Source: Variovorax paradoxus (GTDB lineage: Bacteria; Pseudomonadota; Gammaproteobacteria; Burkholderiales; Burkholderiaceae_C). Taken from it: a DNA stretch of 64,000 nt. Made by a program: the position numbers and the translations under genes. The notes under the pieces are model-generated. The model made no database searches, was not told the origin of the DNA, and was given only the letters and a program-made list of their open reading frames with translations. How positions within the stretch are numbered: the stretch's first letter is position 1; each line of letters opens with the position of its first letter. Where the stretch lies: NCBI RefSeq assembly GCF_009498455.1, contig NZ_CP045644.1, positions 3,661,001 to 3,725,000 on the forward strand, written 5' to 3'. This document shows positions 1 through 64,000 of this stretch, in pieces.

Positions 1-516
1 CTCGGCCAGCGCCACCACGCGCGACTCGTCGAGCAGGCCCAGGAAGGCGCGGCCGGTGGCCGACCACAGCATCGACATCACCGAGCCGGCGCGCACGTTC
101 ACCGTCACCGGCAGGCCCGGCTCCTCGAAACGCACGATGGTCGGGCCCTTGTTGCCCATCACCGCGACGAAGCAGGTCACCTCCAGCGATTCGCGCAGCC
201 GGATCAGGCAGGGCTCGGCCGCGCGGATCGGGTCGGCCTGGCGCATGGCGGCCAGCCCGATCTGGATCGCCTCGGGCCCCAGGTAGTAGTGCTGCGAGGC
301 GGTGTCCTGGCGCACCAGGCTTTCTTCCATCAGGCTCGCAAGGTAGCGGTGCACCTTCGCCGGGCTCTCGCCCACGTGGGTGGCCAGCGCCGTGAGGCTG
401 CTGCGCCCGCCCAGATGCGCCAGGCCCTTGAGCACGGCCATGCCGGTCTCGGCGGACTGCACGCGCTGGCGGCGCTCGCGGGGAGGGGAAGAAGGTGCTT
501 CAGCGGGGGAGGTCAT
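1..516 (-). CDS. IclR family transcriptional regulator (C-terminus cut by window edge)
   Basis: Reading leftward from the ATG at 516 gives 172 open codons to the window edge, so the C-terminal part is missing. Residues about 18-75 form the winged helix-turn-helix typical of IclR (VQSAETGMAVLKGLAHLGG, then a SLTALATHVGESPAKVHRYL-type recognition segment). The IclR effector domain begins after that (YYLGPEAIQIGLAAMRQAD). It is divergent from the Bug receptor and P450 genes, with direct and inverted repeats between them, so it most likely controls that pair in response to a small, perhaps aromatic, ligand. The family call is firm; the target is inferred from position. Confidence 0.9.
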   Translation of the reverse strand, partial: MTSPAEAPSSPPRERRQRVQSAETGMAVLKGLAHLGGRSSLTALATHVGESPAKVHRYLASLMEESLVRQDTASQHYYLGPEAIQIGLAAMRQADPIRAAEPCLIRLRESLEVTCFVAVMGNKGPTIVRFEEPGLPVTVNVRAGSVMSMLWSATGRAFLGLLDESRVVALAE

Positions 517-571
517 GTCGTCGGCATCTTAGGTGGCGGCCCAGGCGGCCGGGTAAACCCGTGGATCAATG

Positions 572-601
572 ATTACGCAATGCGTATGATAATTACGCAA
601 T
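572..601. promoter_or_regulatory. Probable IclR operator in the divergent promoter region
   Basis: The sequence ATTACGCAAT occurs twice (572-581 and 592-601), 20 bp apart, i.e. about two helical turns. The first copy is also half of a perfect dyad, TACGCA-A-TGCGTA at 574-586. It sits 56 bp from the regulator start and 28 bp from the Bug start. IclR proteins commonly bind such short dyads between divergent genes; binding here is inferred. Confidence 0.55.
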
Positions 602-628
602 ACACAACATCCACTCCGGAGACACCCG

Positions 629-1603
629 ATGAAGATGCACTTCGCCCGCGGCCTTGCGGTCCTGTCCCTCGCCGCCCTGGCCACCGCCGCCAGCGCCCAG
701 ACTGCCTTTCCGAACAAGCCGATCCGCTGGCTCGTGCCGTACGCGGCCGGCGGCGGCTCAGACTTCCTTGCGCGCACCGTCGCCCAGACGCTGTCGACCC
801 AGGTCGGCCAGCCGGTGCTGGTGGACAACAAGCCGGGCGGCAACACCGCGCTGGCCGCCGCCGAAACCGCGCGCGCCCCGGCCGACGGCTACACCGTGCT
901 CTCGGCTGACAACGGCACGCTGGTGTTCAACCCGGCGCTGTACAAGTCGCTGAGCTACAGCCCCACCAAAGACCTGGCACCCGTCACGCTCATGGGCAAG
1001 TTCCCCATGATCCTGGTGGTCGGCGCCAACTCGGGCTTTGCCACCGCCAAGGACTTCATCGCGCAGGCCAAGGCCAAGCCGGGCGGCATCAACTACGCCT
1101 CGGCCGGCGCGGGCAGCCCGCACCACCTGGCGATGGAACTGCTGAAGGTCGAGGCCAAGCTCTTCATGGTCCACGTGCCGTACCGCGGTGCGGCGCCCGC
1201 GCTGGCCGACGTGGTCGGCGGGCAGCTGCCGGCCATGATGGTCGACATGGCCGCCGGCGCCGGCTTCATCAAGGGCGGCAAGGTGCGCGCGCTGGCCGTG
1301 GCCAACCCCACGCGCCTGCCGCAGCTGCCCGACGTGCCCACCTTCGCCGAGCTCGGCTACAAGAACGTCGAAGCCGCCGCGCTGGTCGGCGTGGTGGTGC
1401 CCGCGGCCACGCCGGCCGACGTGGTGAACACGCTCAACCGTCAGCTGGTGGCCGCCATCCACGAGCCCTCGGTGAACAAGCGCATGGTCGACTTCGGCGT
1501 CGAGCCCGTGGGCAACACGCCCGCGCAGTACACCGAGCTGCTCAAGGCCGAGACCGCGCGCTGGCACAAGCTGATCCGCGACCTGAAGATCACGCTCGAC
1601 TGA
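629..1603 (+). CDS. Tripartite tricarboxylate transporter substrate-binding protein (Bug family)
   Basis: 324 residues with an N-terminal signal peptide cut after about residue 23 (LATAASAQ). The Bug hallmark follows (PNKPIRWLVPYAAGGGSDFLAR, then VLVDNKPGGNTALAA and APADGYTVL). Proteins of this family are periplasmic receptors for carboxylates and aromatic acids and normally feed TctA/TctB membrane subunits, which are not present here; such orphan receptors are typical of Comamonadaceae. It ends 10 bp before the P450 gene, so the two are probably one transcript under the divergent IclR regulator. The ligand may therefore be the P450 substrate or a relative; that is inference. Confidence 0.92.
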   Translation: MKMHFARGLAVLSLAALATAASAQTAFPNKPIRWLVPYAAGGGSDFLARTVAQTLSTQVGQPVLVDNKPGGNTALAAAETARAPADGYTVLSADNGTLVFNPALYKSLSYSPTKDLAPVTLMGKFPMILVVGANSGFATAKDFIAQAKAKPGGINYASAGAGSPHHLAMELLKVEAKLFMVHVPYRGAAPALADVVGGQLPAMMVDMAAGAGFIKGGKVRALAVANPTRLPQLPDVPTFAELGYKNVEAAALVGVVVPAATPADVVNTLNRQLVAAIHEPSVNKRMVDFGVEPVGNTPAQYTELLKAETARWHKLIRDLKITLD

Positions 1604-1613
1604 GTCTGCTGCC

Positions 1614-3962
1614 ATGTCCGATACCGCCATGCCTTCTCGCACCTCCGGCTGCCCCGTCGCGCACGGGGCGCTCTCTGCCGAGCGCACGCCCACCGGCTGC
1701 CCCGTGAGCCAGCGCGCCGCCGAGTTCGACCCCTTCGAAGACGGCTACCAGCAAGACCCGCCCGAGTACGTGCGCTGGGCGCGCGAGCAGGAGCCGATCT
1801 TCTACAGCCCCAAGCTGGGCTACTGGGTGATCACGCGCTACGACGACATCAAGGCGGTGTTCCGCGACAACCTCACCTTCAGCCCGTCGAACGCGCTGGA
1901 GAAGATCACGCCCACGGGCGACGAAGCCAATGCCGTGCTCGCAAGCTACGGCTTTGCGCTCAACCGCACGCTGGTGAACGAGGACGAGCCGGCCCACATG
2001 CCGCGTCGCCGCGCGCTCATGGACCCGTTCACGCCCGAGGCGCTGAAGCACCACGAGCCGCTCGTGCGCGAACTCGCGCGCAGCTATGTCGACCGCTTCA
2101 TCGACGACGGCCGCGCCGACCTCGTCGACCAGATGCTGTGGGAGATTCCGCTCACCGTGGCGCTGCACTTTCTCGGCGTGCCCGAGGAAGACATGGACAC
2201 GCTGCGCAAATATTCCATTGCGCACACCGTCAACACCTGGGGCCGTCCCAAGCCCGAGGAGCAGGTGGCCGTGGCGCACGCCGTCGGCAACTTCTGGCAG
2301 TACGCCGGCAAGGTGCTCGACAAGATGCGGCAAGACCCCGACGCACCGGGCTGGATGCAGTACGGCATCCGCAAGCAGATGCAGCACCCCGAGGTCGTCA
2401 CCGACTCGTACCTGCACTCGATGATGATGGCCGGCATCGTCGCCGCCCACGAGACCACCGCCAACGCCACCGCCAACGCCGTGAAGTTGCTGCTGCAGCA
2501 CCCGCAGGTGTGGCAGGAGCTGTGCGACGACCCGGGCCTCATTCCCAACGCGGTCGAAGAGTGCCTGCGCCACAACGGCTCGGTGGCCGCCTGGCGCCGG
2601 CTCGTCACCAAAGACACGCAGGTCGGCGGCGTCGACCTGCCGGCGGGCTCGCGGCTGTTGATCGTCACCTCGTCGGCCAACCACGACGAAGGCCACTTCG
2701 CCGATGCCGACCTGTTCGACATCCGCCGCGACAACGCCAGCGACCACCTGACCTTCGGCTACGGCTCGCACCAGTGCATGGGCAAGAACCTGGCGCGCAT
2801 GGAGATGCAGATCTTCCTGGAGGAGTTCACGCGCCGCCTGCCGCACATGCGCCTGTCGGAGCAACGCTTCAGCTACGTGCCCAACACCTCGTTCCGCGGC
2901 CCCGAGCACCTGTGGGTCGAGTGGGACCCGCGCGCGAATCCCGAGCGCGCCGATGCCGGCCTGCGCGACGTGCAGGTGCCCGTGCGCATCGGCGAGCCGT
3001 CGGCGCACGCCATCGCGCGGCCCGTGGTGGTCGAGCGCGTGACGCCGGTGGCCGAGGGCATCGTGCGGCTGCGCCTGGTGTCGCCCGACGGCAAGCCGTT
3101 GCCGCGCTGGACGCCGGGCTCGCACATCGACGTCGAATGCGGCACGCCCGAGCTGTCGCGCCAGTACTCGCTGTGCGGCGACCCCGACGAAGCCCACGCC
3201 TTTGAGATCGCCGTGCTGCACGAGCCCGAAGGCCGCGGCGGTTCGGCCTGGGTGCATGCGAACGTGAAGGTGGGCGACCGCCTGCGCATCCGCGGCCCGC
3301 GCAACCACTTCCGGCTCGACGAGTCGTTGCCGAAGGCGATCTTCATTGCCGGCGGCATCGGCATCACGCCCGTGAGTGCGATGGCGCGGCGTGCGAAGGC
3401 GCTGGGCATGGACTACGAACTCCACTACAGCGGCCGCAGCCGCGCCACCATGGCTTTCGTCGACGAGCTGGCTGCGCTGCACGGCGAGCGCCTGCACGTG
3501 CATGCGGCCGACGAAGGCCGGCGCAACGACCTGCGTGCGTTGCTGGCCACGCCTGTGCCCGGCGCACAGGTGTATGCCTGCGGCCCGCTGCGCATGCTCG
3601 AAGCGCTCGAAGACTGCTGCGCCGCGTGGCCCGAAGGCGCGTTGCGCGTGGAGCATTTCGAATCGACGCTGGCCACGCTCGACCCGTCGAAGGAGCATGC
3701 CTTCGAGGTGGAGCTGAAAGACTCCGGCCTCGTCATCACCGTGCCGCCCGACCAGACCTTGCTGACGGCGCTGCGTGCCGCCAATGTCGATGTGCAGAGC
3801 GACTGCGAAGAAGGGCTGTGCGGTTCGTGCGAAGTGCGCGTGCTGGCCGGCAAGGTCGATCACCGCGACGTGGTGCTCACGCGCAGCGAGCGGGATGCGA
3901 ACACGAAGATGATGGCTTGCTGCTCGCGTGCCTGCGAGGGGCGACTGGTGCTCGAACTCTGA
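1614..3962 (+). CDS. Self-sufficient cytochrome P450 (CYP116B type: P450-reductase-ferredoxin fusion)
   Basis: 782 residues carrying three modules in one chain. The P450 domain (about 1-450) shows the I-helix AAHETT (277-282), an ExxR helix (EECLR) and the heme loop FGYGSHQCMG with Cys388 as thiolate ligand. A phthalate-dioxygenase-reductase-like FMN/NADH domain follows (RQYSLCGDP flavin motif, then IFIAGGIGITPVSAM). The C-terminal plant-type 2Fe-2S ferredoxin has C731-x4-C736-x2-C739-x29-C769. Order and length match class VII P450s such as P450RhF (CYP116B2), including the paired CPV motifs near the N-terminus. These NAD(P)H-driven enzymes hydroxylate, dealkylate or sulfoxidise small molecules without partner proteins. 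The natural substrate cannot be read from sequence; the Bug and IclR neighbours suggest a catabolic role. Confidence 0.95.
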   Translation: MSDTAMPSRTSGCPVAHGALSAERTPTGCPVSQRAAEFDPFEDGYQQDPPEYVRWAREQEPIFYSPKLGYWVITRYDDIKAVFRDNLTFSPSNALEKITPTGDEANAVLASYGFALNRTLVNEDEPAHMPRRRALMDPFTPEALKHHEPLVRELARSYVDRFIDDGRADLVDQMLWEIPLTVALHFLGVPEEDMDTLRKYSIAHTVNTWGRPKPEEQVAVAHAVGNFWQYAGKVLDKMRQDPDAPGWMQYGIRKQMQHPEVVTDSYLHSMMMAGIVAAHETTANATANAVKLLLQHPQVWQELCDDPGLIPNAVEECLRHNGSVAAWRRLVTKDTQVGGVDLPAGSRLLIVTSSANHDEGHFADADLFDIRRDNASDHLTFGYGSHQCMGKNLARMEMQIFLEEFTRRLPHMRLSEQRFSYVPNTSFRGPEHLWVEWDPRANPERADAGLRDVQVPVRIGEPSAHAIARPVVVERVTPVAEGIVRLRLVSPDGKPLPRWTPGSHIDVECGTPELSRQYSLCGDPDEAHAFEIAVLHEPEGRGGSAWVHANVKVGDRLRIRGPRNHFRLDESLPKAIFIAGGIGITPVSAMARRAKALGMDYELHYSGRSRATMAFVDELAALHGERLHVHAADEGRRNDLRALLATPVPGAQVYACGPLRMLEALEDCCAAWPEGALRVEHFESTLATLDPSKEHAFEVELKDSGLVITVPPDQTLLTALRAANVDVQSDCEEGLCGSCEVRVLAGKVDHRDVVLTRSERDANTKMMACCSRACEGRLVLEL

Positions 3963-4062
3963 GCCTCCTCGCAGGCTGCATTGATCCATCGCAAGTGTTC
4001 CGCGACACGCCCATCGCATAGTGGGTCGTGCCGAGTCGGCACCTCACCGAAGGAACCATGTG

Positions 4063-4515
4063 ATGAAGACGAGAACCACCGCGGCCCTGCTTTTCACGGC
4101 GCTGCTTGCCGGCCCCGTGCTGGCCGCCACCTGCGACATCGAGATCGAAGGCAACGACGCGATGCAGTTCAACAAGACCGCCATCGCGGTGCCGGCGAGC
4201 TGCAAGCAGTTCACCGTGAAGCTCAAGCATGTCGGCAAGATGCCCAAGGCTTCGATGGGCCACAACTGGGTGCTGAGCAAGGCCGCTGACGCGCCAGGCG
4301 TGGCGGCGGATGGCATTGGCGCAGGGCTGGACAAGGCCTATGTGAAGTCGGGCGATGCCCGTGTCATTGCCCATTCGAAGGTCATCGGCGGCGGCGAGAC
4401 CGATGCCGTGAGCTTCGACGTGGCCAAGCTCAAGGCCGGCGACAGCTATGCCTGGTTCTGCTCGTTCCCCGGCCATGCGTCGCTCATGAAGGGCACGCTG
4501 ACGCTGGTCAAGTAG
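4063..4515 (+). CDS. azu: Azurin, periplasmic blue copper protein
   Basis: 150 residues. The ATG at 4063 is preferred over an upstream in-frame GTG at 4021 because AAGGA lies 8-12 bases before it and the signal peptide starts there. Cleavage after Ala21 gives mature numbering with His46, Cys112, His117 and Met121 as copper ligands (MGHNW and [10 protein letters not shown]), exactly the Pseudomonas azurin positions, plus the Cys3-Cys26 disulfide. Azurin shuttles electrons in the periplasm. It follows the P450 gene by 100 bp but probably has its own promoter. Its last 8 bases overlap the convergent histidine kinase gene. Confidence 0.96.
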
Positions 4516-6439
4516 CCGCACCGCCCAAAGGCATCAGCAGCACCACCTGCGTGTCGCCGGGCTGCGACTGCAACTGAAGCTCCGCGCCCAGGCGGCGTGC
4601 CCGCGCCTGCAAATTACGCAGCCCCGCGCCGCCGCTCACGCTGTGAACCGCGAAACCGCGGCCGTCATCACGCACGCTGAGTTGCAGTTCGGCGCCCGCG
4701 CGCGCCACCGTCACGTCCACGCGCCGGCCTGCGCTGTGCTTGAGCACATTGGTCAGCGCCTCCTGCAGGAAGCGCATCAGGTCCAGGCTCTGCGAGGGCG
4801 CGAGTTCGAGCGTGTCGATGCCCGAGACCTTCCATCGGCAGTCGATGCCGTTCGCGTCCAGCAGCTGCGCGCTGCGGTAGCGCAGCGGCGCCAGCAGCTC
4901 GCCGAGTGCGCGCGCACCGTCGTCGCGGCCCGTGGCGTCGATGATCAACCGCAGGTCGTCGCGCAGGCTTTTGAGCATGGCCAGCAGCTGCGGCGCGCTG
5001 AGGTTGCCGGGCGTGCGTTCCAGTGTCGCGATGCTGCCCACCAGCATGCCACCGAGGCCGTCGTGCAGGTCGCTCACGAGGTTGACGCGCTCGCCGATGC
5101 GTGCGTGCGCAAGTTCGAGTGCGTGCTGTTGCGCGAGCGTGGCCGCCAGCTCGGCCTTGGCGGCGTTCACTTCCTCGATCAGCTCGGTGTTGAAGTTCTC
5201 GATGCGCTTCAGGCTCTGCACGAAGCGCCCGGCCTGCGTGAGCGCCATGCCCAGCAGCAGCACGTACGAGGACATGGTCGTGTAGTAGATGTTGCTGTCG
5301 ATCACCTGCGTGAACACCAGCAGGTCGTGCGCGCCCGTGAGCGCCGACACCGCCATGAACGGCGCGAGCGAACGCATCGGGCTGCCGCGGTGGCGCAGCG
5401 CGTGGAAGATGCCGGCGCTGTTCACGGCGATGATCGTGAGGCCGCCGACCAGGGTCCAGATCGCGCGGTGCGTGGGCAGGTTCGCGGTGCCTGCAAACCA
5501 CAGGTCGAGCACACCGATGATTGCTATCGCGAACGCCACGATTTCGAGGCGCGGCAGGCGCCGCCCGGCAAAGCGCAGCACGAACACGCCATACGACACG
5601 CTGAAGAACAGCAGCAGCGAGGTGTTCAGCGCCTGCCAGCTGTGGTTGCTGGCAAAGGGCCAGGGGCTGGTGGCGACCTGGTTGTAGCCGAACAGCAGCC
5701 ACAGCACCGACATCGCGGCGAACCAGCCATAGGCCGTTTCGCGCCGGCGCAGCAGCCACCACGCCGCGAAGAAGGCCGACACCGCCGCGCTGGTCGCCAG
5801 GCCGAACACCTGCAGGTCGCGCCGCATGAGCTGCTCGCGGCCGAACTCGGCCTGCAGGGCGGCGGGCGTGCCCAGGCTCACCGGCCCCAGCCCGGCCTGG
5901 TAGGCCGACAGGCCCGACACGCGCACCAGCAGCGTGTTGGTGCCGGCGCGCAGTTGCGGCGCGGCCAACAGCCAGTAGCGCGGCGAGTTCCACGCGCGCG
6001 TGAGCGGCTCGACCAGGCTGCGGTCGCGCCAGATCGCCGTGCCGTTGAGCGAGACCTCGCCGGCCATGTTCAGGTAGTGCAGCAGCAGTCCGGACTCGGT
6101 CACCGGCGCAGGCTGCTCCCAGGTCAGCCGGTACCAGACCACGCCGTCGAAACCGGGCCAGCGCGTGGCCCAGCTGTCGGGCAGGGCGACGGGCGTCCAG
6201 CCGTCGGTGGGCGGGGTCGTGTCGTCCCAGCCGGTGCCGCGTGCGGCTTCGGCGCGCAGTTCAGGAACAGCAGGTGTTTGTGCGTGTGCGCTGCCCGTCG
6301 AGAGCAGCAACCACAGGGCCCACAGCGCAAGGCCCGCGAAGAAGAACCTCAGCGCAGCAGGCCGTGCCGTCGTCCCTGGTAGATCGCCTCGGTGCGCGAG
6401 TTGACGGCCAGCTTGCGGTAGATGTTCTTGGTGTGGCAT
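4508..6439 (-). CDS. Sensor histidine kinase, NarX/LuxR-type with 7TMR-DISM input
   Basis: About 615-643 residues depending on the start. A signal peptide ([23 protein letters not shown] region) precedes an extracellular jelly-roll-like 7TMR-DISM sensor domain ([11 protein letters not shown]), seven membrane helices, a coiled coil, a HisKA_3 box ([14 protein letters not shown]) and a HATPase ([34 protein letters not shown]). It pairs with the response regulator just upstream. The first conventional start is ATG at 6439, overlapping the regulator by 91 bp. The signal peptide, however, would fit a start right at the regulator stop, where only a CTG (6352) is in frame, so the true N-terminus is uncertain. 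Confidence 0.88.
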
Positions 6440-7050
6440 TCCACGGTCAGTCTGGAGATCGACAGCGCCTCCGCCATGTCGCGGTTGCTCATCCCTTGCG
6501 ACACGAGCTCGAGGATTTTGCGCTCGCGCGGCGTGAGTGCGACGGGGGCCAGCGTCGGCGCGTCGAAGGGCGGCGGCGGGGCGGGCAACTGCGCCGCCAC
6601 CCAACCGAGGATGCGGCGTGCGATGGCCGGGTCGATCGGCGCGCCGCCTTGCTCGATGCTGCGCAGCGCGATGCTGAGCTCCAGGTCGTCGCGTTCCTTC
6701 AGCAGGTAGCCGATGGCGCCGGCGCGCAGCGCCGCGAAGATCACGGCCTCGGTGCGCCAGGCCGAGATCACCACCGCGGGCACCAGCCGGTGGTGCACGT
6801 TCATCCACTCGATCAGGTCGACGCCGCTGCCGTCGGGCAGGCCGATGTCGACCAGCGCCACGCCGAAATGCTGCTGCTCCAGCAGCGAGCGCGCGGCGGC
6901 CACGCTGTCGGCCCAGGCGATCTGGGGCTCGTCGCAGCCGAGCGTGGACAGCACGTACGCCAAGCGCTCCCGCATCGCCGGATCGTCTTCGACCACCAGC
7001 GCAGGGCTCAGCGAGACCACTTCAACGTCTTCCAGGAGAGGGGCAGACAT
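6349..7050 (-). CDS. NarL/FixJ family response regulator
   Basis: 233 residues. The receiver domain (about 15-130) shows the acidic pair VEDDP and the phosphoacceptor Asp in ALVDIGLPDGSG. The C-terminal LuxR-type helix-turn-helix (LTPRERKILELVSQGMSNRD, then [17 protein letters not shown]) binds DNA. It is followed by and overlaps the DISM histidine kinase, its likely partner. The pair lies downstream of the SDR gene on the same strand after an AT-rich 113-bp gap, so it may have its own promoter. Confidence 0.93.
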   Translation of the reverse strand: MSAPLLEDVEVVSLSPALVVEDDPAMRERLAYVLSTLGCDEPQIAWADSVAAARSLLEQQHFGVALVDIGLPDGSGVDLIEWMNVHHRLVPAVVISAWRTEAVIFAALRAGAIGYLLKERDDLELSIALRSIEQGGAPIDPAIARRILGWVAAQLPAPPPPFDAPTLAPVALTPRERKILELVSQGMSNRDMAEALSISRLTVECHTKNIYRKLAVNSRTEAIYQGRRHGLLR

Positions 7051-7101
7051 AGGACGACATTTTTGAGCCGTGATGTACGTGGTGCAACGTTTTTTCTTAA
7101 A

Positions 7102-7117
7102 AGAAACGACTGTTTCT
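7102..7117. terminator. Inverted repeat AGAAAC-N4-GTTTCT between SDR and response regulator genes
   Basis: A perfect 6-bp dyad in an AT-rich gap. On the minus strand, downstream of the SDR gene, it is followed by a TTTTAAGAAAAAA stretch. It could act as a weak intrinsic terminator for the sigma-factor operon or as an operator for the two-component genes; the sequence does not decide. Confidence 0.35.
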
Positions 7118-7163
7118 AAAGTTCCTATTTGTATCTTGATGTTAATTCAACGCCGAGGCAAAC

Positions 7164-7976
7164 CTAGTCGAGGATGACCCCACCACTCAGGTTGACTATT
7201 GCCCCGGTCATGGCGCCGGCCAGCGGCGACGCCAGGAACACCGCGGTGCCCGCCAACTGGTCCAGCGAGGGCAGGCGCGCCACGAGCAAGCCCTCGGGCC
7301 GCTCGGCCAGCATCTGTTCGACCGTGAGGCCGAGGCGCTCGGCCGCCGGGCGAAACACCTCGCCGCTGTGCGAGCCTGCGGCCACCGCTTCGGGAATCGC
7401 GTGCGAACGGATGCAGGCGGTGCGGATGCGAAAGGCTGCCAGCTCGCCCGCCATGTGGCGCGTGAGCCCCTCCACGCCGGCGCACGCCACGGCATGCCCG
7501 AGGTACCCCGGACCGGGTAGGCGCGAGGCGGGCGTCGACACCGACAGGATCACGGCGCCGCCGCGCGCCGCCATGTGCGGCGCCACGGCCTTGGCGGTGA
7601 GGAAGTTGCTGCGCGTGTAGGCGTGGACGGGGACGAAGTAGTCCTCCAGCGACAGCTCGGCCAGCGGCCGGCCCTGCACGTGGAAGATGCCGACGGCGTT
7701 GAACGCGAGGTCGATGCCGCCGGCCTGCTCGGCGACCTCGGCCGCGTGGCGCAGCATCGCGGCTTCGTCGAGCGCATCGACCACCGCGGCTTGCGCGCGG
7801 CCGCCGGCGGCGGTGATGTCTCGCACCACCGCATCGAGCTTGTCGCGGCTGCGGCCGGTGATGAACACATGGGCGCCTTCGCGTGCAAAGGCACGGGCGA
7901 CGGCACCGCCGAGGGCTCCGCTGCCGCCGTGGATCACGGCGCAGCGGTCTTTCAAAGACTGAATGGTCGAGGGCAT
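7164..7976 (-). CDS. SDR family protein with degenerate active site
   Basis: 270 residues from the ATG at 7976, which has AAGGAGA nine bases upstream; a GTG two codons earlier is too close to that site. The Rossmann motif is HGGSGALGGAVA and the usual NNAG is NAVG. The active-site segment reads SVSTPASRLPGPGYLGHA: Ser and Tyr are present but the Lys four residues after Tyr is Ala. The C-terminus has the usual SDR end (GAMTGAIVNLSGGVILD). The missing lysine makes classical dehydrogenase activity doubtful; binding of a nucleotide or another chemistry is possible. It lies 102 bp downstream of the DGPF gene in the ECF42 operon. Confidence 0.88.
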   Translation of the reverse strand: MPSTIQSLKDRCAVIHGGSGALGGAVARAFAREGAHVFITGRSRDKLDAVVRDITAAGGRAQAAVVDALDEAAMLRHAAEVAEQAGGIDLAFNAVGIFHVQGRPLAELSLEDYFVPVHAYTRSNFLTAKAVAPHMAARGGAVILSVSTPASRLPGPGYLGHAVACAGVEGLTRHMAGELAAFRIRTACIRSHAIPEAVAAGSHSGEVFRPAAERLGLTVEQMLAERPEGLLVARLPSLDQLAGTAVFLASPLAGAMTGAIVNLSGGVILD

Positions 7977-8078
7977 GAGCACTTCTCCTTGGAGTCTGGA
8001 AGGGCGACCTGCGACATGCAGGCGCTCGTTCCAAGGACGGCGCAGGCCCCGGCGATCCGACAGCCGTGTGTGTTTTTT

Positions 8079-8459
8079 TCAGACCTGCGGGATGCGCGGC
8101 GCGATCACGCCCGGGTCGTACCAGGTCACCGGGCGGATCTCGAACACGCCGCCCTCGAAGTCCAGCCGCCGCGCCGCATGCCGCGCCTCTTCGAGCGACT
8201 CGCACTCGACGATGTAGAGGCCCATGAGCTGCTCCTTCGTCTCGGCGAAGGGCCCGTCGGTCACCAGCGGATGGGCTGCGCCGGCGTGCCGCACCGTGGT
8301 GGCGGTGTCGGGCTTCAGGCGCAGCACGGTGCCGAGCCGGCCCGCGGCCTGCAGCTCGTCTCGCAGGTCGGTGTGGCGCTCGAGCATCTCGTCTTCGACC
8401 TCGGGCGCCCAGCCGGCCGCCGCAGCTTCGGAACCGTAGATCAGGATGGAATAGAGCAT
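8079..8459 (-). CDS. YCII/DGPF domain protein
   Basis: 126 residues. MLYSILIYG at the start and the signature HPLVTDGPFAETKEQLMGLY identify the DGPF subfamily of YCII-like proteins, small dimeric ferredoxin-like folds of uncertain enzymatic role. The C-terminus contains FEIRPV. The start overlaps the end of the sigma-factor gene by 19 bp, so the two are translationally coupled. DGPF genes beside ECF42 sigma factors are a known conserved association and are regulated by the sigma factor in studied cases. Confidence 0.93.
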   Translation of the reverse strand: MLYSILIYGSEAAAAGWAPEVEDEMLERHTDLRDELQAAGRLGTVLRLKPDTATTVRHAGAAHPLVTDGPFAETKEQLMGLYIVECESLEEARHAARRLDFEGGVFEIRPVTWYDPGVIAPRIPQV

Positions 8460-9748
8460 CGTTCGTCCTTTGCGTGGAGGGTGTCGGAGGAGGCGCCATT
8501 GCCGTGGGCTTCGAGGCGGTCGAGCAGCAGGCGGATGTGCGCGGCCTCGGCGGCGGTGCGGGCCAGCGCAAGCGCGTCGGCAAAGGCGCGGCGCGCATCG
8601 TCGGCGCGGCCCAGCTGCATGAGCAGGCCGCCGCGCAGGCCGTGAAAATGAAAGTACGCCGACAGAGGAACCGCCAGCGCATCGACCATCGCCAGCGCCG
8701 CCTCGGGCCCGCGCACCTTCGCCACGGCCACCGCGCGGTTGAGCGTCACCACGGGCGAGGGCTGCAGCCGTTCGAGTCCGGCGTAGAGCCGGTCGATCTC
8801 GGCCCAGTCGGTGTCGGCTGCGCGTGCAGCCCGTGCGTGCGTGGCCGCGATGGCTGCTTGCAGCTGGTACGGCCCGATGCGGCGCTGGCGCAGCGCGGCA
8901 TCGAGCAGGGCCAGGCCTTCGTCGATCGCCGCGCGGTGCCAGCGCGTGCGGTCCTGGTCTTCGAGCAGCACGACCATGCCGTCGGCGTCGAGCCGCGCCT
9001 CGGCGCGCGCATGCTGCAACAGCAGCAGGGCGTACAGGCCGGCGGTCTCGGGTTCGTCGGGAAACAGTTCGCACAGCAGGCGCGCGAGGCGGATCGCCTC
9101 TTCGCACAGCGCGACGCGCACATGCGCCGTGCCGCCGCTGGCCGCATAGCCTTCGTTGAACAGCAGGTAGACCACCGCGCCCACGGCCGCGAGCCGCTCA
9201 CCGCGATCGCGCACACCGGGCGCATCGAAGGGCAGGCTAGCCGCGGCCACGCGCTGCTTGGCGCGCGTGATGCGCTGCTCCATCGCGCGCTCGCCGACGA
9301 GAAAGGCGCGCGCGATCTCCGCCACCGACAACCCCGAGACGATGCGCAGCGCCAGCGCGATCTGCTGCGCGAGCGGCAACGCGGGGTGGCAGCAGACAAA
9401 AAGCAGGCGCAGCACGTCGTCGCGGTAGTGCGACTGGTCGAGCTGTTCGGCGAGGTCGGGGTCGAGGGCCGCGTCCGCATCGCCGTCATCGCCTTCAGGC
9501 AGCGGATCGTGCCGGTCGCGCCGCCGCAGCTCGTCGAGCGCTGCGTTGCGCCCCACGAGGATCAGCCACGCCAGCGGATCGTCGGGCGGCCCTTGCTCGG
9601 GCCAGTGCCGCAGCGCGCGCAGGCTGGCTTCCTGGAACCCTTCCTCGGCCGTGTCCAGGTCGCGGAAGTAGCGCAGCAGCGCGGCCACCGCGCGCGGTCG
9701 TGCGGCGGTCAGCGTGGTGGCGATCCAGCTCAGCTCGGTGGTGGTCAT
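8441..9748 (-). CDS. RNA polymerase ECF sigma factor, ECF42 group (with C-terminal TPR-like extension)
   Basis: 435 residues from ATG 9748 ([13 protein letters not shown]). Region 2 spans about 10-85 ([33 protein letters not shown]) and region 4 about 120-180 ([27 protein letters not shown]). A long alpha-helical extension of about 240 residues follows, ending in TPR-like repeats. This architecture and the DGPF neighbour mark ECF42 sigma factors, which lack a classical anti-sigma factor; the extension is thought to control activity. An upstream in-frame start at 9850 would add a poorly conserved-looking 34 residues and was not used. It is divergent from the MOSC gene. Confidence 0.92.
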
Positions 9749-9858
9749 CGTCGGCGCCGTGCGTGTCGCTTCGAAGGAAGGTTCAACCCCAAGGACGCGC
9801 CAGTATGCGGCGGGCCGACAGCAGCGCGCAAAAAAAGTCCGCGTGGACAATGCGGCGC

Positions 9859-10383
9859 ATGTCCGATCTCCACGCCCTGACCCGACAGTTCCCGCATCCC
9901 GGTCGGCTCGACGCCATCCTGCTGCGCCCCGCGCGGCGCACGCCGGTTCAATCGGTGGAGGAGGTGCTGGCGATCGAAGCGCTCGGCCTGGCAGGCGATC
10001 GCGCCAGCGCCGGGCGCGGCGGTGGCAAGCGACAAGTCACGCTGATCCAGGCGGAGCACCTGCCGGTTGTCGCGGCGCTCGCGCAGCGCATGGAAGGTGT
10101 CGACGCCGGCCTGTTGCGCCGCAACCTCGTCGTGTCGGGCCTGAACCTGCTGGCGGCACGTTCGTTGTTTCGCGACCAGCCGCTGGTGCTGGCGCTCGGG
10201 CCCGAGGTGCTGCTCGAGATCACCGGGCCTTGCGAGCCCTGCTCGCGCATGGAAGAACTGCTGGGCGCCGGTGGCTACAACGCCATGCGCGGGCACGGCG
10301 GCGTGACGGCACGGGTGCTGCGTGGCGGTGTGCTGCGCGTCGGCGATGCGGTCGCCTGCCGCGTGGGCAGCAGCACTACCTGA
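9859..10383 (+). CDS. MOSC domain-containing protein
   Basis: 174 residues. Motifs typical of MOSC sulfurase-like proteins are visible: [20 protein letters not shown] near residue 40, [11 protein letters not shown] in the middle and a conserved Cys in [17 protein letters not shown] domains bind molybdenum cofactor or pyridoxal-derived sulfur carriers and act in metal-sulfur or N-hydroxylated substrate metabolism. An in-frame ATG three codons upstream (9850) is possible; neither start has a clear ribosome site. It is divergent from the ECF42 gene. Confidence 0.9.
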
Positions 10384-10391
10384 GCGCCAAC

Positions 10392-11192
10392 CTACATCAG
10401 GTTGCGCAGCGAAGCCTCGATCGCTGCCGCCGTGGCCAGCGGCTTTTCCATCGGGAACAGGTGGCTGCCGTCGAGCATCGTGATGCGACCCTTGGTGACC
10501 TGCTCGGTCATCGCCATGCCCACCTGCTTCATCTCGACCGACTGGCGTCCGCCGATGAACGCCACCTTGCACTTCAGTGGATGGCGGCGCAGCAGCCCGC
10601 CCAGCGTGTGGGGAAGGGTGTTGTAGATGGCGGTTTCCACGTCGCGGTCGAAGCTCAGGGCGCGCGTGTCTTCGCTGTCGAAGGTGCCGTGGTCGATGTA
10701 GTCGTGCAGCACCTGCTCGTCCCACTTCGCGAACGCCTTCTTGCTGCGGAAGTGCTCGAACACCGCCTCGCGGTGCTCCCAGCTGTTGCGGCGCTTGCGG
10801 CTGGTGGCGCCGGGCGACATGCTCTTCATGAACGGCGTGCGCTTGACCACGTTGAGCGTGTTCGCGCGCCAGCCGCCGAGGATCGGCGAATCGATCAGCA
10901 GCACGCCGCGCGCCAGCTCGGGGTGGCGTGCCGCGCACATGAGGCTCAGGAAGCCGCCCAGCGAATGGCCGATGAGGAACACCGGGCCGCCCGCGCGGTC
11001 GGCGCGCAGCCTGGCGAAGTCGGCCAGCTGCTGCACCAGGTGCGGCCAGTTGTCGGTGACGGGGTACTTCGGGTCGTGCCCGAATTTCTCGATGGCGTCG
11101 ACGTCGAAGCCCCGGTTGCGAAGGCTGTCGAGAACGACGCGGTAGGTGCTCGCCGGGAAGCTGTTGCCGTGCGAAAAGATGACAGGAGGCAC
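10392..11192 (-). CDS. Alpha/beta hydrolase
   Basis: 266 residues from a GTG at 11192, placed 9 bp after the stop of the Anbu gene (coupled). VIFSHGNSFPASTY supplies the oxyanion region. The nucleophile elbow is GHSLGG (Ser of LIGHSLGGFLSL). The late DGSHLFPMEKP gives the catalytic His. The family includes esterases and C-C hydrolases; substrate unknown. Its position behind the proteasome-like peptidase suggests co-transcription with mutS and that gene, without showing a shared function. Confidence 0.9.
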   Translation of the reverse strand: MPPVIFSHGNSFPASTYRVVLDSLRNRGFDVDAIEKFGHDPKYPVTDNWPHLVQQLADFARLRADRAGGPVFLIGHSLGGFLSLMCAARHPELARGVLLIDSPILGGWRANTLNVVKRTPFMKSMSPGATSRKRRNSWEHREAVFEHFRSKKAFAKWDEQVLHDYIDHGTFDSEDTRALSFDRDVETAIYNTLPHTLGGLLRRHPLKCKVAFIGGRQSVEMKQVGMAMTEQVTKGRITMLDGSHLFPMEKPLATAAAIEASLRNLM

Positions 11193-11200
11193 GGACAGAT

Positions 11201-12040
11201 TCAGATGAGCTTTTCGTCGGGCGTGGAGATCTTGCGCAGCGGGCTGTGGCGCGTGGCCGGCATGCGCAGTGGGTGGTCGGTGACGCCGTCGTCCCACACC
11301 GGGTCTTCGATGCTGTCGAACACTTCGCGCAGCTTCTGGCCCCAGCTGTTGTGCATCATGCGGTAGTAGGGGTTGTCGGCGTCGATGCAGATCACGCGAT
11401 CGGTCTCGAGCTTGTTGGCCTCGTACACCACCAAGTCGAGCGGCAGGCCGACCGACAGGTTCGACTTCATGGTCGAGTCCATCGACACCAGCGCGCACTT
11501 GGCGGCTTCGTCCAGCGGTGTCTCGGGCGTGAGCACGCGGTCGAGCACGGGCTTGCCGTACTTCGATTCGCCCACCTGGAAGTAAGGCGTTTCAGTGGTG
11601 GCTTCGATGAAGTTGCCTGCGGCGTAGACGAGGAACAGGCGCATGCCTTCGCCCTTGACCTGTCCGCCGAAGATGAACGACACGTTGAAGTCGAGGCCCG
11701 CATGCTTGAGCGCCTCGGCATCGCGGTCATACACATGGCGCACGGCCGAGCCCAGCACGCGCGCGGCGTCGAACATGCTCTTGGCGTTCCAGATCGTGAT
11801 GGGGTCGCCCTGCGAGCCGTCTTCGCGCGTTTCGCGCAGCTCTTCGATCTGCAGGATTTCGCGCACCGACTGCGAGATGCTCAGGTTGCCCGACGACAGC
11901 AGCACCATGACGCGGTCGCCCGGCTGTTCGTAGACGATCATCTTGCGGAAGGTGCTGATGTGGTCCACGCCCGCGTTCGTGCGCGAGTCGGAGAGAAACA
12001 CCAGGCCGGCGTTGAGTTTGATGCCTACGCAATAAGTCAT
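11201..12040 (-). CDS. Anbu-type proteasome-like peptidase
   Basis: 279 residues from ATG 12040 (MTYCVGIKLNAGLVFLSDSR). In Anbu (ancestral beta subunit, a bacterial relative of HslV and 20S subunits) the Met is removed and Thr2 becomes the N-terminal nucleophile, which fixes this start rather than the in-frame ATG at 12088. Typical Anbu motifs are SDSRTNAGVDHIS, VLLSSGNLSISQSV, FIFGGQVKGE and LVSMDSTMKSNLSVGLPLDL. Known Anbu forms helical or ring assemblies of unknown substrate. It usually neighbours alpha-E, ATP-grasp and transglutaminase genes; here it follows mutS by 28 bp and precedes an alpha/beta hydrolase instead. Confidence 0.93.
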   Translation of the reverse strand: MTYCVGIKLNAGLVFLSDSRTNAGVDHISTFRKMIVYEQPGDRVMVLLSSGNLSISQSVREILQIEELRETREDGSQGDPITIWNAKSMFDAARVLGSAVRHVYDRDAEALKHAGLDFNVSFIFGGQVKGEGMRLFLVYAAGNFIEATTETPYFQVGESKYGKPVLDRVLTPETPLDEAAKCALVSMDSTMKSNLSVGLPLDLVVYEANKLETDRVICIDADNPYYRMMHNSWGQKLREVFDSIEDPVWDDGVTDHPLRMPATRHSPLRKISTPDEKLI

Positions 12041-12068
12041 GGGTTCGCCTTGCAGGAACTGGGCCCGC

Positions 12069-14726
12069 TCATGCGGTACTGCGTTCACGTGCGTTCAGTT
12101 TCTGGAGGGCATAGAGCGCGTCGAGGGCTTCGCGCGGGCTCATGGTGTCCGGGTCGAGGGCAGCCAGCGCGGATTCTACGGCGCTGACCATGGGGGTTTC
12201 GGCGGCGGGCGGGGGCGCGAACAGGTCGACCTGCGCACGCGTTTGCGCATGCTGCGATTCGAGCGCGTCGAGTGCCTGTCGCGCATGGTTGACCACCGCC
12301 GCAGGCATGCCCGCGAGGCGCGCCACCTGGATGCCGTAGCTCTTGCTGGCCGGGCCCGGCTGCATCTCGTGCAGGAACACGATGTCGCGGCCTGATTCAG
12401 TCGCGCTCACGTGCATGTTCACGGCGCCATGGTGCGTGGCCGGGAACTCGGTCAGCTCGAAGTAGTGGGTTGCGAACAGCGTGAAGGCCTTGCTGCGGTC
12501 GTGCAGCTGCGCCGCGATGCCGGCCGCCAGCGCCAGGCCGTCGAAGGTGCTGGTGCCGCGGCCGATTTCGTCCATGAGCACCAGCGACTGCGCCGTGGCG
12601 CTGTGCAAGATCTGCGCGGCCTCGGTCATCTCGAGCATGAAGGTCGACTGCGCGTTGGCCAGGTCGTCGGCCGCGCCGATGCGCGTGTGAATGGCATCGA
12701 TCGGCCCGAGCCGGCAGGCCGTGGCCGGCACGTGCGAGCCGATGGACGCCAGCAGCACGACGATCGCCACCTGCCGCATGTAGGTCGACTTACCACCCAT
12801 GTTCGGCCCGGTGATGATCTGCATGCGCTGCTGCGGCCCCATCTGCGTGTCGTTGGCAATGAAGCTGCCCGACGACTTCTCGGCCAGCCGCGCCTCCACC
12901 ACCGGATGGCGGCCTTGCTGGATCTCGATGCACGGGTGCGACACGAAGGTCGGCGCGCGCCAGTTCAGCGTGTGCGAGCGCTCGGCCAGCGCGCACAGCG
13001 CGTCGAGCGCGGCGATGCCGCCGGCCAGCTGCGTGAGCGCGGGCACCGACGGCTGCAGCGCGTCGAGCAGCTGTTCGTACAGCCACTTCTCGCGCGCCAG
13101 TGCGCGGTCTTGCGCGCTCAGTGCCTTGTCTTCGAAGGTCTTCAGCTCGGGCGTGATGAAGCGCTCGGCATTCTTCAGCGTCTGGCGGCGGCGGTAGTTG
13201 TCGGGCACCTTCGAGAGCGCGCTTTGCGTCACCTCGATGTAGAAGCCGTGCACCCGGTTGAACTGCACGCGCAGGTTGCTGATGCCGGTGCGCTCGCGCT
13301 CGCTGATCTCGAGCTTGAGCAGGAAGTCGTCGCAGTTCTCACTGATCTCGCGCAGCTCGTCGAGCTCGGCGTCGTGGCCGGTGGCGATCACGCCGCCGTC
13401 GCGCACCAGCGCCGACGGGTCGGGCTTGACCGCGCGCACCAGCAGGTCGGCGCAGCCCGGCGGCGGTGCGAGGCGTTCGGTGATCTGTGCCAGCAGCGCC
13501 GCGGCGCCCGGCAGCAGCGGCGCCAGTTGCTCGGCCTTCGACAGCGCGAGCTGCAACGCCACGAGTTCGCGCGGGCGCACCTGGCGAAGCGCAATGCGCG
13601 CCGCGATGCGTTCCACGTCGCTGGTGTTCTTGAGCTGCTCGCGCAGCGTGCGCCAGGGCGCAGCGGTGGCGCCGGGCCCGGGGGACTGCAGCGCGCCGAT
13701 GGCGTCGAGCCGGCCCTGGGCTTCGCTGCGATCGCGGCGCGGCGAGAGCAGCCAGCGCTTCAGCAGTCGGCTGCCCATGCCCGTCATGCAGGTGTCGAGC
13801 AACGAGAACATCGTGGGCGAGTCTTCGCCGCGCAGCGTCTGCACCAGCTCGAGGTTGCGGCGCGTGGTGGGCGGCAGCTCGATCAGGTCGCCGTCGCGTT
13901 CCACCGACAGCCGCTGCACGTGCGACAGCGCGCGGCCCTGCGTGTGCTCGGCATAGCCCAGCAGCGCGGCGGCCGCGGCGTGCGCGTTGCCCAGCGATTC
14001 GGCGTTCCACGCCGCGAGGCTGTGGCTGCCCATCTGCTCGCTGAGCTTGCGCTCGCCCAGGCCGGGATCGAACTGCCACGCCGGACGCAGCGACAGCGTG
14101 AACGGCACGGCCGCACGCGCGGCCTTCAGGCGCTGCTCGAAAGCGGGCGTGACCTCGGCGCTGTACAGCAGCTCGCTCGGCGCGATGCGCGCGATCCAAG
14201 TTTCGAGTGCATCGGCCGGGCACTCGGCCAGCCGCAGCTCGGCACCCGTCACGCTGAGCCAGGCCAGGCCGCAGAAATTGCGTGTGCCTGCATGCACGGC
14301 GAGCAGCAGCGAATCGCTCTTGTCGTTGAGGAGTTCCGAATCGGTCAGCGTGCCGGGCGTGACCACCCGCACCACCTTGCGCTCGACCGGCCCTTTGCTG
14401 GCGCCGACCTCGCCCACCTGCTCGCAGATGGCCACGGATTCGCCGAGCTTGATGAGCCGCGCGAGGTAGGTGTCGACCGAGTGGAAGGGCACGCCGCACA
14501 TCAGCACCGGCTGCCCGGCCGACTGGCCGCGCTGGGTGAGCGTGATGTCGAGCAGGCGCGACGCCTTTTCGGCGTCGGCCCAGAACAGTTCGTAGAAATC
14601 GCCCATCCGGTAGAACAGCAGCGTGTCCGGATGGTCGGCTTTGAGGCCCAGATATTGCGCCATCATGGGCGTGTGCCCGGAGAAGTCGCTGAGGGAAGGG
14701 GCGGGGTGGGCAGTCGTCGTTTTCAC
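12069..14726 (-). CDS. mutS: DNA mismatch repair protein MutS
   Basis: 885 residues from GTG 14726. The mismatch-reading Phe-x-Glu is in GDFYELF (Phe44, Glu46). The core and clamp domains follow. The ATPase has Walker [11 protein letters not shown], Walker [17 protein letters not shown], and ends with the helix-turn-helix dimer region. Length is close to the usual 850-890. MutS binds mismatches and small loops and recruits MutL. The open frame continues upstream of the GTG, but the conserved [15 protein letters not shown] motif lies just inside this start. An internal ATG at Met21 is a less likely alternative. Confidence 0.97.
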
Positions 14727-14968
14727 TCGGGCGATTATCGGGGACGGGCGAGCAGGGATCAGCCGACGGTCAGCGTGACCGGCTTGCCGATGCGGCTGAG
14801 CGCCGCAAGACACCTTTCCGGTTCCGAGGATGTGAACTTTGTCTGGAACTGACGCGGATCCATGGCGCGTCGTGGGTGCAGCCCAGAACTTTGAATCCGG
14901 AAGTTGCATCCGAACGTAGTCACGCGCATGACCGCGCGGACGCATAAGAACTTTGGAGGGAGACCCCA

Positions 14969-15199
14969 GTGAGCTTCGAGAACATCCGGAACCGATTTCA
15001 GGTGCCTGCCCGCAAGGGCGCCAGGGTGGTGGTGCGCGGGCAGACCGGCACCGTGACCACCGTGCGAGGGCTCACGCTGCGCGTGCGGCTGGACGGCATG
15101 CGGTGGTCGCAGCCGTACATGCCGGACGAGCTGCAATGGCTGCCGGCCGACGCGCCCGAGGCGCCCGAACCGGACGGGGAGGCCGAAGGCGACCACTGA
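14969..15199 (+). CDS. Small conserved-looking protein with KOW-like core, unknown function
   Basis: 76 residues from GTG 14969, which has a strong GGAGGG ribosome site nine bases upstream. The centre ([20 protein letters not shown], then LRVRLDG) looks like a beta-barrel of the KOW/SH3 kind found in ribosome- or RNA-associated proteins, and the tail is acidic ([13 protein letters not shown]). No family is recognised. It is divergent from mutS and stands alone. Confidence 0.75.
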
Positions 15200-15227
15200 C
15201 GCGGCCGGCGGCCCGCACCGCCCCTCC

Positions 15228-15233
15228 TAAAAT
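15228..15233 (+). promoter_or_regulatory. Possible -10 element TAAAAT
   Basis: TAAAAT lies 39 bp before the ATG at 15272 in an otherwise very GC-rich gap. No clear -35 hexamer is visible, so this is a weak call. Confidence 0.3.
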
Positions 15234-15271
15234 CCATCGGCGCAAACCCCGCGTGAAGAACAAAGGCGCCC

Positions 15272-15901
15272 ATGGCCCCGTCGGATGAAATCAAAGGCCC
15301 TGCAGCGGACGCGCTCCCGGACACCGCCACCTTGCCCGCTGAACTCGCGGCGCTGTATCTGTGCATGTCGCCGGCCCAGCTGGCGGACCTGCGCAAGTCG
15401 AAACGGCCCGAAGGGCGCCCGGGCACGGGCAACAGCGGCCCGTCCGTCATCCGGCCCGTCGAAGGCACAGGCTGCGCCAAGGACCCGGCGCTTTACCAGC
15501 TCGGCACCTTGCGCGAATTTGCCAAGGCGAACGCCGCCCCTTCCGCCTTCGACACCGCGCTGAACACCGGCCTGCTGGGCTGGGTCAGCGCCAAGCTGCC
15601 TTTCTTTGCCGAGCGCGAGCCCCGCATCAAGCGCGGCAAGCGCGTGCTCATCGGCGGCGCCTGGGACCGCACCGATCCGTTGCGCGAGCAGCGCTTCGTC
15701 GCACTGGCCAAGGGCCGCATTCGCTTCACGTCGCTGACGTGTGCCGAAGCCGCGGCGAGCCTGTGGGCCGACGTGGCCAGCCACCGCGCACTCGCCGACC
15801 AAGGGCTGGCGTTGCTCAGCCGCGAGACGCAGGCCATCGAGGCCTCGCTCGCAGAGACGGCCGCCCTGGCCGCGACCGCATCGACCGATGCGGCCGCCTG
15901 A
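15272..15901 (+). CDS. Hypothetical protein upstream of corA
   Basis: 209 residues, no signal peptide or membrane segment. Residues about 24-60 (LAALYLCMSPAQLADLRKSKR, then GRPGTGNSGPSV) resemble an excisionase/helix-turn-helix-like layout where a loop of Gly and Arg follows a helix. The C-terminal 60 residues are Ala-rich helices (SLWADVASHRALADQGLALL). GC-rich third positions support real coding. It is 33 bp upstream of corA and possibly co-transcribed. Function unknown. Confidence 0.7.
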   Translation: MAPSDEIKGPAADALPDTATLPAELAALYLCMSPAQLADLRKSKRPEGRPGTGNSGPSVIRPVEGTGCAKDPALYQLGTLREFAKANAAPSAFDTALNTGLLGWVSAKLPFFAEREPRIKRGKRVLIGGAWDRTDPLREQRFVALAKGRIRFTSLTCAEAAASLWADVASHRALADQGLALLSRETQAIEASLAETAALAATASTDAAA

Positions 15902-15934
15902 GTTCATTCCAAGTTCGAAGAGGGAAGCGCCCCG

Positions 15935-16918
15935 ATGCTGATCAATTGCGTGGCCTATGAAAACGGCGCCAAGCTCGCCGACATTCCCGTCGAGGACATC
16001 AGCGAGTACATCTCCCGGCGCGGCTGTTTCGTGTGGGTGGCATTGAGCGACGCCACGCCCGAAGAGCTGGCCCAGATGCAGGAAGAATTCGACCTGCACC
16101 CGCTGGCCGTCGAAGACGCCCAGCATGGCCACCAGCGGCCCAAGGTCGAGGAGTACGGCGACTCGCTGTTCGTCGTGATGCACCTGGTCGAACCTTCGGG
16201 CGAAGGCGAGGGCGGGCACAGCGTGAATGTGGGCGAGGTCAACGTGTTCGTCGGAAAGAACTACGTGCTGTCGGTGCGCAACCGCAGCCAGCAGGGCTTC
16301 CTGGGCGTGCGCGAGCGTTGCGAGCGCGAGCCCGACCTGCTGCGCAACGGCGCGGGCTTTGTGCTGTATGCGCTGATGGACGCGGTGGTCGACCGCTACT
16401 TTCCGGTGATCGACGCGCTCGAGGTGGAACTCGAATCCATCGAGCAGCAGATTTTTGCGCAGGGCGGCGCGGCGCGCGACAAGATCAAGCAGCTGTACGA
16501 CCTGAAGCGCCGCAGCCTCATTCTCAAGCGCGCGGTGGCGCCACTGGTGGAGGCGGCGGGCAAGCTGCACGGCGGGCGCGTGCCGCAGATCTGCGTGGGC
16601 ACACAGGAGTACTTCCGCGACGTGGGCGACCACCTGGTGCGCATCAACGGCTCGATCGACGCGGTGCGCGACACCATTGCCACGGCCGTGCAGGTGAACC
16701 TCTCGATGGTCACCATCGAAGAGAGCGAAGTGACGAAGCGGCTCGCTGCGTGGGCCAGCATCTTCGCGGTGTGCACTGCGTTTGCGGGCATCTGGGGGAT
16801 GAACTTCGAGCACATGCCGGAGCTGAAGTTTCGCTATGGGTATGCGATGGCGCTGGGGTTGATCGTCAGTACCTGCGGGTATCTGTATTACCGGTTCAGG
16901 CGCGTCGGCTGGCTTTAG
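15935..16918 (+). CDS. corA: CorA family magnesium/cobalt transporter
   Basis: 327 residues. A large cytoplasmic alpha/beta funnel domain (FDLHPLAVEDAQHGHQRPKV is the typical early motif) is followed by the long stalk helix and two C-terminal membrane segments. The pore signature GMN is in IWGMNFEHMPEL, after TM1 (WASIFAVCTAFAGIWGMNF), with TM2 (YAMALGLIVSTCGYLYY) close to the C-terminus. CorA pentamers import Mg2+, Co2+ or Ni2+ across the inner membrane. The ribosome site GAGGGAA precedes the ATG. Confidence 0.95.
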   Translation: MLINCVAYENGAKLADIPVEDISEYISRRGCFVWVALSDATPEELAQMQEEFDLHPLAVEDAQHGHQRPKVEEYGDSLFVVMHLVEPSGEGEGGHSVNVGEVNVFVGKNYVLSVRNRSQQGFLGVRERCEREPDLLRNGAGFVLYALMDAVVDRYFPVIDALEVELESIEQQIFAQGGAARDKIKQLYDLKRRSLILKRAVAPLVEAAGKLHGGRVPQICVGTQEYFRDVGDHLVRINGSIDAVRDTIATAVQVNLSMVTIEESEVTKRLAAWASIFAVCTAFAGIWGMNFEHMPELKFRYGYAMALGLIVSTCGYLYYRFRRVGWL

Positions 16919-16926
16919 GGGGATTT

Positions 16927-17028
16927 CTCCCTTCCGGGGAGGGTGGGGTGGGGCTCGCGGCGCCTAAATCCTCAGCGGCTTTTCAAAGGCCGCTTGCCCC
17001 CATCCCAGCCTTCCCCCGGGAGGGGAAG
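16927..17028. repeat. REP-like inverted repeat pair between convergent genes
   Basis: Two G/C-rich arms (16927-16954 and 16996-17028) are imperfect reverse complements of one another. Each carries the CTTCC-GGGG-AGGG plus TGGGGTGGGG type of composition seen in REP-like intergenic repeats of Burkholderiales. A smaller perfect hairpin AGCGGC...GCCGCT (16974-16994) lies between them. Placed between the convergent corA and ferric-reductase genes, it may serve as a bidirectional transcription barrier; there is no U-tract. Confidence 0.6.
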
Positions 17029-17049
17029 GAGCAGTACCAAAACGAACAC

Positions 17050-17895
17050 TTACTCGTCGTGGGTGTCGTGCGTCGCAACCGCACCGCGACGCCAGTAACC
17101 CGACGCCCGAACCCACTTCGGGTTCGCACCGCGCTCGCCCACGAGGTGTGCACGCAGCGTCTTCGCAATCGCTGATTCGCAACCGACCCACGCATGGAAA
17201 TCGCCAGCTGGCAGTTCCATCGTTTTCAGCGTATCGACCAGCACCGGGCTCAGCCCCGGCGCCGCGCCTTGGCGGTGTACCCAGCGCAGCGTGAGGTCGG
17301 CCTGCGTCTCGAAGGGAATCTCGTCGGCTGCGCTGTCGACTTCCGCCAGCACCACCACGCGTGCACCAGCCGGCAGTTCGGCCAGGCGGCGTGAGATCGC
17401 GGGCAGGGCGGTGTCGTCGCCGATCAGCAGGTGCCAGTCGAATTCGGTCGGCACGATGAACGAGCCGCGCGGGCCGCCCACGCCCACGATGTCGCTAGGC
17501 TTGGCCTGCTCGGCCCACTGCGTGGCGGGGCCGGCGTCGTGCAGCGCGAAGTCGATCTCCAGCGTGTTGGCTTGCGCGTCGTGGCGGCGCGGCGTGTAGT
17601 CGCGCATGGCCGGGCGTCCGCCTTCGGGCCACACCGGGCCGTCGGGGCCGACGGTCGGCAGCGTGAGCTGGCCGGTGGTGGCATCGGGAAAGAACAGCTT
17701 CGCGTGGTCGTCGAAGCCGGGGCTCGTGAAGCCTTCGAGCGCGTCGCCGGTCAGCGTGATGCGGATCAGGTGCGGCGTCACGCGCTGCACGGTCTTTACC
17801 GTGAGTTGGCGAAAGCGCAGTTCGTGGCGCACGCGGCGCGGCGTGCGGTCGGGCGTGTCGGAAGAAGAGGAAGTGGTGGTGGTGAAGTCGGTCAT
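17050..17895 (-). CDS. Siderophore-interacting protein / NADPH-dependent ferric reductase (NfeF/ViuB-like)
   Basis: 281 residues from ATG 17895. It has the SIP FAD-binding fold: [15 protein letters not shown], the FAD motif [19 protein letters not shown] and the SIP C-terminal domain ([40 protein letters not shown]). These enzymes reduce Fe3+ bound to siderophores in the cytoplasm and release Fe2+. It follows the PadR gene by 11 bp on the same strand, matching the regulator-reductase pairing known in E. coli as YqjI/YqjH (NfeR/NfeF). Confidence 0.93.
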
Positions 17896-17906
17896 TTCAG
17901 GTGGAT

Positions 17907-18494
17907 TCAGATGCGTTCGAGCTGTTGTGCGGCGCTGTCGAGCACCGCGGCGAATTCGTGGGCTTGTTGTTCGGTGAGGGGGGCGCCGCCGAGGCGCAGG
18001 CGCATCGCGAGCTTGAGGTTCTCGATGGCGCGGGTGACTTGCGGCGGCCGTCCGGCACGCGGGCCGGCGCCGTCCACGCCGCCCGCCATGCGGGCCATCA
18101 TGGCGTCGGCCGTCTCGCGGTTGGCGGCCAGAAACTCCTGGCCGCTCGGCGTGATGCTGTAGCGCTTGCGACCGCCGACGTCGGCGGTTTCCACGCTCAG
18201 GTAGCCGAGTTCTTCCAGCAGCGTGAGCGTCGGGTAGACCACGCCGGGGCTCGGCGCGTAGGTGCCGCCCAGGCGGTCTTCGATGGCCTTGATGAGTTCG
18301 TAGCCGTGCGAGGGCTTGTCGGCAATGAGCTGCAGCAGCACGAAGCGCAGCCCGCCATGGCCGAACACCCGGCCCGCGCCGCCGCCGCGTCCGCCGCGCA
18401 GCCCGCGGCCGCCCCCCGAGAGGCCGTCGTCGTGTTCGCCGCGCGGGGCGTGGCAATGGTGAGGGTGGTGCGGGGCGTGGTGGGAGTGGCGCAT
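17907..18494 (-). CDS. PadR family regulator with His-rich metal-sensing N-terminus (NfeR/YqjI-like)
   Basis: 195 residues from ATG 18494. The first 21 residues hold nine His and one Cys (MRHSHHAPHHPHHCH...), then a Gly/Arg-rich linker. The PadR winged helix follows: RFVLLQLIADKPSHGYELIK, SPGVVYPTLTLLEELGYL, GGRKRYSITPSG. E. coli YqjI has the same layout and derepresses a ferric reductase when its metal site binds nickel or iron; a similar role here is inferred. It leads a two-gene operon with the siderophore-interacting protein, and an AT-rich near-palindrome lies just upstream. Confidence 0.92.
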   Translation of the reverse strand: MRHSHHAPHHPHHCHAPRGEHDDGLSGGGRGLRGGRGGGAGRVFGHGGLRFVLLQLIADKPSHGYELIKAIEDRLGGTYAPSPGVVYPTLTLLEELGYLSVETADVGGRKRYSITPSGQEFLAANRETADAMMARMAGGVDGAGPRAGRPPQVTRAIENLKLAMRLRLGGAPLTEQQAHEFAAVLDSAAQQLERI

Positions 18495-18523
18495 GGGGTT
18501 GTCTTTCTTGATCGTGTCTGAAA

Positions 18524-18546
18524 CTATTCTAGATATATCGAAATAG
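18524..18546. promoter_or_regulatory. AT-rich near-palindromic operator upstream of the PadR gene
   Basis: A perfect GATATATC core (18532-18539) is flanked by CTATT on the left and AATAG on the right, making a near-palindrome 30 bp from the regulator start. The region is far more AT-rich than its surroundings and contains -10-like TATATC sequences. Autorepression by the PadR protein is the natural reading. Confidence 0.5.
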
Positions 18547-18613
18547 AAATGAAAAGTCGCCCCCTGAGACGACCCTGTCCGTCGCAGGGGCTCTGCGGCG
18601 TGGCCCCGGCGGG

Positions 18614-20947
18614 CTACAGCGGGCGCACGGGCGCCGCGCGCGCAATCAGGCGGATCTGCTCGAAATCCAACCGGTCCAGCGCCTGGCGAAGCGTCAGCAC
18701 CATCGGCTGGCTGTGCGCCTCGGCGGCCAGCCGGTTCACCCATTCGTGCAGGTCGCTCCAGCGCCCGTCGCGGGCCAGCGCTTCGAGCTCGTCCTTCTGC
18801 GCCGGCGACAGCGGCGTCAGCACCGGCAACTGCCGGCGGCGCGCCCTGGGCTTCAGGCGCGGAATGGGTGCGGCGATGGGTTCCGGCAACGGCGGCGCAG
18901 GCACATCCGACGCTGACGAAGGCGCCGGCTCCGTCGACAGCGAGAAGACCACGCGCGTACCGGTCCCCATGCCGCTGTGGATCGCCAGCTGCCCGCCCAT
19001 CCGCTGCACGATGCGCTGTGCAATCACCAGCCCGAGGCCGCCGCCCGCCATGCTCGGCGCGTTGTCGGCCAGCAGGCGGGTCATGCGGTCGAGCGTGTCG
19101 GTGTCGATGCCCGTGCCGCTGTCGGTCACCTCGAAATGCAGCTGCCACGCATCGCCGACGGCGGCGGGCAGGGCGTGCACGCGCAGCGCGATCGTTCCGT
19201 TGCGCGTGAACTTGGCCGCGTTCGAAAGCAGGTTCAGCACCACCTGCTGCAGGCGCTTGCCGTCCAGGCGGACCATGGCCGGAAGCGCGCCGTCGATCGT
19301 CAGTTCGAAGCTGTTGTGCTGCCGTTGCGCGAGCGCGTCCGCGTACTGCGCGACGTTGTCGACCAGCGTGCGCAGCTGCACCGGCTGCGGCTCGACGGCC
19401 AGCGGCGCGAGTTCGCCCTTGGCGTAGTCGACCAGGTCATCGATGAGCTCCAGCTGGTAGCCCGCGCTGCGCTCGATGGCGGCCAGCCGCTCGGGCGCGG
19501 GCATGTCGCCGGCGTCCTGCATCAGCCTCAGGTTGCCCAGGATGGTGGCCACCGGCGCGCGCAGGTCGTGGCTGATGTAGGCCAGCAGCTCCTTCTGCTC
19601 GCGCGTGCGCTGTTCGGCCTGGCCCAGCGCCTCGCTCAGGGCGCGGGTCTTGCGCACCACTTCTTCTTCGAGCCGCTGCTGTTCCTGGGCCTGCCACGCC
19701 AGCAGCGTCTGCTGCGCCGCGTTGCGTTGGCGCGTCTCCTGGAACGAACACGCCGTGATCGCGAACGCGCCGACCAGCATGCCCGGGAACGCCAGCGCAT
19801 CGTGGTCGAAGTCGGACATCGAGCGCTCCGCGAACATCAGCGCCGACATGCGCATGAGCGCGCCCACGCAGATCACGAGCATCACCAGCAGCGACAGCCG
19901 CCCGCCCGGGCCGGCGCGCCGCTGGTAGATGAAGGTGCAGACCGTCAGCGCGAGCACGATCAGCGGCGCGTTCACCATGCCGATGGACGCGAAGGTCGCG
20001 TAGGGGCCGAACAAGGTGCCCAGCATCACGACGATTTCGACAGCGGCCAGCACGAACAGCAGCGGGCGCCCCGGCACGCGCATGGGGCTCTGGCGGCTGC
20101 GCTCGTGAAAGTACAGCAGCAGGCACAGCGCCGTGGCCGCCACCATCACGCTGTGCCCGCGGTAGCTCCAGTCGGTGCTGTTCGGCCACAGCGCGATGCG
20201 CGCATAGCCCCGGTAGGTGGCCTCGTACAGCGCCAGCAGCGCAAAGCTGCCGGCCTGGAACGCGAGCATCGGCGCGCGCGAAATCCACCACAGCGCGGCC
20301 GAATAAACCGCAAAGGCCAGCAGCCCGCCCATCAGCAGGCCGCTCAGCAGCGCATGGTTGCGTTCGATGTGATGCCACGCCTCGTCGGTGTGCAGCTCCA
20401 GCACCAGCTTGATCTGGCCCGTGCTCATCACGCGCACCAGCACCTGCACCGATTCGCCCGGCTGCAGGTCGATCTGCAGCTGCGGAATGCGGTCGTAGCG
20501 GTGCGTGGCGTCCATCGGGTCGGACACGCCGGCCTGCGCGTGCGTCCATGCGGGCTGCCCATTGCGCGTGCGCAGCAGGTGAAAGTCGACGTGCCGCAGC
20601 CACGTCACGTTGAGTCCGAGGCGCGCCGTGCGGACCTCCGGCGCATCGTTGACGAGCGACAGGCGCAGCCAGACCGCCGATGTCGAGAACCCGCGCATCA
20701 ACTGGTCGGGCGTGGCGGGCGCGAACCCGTTCGCGCCACCGCTCGGCAAGGCGAGCACCTCGCTGGCCGACAGGCGGGCCGAGGGGTCTTCCAGCACCTC
20801 GACCGTCTGTTCGACGGCGAGGTTGCCCCGGGTCAACGCGCTGAACGCGATTGCTTCCGCTGCACCGGCTGCACAGGCCCACAGCCACAAGGCGAGGCCC
20901 AGCAGCGAGCAGCTGGCCCACCGGGGGCCTGTGCGCAGCGGACGCAT
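18614..20947 (-). CDS. Sensor histidine kinase with 7TMR-DISM input and C-terminal helical module
   Basis: 777 residues. A signal peptide (cut near CAAGAAEA) is followed by a periplasmic DISM-type sensor domain (about 35-185, WLRLSLVNDAPEVRTARLGL), seven membrane helices (about 195-400), a coiled coil, HisKA with AYISHDLRAPVATILGNL, and a HATPase (NLLSNAAKFTRNGTIAL; VTDSGTGID; GGGLGLVIAQRIVQRMGG). After a Pro/Arg-rich linker, the last 60 residues form a helical segment (DELEALARDGRWSDLHEWV, LDRLDFEQI) that recurs at the end of the kinase at 34722-36383. The gene starts 6 bp after the AraC-type response regulator, its presumed partner. Confidence 0.93.
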   Translation of the reverse strand: MRPLRTGPRWASCSLLGLALWLWACAAGAAEAIAFSALTRGNLAVEQTVEVLEDPSARLSASEVLALPSGGANGFAPATPDQLMRGFSTSAVWLRLSLVNDAPEVRTARLGLNVTWLRHVDFHLLRTRNGQPAWTHAQAGVSDPMDATHRYDRIPQLQIDLQPGESVQVLVRVMSTGQIKLVLELHTDEAWHHIERNHALLSGLLMGGLLAFAVYSAALWWISRAPMLAFQAGSFALLALYEATYRGYARIALWPNSTDWSYRGHSVMVAATALCLLLYFHERSRQSPMRVPGRPLLFVLAAVEIVVMLGTLFGPYATFASIGMVNAPLIVLALTVCTFIYQRRAGPGGRLSLLVMLVICVGALMRMSALMFAERSMSDFDHDALAFPGMLVGAFAITACSFQETRQRNAAQQTLLAWQAQEQQRLEEEVVRKTRALSEALGQAEQRTREQKELLAYISHDLRAPVATILGNLRLMQDAGDMPAPERLAAIERSAGYQLELIDDLVDYAKGELAPLAVEPQPVQLRTLVDNVAQYADALAQRQHNSFELTIDGALPAMVRLDGKRLQQVVLNLLSNAAKFTRNGTIALRVHALPAAVGDAWQLHFEVTDSGTGIDTDTLDRMTRLLADNAPSMAGGGLGLVIAQRIVQRMGGQLAIHSGMGTGTRVVFSLSTEPAPSSASDVPAPPLPEPIAAPIPRLKPRARRRQLPVLTPLSPAQKDELEALARDGRWSDLHEWVNRLAAEAHSQPMVLTLRQALDRLDFEQIRLIARAAPVRPL

Positions 20948-20953
20948 CGCGCG

Positions 20954-21781
20954 TCAGGTGCCCGAGCGCTCGACACCGGCCTGGCGGCAGGCGGAGGGCG
21001 TGCAGTCGAAGTACTCGCGAAACGCCGTCGCGAAATTCGCGGCGCTCGAGAACCCCACCGCAGCGGCGATCTCTTCGATGCGCATCGCCGATTCGAGCAG
21101 CAGGCGCTGCGCCTCGTGCAGCCGTGCCTCGCGCACGAACTCGAACACCGTGCGGTTCGCCAGCTCCTTGAACACGCGCGACAGGCGCTTCTCGTGCGTG
21201 CCCACGCGCGCCGCCAACTCGCGCAGCGGCAACACGCGGCTCAGGTCGGCCAGGATGAGTCGTTCGGCTGCCTGCATGAGCGCGCGGTCCATGCCCGAGC
21301 CCGGCGCGCCGCCGTCGTTCGCAGCGGGCTGGTCGGGCGGTGGCAGTGGTTCCGCTTCAGGCGCGCTGCGCGCCCTGCGGGATTCCGCCAGCGCCAGGTG
21401 AATTTCGACGCGGGCCATCACCTCGGCCGGGTCGAAGGGCTTCACGATGTAGTCGACCGCACCGGCCCGCAGGCCCGTCAGGCGTTCTTCCACGCTGGCC
21501 GACGAGGTCACGAAGATCACCGGAATGTCCGCCGTGGCCGGGTCGGCCTTCAGCAGGCGGCATGCAGCAAAGCCGTCGGTGCCGCCCAGGCGCACATCCA
21601 GCAGCACCAGGTCCATCTGCAGTGTCGTCGCGCGCCGGTAGCCCTCCATCGCATCGAAAGCGAGCGTGATGCGGTAGCCGGTGCCCCGCAGCGTTTCCAG
21701 CAGGAGCTTGAGTTCGTCAACGTTGTCGTCGACCACCAGAAGATGAGCGCTCCGGGGCTCCGGAGGGGACCAATAAGACAT
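20954..21781 (-). CDS. Response regulator with AraC-type DNA-binding domain
   Basis: 275 residues from ATG 21781 (MSYWSPPEPRSAHLLVVDD); an in-frame start at 21829 adds residues outside the receiver fold. The receiver has VVDDN, the phosphoacceptor Asp in LVLLDVRLGG, the Thr/Ser of VIFVTSS and the Lys of YIVKPFDP. The output is an AraC/XylS pair of helix-turn-helices (LRELAARVGTHEKRLSRVFK, then IEEIAAAVGFSSAANFATAF). It is the first gene of a regulator-kinase operon and is divergent from the adhesin gene, which makes the adhesin system a plausible target. Confidence 0.93.
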   Translation of the reverse strand: MSYWSPPEPRSAHLLVVDDNVDELKLLLETLRGTGYRITLAFDAMEGYRRATTLQMDLVLLDVRLGGTDGFAACRLLKADPATADIPVIFVTSSASVEERLTGLRAGAVDYIVKPFDPAEVMARVEIHLALAESRRARSAPEAEPLPPPDQPAANDGGAPGSGMDRALMQAAERLILADLSRVLPLRELAARVGTHEKRLSRVFKELANRTVFEFVREARLHEAQRLLLESAMRIEEIAAAVGFSSAANFATAFREYFDCTPSACRQAGVERSGT

Positions 21782-22424
21782 GAAAAAGAAGGGCGACGGC
21801 ACAGCGGCGGCACGCCCGTGGCTTCGCACAATGTAACCAAGGAATTAATTTGGTAATCATTGTCACAAAATTTGCAAACTCATCCAATGACTGCCATTCA
21901 TTCCTGATCGCTCTGCTTGCCAGGCGTGCAAGTGGCGCCAAACGGGTGGCATGCGGCGGCTTCTGAAACGGCCGTTTTCAGAGGGGAAGCAGGGTGCTGA
22001 ATGCGGAAAATCCGGCATTTTCGGTATTGCAGGAAATAACCGCGCCGATTCCGCCCATCAAAAGAAATGGACGGCCTGGCAAAAGCCAATAAGCCAAAAG
22101 ACCGCGCGCCCCACTTTCCTTGACCCGCGAATTAACGAATTTCTCTCGTCAATCGTGTGAAGTATTCGACGTTCGCACACGTTTGTGAACATTTGTCCGC
22201 CGCGGCAAAAGCCGCAGCCTCTCCGGCAAAAGTCTGGGCCACCCCTCGCACCAAGAATCCCGCCCCATGCAAGCGCAAGCCTGTGTGGGACCCGCACCGG
22301 GTCTCGCCGGCAAGTCCTCGAGAGACGCAAGCGGCGCTCGAGATTTCCCAATGTGTGCGGCCCGGGCTGTTCGTCGAAAGCGACGGCGCCCCCGGGGTCT
22401 GGAATCAAGAAGCAAGGACAAATC
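21782..22424. other. Long AT-richer intergenic region between response regulator and adhesin genes
   Basis: 643 bp without a supported gene. The left part is AT-rich (21830-21900) and holds a small dyad ACCAA...TTGGT (21836-21854) close to the regulator start, a likely divergent promoter zone. A perfect hairpin GCGGC-AAAA-GCCGC lies at 22202-22215, without a U-tract. The final 200 bp look like a long 5' leader for the adhesin. No convincing riboswitch was recognised. Confidence 0.5.
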
Positions 22425-25400
22425 ATGGAAGCTGTTTACAAGTCTGGTGGCGCGTCGGTCCGCAAAGCGGCGGCAGAAACCCCTCTGGTTCTGGATCGCC
22501 CGTCGATCGTCTCGCTGAAGATCGCGCCCGAGAGCGTGCTCAAGTTCGAGCGCCGCGGCGACGACCTCGTGCTCGTGCTGCGCGACGGGCAGGAAGTCGC
22601 CGTGCGCGGCTTTTTCGCCGAGTACCCCGACGGCGGCCGCAACGACCTCGTGCTCGAAGACGGCGCCGGCGTGCAGTGGTGGGGCCAGTACACCGCGCCC
22701 TGGAAAGACTTCCACTTCACCGAGATCGAGTGGGACGACGCCGGGGGGGCGCTGCTGCCCGACGGTGTGCCCGGCTGGCTGCTGGGCGCGCTCGGCGTGC
22801 TGGGCGTCGGTGCCGCCGCGAGCGGTGGTGGGGGCGGCGGCGGTGGCGGCCCGGCCTTCATCCCGCCGCTGCTTCCTCCGCAGAACCGCGGCCCCGAAGG
22901 CAAGGCCGAGCCCGTCGTCACCGAGCAGGACAAGCCCGTGACCGGGCAAGTGCAGGCGACCGACCCCGACCGTGACGCGCTGAACTACACCGTCGTCAAG
23001 GGCCCCGAGCACGGCACCGTCACCGTCGACCCGTCCACCGGCCAGTTCGTCTACACGCCCAAGCCCGGCTACGAAGGCCCCGACAGCTTTGAAGTGACCG
23101 TCAGCGACGGCAAGGGCGGCACCAGCACCGTGAAGGTGCCCGTGACCGTCTCGCCCGTCAACGACGCGCCCACCGCGCCCGACTACGCCGAAACCACGAA
23201 CGAAGACACACCCGTGAGCGGCCGTGTGACCGGCAGCGACATCGATAGCGGCGACACGCTGACCTACACGAAGGGCAGCGATCCGGCGCATGGCACGGTG
23301 ACGGTGAACCCGGATGGCACGTACACGTACACGCCGAACCCGGACTTCCATGGCACGGACAGCTTCACCGTGACGGTGAGCGATGGCAATGGCGGGACGA
23401 CGACGAGCACGGTGACGGTGACGGTTGATCCGGTGAACGATGCGCCGAAGGCGCCCAACTACACAGAGTCCACCGACGAAGACACGCCTGTCAGCGGAAG
23501 CGTGATCGGCACTGACGTCGATGGCGATGCGCTGACGTATGTGAAGGGCAGCGATCCAACCAACGGCACGGTCACGGTCAATCCCGATGGCACCTATGTT
23601 TACACGCCGAATCCGAATTTCAACGGCACTGACACGTTCACCGTGACGGTGAGCGATGGCAACGGCGGAACGGTCACCAGCACCGTGACGGTCACGGTCG
23701 ACCCGGTGAACGATGAGCCGACGGCACCGAACTACACCGAGACCACGAACGAAGACACGCCGGTCAGCGGCAAGGTGACGGGCGCTGACCTGGATGGCGA
23801 TGCGTTGACCTACGTCAAGGGCAGCGATCCTTCCAACGGCACCGTGGCCGTCAACCCCGATGGCACCTACACGTACACGCCGAACCCGAACTTCAACGGC
23901 ACCGACACGTTCACCGTGACGGTGAGCGACGGCCACGGTGGCACGACGACGAGCACCATCACGGTCACTGTCGATCCGGTCAATGACGCGCCGACGGTGC
24001 CCGACTACACCAAGACGACGAACGAAGACACGCCAGTCAGTGGCCAAGTCGTCGGCAGCGACGTCGACGGCGACACGCTCACGTACGCGAAGGACAGCGA
24101 CCCAGCGCACGGCACGGTCACGGTCAACGCCGATGGCACATACACCTACGTCCCTGGCGCGAACTTCAACGGCACCGACAGCTTCACCGTGACGGTGAGC
24201 GACGGCCACGGCGGCACGACCACCAGCACGGTGAACGTGACCGTGAACCCGGTGAACGATGCACCGACGGCGCCGAACTACACCGAGACCACGAACGAGG
24301 ACACGCCGGTTAGCGGGAAGGTGATCGGCAGCGACGCTGATGGCGACACGCTCACCTACGTGAAGGGCAGCGACCCAGCGCACGGCACTGTCACGGTCAA
24401 CCCCGACGGCACGTACACCTACGTTCCCGGCGCCAACTTCAACGACACCGACAGCTTCACCGTGACGGTGAGCGACGGCCACGGCGGCACGACCACCAGC
24501 ACGGTGAACGTGACCATCAACCCGGTCAATGACGCACCCACGGTGCCCAACTACACCAAGACCACGAACGAAGACACGCCAGTCAGTGGCCAAGTCGTCG
24601 GTAGCGACGTCGACGGCGACACGCTCACGTACGTGAAGGGCAGCGACCCAGCGCACGGCACGGTCACGGTCAATGCCGATGGCACCTACACCTACACCCC
24701 CGGTGCGAACTTCAACGGCACCGATAGCTTCACGATCACTGTCAGCGACGGCCATGGCGGCACCACCACAAGTACGGTGAACGTGACCATCAACCCGGTC
24801 AACGACGCACCGACCGCGCCCAACTACAACCTGTCCACGGACGAAGACACGGTCGTCGGTGGCAAGGTGATCGGCAGCGATATCGATGGCGACACGCTGA
24901 CGTACACCAAGGGCAGTGATCCCGCGCACGGCACGGTCACGGTCAACGCCGATGGCACGTACACCTACGTCCCCGGTGCGAACTTCAACGGAACCGACAG
25001 CTTCACCGTGACGGTGAGCGACGGCCACGGCGGCACGACCACCAGCACGGTGAACGTGACCGTCAACCCGGTGAACGATGCACCGACGGCCCCTGACTAC
25101 ACCAAGACGACGAACGAAGACACGCCGGTCAGCGGCCAAATCGTCGGAAGCGATGCTGATGGCGACACGCTGACCTACACGAAGGGCAGCGATCCCGCGC
25201 ACGGCACGGTCACAGTCAACGCCGATGGCACGTACACGTACACGCCGGGCGCCAACTTCAACGGCACCGACAGCTTCACGGTGACGGTGAGTGATGGCAA
25301 AGGTGGGACGACGACCAGCACAGTGACGGTCACGATCGATCCGGTCAACGACGCCCCCACGGCCCCCGACTACACCAAGACGACGAACGAAGACACGCCG

Positions 25401-28400
25401 GTCAGCGGCCAAGTGACTGGCAGCGACGTCGATGGCGACACGCTCACCTACGCGAAGGGCAGCGACCCGGCGCATGGCACGGTGACTGTCAATGCCGACG
25501 GCACGTACACCTACACCCCCGGCGCGAACTTCAACGGCACCGACAGCTTCACCGTGACGGTGAGCGATGGCCACGGCGGAACGACCACCAGCACCGTGAC
25601 GGTCACGATCGATCCGGTCAACGATGCGCCGACGGTGCCGAACTACGCCGAGACGACAGACGAAAACACGCCCGTCAGCGGCCAGGTCGTCGGCAGCGAT
25701 ATCGACGGCGATACGCTGACGTACACCAAGGGCAGCGATCCGACGAACGGCACCGTCACGGTCAACGCCGACGGCACCTACACATACACGCCTGACGCCA
25801 GCTTCAACGGCACCGACAGCTTCACTGTCACGGTGAGCGATGGCCATGGCGGCACAACGACCAGCACCGTGACGGTGACCATCGACCCGGTCAACGACGC
25901 ACCGACGGCGCCCGACTACACCAAGACCACGAACGAAGACACGCCCGTCAGCGGCCAAGTCGTCGGCAGCGACGCCGATGGCGACACGCTGACCTACACC
26001 AAGGGCAGCGATCCAGCGCACGGCACGGTGACGGTCAACCCCGATGGCACCTACACGTACACGCCCACCGCCAACTTCAACGGCACCGACAGCTTCACCG
26101 TCACGGTGAGCGACGGCCAGGGGGGCACGACGACGAGCACCGTCAACGTGACCATCAACCCTGTCAACGACGCTCCCGTGTTCGTCGACGGTGGCGGCAC
26201 GCCGGTGAACACGACAGACGGCTACGTCTTCGGCTACGACGAAAACCGCCCCGCAGGCACCGTGCTCGGCACGGTTCGCGCCACCGACGTCGACAGCGCG
26301 ACCATCACCTACAGCATCCTCTCGGGCAACGACGACGGCTACTTCGCCATCGATCCGACCACGGGCGAGATCAGCCTCACACCGGCAGGCGCCGCGGCGT
26401 TCGTCAACGACTACGAAGCAGGCGCGAACGCGCACGCGCTCGTGGTCGGCGCGAACGACGGCACGGTCACCACGAACATCCCCGTCACGCTCAACGAGCA
26501 GAACGTCAACGAGGCACCGACGGCGCCCGGCGACAACAAGACCACGGACGAAGACACGCCGGTCAGCGGCACCATCGTCGGCAGCGATGTCGATGGCGAC
26601 ACGCTCACCTACGCCAAGGGCACCAACCCGTCGCACGGCACGGTGACGGTGAATGCCGACGGCACCTACACCTACGTTCCGGGCGCCAACTTCCACGGCA
26701 CCGACAGCTTCACCGTCACGGTGAGCGACGGCCACGGCGGCACGACCACCAGCACGGTGAACGTCACCGTCAATCCGGTGAACGACGCGCCGTCGGCCAC
26801 GGTGACCAACGCAGAAGTCGTCTCCGAAGGCAGCCTGCCCGGCGGCATTCCGGCTGCGGGAGAACCACCGGTGCAATCGACCGGCACCATTTCCATCGCG
26901 GACCCGGACAGCGCAGCCAGCGATCTGGCGGTGTCGCTCAGCGGCCCGAACGGCGTCACCTCCGGCGGCCAGCCGGTGACGTGGACCTGGGACGCGGGCA
27001 CGCACACCCTCACGGGCAGCGTCACTGTCGGCGGCGTCACCACCGAGGTGATGACCGTGGCCGTGGGCAACGTCACCGCCACGGGCGCGGGGCTGTTCGA
27101 GGCGGGCTACACGGTCACGCTGAAGGCGCCGATCGACCACCTGCCGGGCAACGGCGAGGGCGTGTCGAACCTGCACTTCGAAGCCGTGGTGAGCGATGGC
27201 CAGGCCAGCGGCGCGCCGGTGGGCTTCGAGGTGCCCGTCAAGGACGATGCGCCGGTGCTCGTGAACGGCGAACAGGCCGTCGACGTGGCGCCGATCAACA
27301 CGAACCTGATGGTGGTCCTCGACCTCTCCGGGAGCATGGGGCTGGAAACCCCGACACGCCTCAGCCGTGCGAAAGAGGCCGTTCAGAACCTGATCGACGG
27401 TTACGACCAGTACGGCGACGTGCGGGTGCAGCTCGTCACCTTCAGCACGACCGGGCAGGCGCAGCAGGCCTGGATGACGGCGGCCGAGGCCAAGACGCTG
27501 GTGCAGAACCTGCAGGCCAGTGGCAGCACCAACTACGACGCTGCCTTGGCTGCAGCGATGAACGGCTTCTCGGCCACCGGCAAGCTGGACGGCGCCCAGA
27601 ACGTGTCCTACTTCCTCACGGACGGCGAGCCGACCCTGGGCGACGGCAACCCCGACCAGCTCGGGAACAGCAGCAACAACAACGCGGCTGACAAGGGCAT
27701 CCAGGCGGCGGAAGAAGCGATCTGGAAGAACTTCCTCACCACCAACCACATCAACTCGTTCGCGCTGGGCCTGGGTTCCAGCCTGGGCCCGACGGAGCAG
27801 GCCTTCATCGACCCCATCGCCTACAACGGCAACACCGGCACGAACACCAACGGCAAGATCGTCACCGACACCAGCCAGCTGAACGACATGCTGCAAGGCA
27901 CGATCAGCGTGCCGCCCACCGTCAGCAACCTGCTGACCGGCGGCCTCGGTGGCTCGTCGGGCTTCGGTGCCGACGGCGGCCATGTGTCCACGCTGAGCAT
28001 CGACGGCACCAGCTACGCCTTCGACAGCAACACGGGCCTGATGACGAAGACGGGCCCCGCCGCCGGCAGCGACTACAGCTACAACGCGGCGACGCACCAG
28101 GTCACCATTGCCACGGCGCAGGGCGGCAAGCTGGTCGTGGACTTCGACTCGGGCGAATTCAGCTACCAGGTGGCACCGCGCACCAGCAGCTCGCAAAACT
28201 ACGACGAGACCCTCAGCTACCAGGTGGTCGACCGCGACGGTGATGCGAGCAATACGGCCACGCAGACGCTGCATGTCAACTACACGCCCGGCGCGGGTAC
28301 AACGACAGCGGCCGCGCTCTTCAGCTCGGCCGACTCGCTGGGGCTGGCCGGCGTCGACGAAGTGACGGTGTCGATCGAGCAGCAGCAACAGCAGGATGCG

Positions 28401-28649
28401 CCGCATTTCCCCTTCGGCGACAGCCCATGGGGAGGCATGCAGCTGTCCGACATGCTGCAAGGCTTCGGCGGTGCCGAGTCACTGCATGCGCTGCTGCAGG
28501 CCGCGTTCCCGCCGGCCTTCGGTGGCACGCAGGCATCGCCCTCGGCGCTGGCCCTGGCGTCGTCGGCCGATTCGCTCGCGGCCTACGCACCGCCCGTAGC
28601 CCCTTCGCTCGATGACGAGCTTCACATGGGCCTCGCGCTTCACCACTGA
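22425..28649 (+). CDS. Large BapA-like repeat adhesin with vWA domain, type I secreted
   Basis: 2,074 residues from ATG 22425 (AAGGA six to ten bases upstream); the longer frame from 22185 is not protein-like. Residues about 1-115 match the BapA-prefix layout, followed by a hydrophobic stretch (WLLGALGVLGVGAAAS) and nine Gly (134-142). One divergent and eleven near-identical tandem Ig/cadherin-like repeats of 91-92 residues occupy up to 1251, a cadherin-like unit 1252-1365, another repeat 1366-1456, a T1SS-143-like segment, then a von Willebrand A domain from 1624 with MIDAS residues D1633-x-S-x-S1637 and D1733. The C-terminus lacks RTX nonapeptides. The tolC-ABC-HlyD genes behind it should secrete it. 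Expected role: cell-surface adhesion and biofilm. Confidence 0.93.
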   Translation: MEAVYKSGGASVRKAAAETPLVLDRPSIVSLKIAPESVLKFERRGDDLVLVLRDGQEVAVRGFFAEYPDGGRNDLVLEDGAGVQWWGQYTAPWKDFHFTEIEWDDAGGALLPDGVPGWLLGALGVLGVGAAASGGGGGGGGGPAFIPPLLPPQNRGPEGKAEPVVTEQDKPVTGQVQATDPDRDALNYTVVKGPEHGTVTVDPSTGQFVYTPKPGYEGPDSFEVTVSDGKGGTSTVKVPVTVSPVNDAPTAPDYAETTNEDTPVSGRVTGSDIDSGDTLTYTKGSDPAHGTVTVNPDGTYTYTPNPDFHGTDSFTVTVSDGNGGTTTSTVTVTVDPVNDAPKAPNYTESTDEDTPVSGSVIGTDVDGDALTYVKGSDPTNGTVTVNPDGTYVYTPNPNFNGTDTFTVTVSDGNGGTVTSTVTVTVDPVNDEPTAPNYTETTNEDTPVSGKVTGADLDGDALTYVKGSDPSNGTVAVNPDGTYTYTPNPNFNGTDTFTVTVSDGHGGTTTSTITVTVDPVNDAPTVPDYTKTTNEDTPVSGQVVGSDVDGDTLTYAKDSDPAHGTVTVNADGTYTYVPGANFNGTDSFTVTVSDGHGGTTTSTVNVTVNPVNDAPTAPNYTETTNEDTPVSGKVIGSDADGDTLTYVKGSDPAHGTVTVNPDGTYTYVPGANFNDTDSFTVTVSDGHGGTTTSTVNVTINPVNDAPTVPNYTKTTNEDTPVSGQVVGSDVDGDTLTYVKGSDPAHGTVTVNADGTYTYTPGANFNGTDSFTITVSDGHGGTTTSTVNVTINPVNDAPTAPNYNLSTDEDTVVGGKVIGSDIDGDTLTYTKGSDPAHGTVTVNADGTYTYVPGANFNGTDSFTVTVSDGHGGTTTSTVNVTVNPVNDAPTAPDYTKTTNEDTPVSGQIVGSDADGDTLTYTKGSDPAHGTVTVNADGTYTYTPGANFNGTDSFTVTVSDGKGGTTTSTVTVTIDPVNDAPTAPDYTKTTNEDTPVSGQVTGSDVDGDTLTYAKGSDPAHGTVTVNADGTYTYTPGANFNGTDSFTVTVSDGHGGTTTSTVTVTIDPVNDAPTVPNYAETTDENTPVSGQVVGSDIDGDTLTYTKGSDPTNGTVTVNADGTYTYTPDASFNGTDSFTVTVSDGHGGTTTSTVTVTIDPVNDAPTAPDYTKTTNEDTPVSGQVVGSDADGDTLTYTKGSDPAHGTVTVNPDGTYTYTPTANFNGTDSFTVTVSDGQGGTTTSTVNVTINPVNDAPVFVDGGGTPVNTTDGYVFGYDENRPAGTVLGTVRATDVDSATITYSILSGNDDGYFAIDPTTGEISLTPAGAAAFVNDYEAGANAHALVVGANDGTVTTNIPVTLNEQNVNEAPTAPGDNKTTDEDTPVSGTIVGSDVDGDTLTYAKGTNPSHGTVTVNADGTYTYVPGANFHGTDSFTVTVSDGHGGTTTSTVNVTVNPVNDAPSATVTNAEVVSEGSLPGGIPAAGEPPVQSTGTISIADPDSAASDLAVSLSGPNGVTSGGQPVTWTWDAGTHTLTGSVTVGGVTTEVMTVAVGNVTATGAGLFEAGYTVTLKAPIDHLPGNGEGVSNLHFEAVVSDGQASGAPVGFEVPVKDDAPVLVNGEQAVDVAPINTNLMVVLDLSGSMGLETPTRLSRAKEAVQNLIDGYDQYGDVRVQLVTFSTTGQAQQAWMTAAEAKTLVQNLQASGSTNYDAALAAAMNGFSATGKLDGAQNVSYFLTDGEPTLGDGNPDQLGNSSNNNAADKGIQAAEEAIWKNFLTTNHINSFALGLGSSLGPTEQAFIDPIAYNGNTGTNTNGKIVTDTSQLNDMLQGTISVPPTVSNLLTGGLGGSSGFGADGGHVSTLSIDGTSYAFDSNTGLMTKTGPAAGSDYSYNAATHQVTIATAQGGKLVVDFDSGEFSYQVAPRTSSSQNYDETLSYQVVDRDGDASNTATQTLHVNYTPGAGTTTAAALFSSADSLGLAGVDEVTVSIEQQQQQDAPHFPFGDSPWGGMQLSDMLQGFGGAESLHALLQAAFPPAFGGTQASPSALALASSADSLAAYAPPVAPSLDDELHMGLALHH
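23172..26177 (+). repeat. Eleven tandem 273-bp repeats inside the adhesin gene
   Basis: Eleven units encode 91 residues each (the first has one extra codon), running without gaps; a twelfth copy lies at 26520-26792 after a cadherin-like unit. Each unit carries NEDTPVSG, a calcium-site-like GSDxDGDTLTY, DGTYTYxPxxNFNGTDSFTV and ends in PVNDAP. Protein identity between units is high while third positions vary, so copies are not all recent, though neighbouring ones may exchange by recombination. They are tandem-95-like adhesin domains. Confidence 0.92.
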
Positions 28650-28658
28650 CCGACCGGC

Positions 28659-28686
28659 GTGCCGGCGCCGCCTGCGGCGTCGGCAC
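28659..28686 (+). terminator. Strong hairpin between adhesin and tolC genes
   Basis: GTGCCGGCGCCGC pairs with GCGGCGTCGGCAC (one G-U pair) 10 bp after the adhesin stop, followed by CTTGTTC. The short, imperfect T-stretch suggests partial termination or mRNA 3'-end protection, which would set a higher adhesin level than secretion machinery. Confidence 0.5.
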
Positions 28687-28717
28687 CTTGTTCGCACGGT
28701 GTCGCCCGTTCTTACGC

Positions 28718-30048
28718 ATGCATTTTTCTCGTCTCCTTCCGTCCGCCGCCGCGGGCGCATTTCTTCTGCTCGCCGGCACGGCGGCGCTTGCGCAAGCGGG
28801 CACCGCCACCCCGCTGGGCATGACCGAGGCCGTGCGCCTGGCCGCCACCTCGCACCCGACCGTGCGCAATGCCGTCGGGCAGGCGCTGCAGGCGGGTGAG
28901 GGCATTGCGGCCGCGCGCTCGGGCTACTACCCGCAGGTTAGCGCAGGCCTGAGCGCACGCACGGGCAACCGCCAGCTCCAGACCGACGGTCGCCGCCAGG
29001 TGCACCAGGCCTCGCTGTCGGTGACCCAGCTGCTGTACGACTTCGGCAAGGTGTCGAGCGCCGTGAACGAGGCCGAGGCGTCGGCCACGGCCGCGCGCGC
29101 CAAGCTGCTCGTGGCGGTCGACGACGTGGTGCGCGATACCGCGCAGGCATGGATCGAAGTGCATCGCCAGCAGGCGCTCGGCGAAATCGCGCAGGCCCAG
29201 GTGAAGGGTGTGCAGTCGCTGGCCGGCCTCGTGGGCGAGCGCCAGGCCAAGGGCGCCACCAGCCAGTCCGACGTGGCACAGGCGCAGTCGCGCCTGGAGG
29301 CCGCGCGTGCGCAGCAACTCAACACCGCGTCGCAAGCCGAGCGCTGGCGCCTCAACCTCATGCATTTGACCCAGGGCCGCATGCCGGTCGACATCGCCGG
29401 CGAAGCGTCGGCGCCGCTCGCGAGCGCCTGCGCCGCGCACCCGCAGACGGCCTTGCCCGCACCGACCGTGCAGATGGCGCAGGCCGAGCGCGACATGGCG
29501 CAGGCCGCACTGCGCGGTGCCGATGCCCAACTGCTGCCCACGCTGTCGCTCAACGCCGGCGTCAACCGGGGGCTCGAATCGGGCGCGCGGCTCGCCGGCC
29601 AGTCCGCCACCGAAAGCACGCTCACCGTCAACTTCAGCGCGCCGCTGTACGAAGGCGGGCGCAGCCAGGCCCGCCAGCGCGCCGCCGTGCACGCCGTCGA
29701 AGCGGCCGAGGCCGCGCTGGGCTACGCACAGCTCAGCGTGCGGCAGCGGCTTGAAGACGCGCGCGTGCAATCGCAAGGCCACGCGCAGCGCCTGCCCGTG
29801 CTCGCCGCGCGCGTGCACAGCACGCAGCGCACGCGCGACCTGTACCGCGAGCAGTACCTGCAGCTGGGCACGCGCTCGCTGCTCGACCTGCTCAATGCCG
29901 AGCAGGAGTTCCACGGCGCGCGCTTCGAGCAGGCCGAGAGCGCGCACGAAGTGCAGCGGCTCGCGGTCGAGTGCCTGTACCAGTCGGGCCGCCTGCGCGA
30001 GGCCTTCGGGCTGGTCGATGCGGGCGACCTCGTCGCCGGAGGCCAGCC

Positions 30049-30052
<4 letters not shown>
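28718..30052 (+). CDS. TolC family outer membrane protein of a type I secretion system (LapE-like)
   Basis: 444 residues from ATG 28718, chosen because a clean signal peptide (MHFSRLLPSAAAGAFLLLAG...ALAQ) begins there. Two homologous TolC halves are visible: LGMTEAVRLAATSHPTVRNA with YYPQVSAGLSARTG, and later LLPTLSLNAGVNRGLESG. The conserved YDFGK and LYEGG motifs and GTRSLLDLLNAEQEF complete the pattern. It forms the outer-membrane channel of the exporter. Its stop overlaps the start of the ABC gene (ATGA). Confidence 0.94.
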
Positions 30053-32237
<2,185 letters not shown>

Positions 32238-32241
<4 letters not shown>

Positions 32242-33485
32242 ACGCCGTGACATTGACCAAGGCACAAATGCAGGCACAGACGCAGTCACCCGCCGTCTCC
32301 ACTGCCACCGTGTGGGGCCCCGGCGGCGCCGACGACTTCGACGAGGCCCGCGCCAGCGGCTCCGCACGCGTCGTGTGGTTCGTCGCGCTCTTTCTGCTCG
32401 CGTTCTTCGTGTGGGCCTGGTGCTTCGAGATCGACGAGGTGTCCAGCGGCATGGGCAAGGTGATTCCCAGCTCGCGTGAGCAGCGCATCCAGTCGCTCGA
32501 AGGCGGCATCCTCGCCGAGCTGCGCGTGCACGAAGGCCAGATCGTCGAGAAGGGCGAGGTGCTTGCGCAGCTCGACCCGACGCGCGGCGAATCGAGCGTG
32601 GAAGAAACCGCCGCGCGCTACCGCGCCGCACTGGCCAGCAGCGTGCGCCTGCGCGCCGAGGTGGAAGGGCGCAGCACCCTGCAGTTCCCCGCCGAGCTGA
32701 AGGCGCACGCGCAACTGGTCGATTCCGAAAGCGCGCTCTTCCGCTCGCGCCAGGGCAGCTTGCGCGACACCACGGCCGGCCTGGGCCAGGCGCTTGCGCT
32801 CGTGCGCAAAGAGCTCGACATCACGCGCTCACTGCAGGTGAGCGGCGCGGCCAGCAACGTCGAACTCATCCGCCTGCAACGCCAGGCTGCCGACCTGGAG
32901 CTGAAGATTTCCGAGGCGCGATCGAACTACATGGTGCGCAGCCGCGAAGAACTGGCCAAGGCCGATGCCGAGGTGAAGTCTTTGTCGTCCGTGGTGCGCG
33001 GGCGTGCCGACTCGCTCGAGCGGCTCACCTTGAACTCGCCCGTGCGCGGCATCGTCAAGAGCTTGCAGGTCACCACCATCGGCGGCGTCGTGCCGCCCAA
33101 CGGCTCGCTGCTGACCCTCGTGCCGCTGGACGACCAGCTGCTGGTCGAGGCGCGCATCTCGCCGCGCGACATCGCCTTCATGCGGCCCGGGCAGGAGGCG
33201 CAGATCAAGATCACCGCCTACGACTACGCCGTGTACGGCGGCCTCAAGGGCCGCGTGGTGACCATCGCGCCCGACACCCAGCGCGACGAGGTCAAGCCCG
33301 AGATCGTGTACTACCCCGTGCTCGTGCGCACCGACTCCGACGCGCTCACCGACAAGGCCGGCCGCCGCATGCCCATCGTGCCCGGCATGGTGACCACCGC
33401 CGACATCCGCACCGGCCGCAAGACCGTGTGGGACTACCTGACCAAGCCGCTGAACAAGGCGCGCGAAGCCATGCGCGAGCGCTGA
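32238..33485 (+). CDS. HlyD family type I secretion membrane fusion protein (LapC-like)
   Basis: 415 residues from ATG 32238, overlapping the ABC gene by 4 bp. A cytoplasmic N-terminus is followed by one membrane helix (VVWFVALFLLAFFVWAWCFE), the lipoyl half-motif (QRIQSLEGGILAELRVHEGQIVEKGEVL), a long coiled-coil hairpin, and the second half (LNSPVRGIVKSLQVTTIGGVV) with the HlyD C-terminal beta domain (PGQEAQIKITAYDYAVYGGL). It bridges the ABC pump and TolC across the periplasm. Confidence 0.95.
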
Positions 33486-33549
33486 CCCGCGCGCGCTCAT
33501 TTCTCCACAAGCCCATCTGAAACCCATCTGACCCAAGAGGACGCTAGCC

Positions 33550-33993
33550 ATGAAAAAGACCCCGCACGCATCACCCGCCGTTGCCACCTTCGTGCTCGCC
33601 GCCGCACTGCTCGGCGCCGCGACAACTGCCGTGGCCCGCGACAACCCCGTGGACCCCGTGAGCAACCCCGACAAGCTGGACTACCGCGACGTCGAGGCGC
33701 GCCGCCCCGACTTCAAGGAACCCTTTCTGCGCGACGGCGTGGTGTCGCGGCCCGAGCGCTTTCGCGAGATCAAGCCCGGCCTCAACCAGGCCCAGGTGCT
33801 CGCCGTGCTCGGCCAGGCGCTGAAGCAAGAGCGCGGCGCGCGCGGCACCGAGTGGGACTACCACTTCAAGTTCCAGATGCCGCAGTCGGCCAACTACCTC
33901 GTGTGCCAGTACAAGGTCGTGTTCGACGACAGCCAGGCCGTGCGCAGCGCCGTGTGGCGCCGTCGGCAATGCCTGGATCTGGTACCGCGCTGA
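33550..33993 (+). CDS. BamE/SmpA-like periplasmic protein at the end of the secretion operon
   Basis: 147 residues with a signal peptide (cut near TTAVARD); there is no lipobox Cys. The core FREIKPGLNQAQVLAVLGQAL with a later WDYHFKF matches the BamE/SmpA fold signature (pi-G-x-s-x-x-q-V-x-x-l-l-G-x-P). Ribosome site AAGAGGA precedes the ATG. It lies 64 bp after the HlyD gene. Similar small BamE-like proteins accompany other giant-adhesin secretion clusters; a role in surface assembly of the adhesin is inferred. Confidence 0.72.
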   Translation: MKKTPHASPAVATFVLAAALLGAATTAVARDNPVDPVSNPDKLDYRDVEARRPDFKEPFLRDGVVSRPERFREIKPGLNQAQVLAVLGQALKQERGARGTEWDYHFKFQMPQSANYLVCQYKVVFDDSQAVRSAVWRRRQCLDLVPR

Positions 33994-34039
33994 GCCCGTC
34001 GCCAGCAGCAGCAACAACAGCAACATCGGTCAGCAGCCC

Positions 34040-34429
34040 ATGCCTCGCGACGCCACGCGCGCGCCCCGTCCCTACGAGGCCTTCGTGTACGGCAACTCCG
34101 CCGACGAGCCGACGCGGCTGGCCGAGCGTTGCCTGGAGGTGATCGAGGGCACGCTGAAAAGCGTCGACCGCGTCGTGGCCTGCCTGCGCGCCGCCGAGCT
34201 GGAACACGGCATCGGCATCCCGGCCATGACGCGCGCGCAGATCACCGACGCCGCCGAATGGCACCGCGCCAAGCTGCAGGGCCTGCTGGCCGTGAAGCTG
34301 CAGCTCACGAACCGAGGCGGCGACCTTCATCTGGTGGACGACCTGCACCTGGTCGTGCGGCTCAAGTCGCGCCTCACCGCGCCCGGCGGCTTTCTGCCGG
34401 GGCTGTACCACCGCATGCCCCATGCCTGA
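34040..34429 (+). CDS. Hypothetical protein
   Basis: 129 residues, no signal peptide or membrane segment. Predicted helical at residues 23-50 (TRLAERCLEVIEGTLKSVD) and 65-90 (AQITDAAEWHRAKLQGLLA). Its codon bias fits the high-GC genome. It starts 46 bp after the BamE-like gene on the same strand, with no evident ribosome site. No family is recognised. Confidence 0.6.
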   Translation: MPRDATRAPRPYEAFVYGNSADEPTRLAERCLEVIEGTLKSVDRVVACLRAAELEHGIGIPAMTRAQITDAAEWHRAKLQGLLAVKLQLTNRGGDLHLVDDLHLVVRLKSRLTAPGGFLPGLYHRMPHA

Positions 34430-34534
34430 TGTGGGTGGCCCGGCCGTCGCGGTGGATGCGGCCCGCTGCAGGGGGCTGTGTCTTCTTCTTGCGTTCAACG
34501 ACGACGCCTGCACGGCCGCCCCGGGAGGCGCGCC

Positions 34535-34648
34535 GTGATCCGCCGCACCAAGCGCTTTCGCAGAAACCTCTACCGGTTGAGCAATGTGGCGCTGTGGTTG
34601 TTACTCGGTCTCGTCGCTGTCCTGGCGATTGGCGTGCTGATGGGCTGA
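34535..34648 (+). CDS. 37-residue single-span membrane peptide
   Basis: From GTG 34535, with GGGAGG six to eleven bases upstream, a very basic head (IRRTKRFRRNLYR) is followed by one continuous hydrophobic helix (about residues 18-36) ending at TGA 34648. Positive-inside topology would place the N-terminus in the cytoplasm. It lies between the unknown gene at 34040 and the orphan kinase, at the start of the composition change. The good ribosome site and the clean basic-plus-helix layout support a real gene; function unknown. Confidence 0.55.
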   Translation: MIRRTKRFRRNLYRLSNVALWLLLGLVAVLAIGVLMG

Positions 34649-34721
34649 AGTACCGATCAGGCCGACAATCTGGCCGTGCTGAGTCCCCCATATGAACGAC
34701 TAGCCGATCGGAAAAGAAAAA

Positions 34722-36383
34722 ATGAACTTGAGTCTGGGAACCGCGGCCTTCTTCACTGCGCTGTTGGAAGCTGTCCTTGCCGCCGGCATGTGGGCGTTGT
34801 GGGCGAGGGGACGAGCCCGCTATCTCATTCATTGGGGCTTTGGATTCTTCGTCTTCGGAGTCGGTGCTTTGCTCCTCACTTTGCGGGGGCGAATCCCGGA
34901 TTTTCTATCCATCCTCGTCGGGAATCTCTGCTTAACACTGAGCTCAATCCTGCTGTACGTAGGTATCTGCGTGTTCTTCGACCGACGCCGGTCGTGGTTG
35001 CCGTGGATGGTGGGAGTGTTGAGCTCGGAGGTCGCACTGCTGGCGTACTACTCCTACGGTTCATATGACACCTCGGCACGCGTGTACGTGTATAGCGTGG
35101 CCCAAACGCTGATCGCCCTGATGATGCTTCAGACACTGTTCGCAGTGAATCGTGGACGAGGAGAGCGCTTCAAGCCGGAAGTCGCCGCTGTGGCTTTGGT
35201 GGCATTGGCGGCACTGGTGGCTCACAGCGCACGCTTGGTCGGCACGCCTTTTTTCCCTGTGCCGCAAGATTTTCTGGCTTCAGGGGATTTCCAGGTCTTG
35301 TTTGCCTTCGGTCTTCAGTTGATTCACGTCGGGTATGCCATTGCGTTCGGCAACATGCACGCGTCCGCGTTGCATGAAGAACTGCGAACGGCACTCGCGG
35401 ACGCCGAAGCAAAGGACCGACAGAAAGTTGAAATCCTGGGCTACGTCAGCCACGACTTGCGCGCACCGCTTGCGACGATCAGCGGATACTCCTCGCTCTT
35501 GCTCGCCAACGCGAACCAAGGGCAACGCAAGCATCTGCTAGCCATCCAGCGCGGCGTCAAATATCAACTCAACCTGATCGACGAACTGCTGGAATATGCC
35601 AAGGCCGAACTGCAACCTTTGGCTATTCAACCGCTCACTACCGACCTGCCGCTTCTGCTGGACAACATCTCCGAATACGGAGTCGCCCTGTGTTCGCAAC
35701 AGAACAACGGCTTTCGCTATCAGCCCTCAACTCGAATTCCCCAACGGATCAACATCGACGGAAAACGCTTGCAGCAGGTGCTGTTGAATCTGTTGTCCAA
35801 CGCCGCCAAGTTCACGCGCGATGGTCTGGTGACTCTCTCTGTCACGGCCCGGAAAGAGGGGGCAACCTGTACCTTGAATTTCGCTGTCAGTGACACAGGC
35901 ATTGGCGTCGACCTGAACCAGAATGCCGACATTTTTTCCGCGTTCCAGCAGGTACAAGCCGCAAGTGGCAGCAGCGGGCTGGGCCTGTTCATCGTGCGGC
36001 GCATTGTCGAGGCCATGGGTGGGTCCCTGAGCGTGACCAGTGTCTACGGCCAAGGTGCCACGTTTTCTTTCGTACTCTCTGCGCCGACCGATGAAGCTGA
36101 CGCAGATTGGGTCGTCGTCGAGCAGCGGGAGATGGAACCCGCTGGGTCTTCATCGATGCCCGCGATGCCCCGAAATCTCATGCCGGAGGATCGAGCTCTG
36201 GACGAGCTCGCAGGCCTGGCGCTCCAGGGACGCTTCACCGATATTGAGCATTGGGTTGCGCACCATGCCGATCAAGTCGCCCATGCTGCGTTCATTGCCC
36301 GGCTTCTTGACTTGCTGGAGCAGTTGGACTTCCGCGGGATTCACGGGTTGGCGCTGAGTGGCAGAAGTGATCCGAATACATGA
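34722..36383 (+). CDS. Orphan sensor histidine kinase with 7TM input and C-terminal helical module
   Basis: 553 residues. Seven membrane helices span about 5-215 with no large periplasmic domain. HisKA has GYVSHDLRAPLATISGY with phospho-acceptor His244. HATPase motifs are NLLSNAAKFTRDGLVTL, VSDTGIGVD and SSGLGLFIVRRIVEAMGG. The last 60 residues (DELAGLALQGRFTDIEHWV, LLEQLDFRGI) match the end of the kinase at 18614-20947. No response regulator is adjacent. Its base composition is lower in GC than the secretion operon upstream, suggesting acquisition or a distinct ancestry. Confidence 0.92.
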   Translation: MNLSLGTAAFFTALLEAVLAAGMWALWARGRARYLIHWGFGFFVFGVGALLLTLRGRIPDFLSILVGNLCLTLSSILLYVGICVFFDRRRSWLPWMVGVLSSEVALLAYYSYGSYDTSARVYVYSVAQTLIALMMLQTLFAVNRGRGERFKPEVAAVALVALAALVAHSARLVGTPFFPVPQDFLASGDFQVLFAFGLQLIHVGYAIAFGNMHASALHEELRTALADAEAKDRQKVEILGYVSHDLRAPLATISGYSSLLLANANQGQRKHLLAIQRGVKYQLNLIDELLEYAKAELQPLAIQPLTTDLPLLLDNISEYGVALCSQQNNGFRYQPSTRIPQRINIDGKRLQQVLLNLLSNAAKFTRDGLVTLSVTARKEGATCTLNFAVSDTGIGVDLNQNADIFSAFQQVQAASGSSGLGLFIVRRIVEAMGGSLSVTSVYGQGATFSFVLSAPTDEADADWVVVEQREMEPAGSSSMPAMPRNLMPEDRALDELAGLALQGRFTDIEHWVAHHADQVAHAAFIARLLDLLEQLDFRGIHGLALSGRSDPNT

Positions 36384-36869
36384 ATCAGGCATGCGCCTGC
36401 ATGACTCGCCGGAGCATGTGCTGAAGGTGCTCTGTCTGAGGCACAAGCCGAGACCTGGGGCGGCGCCCATATAAGGCCTTCCTTCGCGGTCGGCCCCGAG
36501 CCGAACCTCGCTTCGCCTCGTCTCCGGTGAAGCCCAAAAACCGGGGCACCTCAGATATCTCGTCGATTCGAGGAATCCTCGACGAATTCTTTTCTCTTGC
36601 GCGGCTTCGCTTCCCTACAGTGAATGCCCCCGCGACAAGACGGCCCGCTGTAGCGGCCGACGAACCCCGTGAAAGGAACGCCTTCTCCCCATGCATCCAT
36701 TGATCGATTGACGAGCGAATGAATGAACCGCCTTGCCTCACGGCGGGTGTCGATGCCTCTTTGTGAGCAGCGACACGAATGTGAGGCACAAAAGGCGACG
36801 GCCAGGGTGCGTGAACACCCTGACCGTCTAACCAAAAGACGTGCACAACTTGTACAAGGAGCACACCAA
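36384..36869. other. Intergenic region with a hairpin, no supported gene
   Basis: 486 bp between the orphan kinase and the small gene at 36870. A perfect 7-bp hairpin CAGGGTG-N6-CACCCTG lies at 36803-36822, about 48 bp before the next ATG, without a U-tract; it may shape the leader of that gene. The open frame from 36723 runs into the next gene but its first 49 residues do not look like protein. Confidence 0.45.
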
Positions 36870-37136
36870 ATGGCTGAGCAAATTATCGCTGGGCGTTCAA
36901 CGCCCAAATCTTCCCGCCGCACACGCGGCGCGGCATCCGGCACCCCCACAGGCGAAGACGCCCGAGACCTCCTCGAAATCAAACTGGCCCAGCTGAACTC
37001 CCTGCTGTGGTGCTGCTATGGCGACGGCAACGGCTGGTTCGAGGAAGCCGGAGAGAAACACCGGGATCACATGCTGTGGATCGCGGCGGATCTGGCGCGG
37101 GAGGCGGAGAGGTTGTTGGGGAGAGTGGGGGGGTAG
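36870..37136 (+). CDS. Small hypothetical protein
   Basis: 88 residues from ATG 36870, preceded by AAGGAG with an ideal seven-base gap, which decides the start over the in-frame ATG at 36723. A basic Ser/Arg-rich N-terminus (RSTPKSSRRTRGAASG) leads to a helical domain (LLEIKLAQLNSLLWCCYGDG, then MLWIAADLAREAERLL). The pattern resembles short uncharacterised proteins common on proteobacterial accessory DNA. It is not clearly part of the Qat operon, which begins 340 bp later. Confidence 0.65.
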   Translation: MAEQIIAGRSTPKSSRRTRGAASGTPTGEDARDLLEIKLAQLNSLLWCCYGDGNGWFEEAGEKHRDHMLWIAADLAREAERLLGRVGG

Positions 37137-37476
37137 GGGCGCTGTTGCTCGCCGCTGTGTCTTTGTGGCCGGCGGCGGCTCACTTTCCCATCTCCTTCAG
37201 CGTAGCAAGGGCCGGGTGTCGCCCGCTCCTCGATCGAGGTTTGATCGTTTTGCAGCGATAGCTGCCAATCGTCTCGGCTAATCCAATAGGAGCTATCAGC
37301 CCCAAAGAGACATTCGCCGGATAGTGCAATGTAATCAATGTAAGCGTCTGATACAGTGGCGCGCATGGGCTAGGCCTAGATCGGGAAGCGCTGTTGTTCA
37401 TGGCAGCTTGCCGGCCGAAAAAACTAAATCGTAGTCCCATTGAATTCCAAGAAATACGAACGAGGAGGACAAGAAA
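37137..37476. other. Qat upstream region
   Basis: 340 bp, AT-richer toward the right. It contains a dyad GATAGCT...AGCTATC (37257-37263 and 37291-37297, 27-base loop) and a weak -10-like GATACAGT (37350-37357). The qatA ribosome site GAGGAGGA is at 37462-37469. The Qat promoter most likely lies here. Confidence 0.45.
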
Positions 37477-39363
37477 ATGTGGCATGACATCGAGGCAAAG
37501 GTTGATCTACTCAACTTCGGATTGGTCGCGAATGCAGCGACAAATCTGATCAAGGATGCCGGCGATATGCCGGTCACCATTGGAATATCCGGTGGATGGG
37601 GCGCCGGCAAATCGACTCTTGTGAAGCTTGTTCAGGCCCAATTGGAACAAAGCACAAAAAAGGACGACGAAAACTCCCCATACATCCTCATGGAGTTCAA
37701 CGCGTGGTTGTATCAGGGCTACGAAGATGCTCGCCAAGCGCTACTCCAAGCAGTCTCAGACCGACTTGTCGAAGAAGCAACGAAGCGGAAAACGTTCGTC
37801 GACAAGGCGATGGACTTTGCCAAGCGCGTCAAGCTACTCAAGGTAGGTCGAATCGCCGCACCGGTGGTTGCGCATGTTGCTGTCGGCACGCTCGGAGCGG
37901 GCCCCCTTGGAGCCCTGTTCGGCGCAGTCAGTGGCCTTGTACAGGGATTCGCCGATGAAAACAGGCGCGCGGAAAGCCTAAAGGCAGTCCAAGAGGCCTA
38001 CGCAGAGCTCTCGCCCGAACTCAAAGAAGTGATTGGAGAAAAGAAGGACGCGTCTTTGCCCAAGGAAATTGAGGGGCTGCGCCAGGCATTTGCCGACCTC
38101 TTGGAAAAGCTCAATGTCCGCTTGGTCGTCTTTGTCGACGATCTCGATCGATGCCTCCCTACAACGGCTATCGGCACGCTGGAGGCCATGCGGCTGTTGC
38201 TGCATGTCCCACGGACCGCCTTTCTGATTGCCGCCGACGAAAGCATGATTCGTGGCGCGGTTCGGGCTCACTTCAAAGGCGTGGAGATCGAAGAAGGGCT
38301 TGTCACTAGCTACTTCGATAAGCTCATCCAGATTCCGTTGCGCGTCCCGCGCCTTGGTATTAGTGAGGTCAAGGCATATCTCGCGCTCCTGCTGACTGAC
38401 CTCGCTGTGCGCAAAGGGAAGCTTTCAAGGGAGGCTCAGTCAGCTGGACAGGCAGAGGTTCTTAAGCTGCTAAAGAAGTCGTGGTCAAAGGGCATTTCAC
38501 GCGAGCTTCTTGATCAGGCGTTCAAACCTGAAGAGGCAGCGGTAGCCAAGGAATTGGATATCGCCGATCAGCTAGCGCCTCTGCTCGTGACATCCGCCGA
38601 AATTGCCGGCAATCCACGTCTCATCAAGCGATTTTTGAACAACATCATGATTCGGCTGACCATCGCCGAAGAAATGGAGATGCCGCTTGCCCTGGAGGCG
38701 CTGGTCAAGGTTCAGCTGTTCGAACGTTGCGCATCGAGTGCTGCATTCGAATTTCTGACCAAATCGGTGGCCGAAAATCCAGACGGCAACGCAGAGTTTC
38801 TAAACGCAGTGGAGGACGCCGCGCAAAAAGCCGAGAAGTACGAGCCGCCACACCCATCGTGGACCGGCCCCTTCTACGAGCAGTGGCTCAAGCTCGCTCC
38901 GCGTCTGGCAGGCAAAAATCTACAGCCAATCTTGCATCTCAGCCGCGACCGCAGCTTGGGTTTGGCTGCCTACGACGAACTATCTGCTCAAGCCAAGAAG
39001 GTGTTGGAAGCAATCATGGAGGCGACTGAACGGTCCGCATTGCTTGTCAATCAGCTCAAAGCCCTCGGTGAAGGAGATGTTTCTCGAATACTCAATCGTG
39101 CGATTCGAAAAGGTCGCGAGAACCAGTGGGAGTTTGAGGACATCGTGCGATGCCTTCATTGCACCGAATCTCATCCGGCGATGGGACTTCAGCTAGCACC
39201 GGCGCTCTACGAGGTCCCAGGCAACAAGCGCAGTGTGGCGCTCATTCCCCTGCTCAAATCGCTTCCGTGGGCAGCTGCTCTGTTGCGAGACTGGGAAGAC
39301 GATCCAGAGACGGACGAGAAGGCGCGCAAGTACCTGCAAAAACAAAAGAAAGAGGTCAAATAA
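37477..39363 (+). CDS. qatA: Qat anti-phage system QatA, KAP family P-loop ATPase
   Basis: 628 residues. Walker A GGWGAGKST is at 39-47 with Lys45; Walker B VFVDDLDRC is at 218-226, with the KAP pattern of two Asp and a following DRC. A hydrophobic Ala/Gly-rich insertion (about 125-160) lies between them, as in KAP ATPases, and may touch membrane. In the Qat defence system the ATPase is joined with QatB, a QueC-like and a TatD-like protein to block phage. It heads a four-gene operon with 1-, 4- and 4-base overlaps. The strong GAGGAGGA site decides the start. Confidence 0.93.
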   Translation: MWHDIEAKVDLLNFGLVANAATNLIKDAGDMPVTIGISGGWGAGKSTLVKLVQAQLEQSTKKDDENSPYILMEFNAWLYQGYEDARQALLQAVSDRLVEEATKRKTFVDKAMDFAKRVKLLKVGRIAAPVVAHVAVGTLGAGPLGALFGAVSGLVQGFADENRRAESLKAVQEAYAELSPELKEVIGEKKDASLPKEIEGLRQAFADLLEKLNVRLVVFVDDLDRCLPTTAIGTLEAMRLLLHVPRTAFLIAADESMIRGAVRAHFKGVEIEEGLVTSYFDKLIQIPLRVPRLGISEVKAYLALLLTDLAVRKGKLSREAQSAGQAEVLKLLKKSWSKGISRELLDQAFKPEEAAVAKELDIADQLAPLLVTSAEIAGNPRLIKRFLNNIMIRLTIAEEMEMPLALEALVKVQLFERCASSAAFEFLTKSVAENPDGNAEFLNAVEDAAQKAEKYEPPHPSWTGPFYEQWLKLAPRLAGKNLQPILHLSRDRSLGLAAYDELSAQAKKVLEAIMEATERSALLVNQLKALGEGDVSRILNRAIRKGRENQWEFEDIVRCLHCTESHPAMGLQLAPALYEVPGNKRSVALIPLLKSLPWAAALLRDWEDDPETDEKARKYLQKQKKEVK

Positions 39364-40190
39364 TGGGGACCTCCACATCCAGTTTGGGGCCGGGCAGTGG
39401 CGTGAGCTTGGACCCGCCCTGGTTAGACGACGTTGTCGGCGGAATTGGTGGGAGCGGCACTGTCGCGCCAATTGACGTGAACCCTCCGGTCCCTCCTGCC
39501 GCTCCAACAGGCAGTGCCCCTCCAAATCGATACGGCGATGCCCGCCGTGAGTTCGGGAAGTTCGCCAAGACCGGGAACACGCAACACCTTCGAAGTGCAG
39601 TCGGTCACTATTCCCGTCGAGGTAGTGGAGGTGCAGGCGCCGCGGCCAGCCGCATGCGCGCTTCCACTAGTGCCGGTTCCGCATTGTTCTCGTTCCTCAA
39701 CGCCGTCAGCCAAGGAACAACAGCCGAAGCCCGCAAATGGGTCGAAGACCTGCGCGAAACCAACCCGTCGGCAGAAGACGTAGTGGACGCCATCGTTCGA
39801 GAGCTGGCGCCCCCTGGCGGAAGCGCGGACGAAGATTCGCTCCGCGACGCGATGGATCACGCCTTGTCCGAACTCATCAAGGACGACCCCGCCATCGACC
39901 CCTTGAGCATGGAGGTCAACGACATCTGGGAACTGATGAAGGGCTACCTAGCAATCGAGGCAGGCAACCGGCTTTGCTTCGACCTCGGCCCAATCTTCGA
40001 AAGCTCGCAGCTTGACCCGCGAACAGCTGTTCTCCGGGAAAAGGAGATGCGACGCTTCCTCAGAAACGAAATTGGGGCACATGTAGAACTGCTGCGGGGC
40101 ACCATTGCCAATCCATCGCGCACCCAGCTAGACGGCATCCTGCAAGAGGCACTGAAGATGACCTTTGAGCTGTTTGAGGCAGAGCTATGA
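39363..40190 (+). CDS. qatB: Qat anti-phage system QatB
   Basis: 275 residues, start overlapping the qatA stop (TAATG). The N-terminal 60 residues are low-complexity Gly/Pro/Ser (LGPGSGVSLDPPW, PPVPPAAPTG). The rest is helical, with no catalytic motif recognised (REFGKFAKTGNTQHLRSAVG, MRRFLRNEIGAHVELLRG). Identification as QatB rests mainly on its place between the KAP ATPase and the QueC-like gene and on its size; sequence motifs alone would not name it. It is required in the described system, mechanism unknown. Confidence 0.85.
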   Translation: MGTSTSSLGPGSGVSLDPPWLDDVVGGIGGSGTVAPIDVNPPVPPAAPTGSAPPNRYGDARREFGKFAKTGNTQHLRSAVGHYSRRGSGGAGAAASRMRASTSAGSALFSFLNAVSQGTTAEARKWVEDLRETNPSAEDVVDAIVRELAPPGGSADEDSLRDAMDHALSELIKDDPAIDPLSMEVNDIWELMKGYLAIEAGNRLCFDLGPIFESSQLDPRTAVLREKEMRRFLRNEIGAHVELLRGTIANPSRTQLDGILQEALKMTFELFEAEL

Positions 40191-41473
40191 CAAAGATTTT
40201 CTGTGCGCCCAAGGACCAGATTCCGGAAGCCCGTCACGCTGATACCACATACTTTTCGATGTATGCGCACGACGGACTGCCCGACGTGAGCACTGTAGGA
40301 ACATCGCTCATTGATGAGGTCAAGAAGGCCGGGCTGGTGCCTAGCGCAGCAAGTTGGGACTTCTTAACCCTAGCATTAGCGGTCAACGCTGCCGATCATG
40401 CAGTGGAGCGCAGTCTTTCGGCCGACGGCTGGACGAGAACCATCGAGCTGGAAGTGGCTCTCTATGAGCCCGCCCCCTTCGGGAGGTTGACTATTGAGAT
40501 CGAACAGGCGCTGCGGTTCTTGACGGGCGACTTCTGGCGCTTGCGTTTCGTCGAAGGCGGATATCCGCCGCCGATTTCGAAACACCCCGTGGCTTATGAC
40601 GCGGACTGCGTATCGCTCCTGTCGGGCGGGCTTGATAGCCTGATTGGAGCACTGGACCTGACCGCTCAACGTCGGCGCCCCATTTTCGTCTCGCACATCG
40701 CCAAGGGTGACTCGGAGACGCAAGTCTTGTACGCAAAAACATTCGGTGGCGGTGAACGCCACCTGCAATGGAATCAAAATATTTGGTTGAAACCACAGCG
40801 CGAAGGCGAGGGCTCGACACGTGGTCGGTCTATTGTCTTCTTCGCTTTCGCAGCGCTTGCTGCCGACAGTCACGCACGCGCGTCCGAGGCCAGCTCCGTT
40901 GAGGTCTTCGTTCCAGAGAACGGGCTCATCAGCCTCAATGTGCCCTTGACCGTTGGCCGAGTTGGGAGCTTGAGTACCAAGACCACACACCCAGTTTTCA
41001 TGCAGCGGCTTCAAACCCTGTGGGCTAGCCTAGGGATTCCCGCGACCTTGCGACTCCCATACGCTGCAAAGACCAAGGGAGAGATGATGGCTGACTGTCT
41101 CGACCCAGACAGACTGAAAGGCTTGGCCGGGATGTCAACAAGCTGTGGCCGCTTTAGCGTATACGGATTGCGGCACTGTGGTCGGTGTGTGCCCTGCATG
41201 GTTCGCCGATCAGCCTTTCTGCGGTCCCGAATCTCAGATACCACTGCGGTGTATGTCTATCCCGATTTGAAGGCTGCACAGCCCGACAAGGGGGCGAACG
41301 ACGTTGCAGCAGTGGCCACTGCTGTGGTGAAAGTCGAGGACGAAGGCGTTCGCGCCTTCACCGCAGGGCAGTTCGTCTTCGCGGAGTCGTCTCACCGCGC
41401 AGTCTTCGAAGGGGTCGTTGAGCGAGGACTGCAAGAATTAGGGGTCTTGCTGCGTTCTCACCATGTCCTGTGA
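40187..41473 (+). CDS. qatC: Qat anti-phage system QatC, QueC-like protein
   Basis: 428 residues, ATGA overlap with qatB. The PP-loop ATPase motif SGGLDS is at 146-151. A zinc-binding set C320-x10-C331-x2-C334-x2-C337 follows, as in QueC (7-cyano-7-deazaguanine synthase). It is about twice the length of QueC, with an added N-terminal domain (1-140) and a long tail. In Qat it presumably uses ATP to modify a nitrile- or amide-type target rather than make queuosine; no other queuosine genes are near. Confidence 0.93.
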   Translation: MTKIFCAPKDQIPEARHADTTYFSMYAHDGLPDVSTVGTSLIDEVKKAGLVPSAASWDFLTLALAVNAADHAVERSLSADGWTRTIELEVALYEPAPFGRLTIEIEQALRFLTGDFWRLRFVEGGYPPPISKHPVAYDADCVSLLSGGLDSLIGALDLTAQRRRPIFVSHIAKGDSETQVLYAKTFGGGERHLQWNQNIWLKPQREGEGSTRGRSIVFFAFAALAADSHARASEASSVEVFVPENGLISLNVPLTVGRVGSLSTKTTHPVFMQRLQTLWASLGIPATLRLPYAAKTKGEMMADCLDPDRLKGLAGMSTSCGRFSVYGLRHCGRCVPCMVRRSAFLRSRISDTTAVYVYPDLKAAQPDKGANDVAAVATAVVKVEDEGVRAFTAGQFVFAESSHRAVFEGVVERGLQELGVLLRSHHVL

Positions 41474-42204
41474 TTGACTTCCATTCCCATCTTGACCTGT
41501 ATCCCGAAGGCTTGGCACTCGCACGCGAGGTCAATCGCAGAAACGACTTCACCCTCGTCGTGACAACCAGTCCACGGGCGTACTACGCCACCTCGCGGGT
41601 GTTCCGGGGGCTGGAGAATATCCACGTCGGACTCGGTCTTCATCCCGAGGTCGCCGAGGCCAAGGCTGCGGAGTTGGATGCGCTAGTCGCTGGGATCAAA
41701 GGGGCTCGGTTCGTTGGTGAGGTCGGCCTCGATGGATCGCCCAGATTTCGCAAGTCCCTCGAACTCCAGGAGCGCATCTTTCGTGCGGTGCTCGGGGAAT
41801 GCCGCCAGCAAGGCGGGAGAATCATCAGCATTCACTCGCGCGGTGCAGCACAGCGGACCATCGAAGCCCTGGCTACCGCCAGGGATGTAGGCGTTCCGGT
41901 GCTGCACTGGTTCTCTGGAGGGGTCACCGAACTTCGGACGGCATCCCGACTGGGCTGTTGGTTCAGCGTCGGGCCGGCCATGCTCGTAGGTGAAAAGGGC
42001 CGCAGCCTGTTGAGTCACATGCCGGTTGACCATGTTCTACCCGAGACTGATGGCCCTTTCACCACTGAACGAGGTGTTGCTCTGAAGCCGTGGGACGCTT
42101 GGGAGGTTTGCTCGACGCTGTCAGAGATCTGGGCTATGCCTCGCGAAGCCGTCGAGAAGCAGCTACAAAACAATCTCCGGCGGCTACTCTCTAGCCAGCC
42201 TTAA
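41470..42204 (+). CDS. qatD: Qat anti-phage system QatD, TatD-like DNase
   Basis: 244 residues from GTG 41470, overlapping qatC by 4 bases. The TatD metal ligands are all present: H5-S-H7, Glu84 (GEVGLDG), His122 (SIHSRG), His146 (LHWFSGG) and Asp194 (ETDGPF). The fold is a metal-dependent nuclease TIM barrel. It closes the operon and probably supplies DNA cleavage in the defence response. Confidence 0.94.
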   Translation: MIDFHSHLDLYPEGLALAREVNRRNDFTLVVTTSPRAYYATSRVFRGLENIHVGLGLHPEVAEAKAAELDALVAGIKGARFVGEVGLDGSPRFRKSLELQERIFRAVLGECRQQGGRIISIHSRGAAQRTIEALATARDVGVPVLHWFSGGVTELRTASRLGCWFSVGPAMLVGEKGRSLLSHMPVDHVLPETDGPFTTERGVALKPWDAWEVCSTLSEIWAMPREAVEKQLQNNLRRLLSSQP

Positions 42205-42257
42205 CTGGCTGCCGTAAGACGCTCCGTTCACAATTTTTTCCGCTGCGGCCTGTCCAT

Positions 42258-42434
42258 GTCGAATGGCGGCTCAACGACCTGACGCTCCAATTCAAGGACG
42301 GCCTCCACATCATGATCGGCCCGAACAATGGAGGAAAGACTGCGGATGACTGGCTTGGGAAGCCGCGGTCGTTCGGGCATCAAACTCAAGCGACCAGTGC
42401 CCGTCTGACGCGGCCACATACGCGCTGCCGGTAG
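42258..42434 (+). pseudogene. Remnant of an OLD/RecF-type AAA ATPase
   Basis: One frame reads WRLNDLTLQFKDGLHIMIGP followed by NNGGKT, the exact pattern of the first strand and Walker A loop of OLD-like and RecF-like ATPases (DGLxxLIGPNNxGKT). After the Lys-Thr the frame continues for about 30 unrelated codons to TAG 42432. There is no start with ribosome site before it, so only some 28 codons of the original gene remain. OLD-type ATPases occur in Gabija, Septu and retron defence systems, so this is probably the stub of a second defence gene beside Qat. Confidence 0.6.
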
Positions 42435-42500
42435 CAGCACTTGAGGGACGAGGGCTCCGAAATCAACGTTTTCCAGCGATGGATTCCCGGCACTCGCGCT

Positions 42501-43835
42501 TCACCTCTGCGGCATATCCCTAACCGAATACCCAAGACTCACAGTCGCATCCGCCGGAATCGCAGGCATCGTCGAATTCCACTCCTGCCACTGCGCCCGC
42601 ATCGCCTCCAGCCGCTGCGGCTCCTTCTTCCCCAGGTTCGCGCGTTCGCGCTCATCGGCCGGAATGTTGAACAGGTACTCGTTGCCGTCGACCTTCAGGT
42701 ACTTCCAGTCGCCGTCGCGCATCGCTTCCTGGCCGCGGTGGTTCATGCGCCAGTGCAGGGGGCGGCGGAAGGTTTGGGTGGCGTCTTTCAGCACGGGCAT
42801 GAGCGACACGCCATCGAGCGGGTACGCCGCGTCGCCCTTCACGCCGGCGGCGTCGAGCATGGTGGCCGACCAGTCCATGGTCATGCACAGCTGGGTGCTC
42901 TCGCTGCCCTTGGCGATCACCTTCGGCCAGTGCGCAATCCATGGCACGCGGATGCCGCCTTCGGTCAAATCCATCTTGCCGCCGACCAGCGGCCAGTTGT
43001 CGGAGAAGCGTTCGCCGCCGTTGTCGCTGGTGAACACGACGAGGGTGTTGTCGGCCATGCCGTGCTTTTCGAGCGCGGCCATGATCCAGCCGATGCCCTC
43101 GTCCATGTGATGGATCATGCGGCGGTACACATGAATGTTGCCGCCCGACAGGTCGAACAGGTTGTCCTTCACGAGCGGCGCCTTGTCGGCGTCGTCGCGG
43201 GTTTCCCACGGCCAGTGGGGGGCGGTGTAGTGCAGGCTCAGGAAGAAGGGCGCCTCTTGCGTGGCCATGCGCTCGACGTAGTCGACGGCGCGCTTGGACA
43301 GCACGTCGGTCAGGTAGCCCTCGTCGTCCTTGTGCTCTTCTTCGCCGTACCAGAGGTCGTGGCGGCCGGCTGAATCGCAGTGGGTGAAGTAGTCGACACC
43401 GCCCGACATGGGGCCGAAGAACTCTTCATACCCCGAACGCAACGGGCCGAAGCTGGGCGGGTAGCCCAGGTGCCACTTGCCGATGAGCGCGGTCTTGTAG
43501 CCGCTGTCTTTCAGCAGCGACGGCAGGGTGGGGTGCTCGGTGGGCAGGCCCAGCGTGGTGCTGCCGCGGCTCTTGCTGTTGATGGGCTCTTCGGCCGCGC
43601 CGCGCAGGCGGTACTGGTACCGCGCGGTGATCATCGCGAAGCGCGTGGGCGAGCACACGGGCGAGTTGGAGTACCCCTGCGTGAGCTTCAAACCGTTGGC
43701 GGCCAGGCCGTCGAGCACGGGCGACACGCGGCCGAAGGGCGCCTCGCGGCCGCCGTAGCAGCCGAGGTCGGCATAGCCGAGGTCGTCGGCCACGATGAAG
43801 ATGATGTTGGGGCGGGTGCTGCTGCGTGTCGTCAT
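42501..43835 (-). CDS. Sulfatase (arylsulfatase type)
   Basis: 444 residues without signal peptide, so probably cytoplasmic. The start NIIFIVADDLGYADLGCYGG gives the metal Asp pair (Asp17, Asp18). The signature C61-S-P-T-R65 supplies the Cys converted to formylglycine, and the second signature is GYKTALIGKWHLG. Further sites are HYTAPHWPW and FTSDNGGERFSDN. It hydrolyses sulfate esters; a formylglycine-generating enzyme is not in the window. It is the last gene of a minus-strand operon with two Bug receptors, divergent from a MarR regulator, which suggests uptake and desulfation of an organic sulfate. Confidence 0.94.
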   Translation of the reverse strand: MTTRSSTRPNIIFIVADDLGYADLGCYGGREAPFGRVSPVLDGLAANGLKLTQGYSNSPVCSPTRFAMITARYQYRLRGAAEEPINSKSRGSTTLGLPTEHPTLPSLLKDSGYKTALIGKWHLGYPPSFGPLRSGYEEFFGPMSGGVDYFTHCDSAGRHDLWYGEEEHKDDEGYLTDVLSKRAVDYVERMATQEAPFFLSLHYTAPHWPWETRDDADKAPLVKDNLFDLSGGNIHVYRRMIHHMDEGIGWIMAALEKHGMADNTLVVFTSDNGGERFSDNWPLVGGKMDLTEGGIRVPWIAHWPKVIAKGSESTQLCMTMDWSATMLDAAGVKGDAAYPLDGVSLMPVLKDATQTFRRPLHWRMNHRGQEAMRDGDWKYLKVDGNEYLFNIPADERERANLGKKEPQRLEAMRAQWQEWNSTMPAIPADATVSLGYSVRDMPQR

Positions 43836-43857
43836 AGGTCGCTGAGAGGTTTTTCGA

Positions 43858-44886
43858 TCAGGGCTGGTAACCGGACTTCTGGACCACAGGTGCCCACTGC
43901 GCCTTGTAGGCCTTGAGCATCGCGGCGGTCTGCGCCTGGGTGCTCACCACCGGCGTCATGCCGGCGTCCTTGAACTTGCGTTGGGTGTCGGGGTCTTGCA
44001 TCACGGCGTGGATGGTGGTGGCCAGGCGCTCGACCTTCTCCTTGGGCATGGTGGCCGGCGCGAAGAAGGTGTTCCAGCCGGCGGCGGCGAGGTCGAGGCC
44101 GGCTTCCTTGAAGGTCGGAATGGTGGGTGCGAAGGGCGAGCGCTTTTCGCCCGACAGCGCCAGGATGCGCAGCTTGCCGGCGTTGTGCTGCGGCAGCACG
44201 ACGTCTTCGGTGTCGACGGCAATGGGCACCTGGCCGCCGATCAAATCATTCAGCAGCGGGGCCGAGCCGCGGTAGCCCACCACCTGGGTCTGCACCTTGG
44301 CCTTCTCGCCCACCATGAGACCGAAGAAGTGCGGCAGGCTGCCGGTGGCGGGCACGCCCACGTTGGCCTGCTGCGGGTTGGCGCGCATCCATGCGAGCAA
44401 GTGGTTCAGCTCGCGCACGGGCAGCGTGGGCGACACGGACAGCGCAAAGTCGTAGGCATTGACGTGCGACACGGGCACGAAGTCGCGCTCGGGCTCGTAG
44501 CCGTTGTCCTTGAAGACGAGCGGCGCCACGATCATCACGGCGGGGTTGGCGAGCATCAGCACGTTCTGGCCTGCGGGCGTGGCCTTGACCTGCTGCGCGG
44601 CCAAACGGCCGCCCGCGCCGGGCTTGTTCTCGACGATGACGGGCACGCCGAGCTTGGCGGTGAGCTTGTCGCCCACGATGCGCGCCACGCGGTCGGTGGC
44701 GCCGCCGGGCGCGTAGCCGACGACGATGCGCAGCGGGCTGTCGAGTGCGGCTTGGGCAGCCTGCGCGCGTGCGAGCGTGGGAGCGGCGATGGCCGCCACG
44801 ATGCCGGCCATGGCCAGCAAGGCGGCGAGGCGGCGACGCGCCGGGTTGAAGGAGGCGGAAGAAGCGGAGAGGGTGCGCGAGATCAT
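43858..44886 (-). CDS. Bug family substrate-binding protein
   Basis: 342 residues from ATG 44886. Signal peptide (RRRLAALLAMAGIVAAIAAP...ARAQ) and Bug motifs LRIVVGYAPGGATDRVAR, VIVENKPGAGGRLAAQ, LPHFFGLMVGEKAKV and GYRGSAPLLNDLIGGQV. Periplasmic receptor for an organic acid; ligand unknown. It is 22 bp upstream of the sulfatase gene and 29 bp downstream of another Bug gene, all one operon. Confidence 0.93.
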   Translation of the reverse strand: MISRTLSASSASFNPARRRLAALLAMAGIVAAIAAPTLARAQAAQAALDSPLRIVVGYAPGGATDRVARIVGDKLTAKLGVPVIVENKPGAGGRLAAQQVKATPAGQNVLMLANPAVMIVAPLVFKDNGYEPERDFVPVSHVNAYDFALSVSPTLPVRELNHLLAWMRANPQQANVGVPATGSLPHFFGLMVGEKAKVQTQVVGYRGSAPLLNDLIGGQVPIAVDTEDVVLPQHNAGKLRILALSGEKRSPFAPTIPTFKEAGLDLAAAGWNTFFAPATMPKEKVERLATTIHAVMQDPDTQRKFKDAGMTPVVSTQAQTAAMLKAYKAQWAPVVQKSGYQP

Positions 44887-44915
44887 GAAGGGTGTCCTTG
44901 GGGTCTGTCGGTCGG

Positions 44916-45920
44916 TCAGTCGTTGGCCTGGAAGTTCACGGCCTTCATGATGCCGGCCCAGCGGGCGATGTCTTCGCGCATGGTCTTCACGAGCGCCTCG
45001 GGGCCGTCGGCCACGGGGTACATGCCGTTCTGCAGCAGCTGCTGGCGCACGTCGCGCGAGTTCACGGCGCGGATGATTTCGGCGCGCAGTTTCTCGGCGG
45101 TGGCGGGCGGCGTTTTCAGCGGCGCGTAGTAGGCGAACCATGCGGTGGCCACCACGTCCTTGTAGCCGCTCTCGACGAAGCTGGGCAGCTGCGGCATGAG
45201 CGGCGAGCGCTTGTCGCCGCTGGTGGCCAGCACTTTCACGCGGCCGGTGGGCAGCATCTGCTGCGCGCCGCCGATGGTGTCGAAGTACACGGGCACGGTG
45301 CCGCCCATCACGTCCTGGCGCGCGGGCGTGGAGCCGCGGTAGGGCACGTGCACCATCTTCAGGCCGGCCGCGCGGTTGAGCATTTCGCCCAGAAAGTGCG
45401 AGGGCGTGCCGGCGCCGTACGAACCGAAGCTCACCTTGTCGCCCTGCGCCTTGGCCCAGGTGATGAACTCGGCCAGCGTGTTGGCGGGCACGTCCTTGTG
45501 CACGGTGAGCGCCAGCTCGAAGCGCGCGGCGTTCACCAGCGGCACGAAGTCCTTGATGGGGTCGTACGACAGGTTGCGGTAGGCGCTGGGGAACATGGTC
45601 ATCATGCTCGCGGTGCCCAGCAGCAGGGTGTGGCCGTCGGGCGCCGCGCTCTTCACGGCCTCCACGGCAATGCGGCCGGCCGCGCCCGAGCGGTTGTCGA
45701 TGATGAGCGGGCCGAGCGAATCGCGCACCTGGTGGGCAATGGCGCGGGTCAGCACGTCCTGCGTGCCGCCGGCGGGCACGCCGATGAGCACCTTGATGGG
45801 CTGGCCGGGGGTGAAGGCGGGCGGCTGCTGCGCGAACGCAAGCGGAGCAAGCGGTGCAAGGGCCAGCCCGCCAAGGGTGGCCAGGGTGCGGCGGCGGGTC
45901 GGGTCGGGAAGCTGGGGCAT
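44916..45920 (-). CDS. Bug family substrate-binding protein
   Basis: 334 residues from ATG 45920; a TTG two codons earlier is less likely. The N-terminus has a twin-Arg-like RRRTLATLGGLALAPLAPLAFAQ signal. Bug motifs: IKVLIGVPAGGTQDVLTRA, LIIDNRSGAAGRIAVEA, PDGHTLLLGT and MVHVPYRGSTPARQDVMGG. It is the first gene of the Bug-Bug-sulfatase operon and is divergent from the MarR gene. Confidence 0.93.
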   Translation of the reverse strand: MPQLPDPTRRRTLATLGGLALAPLAPLAFAQQPPAFTPGQPIKVLIGVPAGGTQDVLTRAIAHQVRDSLGPLIIDNRSGAAGRIAVEAVKSAAPDGHTLLLGTASMMTMFPSAYRNLSYDPIKDFVPLVNAARFELALTVHKDVPANTLAEFITWAKAQGDKVSFGSYGAGTPSHFLGEMLNRAAGLKMVHVPYRGSTPARQDVMGGTVPVYFDTIGGAQQMLPTGRVKVLATSGDKRSPLMPQLPSFVESGYKDVVATAWFAYYAPLKTPPATAEKLRAEIIRAVNSRDVRQQLLQNGMYPVADGPEALVKTMREDIARWAGIMKAVNFQAND

Positions 45921-46020
45921 CGTCAATGTCTCCGTGTCTCGTTCGGCGTACTGCAGTGGTCGGTGCGTGGCCGGGGCGGGTGGCCGCGGCTGCGGACGAT
46001 TCTGGAGACGCTACAGTCGA

Positions 46021-46028
46021 TTGATCAA
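46021..46028. promoter_or_regulatory. Possible MarR operator TTGATCAA
   Basis: A perfect 8-bp palindrome, flanked by GATT-like sequence on both sides, 46 bp before the MarR start in the divergent region (45921-46073). MarR proteins bind short dyads of this kind and often repress both directions. Confidence 0.4.
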
Positions 46029-46073
46029 ATCAACCATCGCCCGGATTTACCCGGCCTTTCGAGACCCCGCCCC

Positions 46074-46676
46074 ATGACCGAAGACGCCGCCACCCCGCCG
46101 CGCCGCCCGCTGGACGACCTGCTGCTGTACCGGCTGTCGCGCCTGCTCGCGGTGGCGGGCAGCATGGTGATCCGGCTGTGCGAGGGCCGCTTCGGCATCA
46201 CGCGGCGCGAGTGGCGGCTGATCGCGGTGCTGGCCAGCCGGGGCGAGCTGGGTTCGTCGCAGCTGGCCGAGCATGCCCAGCTCGACCGGGCGCGCACCTC
46301 GAAGGCGGTGGGCTCGCTGGTGGCCAAGCGGCTGGTGACGCGCACGGCGCTGGCGGGCGACCGGCGGCAGGTGCGGCTGGGCCTCACGGCGACGGGGCAG
46401 GCGCTGTACGACGAGCTGTTTCCGCTGGTGACGCGCATCAACGCCGAGCTGATGGGCACGCTCGACGCAGACGATGCCGCGCGCTTCGACGACGCGCTGC
46501 TCCGGCTGCAGGCGCACGCCGAAACCATGGTCGCGCAGGCCGTGCTGCCCAAGGCCGACCGGGGGCGCCACGCGGCGGCTGCGGCGGCAGCAGCAGCAGG
46601 CAACGGCAAGACGAACAGCACGACGCGCACCGGCAAGGCCAAGGCCGTCAGTCCACCTTCATCCCGGTCGCCTTGA
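46074..46676 (+). CDS. MarR family transcriptional regulator
   Basis: 200 residues from ATG 46074. The winged helix is clear: GRFGITRREWRLIAVLASRG, LGSSQLAEHAQLDRARTSKA, LVAKRLVTRTALAGDRRQVR with the wing DRRQVRLGLT. The C-terminal 40 residues are an Ala/Lys-rich tail. It is divergent from the Bug-Bug-sulfatase operon, its likely target. Its last 29 bases overlap the convergent Bug gene. Confidence 0.93.
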   Translation: MTEDAATPPRRPLDDLLLYRLSRLLAVAGSMVIRLCEGRFGITRREWRLIAVLASRGELGSSQLAEHAQLDRARTSKAVGSLVAKRLVTRTALAGDRRQVRLGLTATGQALYDELFPLVTRINAELMGTLDADDAARFDDALLRLQAHAETMVAQAVLPKADRGRHAAAAAAAAAGNGKTNSTTRTGKAKAVSPPSSRSP

Positions 46677-47664
46677 CGATGCGGCCGTAGCGCGCCTGCG
46701 CCGTGGCCAGGCGCGTGGTGGCGGCGGCATCGGTTTCGGCCAGCGGCACCATGTCGAGCGAGGCCAGGCGGGCCTTGAGTTCGGGCAGGGCCAGCGCCTT
46801 GTGCAGCGACTGGCGCAGCGTCTGCATCACGGGCTCGGGCGTGGCGGCCGGCACCATGGCGAGGTAGAGCACTTCGAACTCGAGGTCTTTCAGGCCCAGC
46901 TCGCCCACGGTGGGCACCTCGGGCAGCAGCGGTGCGCGCTGGCGGCCCGTCACGGCCAGGGCGCGCAGCTTGCCGGCCTGGATGTGCGGCAGCACGCCGG
47001 GCGTGGCGACGATGCCGGCCTGCACCTCGTTGCCCAGCATGGCCATCACGGCCGGGGCGTTGCCCTTGTAGGGCACGTGCACGATCTTCGCGCCGGTCGC
47101 GCTCGCAAAGATCTCGGCGGCAATGTGGCCCGGGCTGCCGTTGCCGGCCGAGCTGAAGGTGGCGGGCTCGGCCTTGGCCTGCGTGATGAAGTCGGGCAGC
47201 GTCTTCGCCTTCACCGAGGCGGCGGTGGTGAAGCTCAGGCCCGACGAGCTGAAGATCATCAGCGGCTTGAGGTCCTTCGCCGCGAAGGGCATCGACGCGT
47301 ACAGGTGCGGGTTGATGGTGAAGGTGCTGTCGATGCCCAGCAGCACGGTGTAGCCGTCGGCCGGGCTCTTGGCCGCGGCGTCGGCGCCGATGTTGCCGCC
47401 CGCGCCGGGGCGGTTGTCGACCACGAAGGGCTGCTTCAGGTCTTTCTGCAGCGCATCGGCCAGCGCGCGCCCGAGGATGTCGATGGGGCCGCCGGCCGGG
47501 AAGTTGACGAGGAACTTCACGGGCTTCGCGGGGTACGTCGCCTGGGCTTGCGCGGCCGGGGCGGCGAAGCCGAGGGCCAGCGCGGCGCAGGCGGCGGCGA
47601 GCGTGAGGCGGCGGCGCGCGCCGAAGGAAGAAGTGGTGGGCTTCGAGGAAAAAATCGTGGTCAT
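46648..47664 (-). CDS. Bug family substrate-binding protein
   Basis: 338 residues from ATG 47664 (an upstream GTG at 47691 is possible). Signal peptide around RRRLTLAAACAALALGFAAP...AQAQ. Bug motifs VKFLVNFPAGGPIDILGRAL, FVVDNRPGAGGNIGADA, PADGYTVLLG and IVHVPYKGNAPAVMAMLG. It is divergent from the PcaQ-like LysR regulator, which probably controls it, and its 3' end overlaps the MarR gene. Confidence 0.93.
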   Translation of the reverse strand: MTTIFSSKPTTSSFGARRRLTLAAACAALALGFAAPAAQAQATYPAKPVKFLVNFPAGGPIDILGRALADALQKDLKQPFVVDNRPGAGGNIGADAAAKSPADGYTVLLGIDSTFTINPHLYASMPFAAKDLKPLMIFSSSGLSFTTAASVKAKTLPDFITQAKAEPATFSSAGNGSPGHIAAEIFASATGAKIVHVPYKGNAPAVMAMLGNEVQAGIVATPGVLPHIQAGKLRALAVTGRQRAPLLPEVPTVGELGLKDLEFEVLYLAMVPAATPEPVMQTLRQSLHKALALPELKARLASLDMVPLAETDAAATTRLATAQARYGRIVKATGMKVD

Positions 47665-47743
47665 GGCTGCTTTGTCTGTCTCCGTATCCACAGCACTCTA
47701 GAAGGCTGCGCGGCGCGGCACAACTGAACTCTCTTCTGCCAGC

Positions 47744-47759
47744 TATTCCCTCTGGTTAT
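47744..47759. promoter_or_regulatory. PcaQ-box-like dyad between Bug and LysR genes
   Basis: TATTCC-CTCT-GGTTAT, i.e. ATAACC-N4-GGAATA on the other strand. The published Sinorhizobium PcaQ site is ATAACC-N4-GGTTAA, so one half is exact and the other differs at two of six positions. It lies 42 bp before the LysR start. Confidence 0.45.
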
Positions 47760-47800
47760 ATTTGAAAGCACGTCGCCCCACTGGCTTCGAGGAGAACCGC

Positions 47801-48730
47801 ATGTCAGCCATGAACTTTGAGCGCCTGAAGATGCGCCACCTGCAATGCCTCGTCATGGTGGCGCAAGAGCGCAACCTCGTGCGCGCGGCCGAGGCGCTGT
47901 CGCTCACGCAGCCGGCGGTGTCGAAGACGGTGGCCGAGCTCGAAGAGATCGTCGGGCGCCAGCTGCTGCTGCGCCGTCGCCGCGGCGTGGAGCTCACGCC
48001 GGCCGCCGAGGTGCTGGTGCGACACGCCGTGTCGGCGCTGCGCGGCCTGCGCGAAGGCCTGGGCCTGGCGATGGACCAGCCCGAGGCCGACCAGCTGCGC
48101 GTGGTGGTCGGTGCTTTGCCCAACATGGCGGCGCACCTGCTGCCCGAGGCGGTCGCGCGGCTGCATGCGGCGCACCCGGCGATGCGCGTGCGCGTGGTGA
48201 GCGGCACCAACGCGCAGCTCATGACGCAACTGCGCCAGGGCGAAATCGACCTCGTGCTCGGCCGGCTCGCCCAGGCCTCGGCCATGGCCGACCTGGCCTT
48301 CGAGCAGCTGTACAGCGAGGTGCTGCTGCTGGTGGTGCGGCCCGGCCATCCGCTGGCCTCGCGTCGCAAGCCCACGCTCGACGCGCTGGCCGCCTACCCG
48401 CTGGTGCTGCCGGTGTCGGGCACGCTGATCCGGCACACGGCCGACGCCTTCCTCATCGCCCAAGGCGTCGCGCTGCCGGCCCGGCTGGTGGAGGCGACCG
48501 ACACCAGCTTTGCCGTGGGCCTGCTGCAACGCTCCGACGCGGTGTGGTTTGCGCCGCAGGGCGCGGTGGAAGGCTTCGTGGCGCGTGGCGAGTTGAAGCG
48601 CGTGGCCATCGACACGGCGAGCACCGAAGGCCCCGTGGGCGTGACCGTACGGCGCGGCGGCGAGACGGGCGAGGGCGCGCGGCTGCTGCTGGACACCATC
48701 CGGGGCATCGCGGCCACGCGCGCTTCCTGA
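47801..48730 (+). CDS. LysR family transcriptional regulator (PcaQ/GbpR-like)
   Basis: 309 residues from ATG 47801, with GAGGAGAA upstream. The N-terminal helix-turn-helix (MRHLQCLVMVAQERNLVRAA, LSLTQPAVSKTVAELEEIVG) has the order and spacing of the PcaQ/GbpR branch, which controls aromatic-acid or sugar uptake genes. The effector domain follows (LRVVVGALPNMAAHLLPEAV). It is divergent from a Bug receptor, which it probably regulates, with a PcaQ-like dyad between them. Confidence 0.92.
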   Translation: MSAMNFERLKMRHLQCLVMVAQERNLVRAAEALSLTQPAVSKTVAELEEIVGRQLLLRRRRGVELTPAAEVLVRHAVSALRGLREGLGLAMDQPEADQLRVVVGALPNMAAHLLPEAVARLHAAHPAMRVRVVSGTNAQLMTQLRQGEIDLVLGRLAQASAMADLAFEQLYSEVLLLVVRPGHPLASRRKPTLDALAAYPLVLPVSGTLIRHTADAFLIAQGVALPARLVEATDTSFAVGLLQRSDAVWFAPQGAVEGFVARGELKRVAIDTASTEGPVGVTVRRGGETGEGARLLLDTIRGIAATRAS

Positions 48731-48756
48731 AGGGTTTCTTCAGGGTTCCTTCAGAA

Positions 48757-48776
48757 TAGATCGAGCGCTCGGTCTA
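48757..48776. promoter_or_regulatory. 20-bp palindromic TetR operator
   Basis: TAGA-TCGAGCGCTCGG-TCTA is palindromic except for one pair, centred on GAGCGCTC, and ends 35 bp before the TetR start. TetR/AcrR proteins typically bind such sites to repress themselves. Just before it, CTGAAGG...CCTTCAG (48727-48754) could be a weak terminator for the LysR gene. Confidence 0.65.
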
Positions 48777-48811
48777 ATAATGGCGGATGACTGCCATCCG
48801 CGAGAACCCCC

Positions 48812-49423
48812 GTGCGCAAAGTTGACCCCGAACGCCAGCAGGCCAAGCGCCGCCAGATCATGGAGGCCGCCGCCGACTGCTTTGCCCGCAGCGGCTTCCA
48901 CGCCACCACCACCGCGCAGATCTGCGCCGCCGCGGGCATGAGCCCCGGCAACCTCTTTCACTACTTCGCGAGCAAGAACGCCATCATCGAAGCCATTGCC
49001 GAAGAAGAGCGGCGCGACACGGCCGCGTACTTCGCCGCGATCGACGACGACCCGTCCGACCCGCTGGAGGTGGTGCTGTCTTTTCTCGACGTGGTGATGG
49101 TCTTTGCCTCCGACCGCAGCTACTCGCGCCTGGCGCTGGAGGTGGCCGCCGAGACCCTGCGCAACCCGGTGGTCCGTGCCAGCGTGGCCGCGGGCGACGC
49201 CGACATGCGCGACGGCCTCGCCGCCCTGCTGCGCAAGGCCGCGGCGCGCGGGCAGATCGACCCCGAGCTCGACCCCGTGCAATCAGCCAACTGGATCGCC
49301 GCGCTCATCGACGGCGTGTTCTCGCGCCTGGCGCTCGACACGGGCTTCGACCCTGCGCGCGAGGCGCCGATGCTGCGGCGCGTGGTGGGCCGCTTTCTCG
49401 CGAAGCCGGGGAGGCGCGCATGA
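48812..49423 (+). CDS. TetR family transcriptional regulator
   Basis: 203 residues from GTG 48812. Residues 10-56 form the TetR helix-turn-helix (RRQIMEAAADCFARSGFHAT, AAGMSPGNLFHYFASKNAII). The C-terminal ligand domain is of the BetI/TetR_C_6 size. The strong palindrome upstream suggests autorepression. Its stop overlaps the start of the DUF418 gene (ATGA), so it probably regulates that membrane protein. Confidence 0.93.
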   Translation: MRKVDPERQQAKRRQIMEAAADCFARSGFHATTTAQICAAAGMSPGNLFHYFASKNAIIEAIAEEERRDTAAYFAAIDDDPSDPLEVVLSFLDVVMVFASDRSYSRLALEVAAETLRNPVVRASVAAGDADMRDGLAALLRKAAARGQIDPELDPVQSANWIAALIDGVFSRLALDTGFDPAREAPMLRRVVGRFLAKPGRRA

Positions 49424-50619
49424 ACGCCACGCCCGCTCCCGTCGAGCGCCAGTCGCTTGTCGATGCATTGCGCGGCTTTGCGCTCTTGGGCATCCTGGTC
49501 GTGAACATCGGCGCGTTCGCCTCGCCTTTCTACGGCCTGCCGCTGCCCGACCCGATGATGCGCACGGGCCTGGACCGCGCCGCGGCCTTTGCCATCGCCT
49601 TTCTCTTCGAGACCAAGTTCTACCTGCTGTTCTCGTTCCTGTTCGGCTACAGCTTCACGCTGCAGATGCAGTCGGCCGAACGCAGCGGCCAGCCTTTCGT
49701 GCCGCGCCTGTCGCGCCGGCTTGCCGCGCTGTGGCTCATCGGCGCGCTGCATGCGGTGCTGCTGTTCCACGGCGACATCCTCACGACCTATGCGGTGCTC
49801 GGCGTCGTGCTGCTGGCGGTGCGCGCGCGCAGCGATGCCTTGCTGGCGCGTTGGGCGCGGCGGCTGGTGCTCGCGACGGCGCTGGTGTGGGGCGTCGTGG
49901 GCGTGCTGGTGGCGCTGCTCGGCGACGCGCCCGACACCCACGCCGCGTGGGCGCAGGCCATGTCGGCGCTCGCGGCCTACCGCGGCACGCCCGTCACGGT
50001 GATCGGCCAGCGCCTGTACGAACTGACGCAGGTGTGGATCGTGCTCGGGCTGATCCAGGCGCCGATGGCGCTGGCGATGTTCTTCGCGGGCGTCATCGAG
50101 GGCCGGCGCCGGCTGTTCGCGCGGGCGCGGCGAAGCCGGCCGCTGTTCAAGCGGCTGCTGGTGCCGGGGCTGCTCGTGGGCGTGCCGGGCGCGGCGCTCT
50201 ATGCGTGGGCCAGCGTCTTCGCACCGGGTTCGCGCTGGGACGTGCTGGCCCTGGCCGCCGGGCTCTTTACCGCGCCGCTGCTCACGGCCGCCTATGTCGG
50301 CGCCTTGATGCTGCTGTTCGATTCGCCGCGCGGCGCATGGGTGGCCCGGGTGCTCGCACCGGCGGGGCGCATGGCGCTGTCGAACTACCTGTTGCAGTCG
50401 GCGGTGTGCGCGTGGCTCTTCCTGGCGTACGGGCTGCGGCTCATCGGCGAGTTCGGTCCGTTCGTGAGCCTGATGGTCGCCTTCGGTATCTTCGGCGCGC
50501 AGTTGGTGCTCAGCCGCTGGTGGCTGGCACGCTTTGCGTATGGCCCGGTGGAGTGGGTGTTGCGCGCTTTTACCAACCTCGAATGGCCGGCGCTGTATCG
50601 TTCGCGCAGTTCACGCTGA
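49420..50619 (+). CDS. DUF418 family multi-pass membrane protein
   Basis: 399 residues with about 8-10 membrane helices. The start LVDALRGFALLGILVVNIGA and a C-terminal DUF418 block (GRMALSNYLLQSAVCAWLF, GPVEWVLRAFT) are diagnostic; homologues include YeiB. Proposed to be a transporter or acyltransferase-like membrane enzyme, unproven. Translationally coupled to the TetR gene. Confidence 0.93.
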   Translation: MNATPAPVERQSLVDALRGFALLGILVVNIGAFASPFYGLPLPDPMMRTGLDRAAAFAIAFLFETKFYLLFSFLFGYSFTLQMQSAERSGQPFVPRLSRRLAALWLIGALHAVLLFHGDILTTYAVLGVVLLAVRARSDALLARWARRLVLATALVWGVVGVLVALLGDAPDTHAAWAQAMSALAAYRGTPVTVIGQRLYELTQVWIVLGLIQAPMALAMFFAGVIEGRRRLFARARRSRPLFKRLLVPGLLVGVPGAALYAWASVFAPGSRWDVLALAAGLFTAPLLTAAYVGALMLLFDSPRGAWVARVLAPAGRMALSNYLLQSAVCAWLFLAYGLRLIGEFGPFVSLMVAFGIFGAQLVLSRWWLARFAYGPVEWVLRAFTNLEWPALYRSRSSR

Positions 50620-50659
50620 ACGACGAGAATCCCCTCGTTCCAACGAGGAGGATGCGCCG

Positions 50660-51322
50660 ATGAGTTCCATGGAAGACGTGTGGGCCTACCGCGAAGAGAC
50701 GCTCTACCCGCGCCTGTTCGGCCCCGAGCGCACCGGCATCTACGTGCTGGACTTCGACGAGTTCAAGGCGCTGGGCGCCGAAGACGTCGATCCGTGCTGG
50801 CTGCACCTGGGCGTGTTCGAGTTCGCACCCACGCCCGTGCGCAACACTTGGCTGTACGTGACCTCGGGCGCCTCCACACCCTGGGAAACCGAGCCGGCCG
50901 ACTACGACCCCGACGGCTATTCGTGGATCGGCTCCGAGCTGGTCATCGAAGTGCCGTCGCAGCCGCAGGACCAGTGGGCGATCAAGCTGCTGCGCCGCCT
51001 GCTCGCCTACAACGTGCTGCTCGCGCACTCGCACTTCGGTGAAGACAAGCAGCCCTTCGACTACGGCGACCGCATTCCCGTCGGCGAAGCGATCCGCGAA
51101 AAAGGCACCGTGGCCCTGCGCCATGTGGTGCTGATGGAGCCGAAGCACTACCCCGCGATGGCGCAGCTCGATTCGGGCCGCTTCGACTTCCTGCACCTCG
51201 TCGGCATCGGCGATTCCGAACGCGACTGGGCCAAGGCCCACAGCTCCGAGGCGCTGCTGCGCTTGCTCGAAGTGCACGGCGGCGCGCCTGTGACCGACGC
51301 GCGACGCAAGGCGGTCGCTTGA
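50660..51322 (+). CDS. Suppressor of fused (SUFU) domain protein
   Basis: 220 residues from ATG 50660, preceded by GAGGAGG. SUFU-like features are LHLGVFEFAPTPVRNTWLYV, SWIGSELVIEVPSQPQDQW and HYPAMAQLDSGRFDFLHLVG. In bacteria this domain is found in stand-alone proteins, some of them immunity proteins of contact-dependent toxins; no toxin gene is adjacent here. The next gene starts within its stop codon. Confidence 0.88.
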   Translation: MSSMEDVWAYREETLYPRLFGPERTGIYVLDFDEFKALGAEDVDPCWLHLGVFEFAPTPVRNTWLYVTSGASTPWETEPADYDPDGYSWIGSELVIEVPSQPQDQWAIKLLRRLLAYNVLLAHSHFGEDKQPFDYGDRIPVGEAIREKGTVALRHVVLMEPKHYPAMAQLDSGRFDFLHLVGIGDSERDWAKAHSSEALLRLLEVHGGAPVTDARRKAVA

Positions 51323-51726
51323 GCCGCGTGAAGGGTGCGGCCGCCGTCGGCGGTGCCGAGCGTTCGCATGGGCGAGCGCTCGAGCTGGCCGAGTCGCTGG
51401 GCGCGATGGGCCCCATCGACGTCAAGCGCTTCTTCGGTGGCTTCGGCCTCGTGCAGGCCGGCGTGCAGTTCGCCTTCGTGATGAAGGGCACGCTGTACCT
51501 GCGCGTGGACGACGCCACCCGGCCGGACTTCGAGCGCCTGGGCGCGGTGCCGTTCTCGTACGCGACCAGCGCCTCGACCGTGAAAGTCGCGAGCTACTAC
51601 GAGGCGCCGGTCGATGCACTCGAAGACCCGCACGCCTTGCGCGACTGGGCGACGAAGGCGCTGGCCAGCGCGCTGGGTGCGCGCAAGCCCGCCGCGCGCC
51701 GCAAGCCGGCGGCCAAAGCCGGGTAG
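51319..51726 (+). CDS. TfoX/Sxy N-terminal domain protein
   Basis: 135 residues from TTG 51319 overlapping the previous stop (TTGA); a GTG three codons later is an alternative. The TfoX-N signature is LGAMGPIDVKRFFGGFGLVQ, followed by FVMKGTLYLRVDDATRPDFE and VPFSYATS. The tail is Lys/Arg/Ala-rich. In other bacteria Sxy activates competence genes with CRP; single-domain versions like this have no proven role. Confidence 0.92.
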   Translation: MSRVKGAAAVGGAERSHGRALELAESLGAMGPIDVKRFFGGFGLVQAGVQFAFVMKGTLYLRVDDATRPDFERLGAVPFSYATSASTVKVASYYEAPVDALEDPHALRDWATKALASALGARKPAARRKPAAKAG

Positions 51727-51734
51727 CTGATTCG

Positions 51735-52358
51735 TCAGCGCGACAGCAACGTCGACAGCTGAAACACCGCAAAGCCCAGCAGCAGCGCGCCCGACAGCCT
51801 GTTGATGCTCTGCAGCACGCGCGCGCCGAGCTTGTGCCGCACCATCGACACGATGCTCGACAGCCCCAGCCACCACAGCGCCGAGCCGAGGAACACGCCC
51901 AGCACCATCGTGAGCGCCGCACCGCTGCCGCTGCCCACATGCCCGCTGCCCAGCGAGGCGAACACCGCGACGAACGACAAAATCGTCATCGGGTTGGCGA
52001 GCGTGAGCACGAATACCGACAGCAGCGCCTTCACCGGCGTGGCCGCGTCTTCCGCGGCCCGGGCCTGCGTGGCGGCGGGCGCGCGCAGCAGCTGCACGCC
52101 CATCCACGCGAGAAACGCCGCGCCGCCGAGCGCCAGCGGCACGCGCGCCGCGACCATCGTCGACACCACGGCCGACACACCGAACGCACCGATCGCGCCG
52201 TAGCAGGCATCGGCCAGTGCGGCGCCGAGGCCGCTGAGAAAGCCGATGGTCCGGCCGTGCGCGAGCGTGCGCTGGATGCACAGCAGGCCGATGGGGCCGA
52301 CCGGCGCGGCAATCGAGAGCCCGATGACCAGGGCCTTGAGAAAGAGAGGGAAGTCCAT
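51735..52358 (-). CDS. LysE family amino acid exporter
   Basis: 207 residues, six membrane helices. The N-terminal LysE/RhtB pattern is IGLSIAAPVGPIGLLCIQR, with GFLSGLGAALADACYGAIG next and a central ANPMTILSF motif. It exports amino acids or derivatives. It is divergent from an Lrp/AsnC regulator, a very common arrangement in which the regulator senses the exported amino acid. Confidence 0.94.
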   Translation of the reverse strand: MDFPLFLKALVIGLSIAAPVGPIGLLCIQRTLAHGRTIGFLSGLGAALADACYGAIGAFGVSAVVSTMVAARVPLALGGAAFLAWMGVQLLRAPAATQARAAEDAATPVKALLSVFVLTLANPMTILSFVAVFASLGSGHVGSGSGAALTMVLGVFLGSALWWLGLSSIVSMVRHKLGARVLQSINRLSGALLLGFAVFQLSTLLSR

Positions 52359-52396
52359 GCCGACGATTGTTCGATGCGGCTCCCGTGACGAGAATG

Positions 52397-52446
52397 GCGA
52401 AATTCAGGCGCGCGGCATGCGTTGCCTGAAATCGGAAGCGAAATTC
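52397..52446. promoter_or_regulatory. Operator region between lysE-type and lrp-type genes
   Basis: The nine-base GCGAAATTC occurs at 52397-52405 and 52438-52446 (41 bp apart, about four helical turns). Between them is the dyad TTCAGGC (52403-52409) and GCCTGAA (52424-52430). Phased repeats fit the multi-site binding of Lrp octamers. Confidence 0.45.
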
Positions 52447-52465
52447 TCAATCGGGCCTTAGATCC

Positions 52466-52924
52466 ATGGAAATCGACGCCAAGAACTGGCAGATCCTCGA
52501 CGCGCTCCAGCAGGACGCGCGCACCTCGCTCACGGCGCTCGCGCGACAGGTGGCGCTGTCGGTGCCTTCCACCTCGGAGCGCGTGAAGCGCCTCGAAGAA
52601 GCCGGCGTCATCGAGGGCTACCGCGCCGTGGTGCCGCCGCGCAAGGCGGGCTACACCGTGACGGCACTCGTCGGCATCACCACCGCGCAACCCGAAAAGG
52701 CCCGGCTGCTGAAGCTGCTCGACGGCCGGCGCGAAGTGCTCGAGTGCTTCCACGTCACGGGGCAGGACTCGTACGTGCTGAAGGTGGTCGCGCGCGACAT
52801 CGAGCACCTCGAGTCGTTCGTGAGCAGCATCAACCACCTGGGCGAGACCCGTACGTCAATCGTGATGTCGGTGCCCATCGCGGCGCGCGCGGTGGCGGCG
52901 CCGGCGGGCTCGCTGCCCGACTGA
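52466..52924 (+). CDS. Lrp/AsnC family transcriptional regulator
   Basis: 152 residues. N-terminal helix-turn-helix (WQILDALQQDARTSLTALAR, SVPSTSERVKRLEEAGVIEG) and C-terminal RAM ligand domain (ECFHVTGQDSYVLKVVARDI, SSINHLGETRTSIVMS). Divergent from the LysE exporter gene, its likely target. Confidence 0.94.
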   Translation: MEIDAKNWQILDALQQDARTSLTALARQVALSVPSTSERVKRLEEAGVIEGYRAVVPPRKAGYTVTALVGITTAQPEKARLLKLLDGRREVLECFHVTGQDSYVLKVVARDIEHLESFVSSINHLGETRTSIVMSVPIAARAVAAPAGSLPD

Positions 52925-53067
52925 GTTGCAGGCGATTGCCTCGTTGTAATGGCGCCGTCCGCATCGCGACGGCGTTGCATTTCTAGTGTGTCGGCATGGC
53001 GGTCATCAAGACACCGCCATCGCCGATGAGGGTGTTCTTCTTCGGCGCCATTCGAAGGAGATGACAC

Positions 53068-53454
53068 ATGAAGAACAGCAAGATGGCTTTCATGCTGGCG
53101 GCCGTGGCCGCAGCGACGGTTCCGCTCGTGGCCGGTGCGCAACCGGCTGCGTCGCGCAGCCCGCAGCACGTCGAGGCCGGCGCGCATTTCGCGGCGAACG
53201 AAGCGGGCATCAAGGAACACCCTGAAAACGCCGGACCGGGCAAGACGGATGCCGAAGTGGTGGCCGAACTGCGCGCCGCGCAACAAAGCCCCGAGTGGGC
53301 CGGCGTGCTGCGCTGGGGCGCACCGATTCCCGTGAAGGCCTCGCAGCCGCGCACGCGGGCGGAGGTGGCGGCGGAGCTGGAGCGCGCGCAGTCGCAACCG
53401 GGCTGGGAGCGCGCCTCGCGGTTGGGGGCGCCGGTGGTGGTGCCTGCACGGTAA
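53068..53454 (+). CDS. DUF4148-type secreted protein with internal duplication
   Basis: 128 residues with a signal peptide (cut near LVAGAQ). Ribosome site GAAGGAG lies seven to thirteen bases before the ATG. Two similar segments follow one another: TDAEVVAELRAAQQSPEWAG (about 60-79) and TRAEVAAELERAQSQPGWER (about 95-114), each continuing to a GAP sequence. The motif RAEVxAEL is that of DUF4148 periplasmic proteins, abundant in Burkholderiales. Function unknown. Confidence 0.8.
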   Translation: MKNSKMAFMLAAVAAATVPLVAGAQPAASRSPQHVEAGAHFAANEAGIKEHPENAGPGKTDAEVVAELRAAQQSPEWAGVLRWGAPIPVKASQPRTRAEVAAELERAQSQPGWERASRLGAPVVVPAR

Positions 53455-53701
53455 GGGCGCTGGGACTTGCGAGATATTTCAGGCCCCTCTGTTGCTCTTC
53501 TTAGGTGCGACCAAAGAATCTGGCGCTTTGCACGTTGGGCAATGATCGAAGAGCGCCGGATTCAAAGGGGACTTCGCTATTAGCTCCGGAATCGCGGCTC
53601 AAGCGATTGCAAAAGAGTTGGGAAGCGCCCTTCCTTCTACGAAGGCGCATGCACTCATACTCGGGCTGAATCCAGTGGTCACCTCAAATATCAGAACCAA
53701 C

Positions 53702-54907
53702 ATGCGCCGCCGAGTACTTCTCTTTTCAGGTGGGGCCGCGATCATGCATCCCATGATTTCGCTGGCGGAGGACGAAGATCCGTGGGGGCGTGCGTCTGGC
53801 TATCCGACAGGCTGGGGGACGCCTCGCGGCCTCTCCCGCGATAAGCGGATGCGCGTAGGAAATTTTTCCGGCGGTTTTGAGGCGATGCTGCCAAGTCGCA
53901 CGATTCAGTGCGGGCAGGAAGACCCGCTGCAAGATAGACCCCGAAGCGACCTGCGCTATCACTTCAATGGCGTTTCGAAGACGCCTGACGACTATATGGC
54001 GACGTCACCGGTGACGGGCTTGCTGATCGCGCGACGCGGAGAAGTCTGGTGGGAAAAGTACCAGTTTGGTCGTACGCCCGAAATGCGCATGATGGGTTGG
54101 TCCATGTCGAAGAGTGTTACGTCTCTTCTTTTAGGCATCGCAATTGATCAGAAACTGATTGCCTCACTGGAGGACAAAGCGTCTCTCTACGTGCCGTGGC
54201 TGGCGGGAACGCTTCACGGCGAGGTCAGCCTCCGCAACCTGATGAACATGTCGAGCGGCGCTGAGATTGTTCACGATCAAGCCAACAACACGATTTATCC
54301 AGCCGCGCTTACCGGTCCGCGTGCAGATATCAAACCGACAGTGCGCGATTGGAATGTGCGACGGGAGGTCGAAGGCAGTCGATTCAACTACAACGAGCTA
54401 TGCCCACTGACTATTGGGATGGTTCTGAGAGCTGCCACTCGCATGAGCTTGTCAGAGTACGCCGAGCAGTTCCTCTGGAGACCGATGGGTGCTGAGGCCA
54501 ATGCGACATGGCTGACGGATCGTCATCGCAATGAGTTCAACTGTATTGGGTTTGCCGCGACCCTCCGTGACTGGAGTCGCCTAGGTCGGTTAGTCGCACA
54601 GGGCGGCCAAATGAACGGTAAGCAAATCGTCAGCCGAGAATGGATGGAGAGCTATGGCCGCTGGGAGTCAAACGAAGCACAGGTTCGCTACGGCGCCCTG
54701 GGCACACCGTTTCCTGCTGCTTACAAGGCATTCATCTGGCACACAAAGTCTGATGGAACCAGGCCACTCTTCAGTGGCGCAGAAGGGCAACGCGTGCTCA
54801 TCGATGTTCCTACTCAGACAGTGCTGGCCCAGACGGGCATCGATGGCACTGGCGATTGGCAGCGAGAGATCTATGCACTTTTCCAAGCCGCCGTCACCGC
54901 GAGATAG
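53702..54907 (+). CDS. Serine hydrolase, beta-lactamase class C / NylB-like
   Basis: 401 residues from ATG 53702, which begins a signal-like RRRVLLFSGGAAIMHPMISLA; an ATG at 53618 adds unlikely sequence. The SxxK motif is S134-M-S-K137, and the later FNYNELCPLTIGMVLRAATR and FAATLRDWSRLGRLVAQGGQ match 6-aminohexanoate-dimer-hydrolase-type esterases and amidases. Probably periplasmic; substrate unknown. GC content is visibly below that of both neighbours and the upstream 247 bp are also AT-richer, suggesting transfer. Confidence 0.88.
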   Translation: MRRRVLLFSGGAAIMHPMISLAEDEDPWGRASGYPTGWGTPRGLSRDKRMRVGNFSGGFEAMLPSRTIQCGQEDPLQDRPRSDLRYHFNGVSKTPDDYMATSPVTGLLIARRGEVWWEKYQFGRTPEMRMMGWSMSKSVTSLLLGIAIDQKLIASLEDKASLYVPWLAGTLHGEVSLRNLMNMSSGAEIVHDQANNTIYPAALTGPRADIKPTVRDWNVRREVEGSRFNYNELCPLTIGMVLRAATRMSLSEYAEQFLWRPMGAEANATWLTDRHRNEFNCIGFAATLRDWSRLGRLVAQGGQMNGKQIVSREWMESYGRWESNEAQVRYGALGTPFPAAYKAFIWHTKSDGTRPLFSGAEGQRVLIDVPTQTVLAQTGIDGTGDWQREIYALFQAAVTAR

Positions 54908-55010
54908 CCACTTGATTGCCATGCACGGCCAACGAGGCTCCGTGTTTTTCGCTAGCCTCTGCAGAGGCTTGGAGATGAATCGTGCAGCCCGCTCGGCTAC
55001 CTGCAATTTC

Positions 55011-56096
55011 TCAGCCCGCCGCCGCGTGCCGCAACACGTCCGGCTGCGCCATCGCCGGATCCGTCCCCTCGAAGCGCATCTTCGGCAGGAACTGCGGGTA
55101 CTCGCGCTGCATGAAGTCGATGACGCCTTCGCGCACGTTGCAGCGCAGGTCGAAGGCCAGGCCGGAGGTCGCCGCGGTGCAGAGCACGCGGACCTGCATG
55201 GTGCGTTCGGTGGCGTCGGTCACGCGCAGGTTGAAGAAGCGGCCGTCCCACTCGGGCGCGGCCTTCACGATGCGCTCGACCTCGGCGCGCAGCGGTGCCA
55301 GGGGCATGCCGTAGTCCAGGTAGAAGAAGACGGAGCCGAGCAGTTCGGCCGAGTGGCGGGTCCAGTTCTGGAAGGGCTTCTCGATGAAGTAGGTGAGCGG
55401 CAGGATGAGGCGGCGGTCGTCCCAGATGCGCACGACCACGAAGGTGCCGGTGATTTCTTCGACCCGGCCCCATTCGCCTTCGACCACGAGCACGTCGTCG
55501 ATGCGGATCGGCTGCGACAGCGCGATCTGCAGGCCCGCGATGAGGTTGCTGAAGACGGGCTTGGCCGCAAGGCCGGCCACGATGCCGATCACGCCGGCCG
55601 AGGCCAGCAGGCTGGCGCCGACCTGGCGCGCGCCCGGGAAGGTCATGAGCATCATGGCGCCGCCGGCCACCACGACGATCGACATGGCGGTGCGCGCGAG
55701 CACGCGGGTCTGCGTGAGCACGCGGCGCGCCTGCAGGTTGTCGGAGATGTCGGACGGGTGCTGCGCGAGCACGCCGTCGGCAAAGCCGCTGATGGCCTTG
55801 AGCACGAACCAGGTGCTGGCCGCGATGAGCAGCAGCCCCGTGAAATGCCGCACGCTGCCCAGATAGCGCAGGTCTTCGGGCGCCGCCTGCCACACCATCA
55901 TGAGTGCCGTCAGCGGCAGCACCAGCCGCGCGGGGGCGGTGCAGTTGACCACCATCGCATGCACGGCGGGGGCGGGGCGGGTGATCCGCCGCAGGACCAT
56001 GCCACCGATGCGGTGGGCGAGAAGGGCGAGGGGAACGGCGATCAGGGCGGCAATCCAGGTGCCGAACCAGGGGTGTGCAAGGAACTCTTGGGTCAT
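55011..56096 (-). CDS. MscS family mechanosensitive ion channel
   Basis: 361 residues. Four membrane helices lead to the pore helix VGASLLASAGVIGIVAGLAA and the beta domain start FSNLIAGLQIALSQPIRIDD, then VEEITGTFVVVRIWDDRRLI and the C-terminal alpha/beta vestibule. It opens under membrane tension to release solutes. The start overlaps the FUSC stop (TGATG), making it the third gene of the suhB-FUSC-mscS operon. Confidence 0.95.
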   Translation of the reverse strand: MTQEFLAHPWFGTWIAALIAVPLALLAHRIGGMVLRRITRPAPAVHAMVVNCTAPARLVLPLTALMMVWQAAPEDLRYLGSVRHFTGLLLIAASTWFVLKAISGFADGVLAQHPSDISDNLQARRVLTQTRVLARTAMSIVVVAGGAMMLMTFPGARQVGASLLASAGVIGIVAGLAAKPVFSNLIAGLQIALSQPIRIDDVLVVEGEWGRVEEITGTFVVVRIWDDRRLILPLTYFIEKPFQNWTRHSAELLGSVFFYLDYGMPLAPLRAEVERIVKAAPEWDGRFFNLRVTDATERTMQVRVLCTAATSGLAFDLRCNVREGVIDFMQREYPQFLPKMRFEGTDPAMAQPDVLRHAAAG

Positions 56097-58336
56097 CAGG
56101 CGGTGGTGGTCTTTGCTTCTGGGGTGTTGTCGTTCAGTGGTTGAAGAATGCGCGCTGCGTCGTCGCGCAGCTGCGTGGCGAGCGCCGTGGCCAGGTCGAG
56201 CCGGCGCACCAGCCAGGGGCTGATGTCGTTGTCGAACGGGTCAGGCAAGGGAATGGGGCCGCCGACAGTGGTGGCACCCGTGCTCTCGGGGTGAGAGGGC
56301 CCTGCGATCGGAATGGTTCCCAGGGCGGCCTCGATGCGTTGCGCGGTGCGCACGAGCGGGCCTTCGATGTCGCCCGGCGTGAGGCGGTCGCGGCGCAGCA
56401 CGAGCATCGACTTGACGGCGCTGAGCTGCGCGAGCAGCTGGTAGCTGTGGGCCTGCAGATGCTCGAGCGGTTCGAGCGGCGGCTGCACGGCGCGCGGTTC
56501 GGAGAGCGAACGCTGCGTGGCCTGCACCAGCGCCGAAAGGCTGTCGTAGGCCTCGCGGCGCGCAAGCCGCCATTCGAGCTCGGGGCTGCTCTGGATGGCC
56601 TGCAGTTGGCCCAGGCCGAGCGCGAGCCGCGCGTGGCGTGCCTGCGCGGTGAGCACGCGCGCCACGAGCGCCGGGATCTGCGTGCGCTCCCACGAAGGCA
56701 GCACGTAGCAGAAGCCCCAGGCCAGTGCGGCGCCGATGAGCGTGTCGGCGATGCGTTCGAACAGCGCAAAGATGGGCGCCGTGCCGGTGTTCAGCATGTG
56801 GGCCTGCAGCAGGCCCAGCACGGTGGCGGCCACGGCGGTGACGAGGTAGCGCCGCACCGCGAAGCTGTGGGCAATGGCCTGCGCGATGGTCACGCTCACC
56901 AGCAGCATCAGCGCCGAGGGGTGCGCCGACAGCAGGCCCACCGCGAGCACGCAGCCCAGCAGCGTGCCGGCGACGCGACTGTTGCGCCGTTCCAGGGTCT
57001 GCGAGAGGCTGCCGCGCAGCACCACCACGATGGTCAGCAAAATCCAGTAGTCGTGCGAACCCCAGGGCATCGACACGGCGATGCCGTAGCCGGCCGCGAT
57101 GGCCAGCGCCGCACGAATGGCGTGGCGCAGCGGCGGCGCGTCCCAGCGCCACAGCGCGAGAAAAGGGCGCAGCGACCAGTCGGTCGGGCTCACGAAGAGC
57201 TGCCAGTTGGCGCGCACCACGGCCAGGTTGGGCTCGACGTCGCCGCGCGCCATGGCCGCGAGGCGCAGCACCTCGTCGTTGATGTGGCCAATGCGGCTGG
57301 CCAGGCCGCGCGCGAGCATGGCGGCCGACGGGCCCATCTGGCCGTGCGTGTCTTCGTCGTCGGCCGTCACGTGGATGGCGGCCAGGCGCGGCCGGCGGTC
57401 GGCCACGGCGGCGGGGTGGCGGCGCATGAGCAGCGCATCGGCCAGGCCGGTGGTTTCGTCGGCCAGCTCTTCGAGGATGCGGCGCATCTCGACCAGCGCC
57501 TGGGCGTGCGACGGATGGGCGCGCAGGGCATCGAGGTCGAGTTCGCTGGCGAGCAGCTGGTCGCGCATCTCGAGCACGATGACGAGCATGCCGGCCATCC
57601 GCTGGCGGCGCGGCGTGCGCGGCGACTCGAGCACGATGTCGCGCGTGGCCTGGAGCTGGTCGGCCAGCGCGGCCTGCTCACGCAGCAACTGGCCCAGCAA
57701 AGAGGCGGGGGTGTCACGGATGTCGCGGGTTTCGTCCTGCGGCGTGAACTGGCTGGCCTCGGTGCGCATGAGCGCGGCCAGCGAAAACAGCACGTCGGCG
57801 ATCGACTGCGTGCGATAGCGCCCGTTGAGCAGCAGGTTGGCCAGCGTGGCCCACACCACGTACAGGCCGGCGCCCAGGCCGAACTCGGTGGTGCGTGCGA
57901 TGGCGTCGGACAGCCCGGCGGGGGCCGGCGTGGCCATGGAGAAGATCATCGAGAACATCACCGCGATGGCGATGGGAATGCCGCGCTTGCCCCAGGCCAT
58001 GGCCACGAAGGCCATGAAGGTGGCGGGCACCAGCAGCAGCCCGAGGCGGATCGGTGCGCCGTGCAGCATCTGCACCGCGAAGAACAGCGGCAGGCCGATG
58101 AGCGGCGCCGGCAGCATCTGCAAAAACTTGCCGCGGCGCGGGCCGGGCAGGTCGGGCGGTGCCGTGACGATCACGCCAGTGGCGGCGGCCGAGGCGGCCA
58201 GGGTGCCCAGCCACAGGTGCACCCCGCCCGAGATCACGAGCAGGCCGAGCGCGACGGTGAGCCCGCTCGCGACGTAGTGGCTCAGCGCAATGCGCAACGC
58301 CGCGCGAACCCGCGCGGCGGCGCCCGGCCCCGTCAT
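56096..58336 (-). CDS. FUSC family inner membrane protein (YccS-like)
   Basis: 746 residues from ATG 58336, overlapping the suhB stop (TGATG). Two sets of membrane helices (about 12-165 and 400-540) enclose a large helical cytoplasmic domain, the YccS/FUSC layout. The second block has the motif WILLTIVVVLRGSLSQTLER and RVAGTLLGCVLAVGLL. Family members such as AaeB are thought to export aromatic acids; the C-terminal extension is long and acidic. Confidence 0.92.
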   Translation of the reverse strand: MTGPGAAARVRAALRIALSHYVASGLTVALGLLVISGGVHLWLGTLAASAAATGVIVTAPPDLPGPRRGKFLQMLPAPLIGLPLFFAVQMLHGAPIRLGLLLVPATFMAFVAMAWGKRGIPIAIAVMFSMIFSMATPAPAGLSDAIARTTEFGLGAGLYVVWATLANLLLNGRYRTQSIADVLFSLAALMRTEASQFTPQDETRDIRDTPASLLGQLLREQAALADQLQATRDIVLESPRTPRRQRMAGMLVIVLEMRDQLLASELDLDALRAHPSHAQALVEMRRILEELADETTGLADALLMRRHPAAVADRRPRLAAIHVTADDEDTHGQMGPSAAMLARGLASRIGHINDEVLRLAAMARGDVEPNLAVVRANWQLFVSPTDWSLRPFLALWRWDAPPLRHAIRAALAIAAGYGIAVSMPWGSHDYWILLTIVVVLRGSLSQTLERRNSRVAGTLLGCVLAVGLLSAHPSALMLLVSVTIAQAIAHSFAVRRYLVTAVAATVLGLLQAHMLNTGTAPIFALFERIADTLIGAALAWGFCYVLPSWERTQIPALVARVLTAQARHARLALGLGQLQAIQSSPELEWRLARREAYDSLSALVQATQRSLSEPRAVQPPLEPLEHLQAHSYQLLAQLSAVKSMLVLRRDRLTPGDIEGPLVRTAQRIEAALGTIPIAGPSHPESTGATTVGGPIPLPDPFDNDISPWLVRRLDLATALATQLRDDAARILQPLNDNTPEAKTTTA

Positions 58337-59388
58337 CACTTGGCGGAGGCGTCGCCCTCGGCGGGCGCCTCGCGCTTGATGCGGGTGAGCTTGCGCGGGG
58401 CGGCCGGCGCGGCGGGTGCAGCCGCGGGGGCTTCCACGCTGCCGTCGAGCGAGGCGGCGGTCTGGTCGGTCACGGTGCTGCGGGCGTACAGGTCGGTCGA
58501 GGCGTCGTCGGGCGTCGAGCGGGTCGAGGCCGACACGGCGCGCACGCGGTCGCTGGCGCGCAGCTTGTCGTCCACGTTGGCGAACTTGGAGTACTTGGCG
58601 AGCAGCGGCACCAGCTGGCCGTACACGCGCGGGGCGCCGGCCAGGCATTCACGCTGGTCGAGGAAGTCGGGCTCGCCCGTGAAGTTGCCGATGAGACCAC
58701 CGGCCTCGGTCACCAGCAGCGAGCCGGCGGCCACGTCCCAGGGGTTCAGGCCGGTTTCGAAGAAGCCGTCGGTGAAGCCGGCGGCCACGTAGGCCAGGTC
58801 GAGCGCAGCGGCGCCGGGGCGGCGCAGGCCGGCCATGCGGGGCATCATGTCCGCCATGATGGCCAGGTACTGCTTGAAGTTGTCACCGGTGCGGAACGGG
58901 AAGCCGGTGGAAATGAGGCACTCGCTGAGCTTCACGCGCTTGGACACGCGGATGCGGCGCTCGTTCATGTAGGCGCCGCGGCCCTTGGTGGCTGTGAACA
59001 GGTCGTTGCGCGACGGGTCGAAAACGACCGCCTGCTCGATCTTGCCGCGCACCGACAGCGCGATCGACACGCAGTAGACCGGGAAGCCGTGGATGAAATT
59101 GGTGGTGCCGTCGAGCGGATCGATGATCCAGACGAATTCGGAGTCTTTGGCACCGTATTCGGTGCCCGATTCTTCGGCCAGGATGCCGTGCCCCGGGTAC
59201 GCGCCCAGTAAGGTCTCGATGATGACCTTCTCGCTGGCGTGATCGACTTCGGTGACGAAGTCGTTGACCTGCTTCTGGGAGATGCGCACGGCCTCGACGT
59301 CGAGGGCAGCGCGATTGATGATGGCGCCGGCGGCGCGTGCGGCCTTGACGGCCACATTGAGCATAGGATGCAGGTTGGGGGACGACAT
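58336..59388 (-). CDS. suhB: Inositol-1-monophosphatase SuhB with C-terminal extension
   Basis: 350 residues from ATG 59388. The metal motifs are [24 protein letters not shown] and [18 protein letters not shown]. SuhB hydrolyses inositol phosphates and also binds the NusA/NusG rRNA antitermination complex. The usual protein is about 270 residues; here about 80 extra residues rich in Ala, Ser and Pro, ending in a Lys/Arg/Asp mix ([15 protein letters not shown]), are added. It is divergent from trmJ and leads the FUSC-mscS operon. Confidence 0.94.
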
Positions 59389-59520
59389 TCTGGATTGTGA
59401 GAAGAACGGGTGGGAGAGGTCCCCAAGAGTGCAATCTGGGCGACCCTGCGGCCCGGCGATGCGGGCGGCGAGAATCGGGCATTTTACCGGCTCAGGCCGT
59501 TTGTGTCTTCCCCACCCGTC

Positions 59521-60252
59521 ATGCGCACCCGTTTCATCCTCATCCAGACCAGCCACGCCGGCAATGTGGGCGCCGCCGCCCGCGCCATGAAGACCATGGG
59601 TTTCGACGACCTGGTGCTGGTGACGCCCCGCTGGGCCAACGTGCTGCGGCGCGAGGAAACCATCCAGCGCGCCAGCGGCGCCCTGGACGTGCTGAACAAC
59701 GCGCGCATCGTCGAGACGCTCGATGAAGCGCTCGACGGCGTGACCCACCTGTGCGCCACCGCCATGATCCCGCGCGACTTCGGCCCGCCCACGCGCACGC
59801 CGCGCGAGCACCTGGAGCCGCTGGGCAAGCAGGGCGACCAGCACGTGGCGTTCCTGTTCGGTTCCGAGCGCTTCGGCATGCGCAACGAGGACGTCTACCG
59901 CTGCAACGTGGCGCTGACCATTCCCACCGACCCGAAGTTCGGCTCGCTCAACCTGGGCGCGGCCATCCAGGTGGTGGCCTACGAATGGCGCCTGGCGCTG
60001 GGCGGCTACGGCGTGCGCGAGGCCATCGCGCCGGTGCAGGCGGCCGACGCGCAGGCCGTGGCCGGCATGCTCGACCACTGGGAGCGCTCGCTGGTCGACA
60101 TCGGCTTTCTCGACCCGGCGGCGCCCAAGAAGCTCATGCCGCGGCTGCAGCAACTGTTCAATCGCGCGCAGCCCACGCCTGAGGAAATCCACATCCTGCG
60201 CGGCATTGCCAAGGCCATGAGCGACGCGACCCGGCCGCCGCGCGGCAGCTGA
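59521..60252 (+). CDS. trmJ: tRNA (cytidine/uridine-32-2'-O-)-methyltransferase TrmJ
   Basis: 243 residues. SPOUT fold with the early [20 protein letters not shown], central [20 protein letters not shown] and the knot motif [20 protein letters not shown]. It methylates ribose 32 in tRNA anticodon loops. The start ATG 59521 is preferred to upstream in-frame starts because the conserved domain begins directly there. Divergent from suhB, an order common in beta- and gammaproteobacteria. Confidence 0.93.
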
Positions 60253-60294
60253 GCCGCCGCAAAACCCCATCGCGCGTACGCGAAGACGCCCGGC

Positions 60295-60324
60295 TTTAGA
60301 CTGCCCGGCCCCTATCGATATAAC
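60295..60324 (+). promoter_or_regulatory. Candidate cysE promoter
   Basis: TATAAC (60319-60324) resembles a -10 hexamer and TTTAGA (60295-60300) a weak -35, 18 bases apart, 16 bp before the cysE ATG. The short leader leaves only a weak ribosome site (AAAGG). Confidence 0.35.
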
Positions 60325-60340
60325 GACAACAAAGGCAGCG

Positions 60341-61111
60341 ATGTTCTCTCGCCTGCGCGCCGACATCCGGTGCATCCTCGAACGCGACCCCGCCGCCCGC
60401 AGCGCCTGGGAAGTGATCACGGTCTATCCCGGCTTCCACGCCGTGGTGCTGCACCGTTGGGCGCACGCCTGTTGGACCCACGGTTTCAAGTGGCCGGCCC
60501 GCTTCATCGCGCATTGCGCACGCTGGCTCACGGGCATCGAGATCCACCCGGCCGCCAAGCTCGGTGAGCGCGTGTTCTTCGACCATGCCATGGGCGTGGT
60601 GGTCGGCGAAACCGCCGAGATCGGCGACGGCTGCACCATCTACCAGGGCGTGACCTTGGGCGGCACCTCGCTCTACAAGGGCACCAAGCGCCATCCGACG
60701 CTGGGCAAGAACGTGGTCGTGAGCGCGGGCGCCAAGGTGCTGGGCGGCTTCGTCGTCGGCGACGGCGCCAAGATCGGCAGCAACGCCGTGGTCATCAAGC
60801 CGGTGCCGGCCGGGGCGACCGCGGTGGGCATTCCCGCGCGCATCATCCCGTCGAAAGAGGGCGAGAGCGCCGACGTGTCCGCGCCGCAGAAGTTCACGGC
60901 CTACGGCATCACGCAGGACGACGACCCGCTGAGCCAGGCCATGCGCGGGCTGATCGACAACGCGTCGAGCCAGGAGCACCAGATCGCGCTCTTGTGGCAG
61001 GCCATCGAGAAGCTGTCGGCGCAGCCGGGCACGAAGGACTGCGTGCCTGGCGATGCGGCGCGCGGCGAGAGCTTCGAGGCCGACAAGCTCACGCAGCTCA
61101 TCGGCAAGTAG
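60341..61111 (+). CDS. cysE: Serine O-acetyltransferase CysE
   Basis: 256 residues, the short (NifP/CysE) form. The N-terminal helical region is followed by left-handed hexapeptide repeats ([60 protein letters not shown]). The catalytic His is in FFDHAMG and the acetyl-CoA site in [14 protein letters not shown]. It makes O-acetylserine, the first step of cysteine synthesis. The tail beyond residue 175 is longer than in many homologues. Confidence 0.95.
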
Positions 61112-61202
61112 AAGAGGGAGAGGGGGGGGCGGGGTCGCGCCGGCGGTGGCCGGCTTCGAGGGGACAATCGAGGAAACCCTCCTCGACACAAGACCCACGA
61201 CC

Positions 61203-62327
61203 ATGCCCCGCCTCGACGACCCCCTCCATGACGCCGAAGTCGGCTCCCGCGACAGCACGCTCGACACCACCCGCATCGACGACGTGCGCATCGGCGCCGT
61301 GCGTCCCCTCATGACCCCCGCGCTGCTGCAGGAGCGCGTGCCCGTGCGCGACAACACGCTCGCGCTGGTCGAAGGCAGCCGCGCGGCCATTGCCGACGTG
61401 CTGCACGGCCGCGACGACCGGCTGGTGGTGGTGGTCGGCCCGTGCTCCATCCACGACCACGACCAGGCCATCGAATATGCACAGCGCCTGAAGAAGGTGG
61501 CCGATTCGCTGCAGGACGACCTGGTCATCGTGATGCGCGCCTACTTCGAGAAGCCGCGCACCACCGTCGGCTGGAAGGGCTACATCAACGACCCGCACCT
61601 GGACGGCAGCTTTGCCATCAACGAAGGCCTGGAGCGCGCGCGGCGCCTGCTGCTGGAGCTGACCACGCTGGGCCTGCCGACCGGCACCGAGTTTCTCGAC
61701 CTGCTGAGCCCGCAGTTCATTGCCGACCTGATCGCCTGGGGCGCCATCGGCGCGCGCACCACCGAGAGCCAGAGCCACCGGCAGCTGGCGTCGGGCCTGA
61801 GCTGCCCGGTCGGTTTCAAGAACGGCACCGACGGCAGCGTGAAGGTGGCGGCCGACGCCATTCTTGCGGCCCGCGCGCCGCATGCCTTCATGGGCATGAC
61901 CAAGATGGGCATGGCCGCGATCTTCGAGACACGCGGCAATGACGACTGCCACGTGATCCTGCGCGGCGGCAAGGCGCCCAACTATTCGGCGGCCGATGTC
62001 GCGTCGAGCTGCGAGGCGCTGCTGGCGAACGGCCTGCGCCCGCAAGTGATGGTCGACGTGTCGCACGGCAACAGCAGCAAGCAGCACCAGCGGCAGATCG
62101 TGGTCGCCGAAGACGTGGCCGCCCAGATCGCGGCCGGCGAGCGGCGCATCACGGGGATCATGATCGAGAGCCATCTCGAAGAAGGCCGGCAGGACCTGAA
62201 GCCCGGCGTCGCGCTGAAGCACGGCGTGTCGATCACCGACGCCTGCATCGGCTTTGCGCAGACGGTGCCGGTGCTCGAAGGGCTGGCGTCGGCGGTGAAG
62301 GCGCGGCGGCGGCTGGCAACGGCCTGA
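61203..62327 (+). CDS. aroG: 3-deoxy-7-phosphoheptulonate (DAHP) synthase, class I
   Basis: 374 residues from ATG 61203. Class I AroFGH motifs: LVVVVGPCSIHDHDQAIEYA, VMRAYFEKPRTTVGWKGYIN, GARTTESQSHRQLASGLS, PVGFKNGTDGSVKVA and MVDVSHGNSSKQHQRQ. It condenses phosphoenolpyruvate and erythrose 4-phosphate at the entry to aromatic amino acid synthesis. Which amino acid inhibits it cannot be told from these motifs alone. It is followed by a G/C-rich hairpin. Confidence 0.95.
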   Translation: MPRLDDPLHDAEVGSRDSTLDTTRIDDVRIGAVRPLMTPALLQERVPVRDNTLALVEGSRAAIADVLHGRDDRLVVVVGPCSIHDHDQAIEYAQRLKKVADSLQDDLVIVMRAYFEKPRTTVGWKGYINDPHLDGSFAINEGLERARRLLLELTTLGLPTGTEFLDLLSPQFIADLIAWGAIGARTTESQSHRQLASGLSCPVGFKNGTDGSVKVAADAILAARAPHAFMGMTKMGMAAIFETRGNDDCHVILRGGKAPNYSAADVASSCEALLANGLRPQVMVDVSHGNSSKQHQRQIVVAEDVAAQIAAGERRITGIMIESHLEEGRQDLKPGVALKHGVSITDACIGFAQTVPVLEGLASAVKARRRLATA

Positions 62328-62434
62328 GACCGGCGAGGCGCAGGGGCACTCGCGGCCGCTTCGGGCTGGGCTGCGGCCTGGCGCGCCCGTGAAGGCTGCG
62401 CGCTTCGCATAGCCGGATCAAGGAGACGAGGGCG

Positions 62435-62462
62435 CCCCGGCAGCCGCCGAGCCCCGCCGGGG
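62435..62462 (+). terminator. Hairpin downstream of aroG
   Basis: CCCCGGC pairs perfectly with GCCGGGG across a 14-base loop, 107 bp after the aroG stop, followed by TTGAAATT. A modest T-content makes it a possible but not textbook intrinsic terminator. Otherwise the 62328-62737 gap holds no gene. Confidence 0.4.
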
Positions 62463-62662
62463 TTGAAATTCACTTCGGCAACGGGCGTTCGGCCACGTCA
62501 TGCACCCATTCCGTGCACGCATGCGACCCTTGAACTGTTGGCAAAATGTAAACAAAGCAAACAGTTTTCCAATTGTTACGAGAACTACATCACGAAACTT
62601 GAGCCCGGCCTCCATGGATCTGAGGGCCAACGGACCGGTTGTGGGGCATCCTTGCGCCACTT

Positions 62663-62692
62663 TGTAATCAAATAGTTTAAAAAATGATTACA
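62663..62692. promoter_or_regulatory. Inverted repeat upstream of the pilin gene
   Basis: TGTAATCA and TGATTACA form a perfect 8-bp dyad with a 14-base AT-rich spacer (AATAGTTTAAAAAA), 46 bp before the pilin ATG. Spacing by about two helical turns suggests a dimeric regulator site in the promoter. Confidence 0.45.
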
Positions 62693-62737
62693 CAAACCCG
62701 GTTCACAGGTCTTATTCATTACATTTGGAGCGCCCTC

Positions 62738-63262
62738 ATGTTCAAGCACGCAGTCGCCGCGGCGGTTACCGCCACCCTCGCTTTCGCATCCGGTTCAGCC
62801 TTGGCTGAGACGGCCGGTGCCAGCTTTCAGGTCAAGATGACCATCGTCAAGAGTTGTTCGGTGACGGCCGGCAGCGGCTCCGACATCAGCCTGGGCACGT
62901 CCGTGCTGCCCACGGCCATCGACCAGACGGGCAACAACACCATCTCGGTCACCTGCTCCAAGACCACGCCGTACACCGTCGGTTTGCTGCCTTCGTCGGG
63001 CAACGGCGGAACGGCCAACGGCACGGGCGCCATGTCGTCCGTCGCCAATTCGGCCACCAACACCGACAAGGTGCCCTACGCGCTGTACGCCAACTCGGGC
63101 AACAGCACCGTGTGGGGCAACACCACCGGCACCGGCGCCAATGTCGTCGGCGGCTCGGGCACCGGTGCGGCGATCACCCACACGGTCTACGCCAAGAACA
63201 CCAACGCCAACTTCACGCCGGACAGCTACGCCGACACCGTGACCGTGACGGTCACGTACTGA
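62738..63262 (+). CDS. Spore coat U (SCPU) domain pilin, Csu-type
   Basis: 174 residues from ATG 62738 with GGAG seven to ten bases upstream; the in-frame ATG at 62684 lies before the promoter-like dyad. Signal peptide cut near SALAETA. SCPU features are ASFQVKMTIVKSCSVTAGSG, the paired Cys (CSVT and VTCS) and the C-terminal YADTVTVTVTY donor-like strand. Such proteins are subunits of archaic chaperone-usher (Csu) pili used in surface attachment. The chaperone gene follows 14 bp later. Confidence 0.93.
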   Translation: MFKHAVAAAVTATLAFASGSALAETAGASFQVKMTIVKSCSVTAGSGSDISLGTSVLPTAIDQTGNNTISVTCSKTTPYTVGLLPSSGNGGTANGTGAMSSVANSATNTDKVPYALYANSGNSTVWGNTTGTGANVVGGSGTGAAITHTVYAKNTNANFTPDSYADTVTVTVTY

Positions 63263-63276
63263 GCCCGCGCTGAATC

Positions 63277-64000
63277 GTGAGACGTGCACTTGCCATCGGG
63301 GGACTGTGGAGCGCATGCCTGCTCGGCGGCGGTGCGGTCCAGGCGGCCGGCCTGCAGGTCTCGCCTGTCACCCTGACGCTCGCGCCGACACGGCAGGGCG
63401 ACGGGCTCTGGCTGAGCAACACGGGGACGGCGCCGCTCGATGCGCAGATCCGCGTCTTCCGATGGACGCAGGTCGATGGACAGGACCGCACGGAGCCGGC
63501 GGACGGACTGGTCGTCAGTCCGCCCCTGCTGCAACTGCCCGTCAACGGACGTCAACTGGTGCGCGTGATCCGCAACGGCCCGCCGCCCGCGGGTGCGGCG
63601 GAAGAGGCCTACCGCGTGCTGGTGGACGAACTGCCCGTGCCCCAGGCGGCGGGCGCGGCGGCCGATGGCAAGAAGAGCAACCTGAACTTCGTGATGCGGC
63701 ACTCGCTGCCCATCTTCGTCGCGCCGGCAGGCGCAGAGCCGGTCCCCGCGCAGTTGCGCTGGAGCCTGCGCCGCGAGGACGGCAAGGCCGTGCTGGAAGT
63801 CAGCAACAGCGGCGGCGTGCATGCCCAGCTGGCTGACCTTGTATTCACCGGCGCGGACGGCCGTGCCGTCAGCGCCTACAACGGTTTGCTGGGCTATGTG
63901 CTGCCCGGCGCCACCATGCGCTGGCCGCTGAAGACACTGCCTGCCGCGGTGTCGGGCGCGGGTCGCTGGCAGGTCATGATCGATGGCAGAAACACAGCCG
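63277..64000 (+). CDS. Periplasmic fimbrial chaperone, PapD-like (partial at window end)
   Basis: From GTG 63277 the frame stays open to the window end (241 codons). Signal peptide ends near AVQAAGLQ. PapD-like features: LQVSPVTLTLAPTRQGDGLW with LSNTGTAPLDAQIRVFRWTQ, then PLLQLPVNGRQLVRVIRNGP and YRVLVDELPVP. It should fold the SCPU pilins in the periplasm; an usher gene is expected beyond the window. Confidence 0.92.
   Translation, partial: MRRALAIGGLWSACLLGGGAVQAAGLQVSPVTLTLAPTRQGDGLWLSNTGTAPLDAQIRVFRWTQVDGQDRTEPADGLVVSPPLLQLPVNGRQLVRVIRNGPPPAGAAEEAYRVLVDELPVPQAAGAAADGKKSNLNFVMRHSLPIFVAPAGAEPVPAQLRWSLRREDGKAVLEVSNSGGVHAQLADLVFTGADGRAVSAYNGLLGYVLPGATMRWPLKTLPAAVSGAGRWQVMIDGRNTA

Follow-up and report, generated by a model that had tools for sequence, protein, structure and literature searches.

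What is the gene cluster at positions 37,477–42,204 of the window (the whole 64,000-nucleotide stretch analysed here), and which reaction does its QueC-like enzyme perform? We read the cluster as a complete chromosomal Qat system, a further copy of the already known four-gene phage-defence system, in which QatC would modify QatB as outlined below, with a donor other than CDG; we assign these three statements together a probability of about 0.8.

Operon layout and genomic setting

The ORF coordinates (Table 1) confirm the overlaps of 1, 4 and 4 bases (qatA/qatB, qatB/qatC and qatC/qatD) reported in the original prediction. Its assignment of a KAP ATPase, a QatB-type protein, a QueC-like PP-loop protein and a TatD-like protein, in this order, to the described Qat system is borne out by PADLOC, whose Qat models match all four proteins (QatA 9.7e-125, QatB 3.1e-31, QatC 6.2e-98 and QatD 9.5e-78), including QatA and QatB, the two matches on which the prediction depended. 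The NCBIfam cut-offs are passed by QatB (134.1 bits, cut-off 100), QatC (316.5, cut-off 280) and QatD (285.7, cut-off 230), while QatA, with 397.4 bits over an alignment spanning residues 1–584, lies below its cut-off of 600. Among 85 related loci, which were collected via QatC, tblastn detected QatA in 81, QatB in 83, QatC in 85 and QatD in 83, and all four window proteins in 79. The four models in the right order, together with the co-occurrence of the four proteins in 79 of the 85 loci, are more than chance would provide. The promoter scan found no promoter-like site on the operon strand, and for promoters and terminators alike the number of sites did not exceed that in shuffled sequences.

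Table 1. Features of the Qat locus, in window coordinates
Feature	Position	Strand	Basis or role
Exchangeable cargo segment holding the operon	37256..42476	.	blastn to L110 and L112; GC drop
Putative Shine-Dalgarno-like AGGAGG stretch	37462..37469	+	before qatA; read from the sequence
qatA, KAP P-loop NTPase, 628 aa	37477..39363	+	PADLOC, Pfam KAP_NTPase, AlphaFold2 model
qatB, 275 aa from ATG at 39363	39363..40190	+	PADLOC, NCBIfam; partner and probable substrate of QatC
QatB N-terminal tail, MGTSTSSLGPGSGVSLDPPW	39363..39422	+	tail proposed to steer into the QatC active site, with Gly2 as acceptor
qatC, QueC-like PP-loop enzyme, 428 aa	40187..41473	+	PADLOC, NCBIfam, PDB 9vlk, tree
qatD, TatD-like metal-dependent nuclease, 244 aa, GTG start	41470..42204	+	PADLOC, NCBIfam, metal ligand motifs
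Fragment similar to the Gabija GajA N-terminus, with P-loop GPNNGGKT	42267..42344	+	PADLOC GajA 2.1e-5 over 26 residues

The catalytic residues were predicted to be intact, and all of the motifs examined are indeed present in QatA, QatC and QatD, as are the QatC cysteines. QatA, which scores 192.5 bits against Pfam KAP_NTPase, carries GGWGAGKS at 39 and VVFVDDLDR at 217, and QatD carries DFHSHL at 3, GEVGLD at 83, HSR at 122, HWF at 146 and ETDGP at 192.

The segment that holds the operon has a GC content of 0.576, as compared to about 0.695 on both sides, and between the same flanks the congeners G490 and G522 carry other, defence-like cargo. The GajA-like fragment, which has no Pfam match at E 0.01, is probably a remnant beside the Qat operon. 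ARAGORN found no tRNA gene in the window. We also searched for a phage or plasmid origin: no QatC relative was found at E 1e-20 in 50,697 phage records, and the 48 plasmid records with relatives at E 1e-40 are all below 60% identity. IMG/VR contigs contain five QatC-related loci.

Could the operon be a non-working remnant that chance alone has preserved within a defence hot spot? The low QatA score and the adjoining GajA-like remnant are consistent with this, and the GC content, lower than that of the host, suggests a foreign origin. However, the four frames are open and tightly overlapping with intact motifs, the QatA alignment extends over most of the protein with an AlphaFold2 model of pLDDT 86.6, and QatA is kept as an open frame in relatives at 76–89% identity. 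We consider a remnant improbable. A working operon is what the intact reading frames suggest, with QatA below the NCBIfam cut-off.

QatC and the tail of QatB

QatC contains SGGLDS at 146 and STKTTHP at 263, and its Cys 320, 331, 334 and 337 are invariant across an alignment of 18. It thus has the SGGxDS, Thr-x-Thr, HP, P(x)4TK and zinc-cysteine motifs described in PMC13279940 and PMC13329287. It matches the QatC of PDB 9vlk (8.1e-53); the C-terminal extension, the part that carries the basic QatB-binding patch, is aligned to the solved chains up to residue 370–374 of the window protein.

The QueC-like fold and a weak match to PF06508 (17.1 bits, below the cut-off of 22) might also be read as a second queuosine-pathway enzyme in a metabolic cluster. 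This is contradicted by the tree, in which the window QatC and 41 other QatC rows are separated from 11 QueC or Cap9-like rows with a branch support of 100/99, so that the gene does not group with housekeeping QueC, in agreement with the original prediction. Moreover, the E. coli QatC did not restore queuosine (PMC13329287), and the host genome already has a separate, canonical queC at 337675–338346 (228.6 bits). A metabolic role is therefore extremely unlikely.

The window QatB matches two PDB chains, 9vll_A at 8.9e-15, which is annotated as a DUF5610 domain-containing protein, and the QatB chain 9zee_A at 3.8e-13, and it has MGTS plus the Pro and Trp that are conserved in the tail. MGTS begins the protein in 76 of the 79 genomic loci with a QatB match, where the start-codon choice of our script favoured Gly followed by a small residue and was thus biased to MG, not to MGTS itself. 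The other three (L034, L037 and L076) are contig-end or broken copies. As judged from this conservation, the QatB N-terminus is an MGTS...PPW tail and not merely a low-complexity stretch. The N-terminus and role of QatB had been called obscure; the first part no longer holds, as the tail is conserved and is essential in the P. aeruginosa Qat (PMC13279940), while the role of modified QatB is still open in that report. Chance MGTS matches occur: L090 has an additional match, located in an unrelated frame. The four weak QatC-like matches in the genus (L122–L125, 110–157 bits) have no MGTS protein in their loci of about 4 kb.

Qat hosts and the donor

Which donor does QatC use? Fifty Qat genomes (of 80 loci) were tested for the CDG pathway. 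PF06508 matched with at least 150 bits in 33 and with no more than 34.9 bits in the remaining 17; 14 of these 17 have no QueE match of at least 28 bits, and thus neither QueC nor QueE was found in 14 of the 50. Ten of the 14 are also without PTPS/QueD. The QueE threshold, used with two profile models, was chosen after the scores had been seen, and at this value QueE is found in 31 of the 33 QueC genomes (2 missed). The count leaves out G037 and G039, with doubtful QueE matches of 30.0 and 32.8 bits, as well as G044, with one of 70.9 bits. The genomes are given without completeness values, and 16 of the 50, 6 of the 14 among them, are titled MAG. We did not rely on PTPS alone as a marker of CDG synthesis, since it is missing from 6 of the 33 QueC genomes, five of them sphingomonad-type.

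All 14 loci retain SGGxDS and ST-x-T-x-HP in QatC and MGTS in QatB. Patterns written from the window fail in some of them: PENG.ISLN.P in 9, HCG.C..C..RR in 2 and at least one QatD pattern in 10, and the QatB of L048 is cut short. Some of these copies may therefore be idle.

Seven more genomes, all Actinomycetes, behave alike, with Qat and without QueC/QueE; in 5 of the 7, QatC is below the NCBIfam cut-off. Among 394 Actinomycetes, 12 have a QatC-family match, 14 have QueC of at least 60 bits and none has both. An anticorrelation was rejected here, because only about 0.4 overlaps are expected under independence. Four of the 12 matches (L096–L099) have no QatD match and are excluded from the total of 21 QueC- and QueE-less Qat genomes. 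Three Actinomycetes with a best QueC-like match of 60–102 bits (G401, G337 and G062) yielded no Cap9 control set; the match is accompanied by a YhhQ-like gene in G401 and by FolE and PTPS in G337.

Might QatC nevertheless attach CDG to QatB, in the way that Cap9 modifies its CD-NTase, with hosts that lack CDG synthesis being fed from outside or their Qat idle? Carboxydeazaguanylation has been proposed for QatC (PMC13329287), and PMC13279940 describes the same fold and a Gly-tailed partner in type IV CBASS. The window's own genome has its canonical queC, the Variovorax of L004 (G002) has QueC, PTPS and QueE, and uptake is possible for the 9 of the 21 genomes with a YhhQ-type transporter. However, none was seen in the other 12, in a count that covers the YhhQ type alone. 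According to PMC13279940, moreover, the Tyr/Asp pair that binds CDG in Cap9 is Thr/Thr in QatC, and crystals obtained from CDG and ATP contained ATP only. The QatC proteins of the QueC- and QueE-less hosts L024, L048, L060 and L062 are scattered over three places of the tree, with L048 and L060 in a fork of eight rows that also contains L052, L070 and L080, from hosts with QueC and QueE. We regard CDG as a possible but doubtful donor; the host distribution favours another one, and does not prove it.

Proposed mechanism and known systems

Proposed QatB modification: QatB and QatC would form the core of the system. Once the start Met has been removed, the tail of QatB (Gly2-Thr-Ser ... Pro-Pro-Trp) would enter the QatC active site, where QatC would activate a carboxylate donor with ATP and join it to the Gly2 amine. 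The host distribution suggests a donor more widely available than the 7-deazaguanine CDG of Cap9. QatB modified at Gly2 would then become competent for defence, and QatA, a ring-forming, DNA-binding KAP ATPase, and the nuclease QatD may broaden the range of phages hit. According to PMC13279940, the P. aeruginosa Qat forms a QatBC complex and needs Gly2, the QatC ATP site and the QatC Thr pair, and QatBC alone suffices against lambda-vir; that report leaves open the QatC reaction and the group attached to QatB. By sequence, the Variovorax operon has all of these parts in intact form, and its QatC probably acts on QatB likewise.

Possible wider module: The divergent Actinomycete QatC-like genes L091–L094 (with QatD beside) and L096–L098 (without QatD) adjoin MGTS-starting proteins that the QatB profile misses. 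We see roughly even odds that QatC, with no deazaguanylation, links Gly2 of QatB to some other carboxylate that is widely available, and that the pair of QatC and MGTS tail is a module wider than QatABCD. If so, this would be an N-terminal protein modification apparently not yet described in immunity. Taken alone, the operon adds another Qat system; the comparison of Qat hosts matters more, as it independently tests the leading guess, CDG, for the reaction left open in the 2026 structural study PMC13279940. Should Qat prove to work in bacteria that can neither synthesise nor take up CDG, another donor must be in use.

How does the operon compare with known systems? Among solved folds, the RdrA ring of RADAR comes closest to the QatA model (Foldseek E 2.2e-5), but the TM-score is only 0.32, and none of the four window proteins matches an RdrB model in PADLOC. 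Type IV CBASS likewise pairs a QueC-family enzyme with a Gly-tailed protein; in contrast, Pfam reported no CD-NTase domain in the four window proteins, and QatC differs from Cap9 by extra N- and C-terminal parts (PMC13279940) in addition to the altered pocket. The gene order is that of the QatABCD described there. In Deinococcus radiodurans R1, pCP1 has genes annotated as qatB, qatC and qatD as well as a KAP gene. The solved QatBC complexes (9zee/9zef and 9vlk/9vll), of which 9zee is probably the P. aeruginosa complex of that report, share the MGTS tail of QatB (9zee) and the QatC ATP motif, Thr pair and zinc cysteines, whereas their QatC is 465–466 aa long, against 428 aa, and 38–39% identical over the printed stretches. 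The Qat operons of Ralstonia sp. UNC404CL21Col (L003) and Variovorax sp. OK212 (L004) have the same four genes in the same order and differ in sequence divergence only, their QatC being 82% and 79% identical to that of the window, respectively.

The operon and its four proteins

The four plus-strand genes overlap by 1, 4 and 4 bases, and all four products match the PADLOC models of the Qat system (E-values: QatA, 9.7e-125; QatB, 3.1e-31; QatC, 6.2e-98; QatD, 9.5e-78). The NCBIfam curated cut-offs are exceeded by QatB, QatC and QatD, and missed by QatA alone (397.4 versus 600 bits). Pfam identifies KAP_NTPase in QatA and TatD_DNase in QatD, scores QueC in QatC below its cut-off (17.1 versus 22 bits), and has no match in QatB. 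The Walker, PP-loop, zinc-cysteine and TatD metal-ligand motifs are all kept. The solved relatives of QatC are 9vlk and 9zee, both named QatC; those of QatB are 9zee (named QatB) and 9vll (named DUF5610 domain-containing protein); and QatD matches TatD-like chains (top E = 4.7e-66). No solved relative of QatA was found by sequence at E 0.001. The original observation of a complete qatABCD operon with intact visible catalytic residues is correct, and as an operon it is ordinary.

We compared QatC with QueC in a 53-row tree, comprising 42 QatC sequences (the window's and those of 41 loci, every second in sorted order) and 11 QueC/Cap9-like sequences. A branch with support 100/99 parts the two sets, and the window QatC, grouped with those of Ralstonia and Noviherbaspirillum, lies outside housekeeping QueC, so the original reading withstood the second of its proposed refutations. 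The genome's own queC is found elsewhere (228.6 bits). Among the 83 longer QatC rows, SGGxDS is present in 83, and R.RS, ST.T.HP and TKG in 82 each; HCG.C..C..RR (64) and PENG.ISLN.P (36) are less constant.

The AlphaFold2 model of QatA (63 sequences, pLDDT 86.6) best matches the heptameric RdrA ring (E 2.2e-5, TM-score 0.32), in agreement with the heptamer or octamer reported in PMC13279940. The model confidence is low at residues 136–159, inside a hydrophobic stretch of the NTPase domain. This stretch, approximately residues 124–158 within the KAP domain, is possibly a membrane-touching insert.

The N-terminus of QatB, originally considered obscure, proved to be a highly conserved tail, often of the form MGTSxSSxGPGxGV...PxW. 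QatB was matched in 79 of 80 genomic loci, and in 76 of them MGTS stands at the start that we chose or slightly within it; our choice favoured start codons before glycine plus a small residue, and did not demand MGTS itself. The three exceptions (L034, L037 and L076) are contig-end or broken copies. Among five viral-contig loci, four have a QatB match, all with MGTS. According to Gao, Wassarman and Kranzusch (PMC13279940), Gly2 and tail residues 16–22 of QatB are essential, and a QatB–QatC complex is sufficient against lambda-vir.

Genomic surroundings

The host belongs to Variovorax: genome G488 of that genus has the locus L119, and three stretches of L119 that were compared are contained in L004 of Variovorax sp. 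OK212. Across 100 Variovorax genomes, QatC exceeds the cut-off in four, the window's own among them, and a QatC-family match at E 1e-20 occurs in eight. A match to the flanking sulfatase was found in 94 genomes, and for eight of these we compared the flanks in 16–20 kb stretches beside that gene. In two of the eight (genomes G490 and G522), both flanks match the window and other cargo lies between; for the remaining six, no left flank was detected within 16–20 kb. The G490 cargo is a P-loop protein of 1769 aa whose similarity to NACHT, Avs4 and DUF626_VIII is weak and in every case below the curated cut-offs. G522 carries a weakly TIR-like protein, an M78-type peptidase resembling PD-Lambda-2_B, and a thymidylate-synthase-like gene adjoining an aGPT-Pplase3/ADDT gene; these two resemble a pair for hypermodifying DNA bases. 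Shortly after qatD, the window has a 26-residue GajA-like remnant, similar to the N-terminus of GajA (Gabija). In our reading, the Qat site is a hot spot for defence genes whose cargo is exchangeable.

The low-GC histidine kinase gene adjoining the operon is present in G490 and absent from G522. On plasmid pCP1 of the laboratory organism Deinococcus radiodurans R1 (L139), annotated qatB, qatC and qatD follow a KAP gene, and their neighbours are a restriction endonuclease and a recombinase.

Coordinates of the features discussed
Feature	Sequence	Positions	Remark
qatABCD operon	window	37477–42204	
qatA	window	37477–39363	
Low-GC region of operon	window	37258–42464	GC 0.576; ~0.695 either side
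GajA-like remnant	window	42267–42344	
Histidine kinase gene	window	34722–36383	low GC
Second low-GC stretch	window	53000–56000	GC ~0.60 at 53001–55000
Beta-lactamase-fold gene	window	53618–54907	
Housekeeping queC	same genome, elsewhere	337675–338346	
P-loop protein gene	L110 (G490)	3098–8407	
Thymidylate-synthase-like and aGPT-Pplase3/ADDT genes	L112 (G522)	7355–9304	
Cap9-like QueC gene and neighbour	L132	1778–4840	
Cap9-like QueC gene and neighbour	L136	971–4856	

CDG synthesis in Qat hosts

Four profile searches, among them QueC (PF06508) and QueE (TIGR04508 and TIGR03365), were performed on 50 genomes from the 80 loci (34 titled without MAG, 16 titled MAG; completeness not reported). QueC scored at least 150 bits in 33 genomes, and at most 34.9 bits in any single match in the other 17. 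At a threshold of 28 bits, set after the scores were known, QueE was found in 31 of the 33 (not seen in G004 and G030; weakest in G045, with 28.3 bits over 42 positions near its QueC) and in three of the 17 (clear in G044, doubtful in G037 and G039). These searches found neither enzyme in 14 of the 50 genomes, and PTPS/QueD was also not found in 10 of the 14. Eight of the 14 have titles without MAG: Lachnoclostridium (L031), Thioalkalivibrio (L047), Agromyces (L048), Agrococcus (L055), Leucobacter (L060), Chelativorans (L062), Serinicoccus (L071, titled uncultured) and Mycolicibacterium (L077). Throughout the 14 loci, SGGxDS and ST-x-T-x-HP are retained in QatC, and QatB starts with MGTS. Of the patterns modelled on the window, PENG.ISLN.P fails in nine, HCG.C..C..RR in two, and at least one of five QatD patterns in 10.

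PTPS was unmatched, with QueC and QueE found, in the sphingomonad-type genomes of L053, L057, L065, L072 and L081. The qatB frame is parted from qatC by ~1.3 kb in L009, whose qatC matches from residue 156 onward only, and by ~2 kb in L048, whose qatB is truncated.

We also sampled 394 Actinomycete genomes (95% completeness requested) around G021, a Qat genome already counted. Twelve have a QatC-family match (E 1e-20), three of them, including G021, above the curated cut-off. QueC (E 1e-15, at least 60 bits, at most seven candidates scored per genome) was matched in 14, with no overlap between the two sets; QueE occurs in one of the 12 (G405, 88.5 bits). In 10 of the 12 loci (L088–L094 and L096–L098), the QatC-like gene is directly preceded on its own strand by a gene for an MGTS-starting protein of 240–288 aa. 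Seven of these (L091–L094 and L096–L098), with divergent QatC-like genes, gave no match to the QatB profile built from earlier loci. L095 has MGTC instead, and L099 has none upstream. QatC-like enzymes and MGTS-starting partners may form a module that extends beyond Qat.

QatD matches beside QatC in eight of the 12 loci; excluding G021, seven genomes were added, for a total of 21. For these seven, the QueE search used a single model, and five of them have QatC under the NCBIfam cut-off and no QatB profile match. YhhQ is a carrier of preQ0-type bases. A search for YhhQ-type transporters (PF02592) found one in nine of the 21 genomes and none in 12; CDG is a putative cargo of this type.

In L132, L136 and perhaps L133, a Cap9-like QueC gene adjoins a nucleoside deoxyribosyltransferase-domain protein. 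The small protein beside it starts with MGSSGSGSF in L132 and MGGSGGG in L136; no such glycine tail was found in L133. L136 additionally holds PfkB with the deoxyribosyltransferase-domain protein, an Ogg-HhH gene and a YhhQ-like gene. Possibly, these loci encode a further QueC-like enzyme whose partner protein has a Gly tail.

The donor used by QatC

For QatC, carboxydeazaguanylation is the proposal of PMC13329287. In PMC13279940, an essential Thr pair in QatC stands in for the CDG-binding Tyr/Asp, reconstitution of the reaction was attempted unsuccessfully, and crystals grown with CDG and ATP revealed ATP alone. Qat occurs in hosts without recognisable CDG synthesis, and its copies there keep the MGTS tail along with the ATP motif and the Thr pair. 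Because of these hosts, the Thr/Thr pocket and the ATP-only crystals, we favour a donor other than CDG. This falls short of proof, because absence from profile searches differs from biochemical absence, CDG uptake is possible, MAGs are among the genomes, and part of the Qat copies may be inactive.

A host-distribution test of the donor was not found in the available text of either paper; the word “queE” occurs twice in PMC13329287 (introduction and canonical QueC neighbourhood) and not in PMC13279940. Searches on Qat, QueC and deazaguanylation, covering few subscription journals, found no further paper on the QatC mechanism. The operon is a useful point of departure for this comparison, whose outcome speaks against the substrate currently guessed for QatC.
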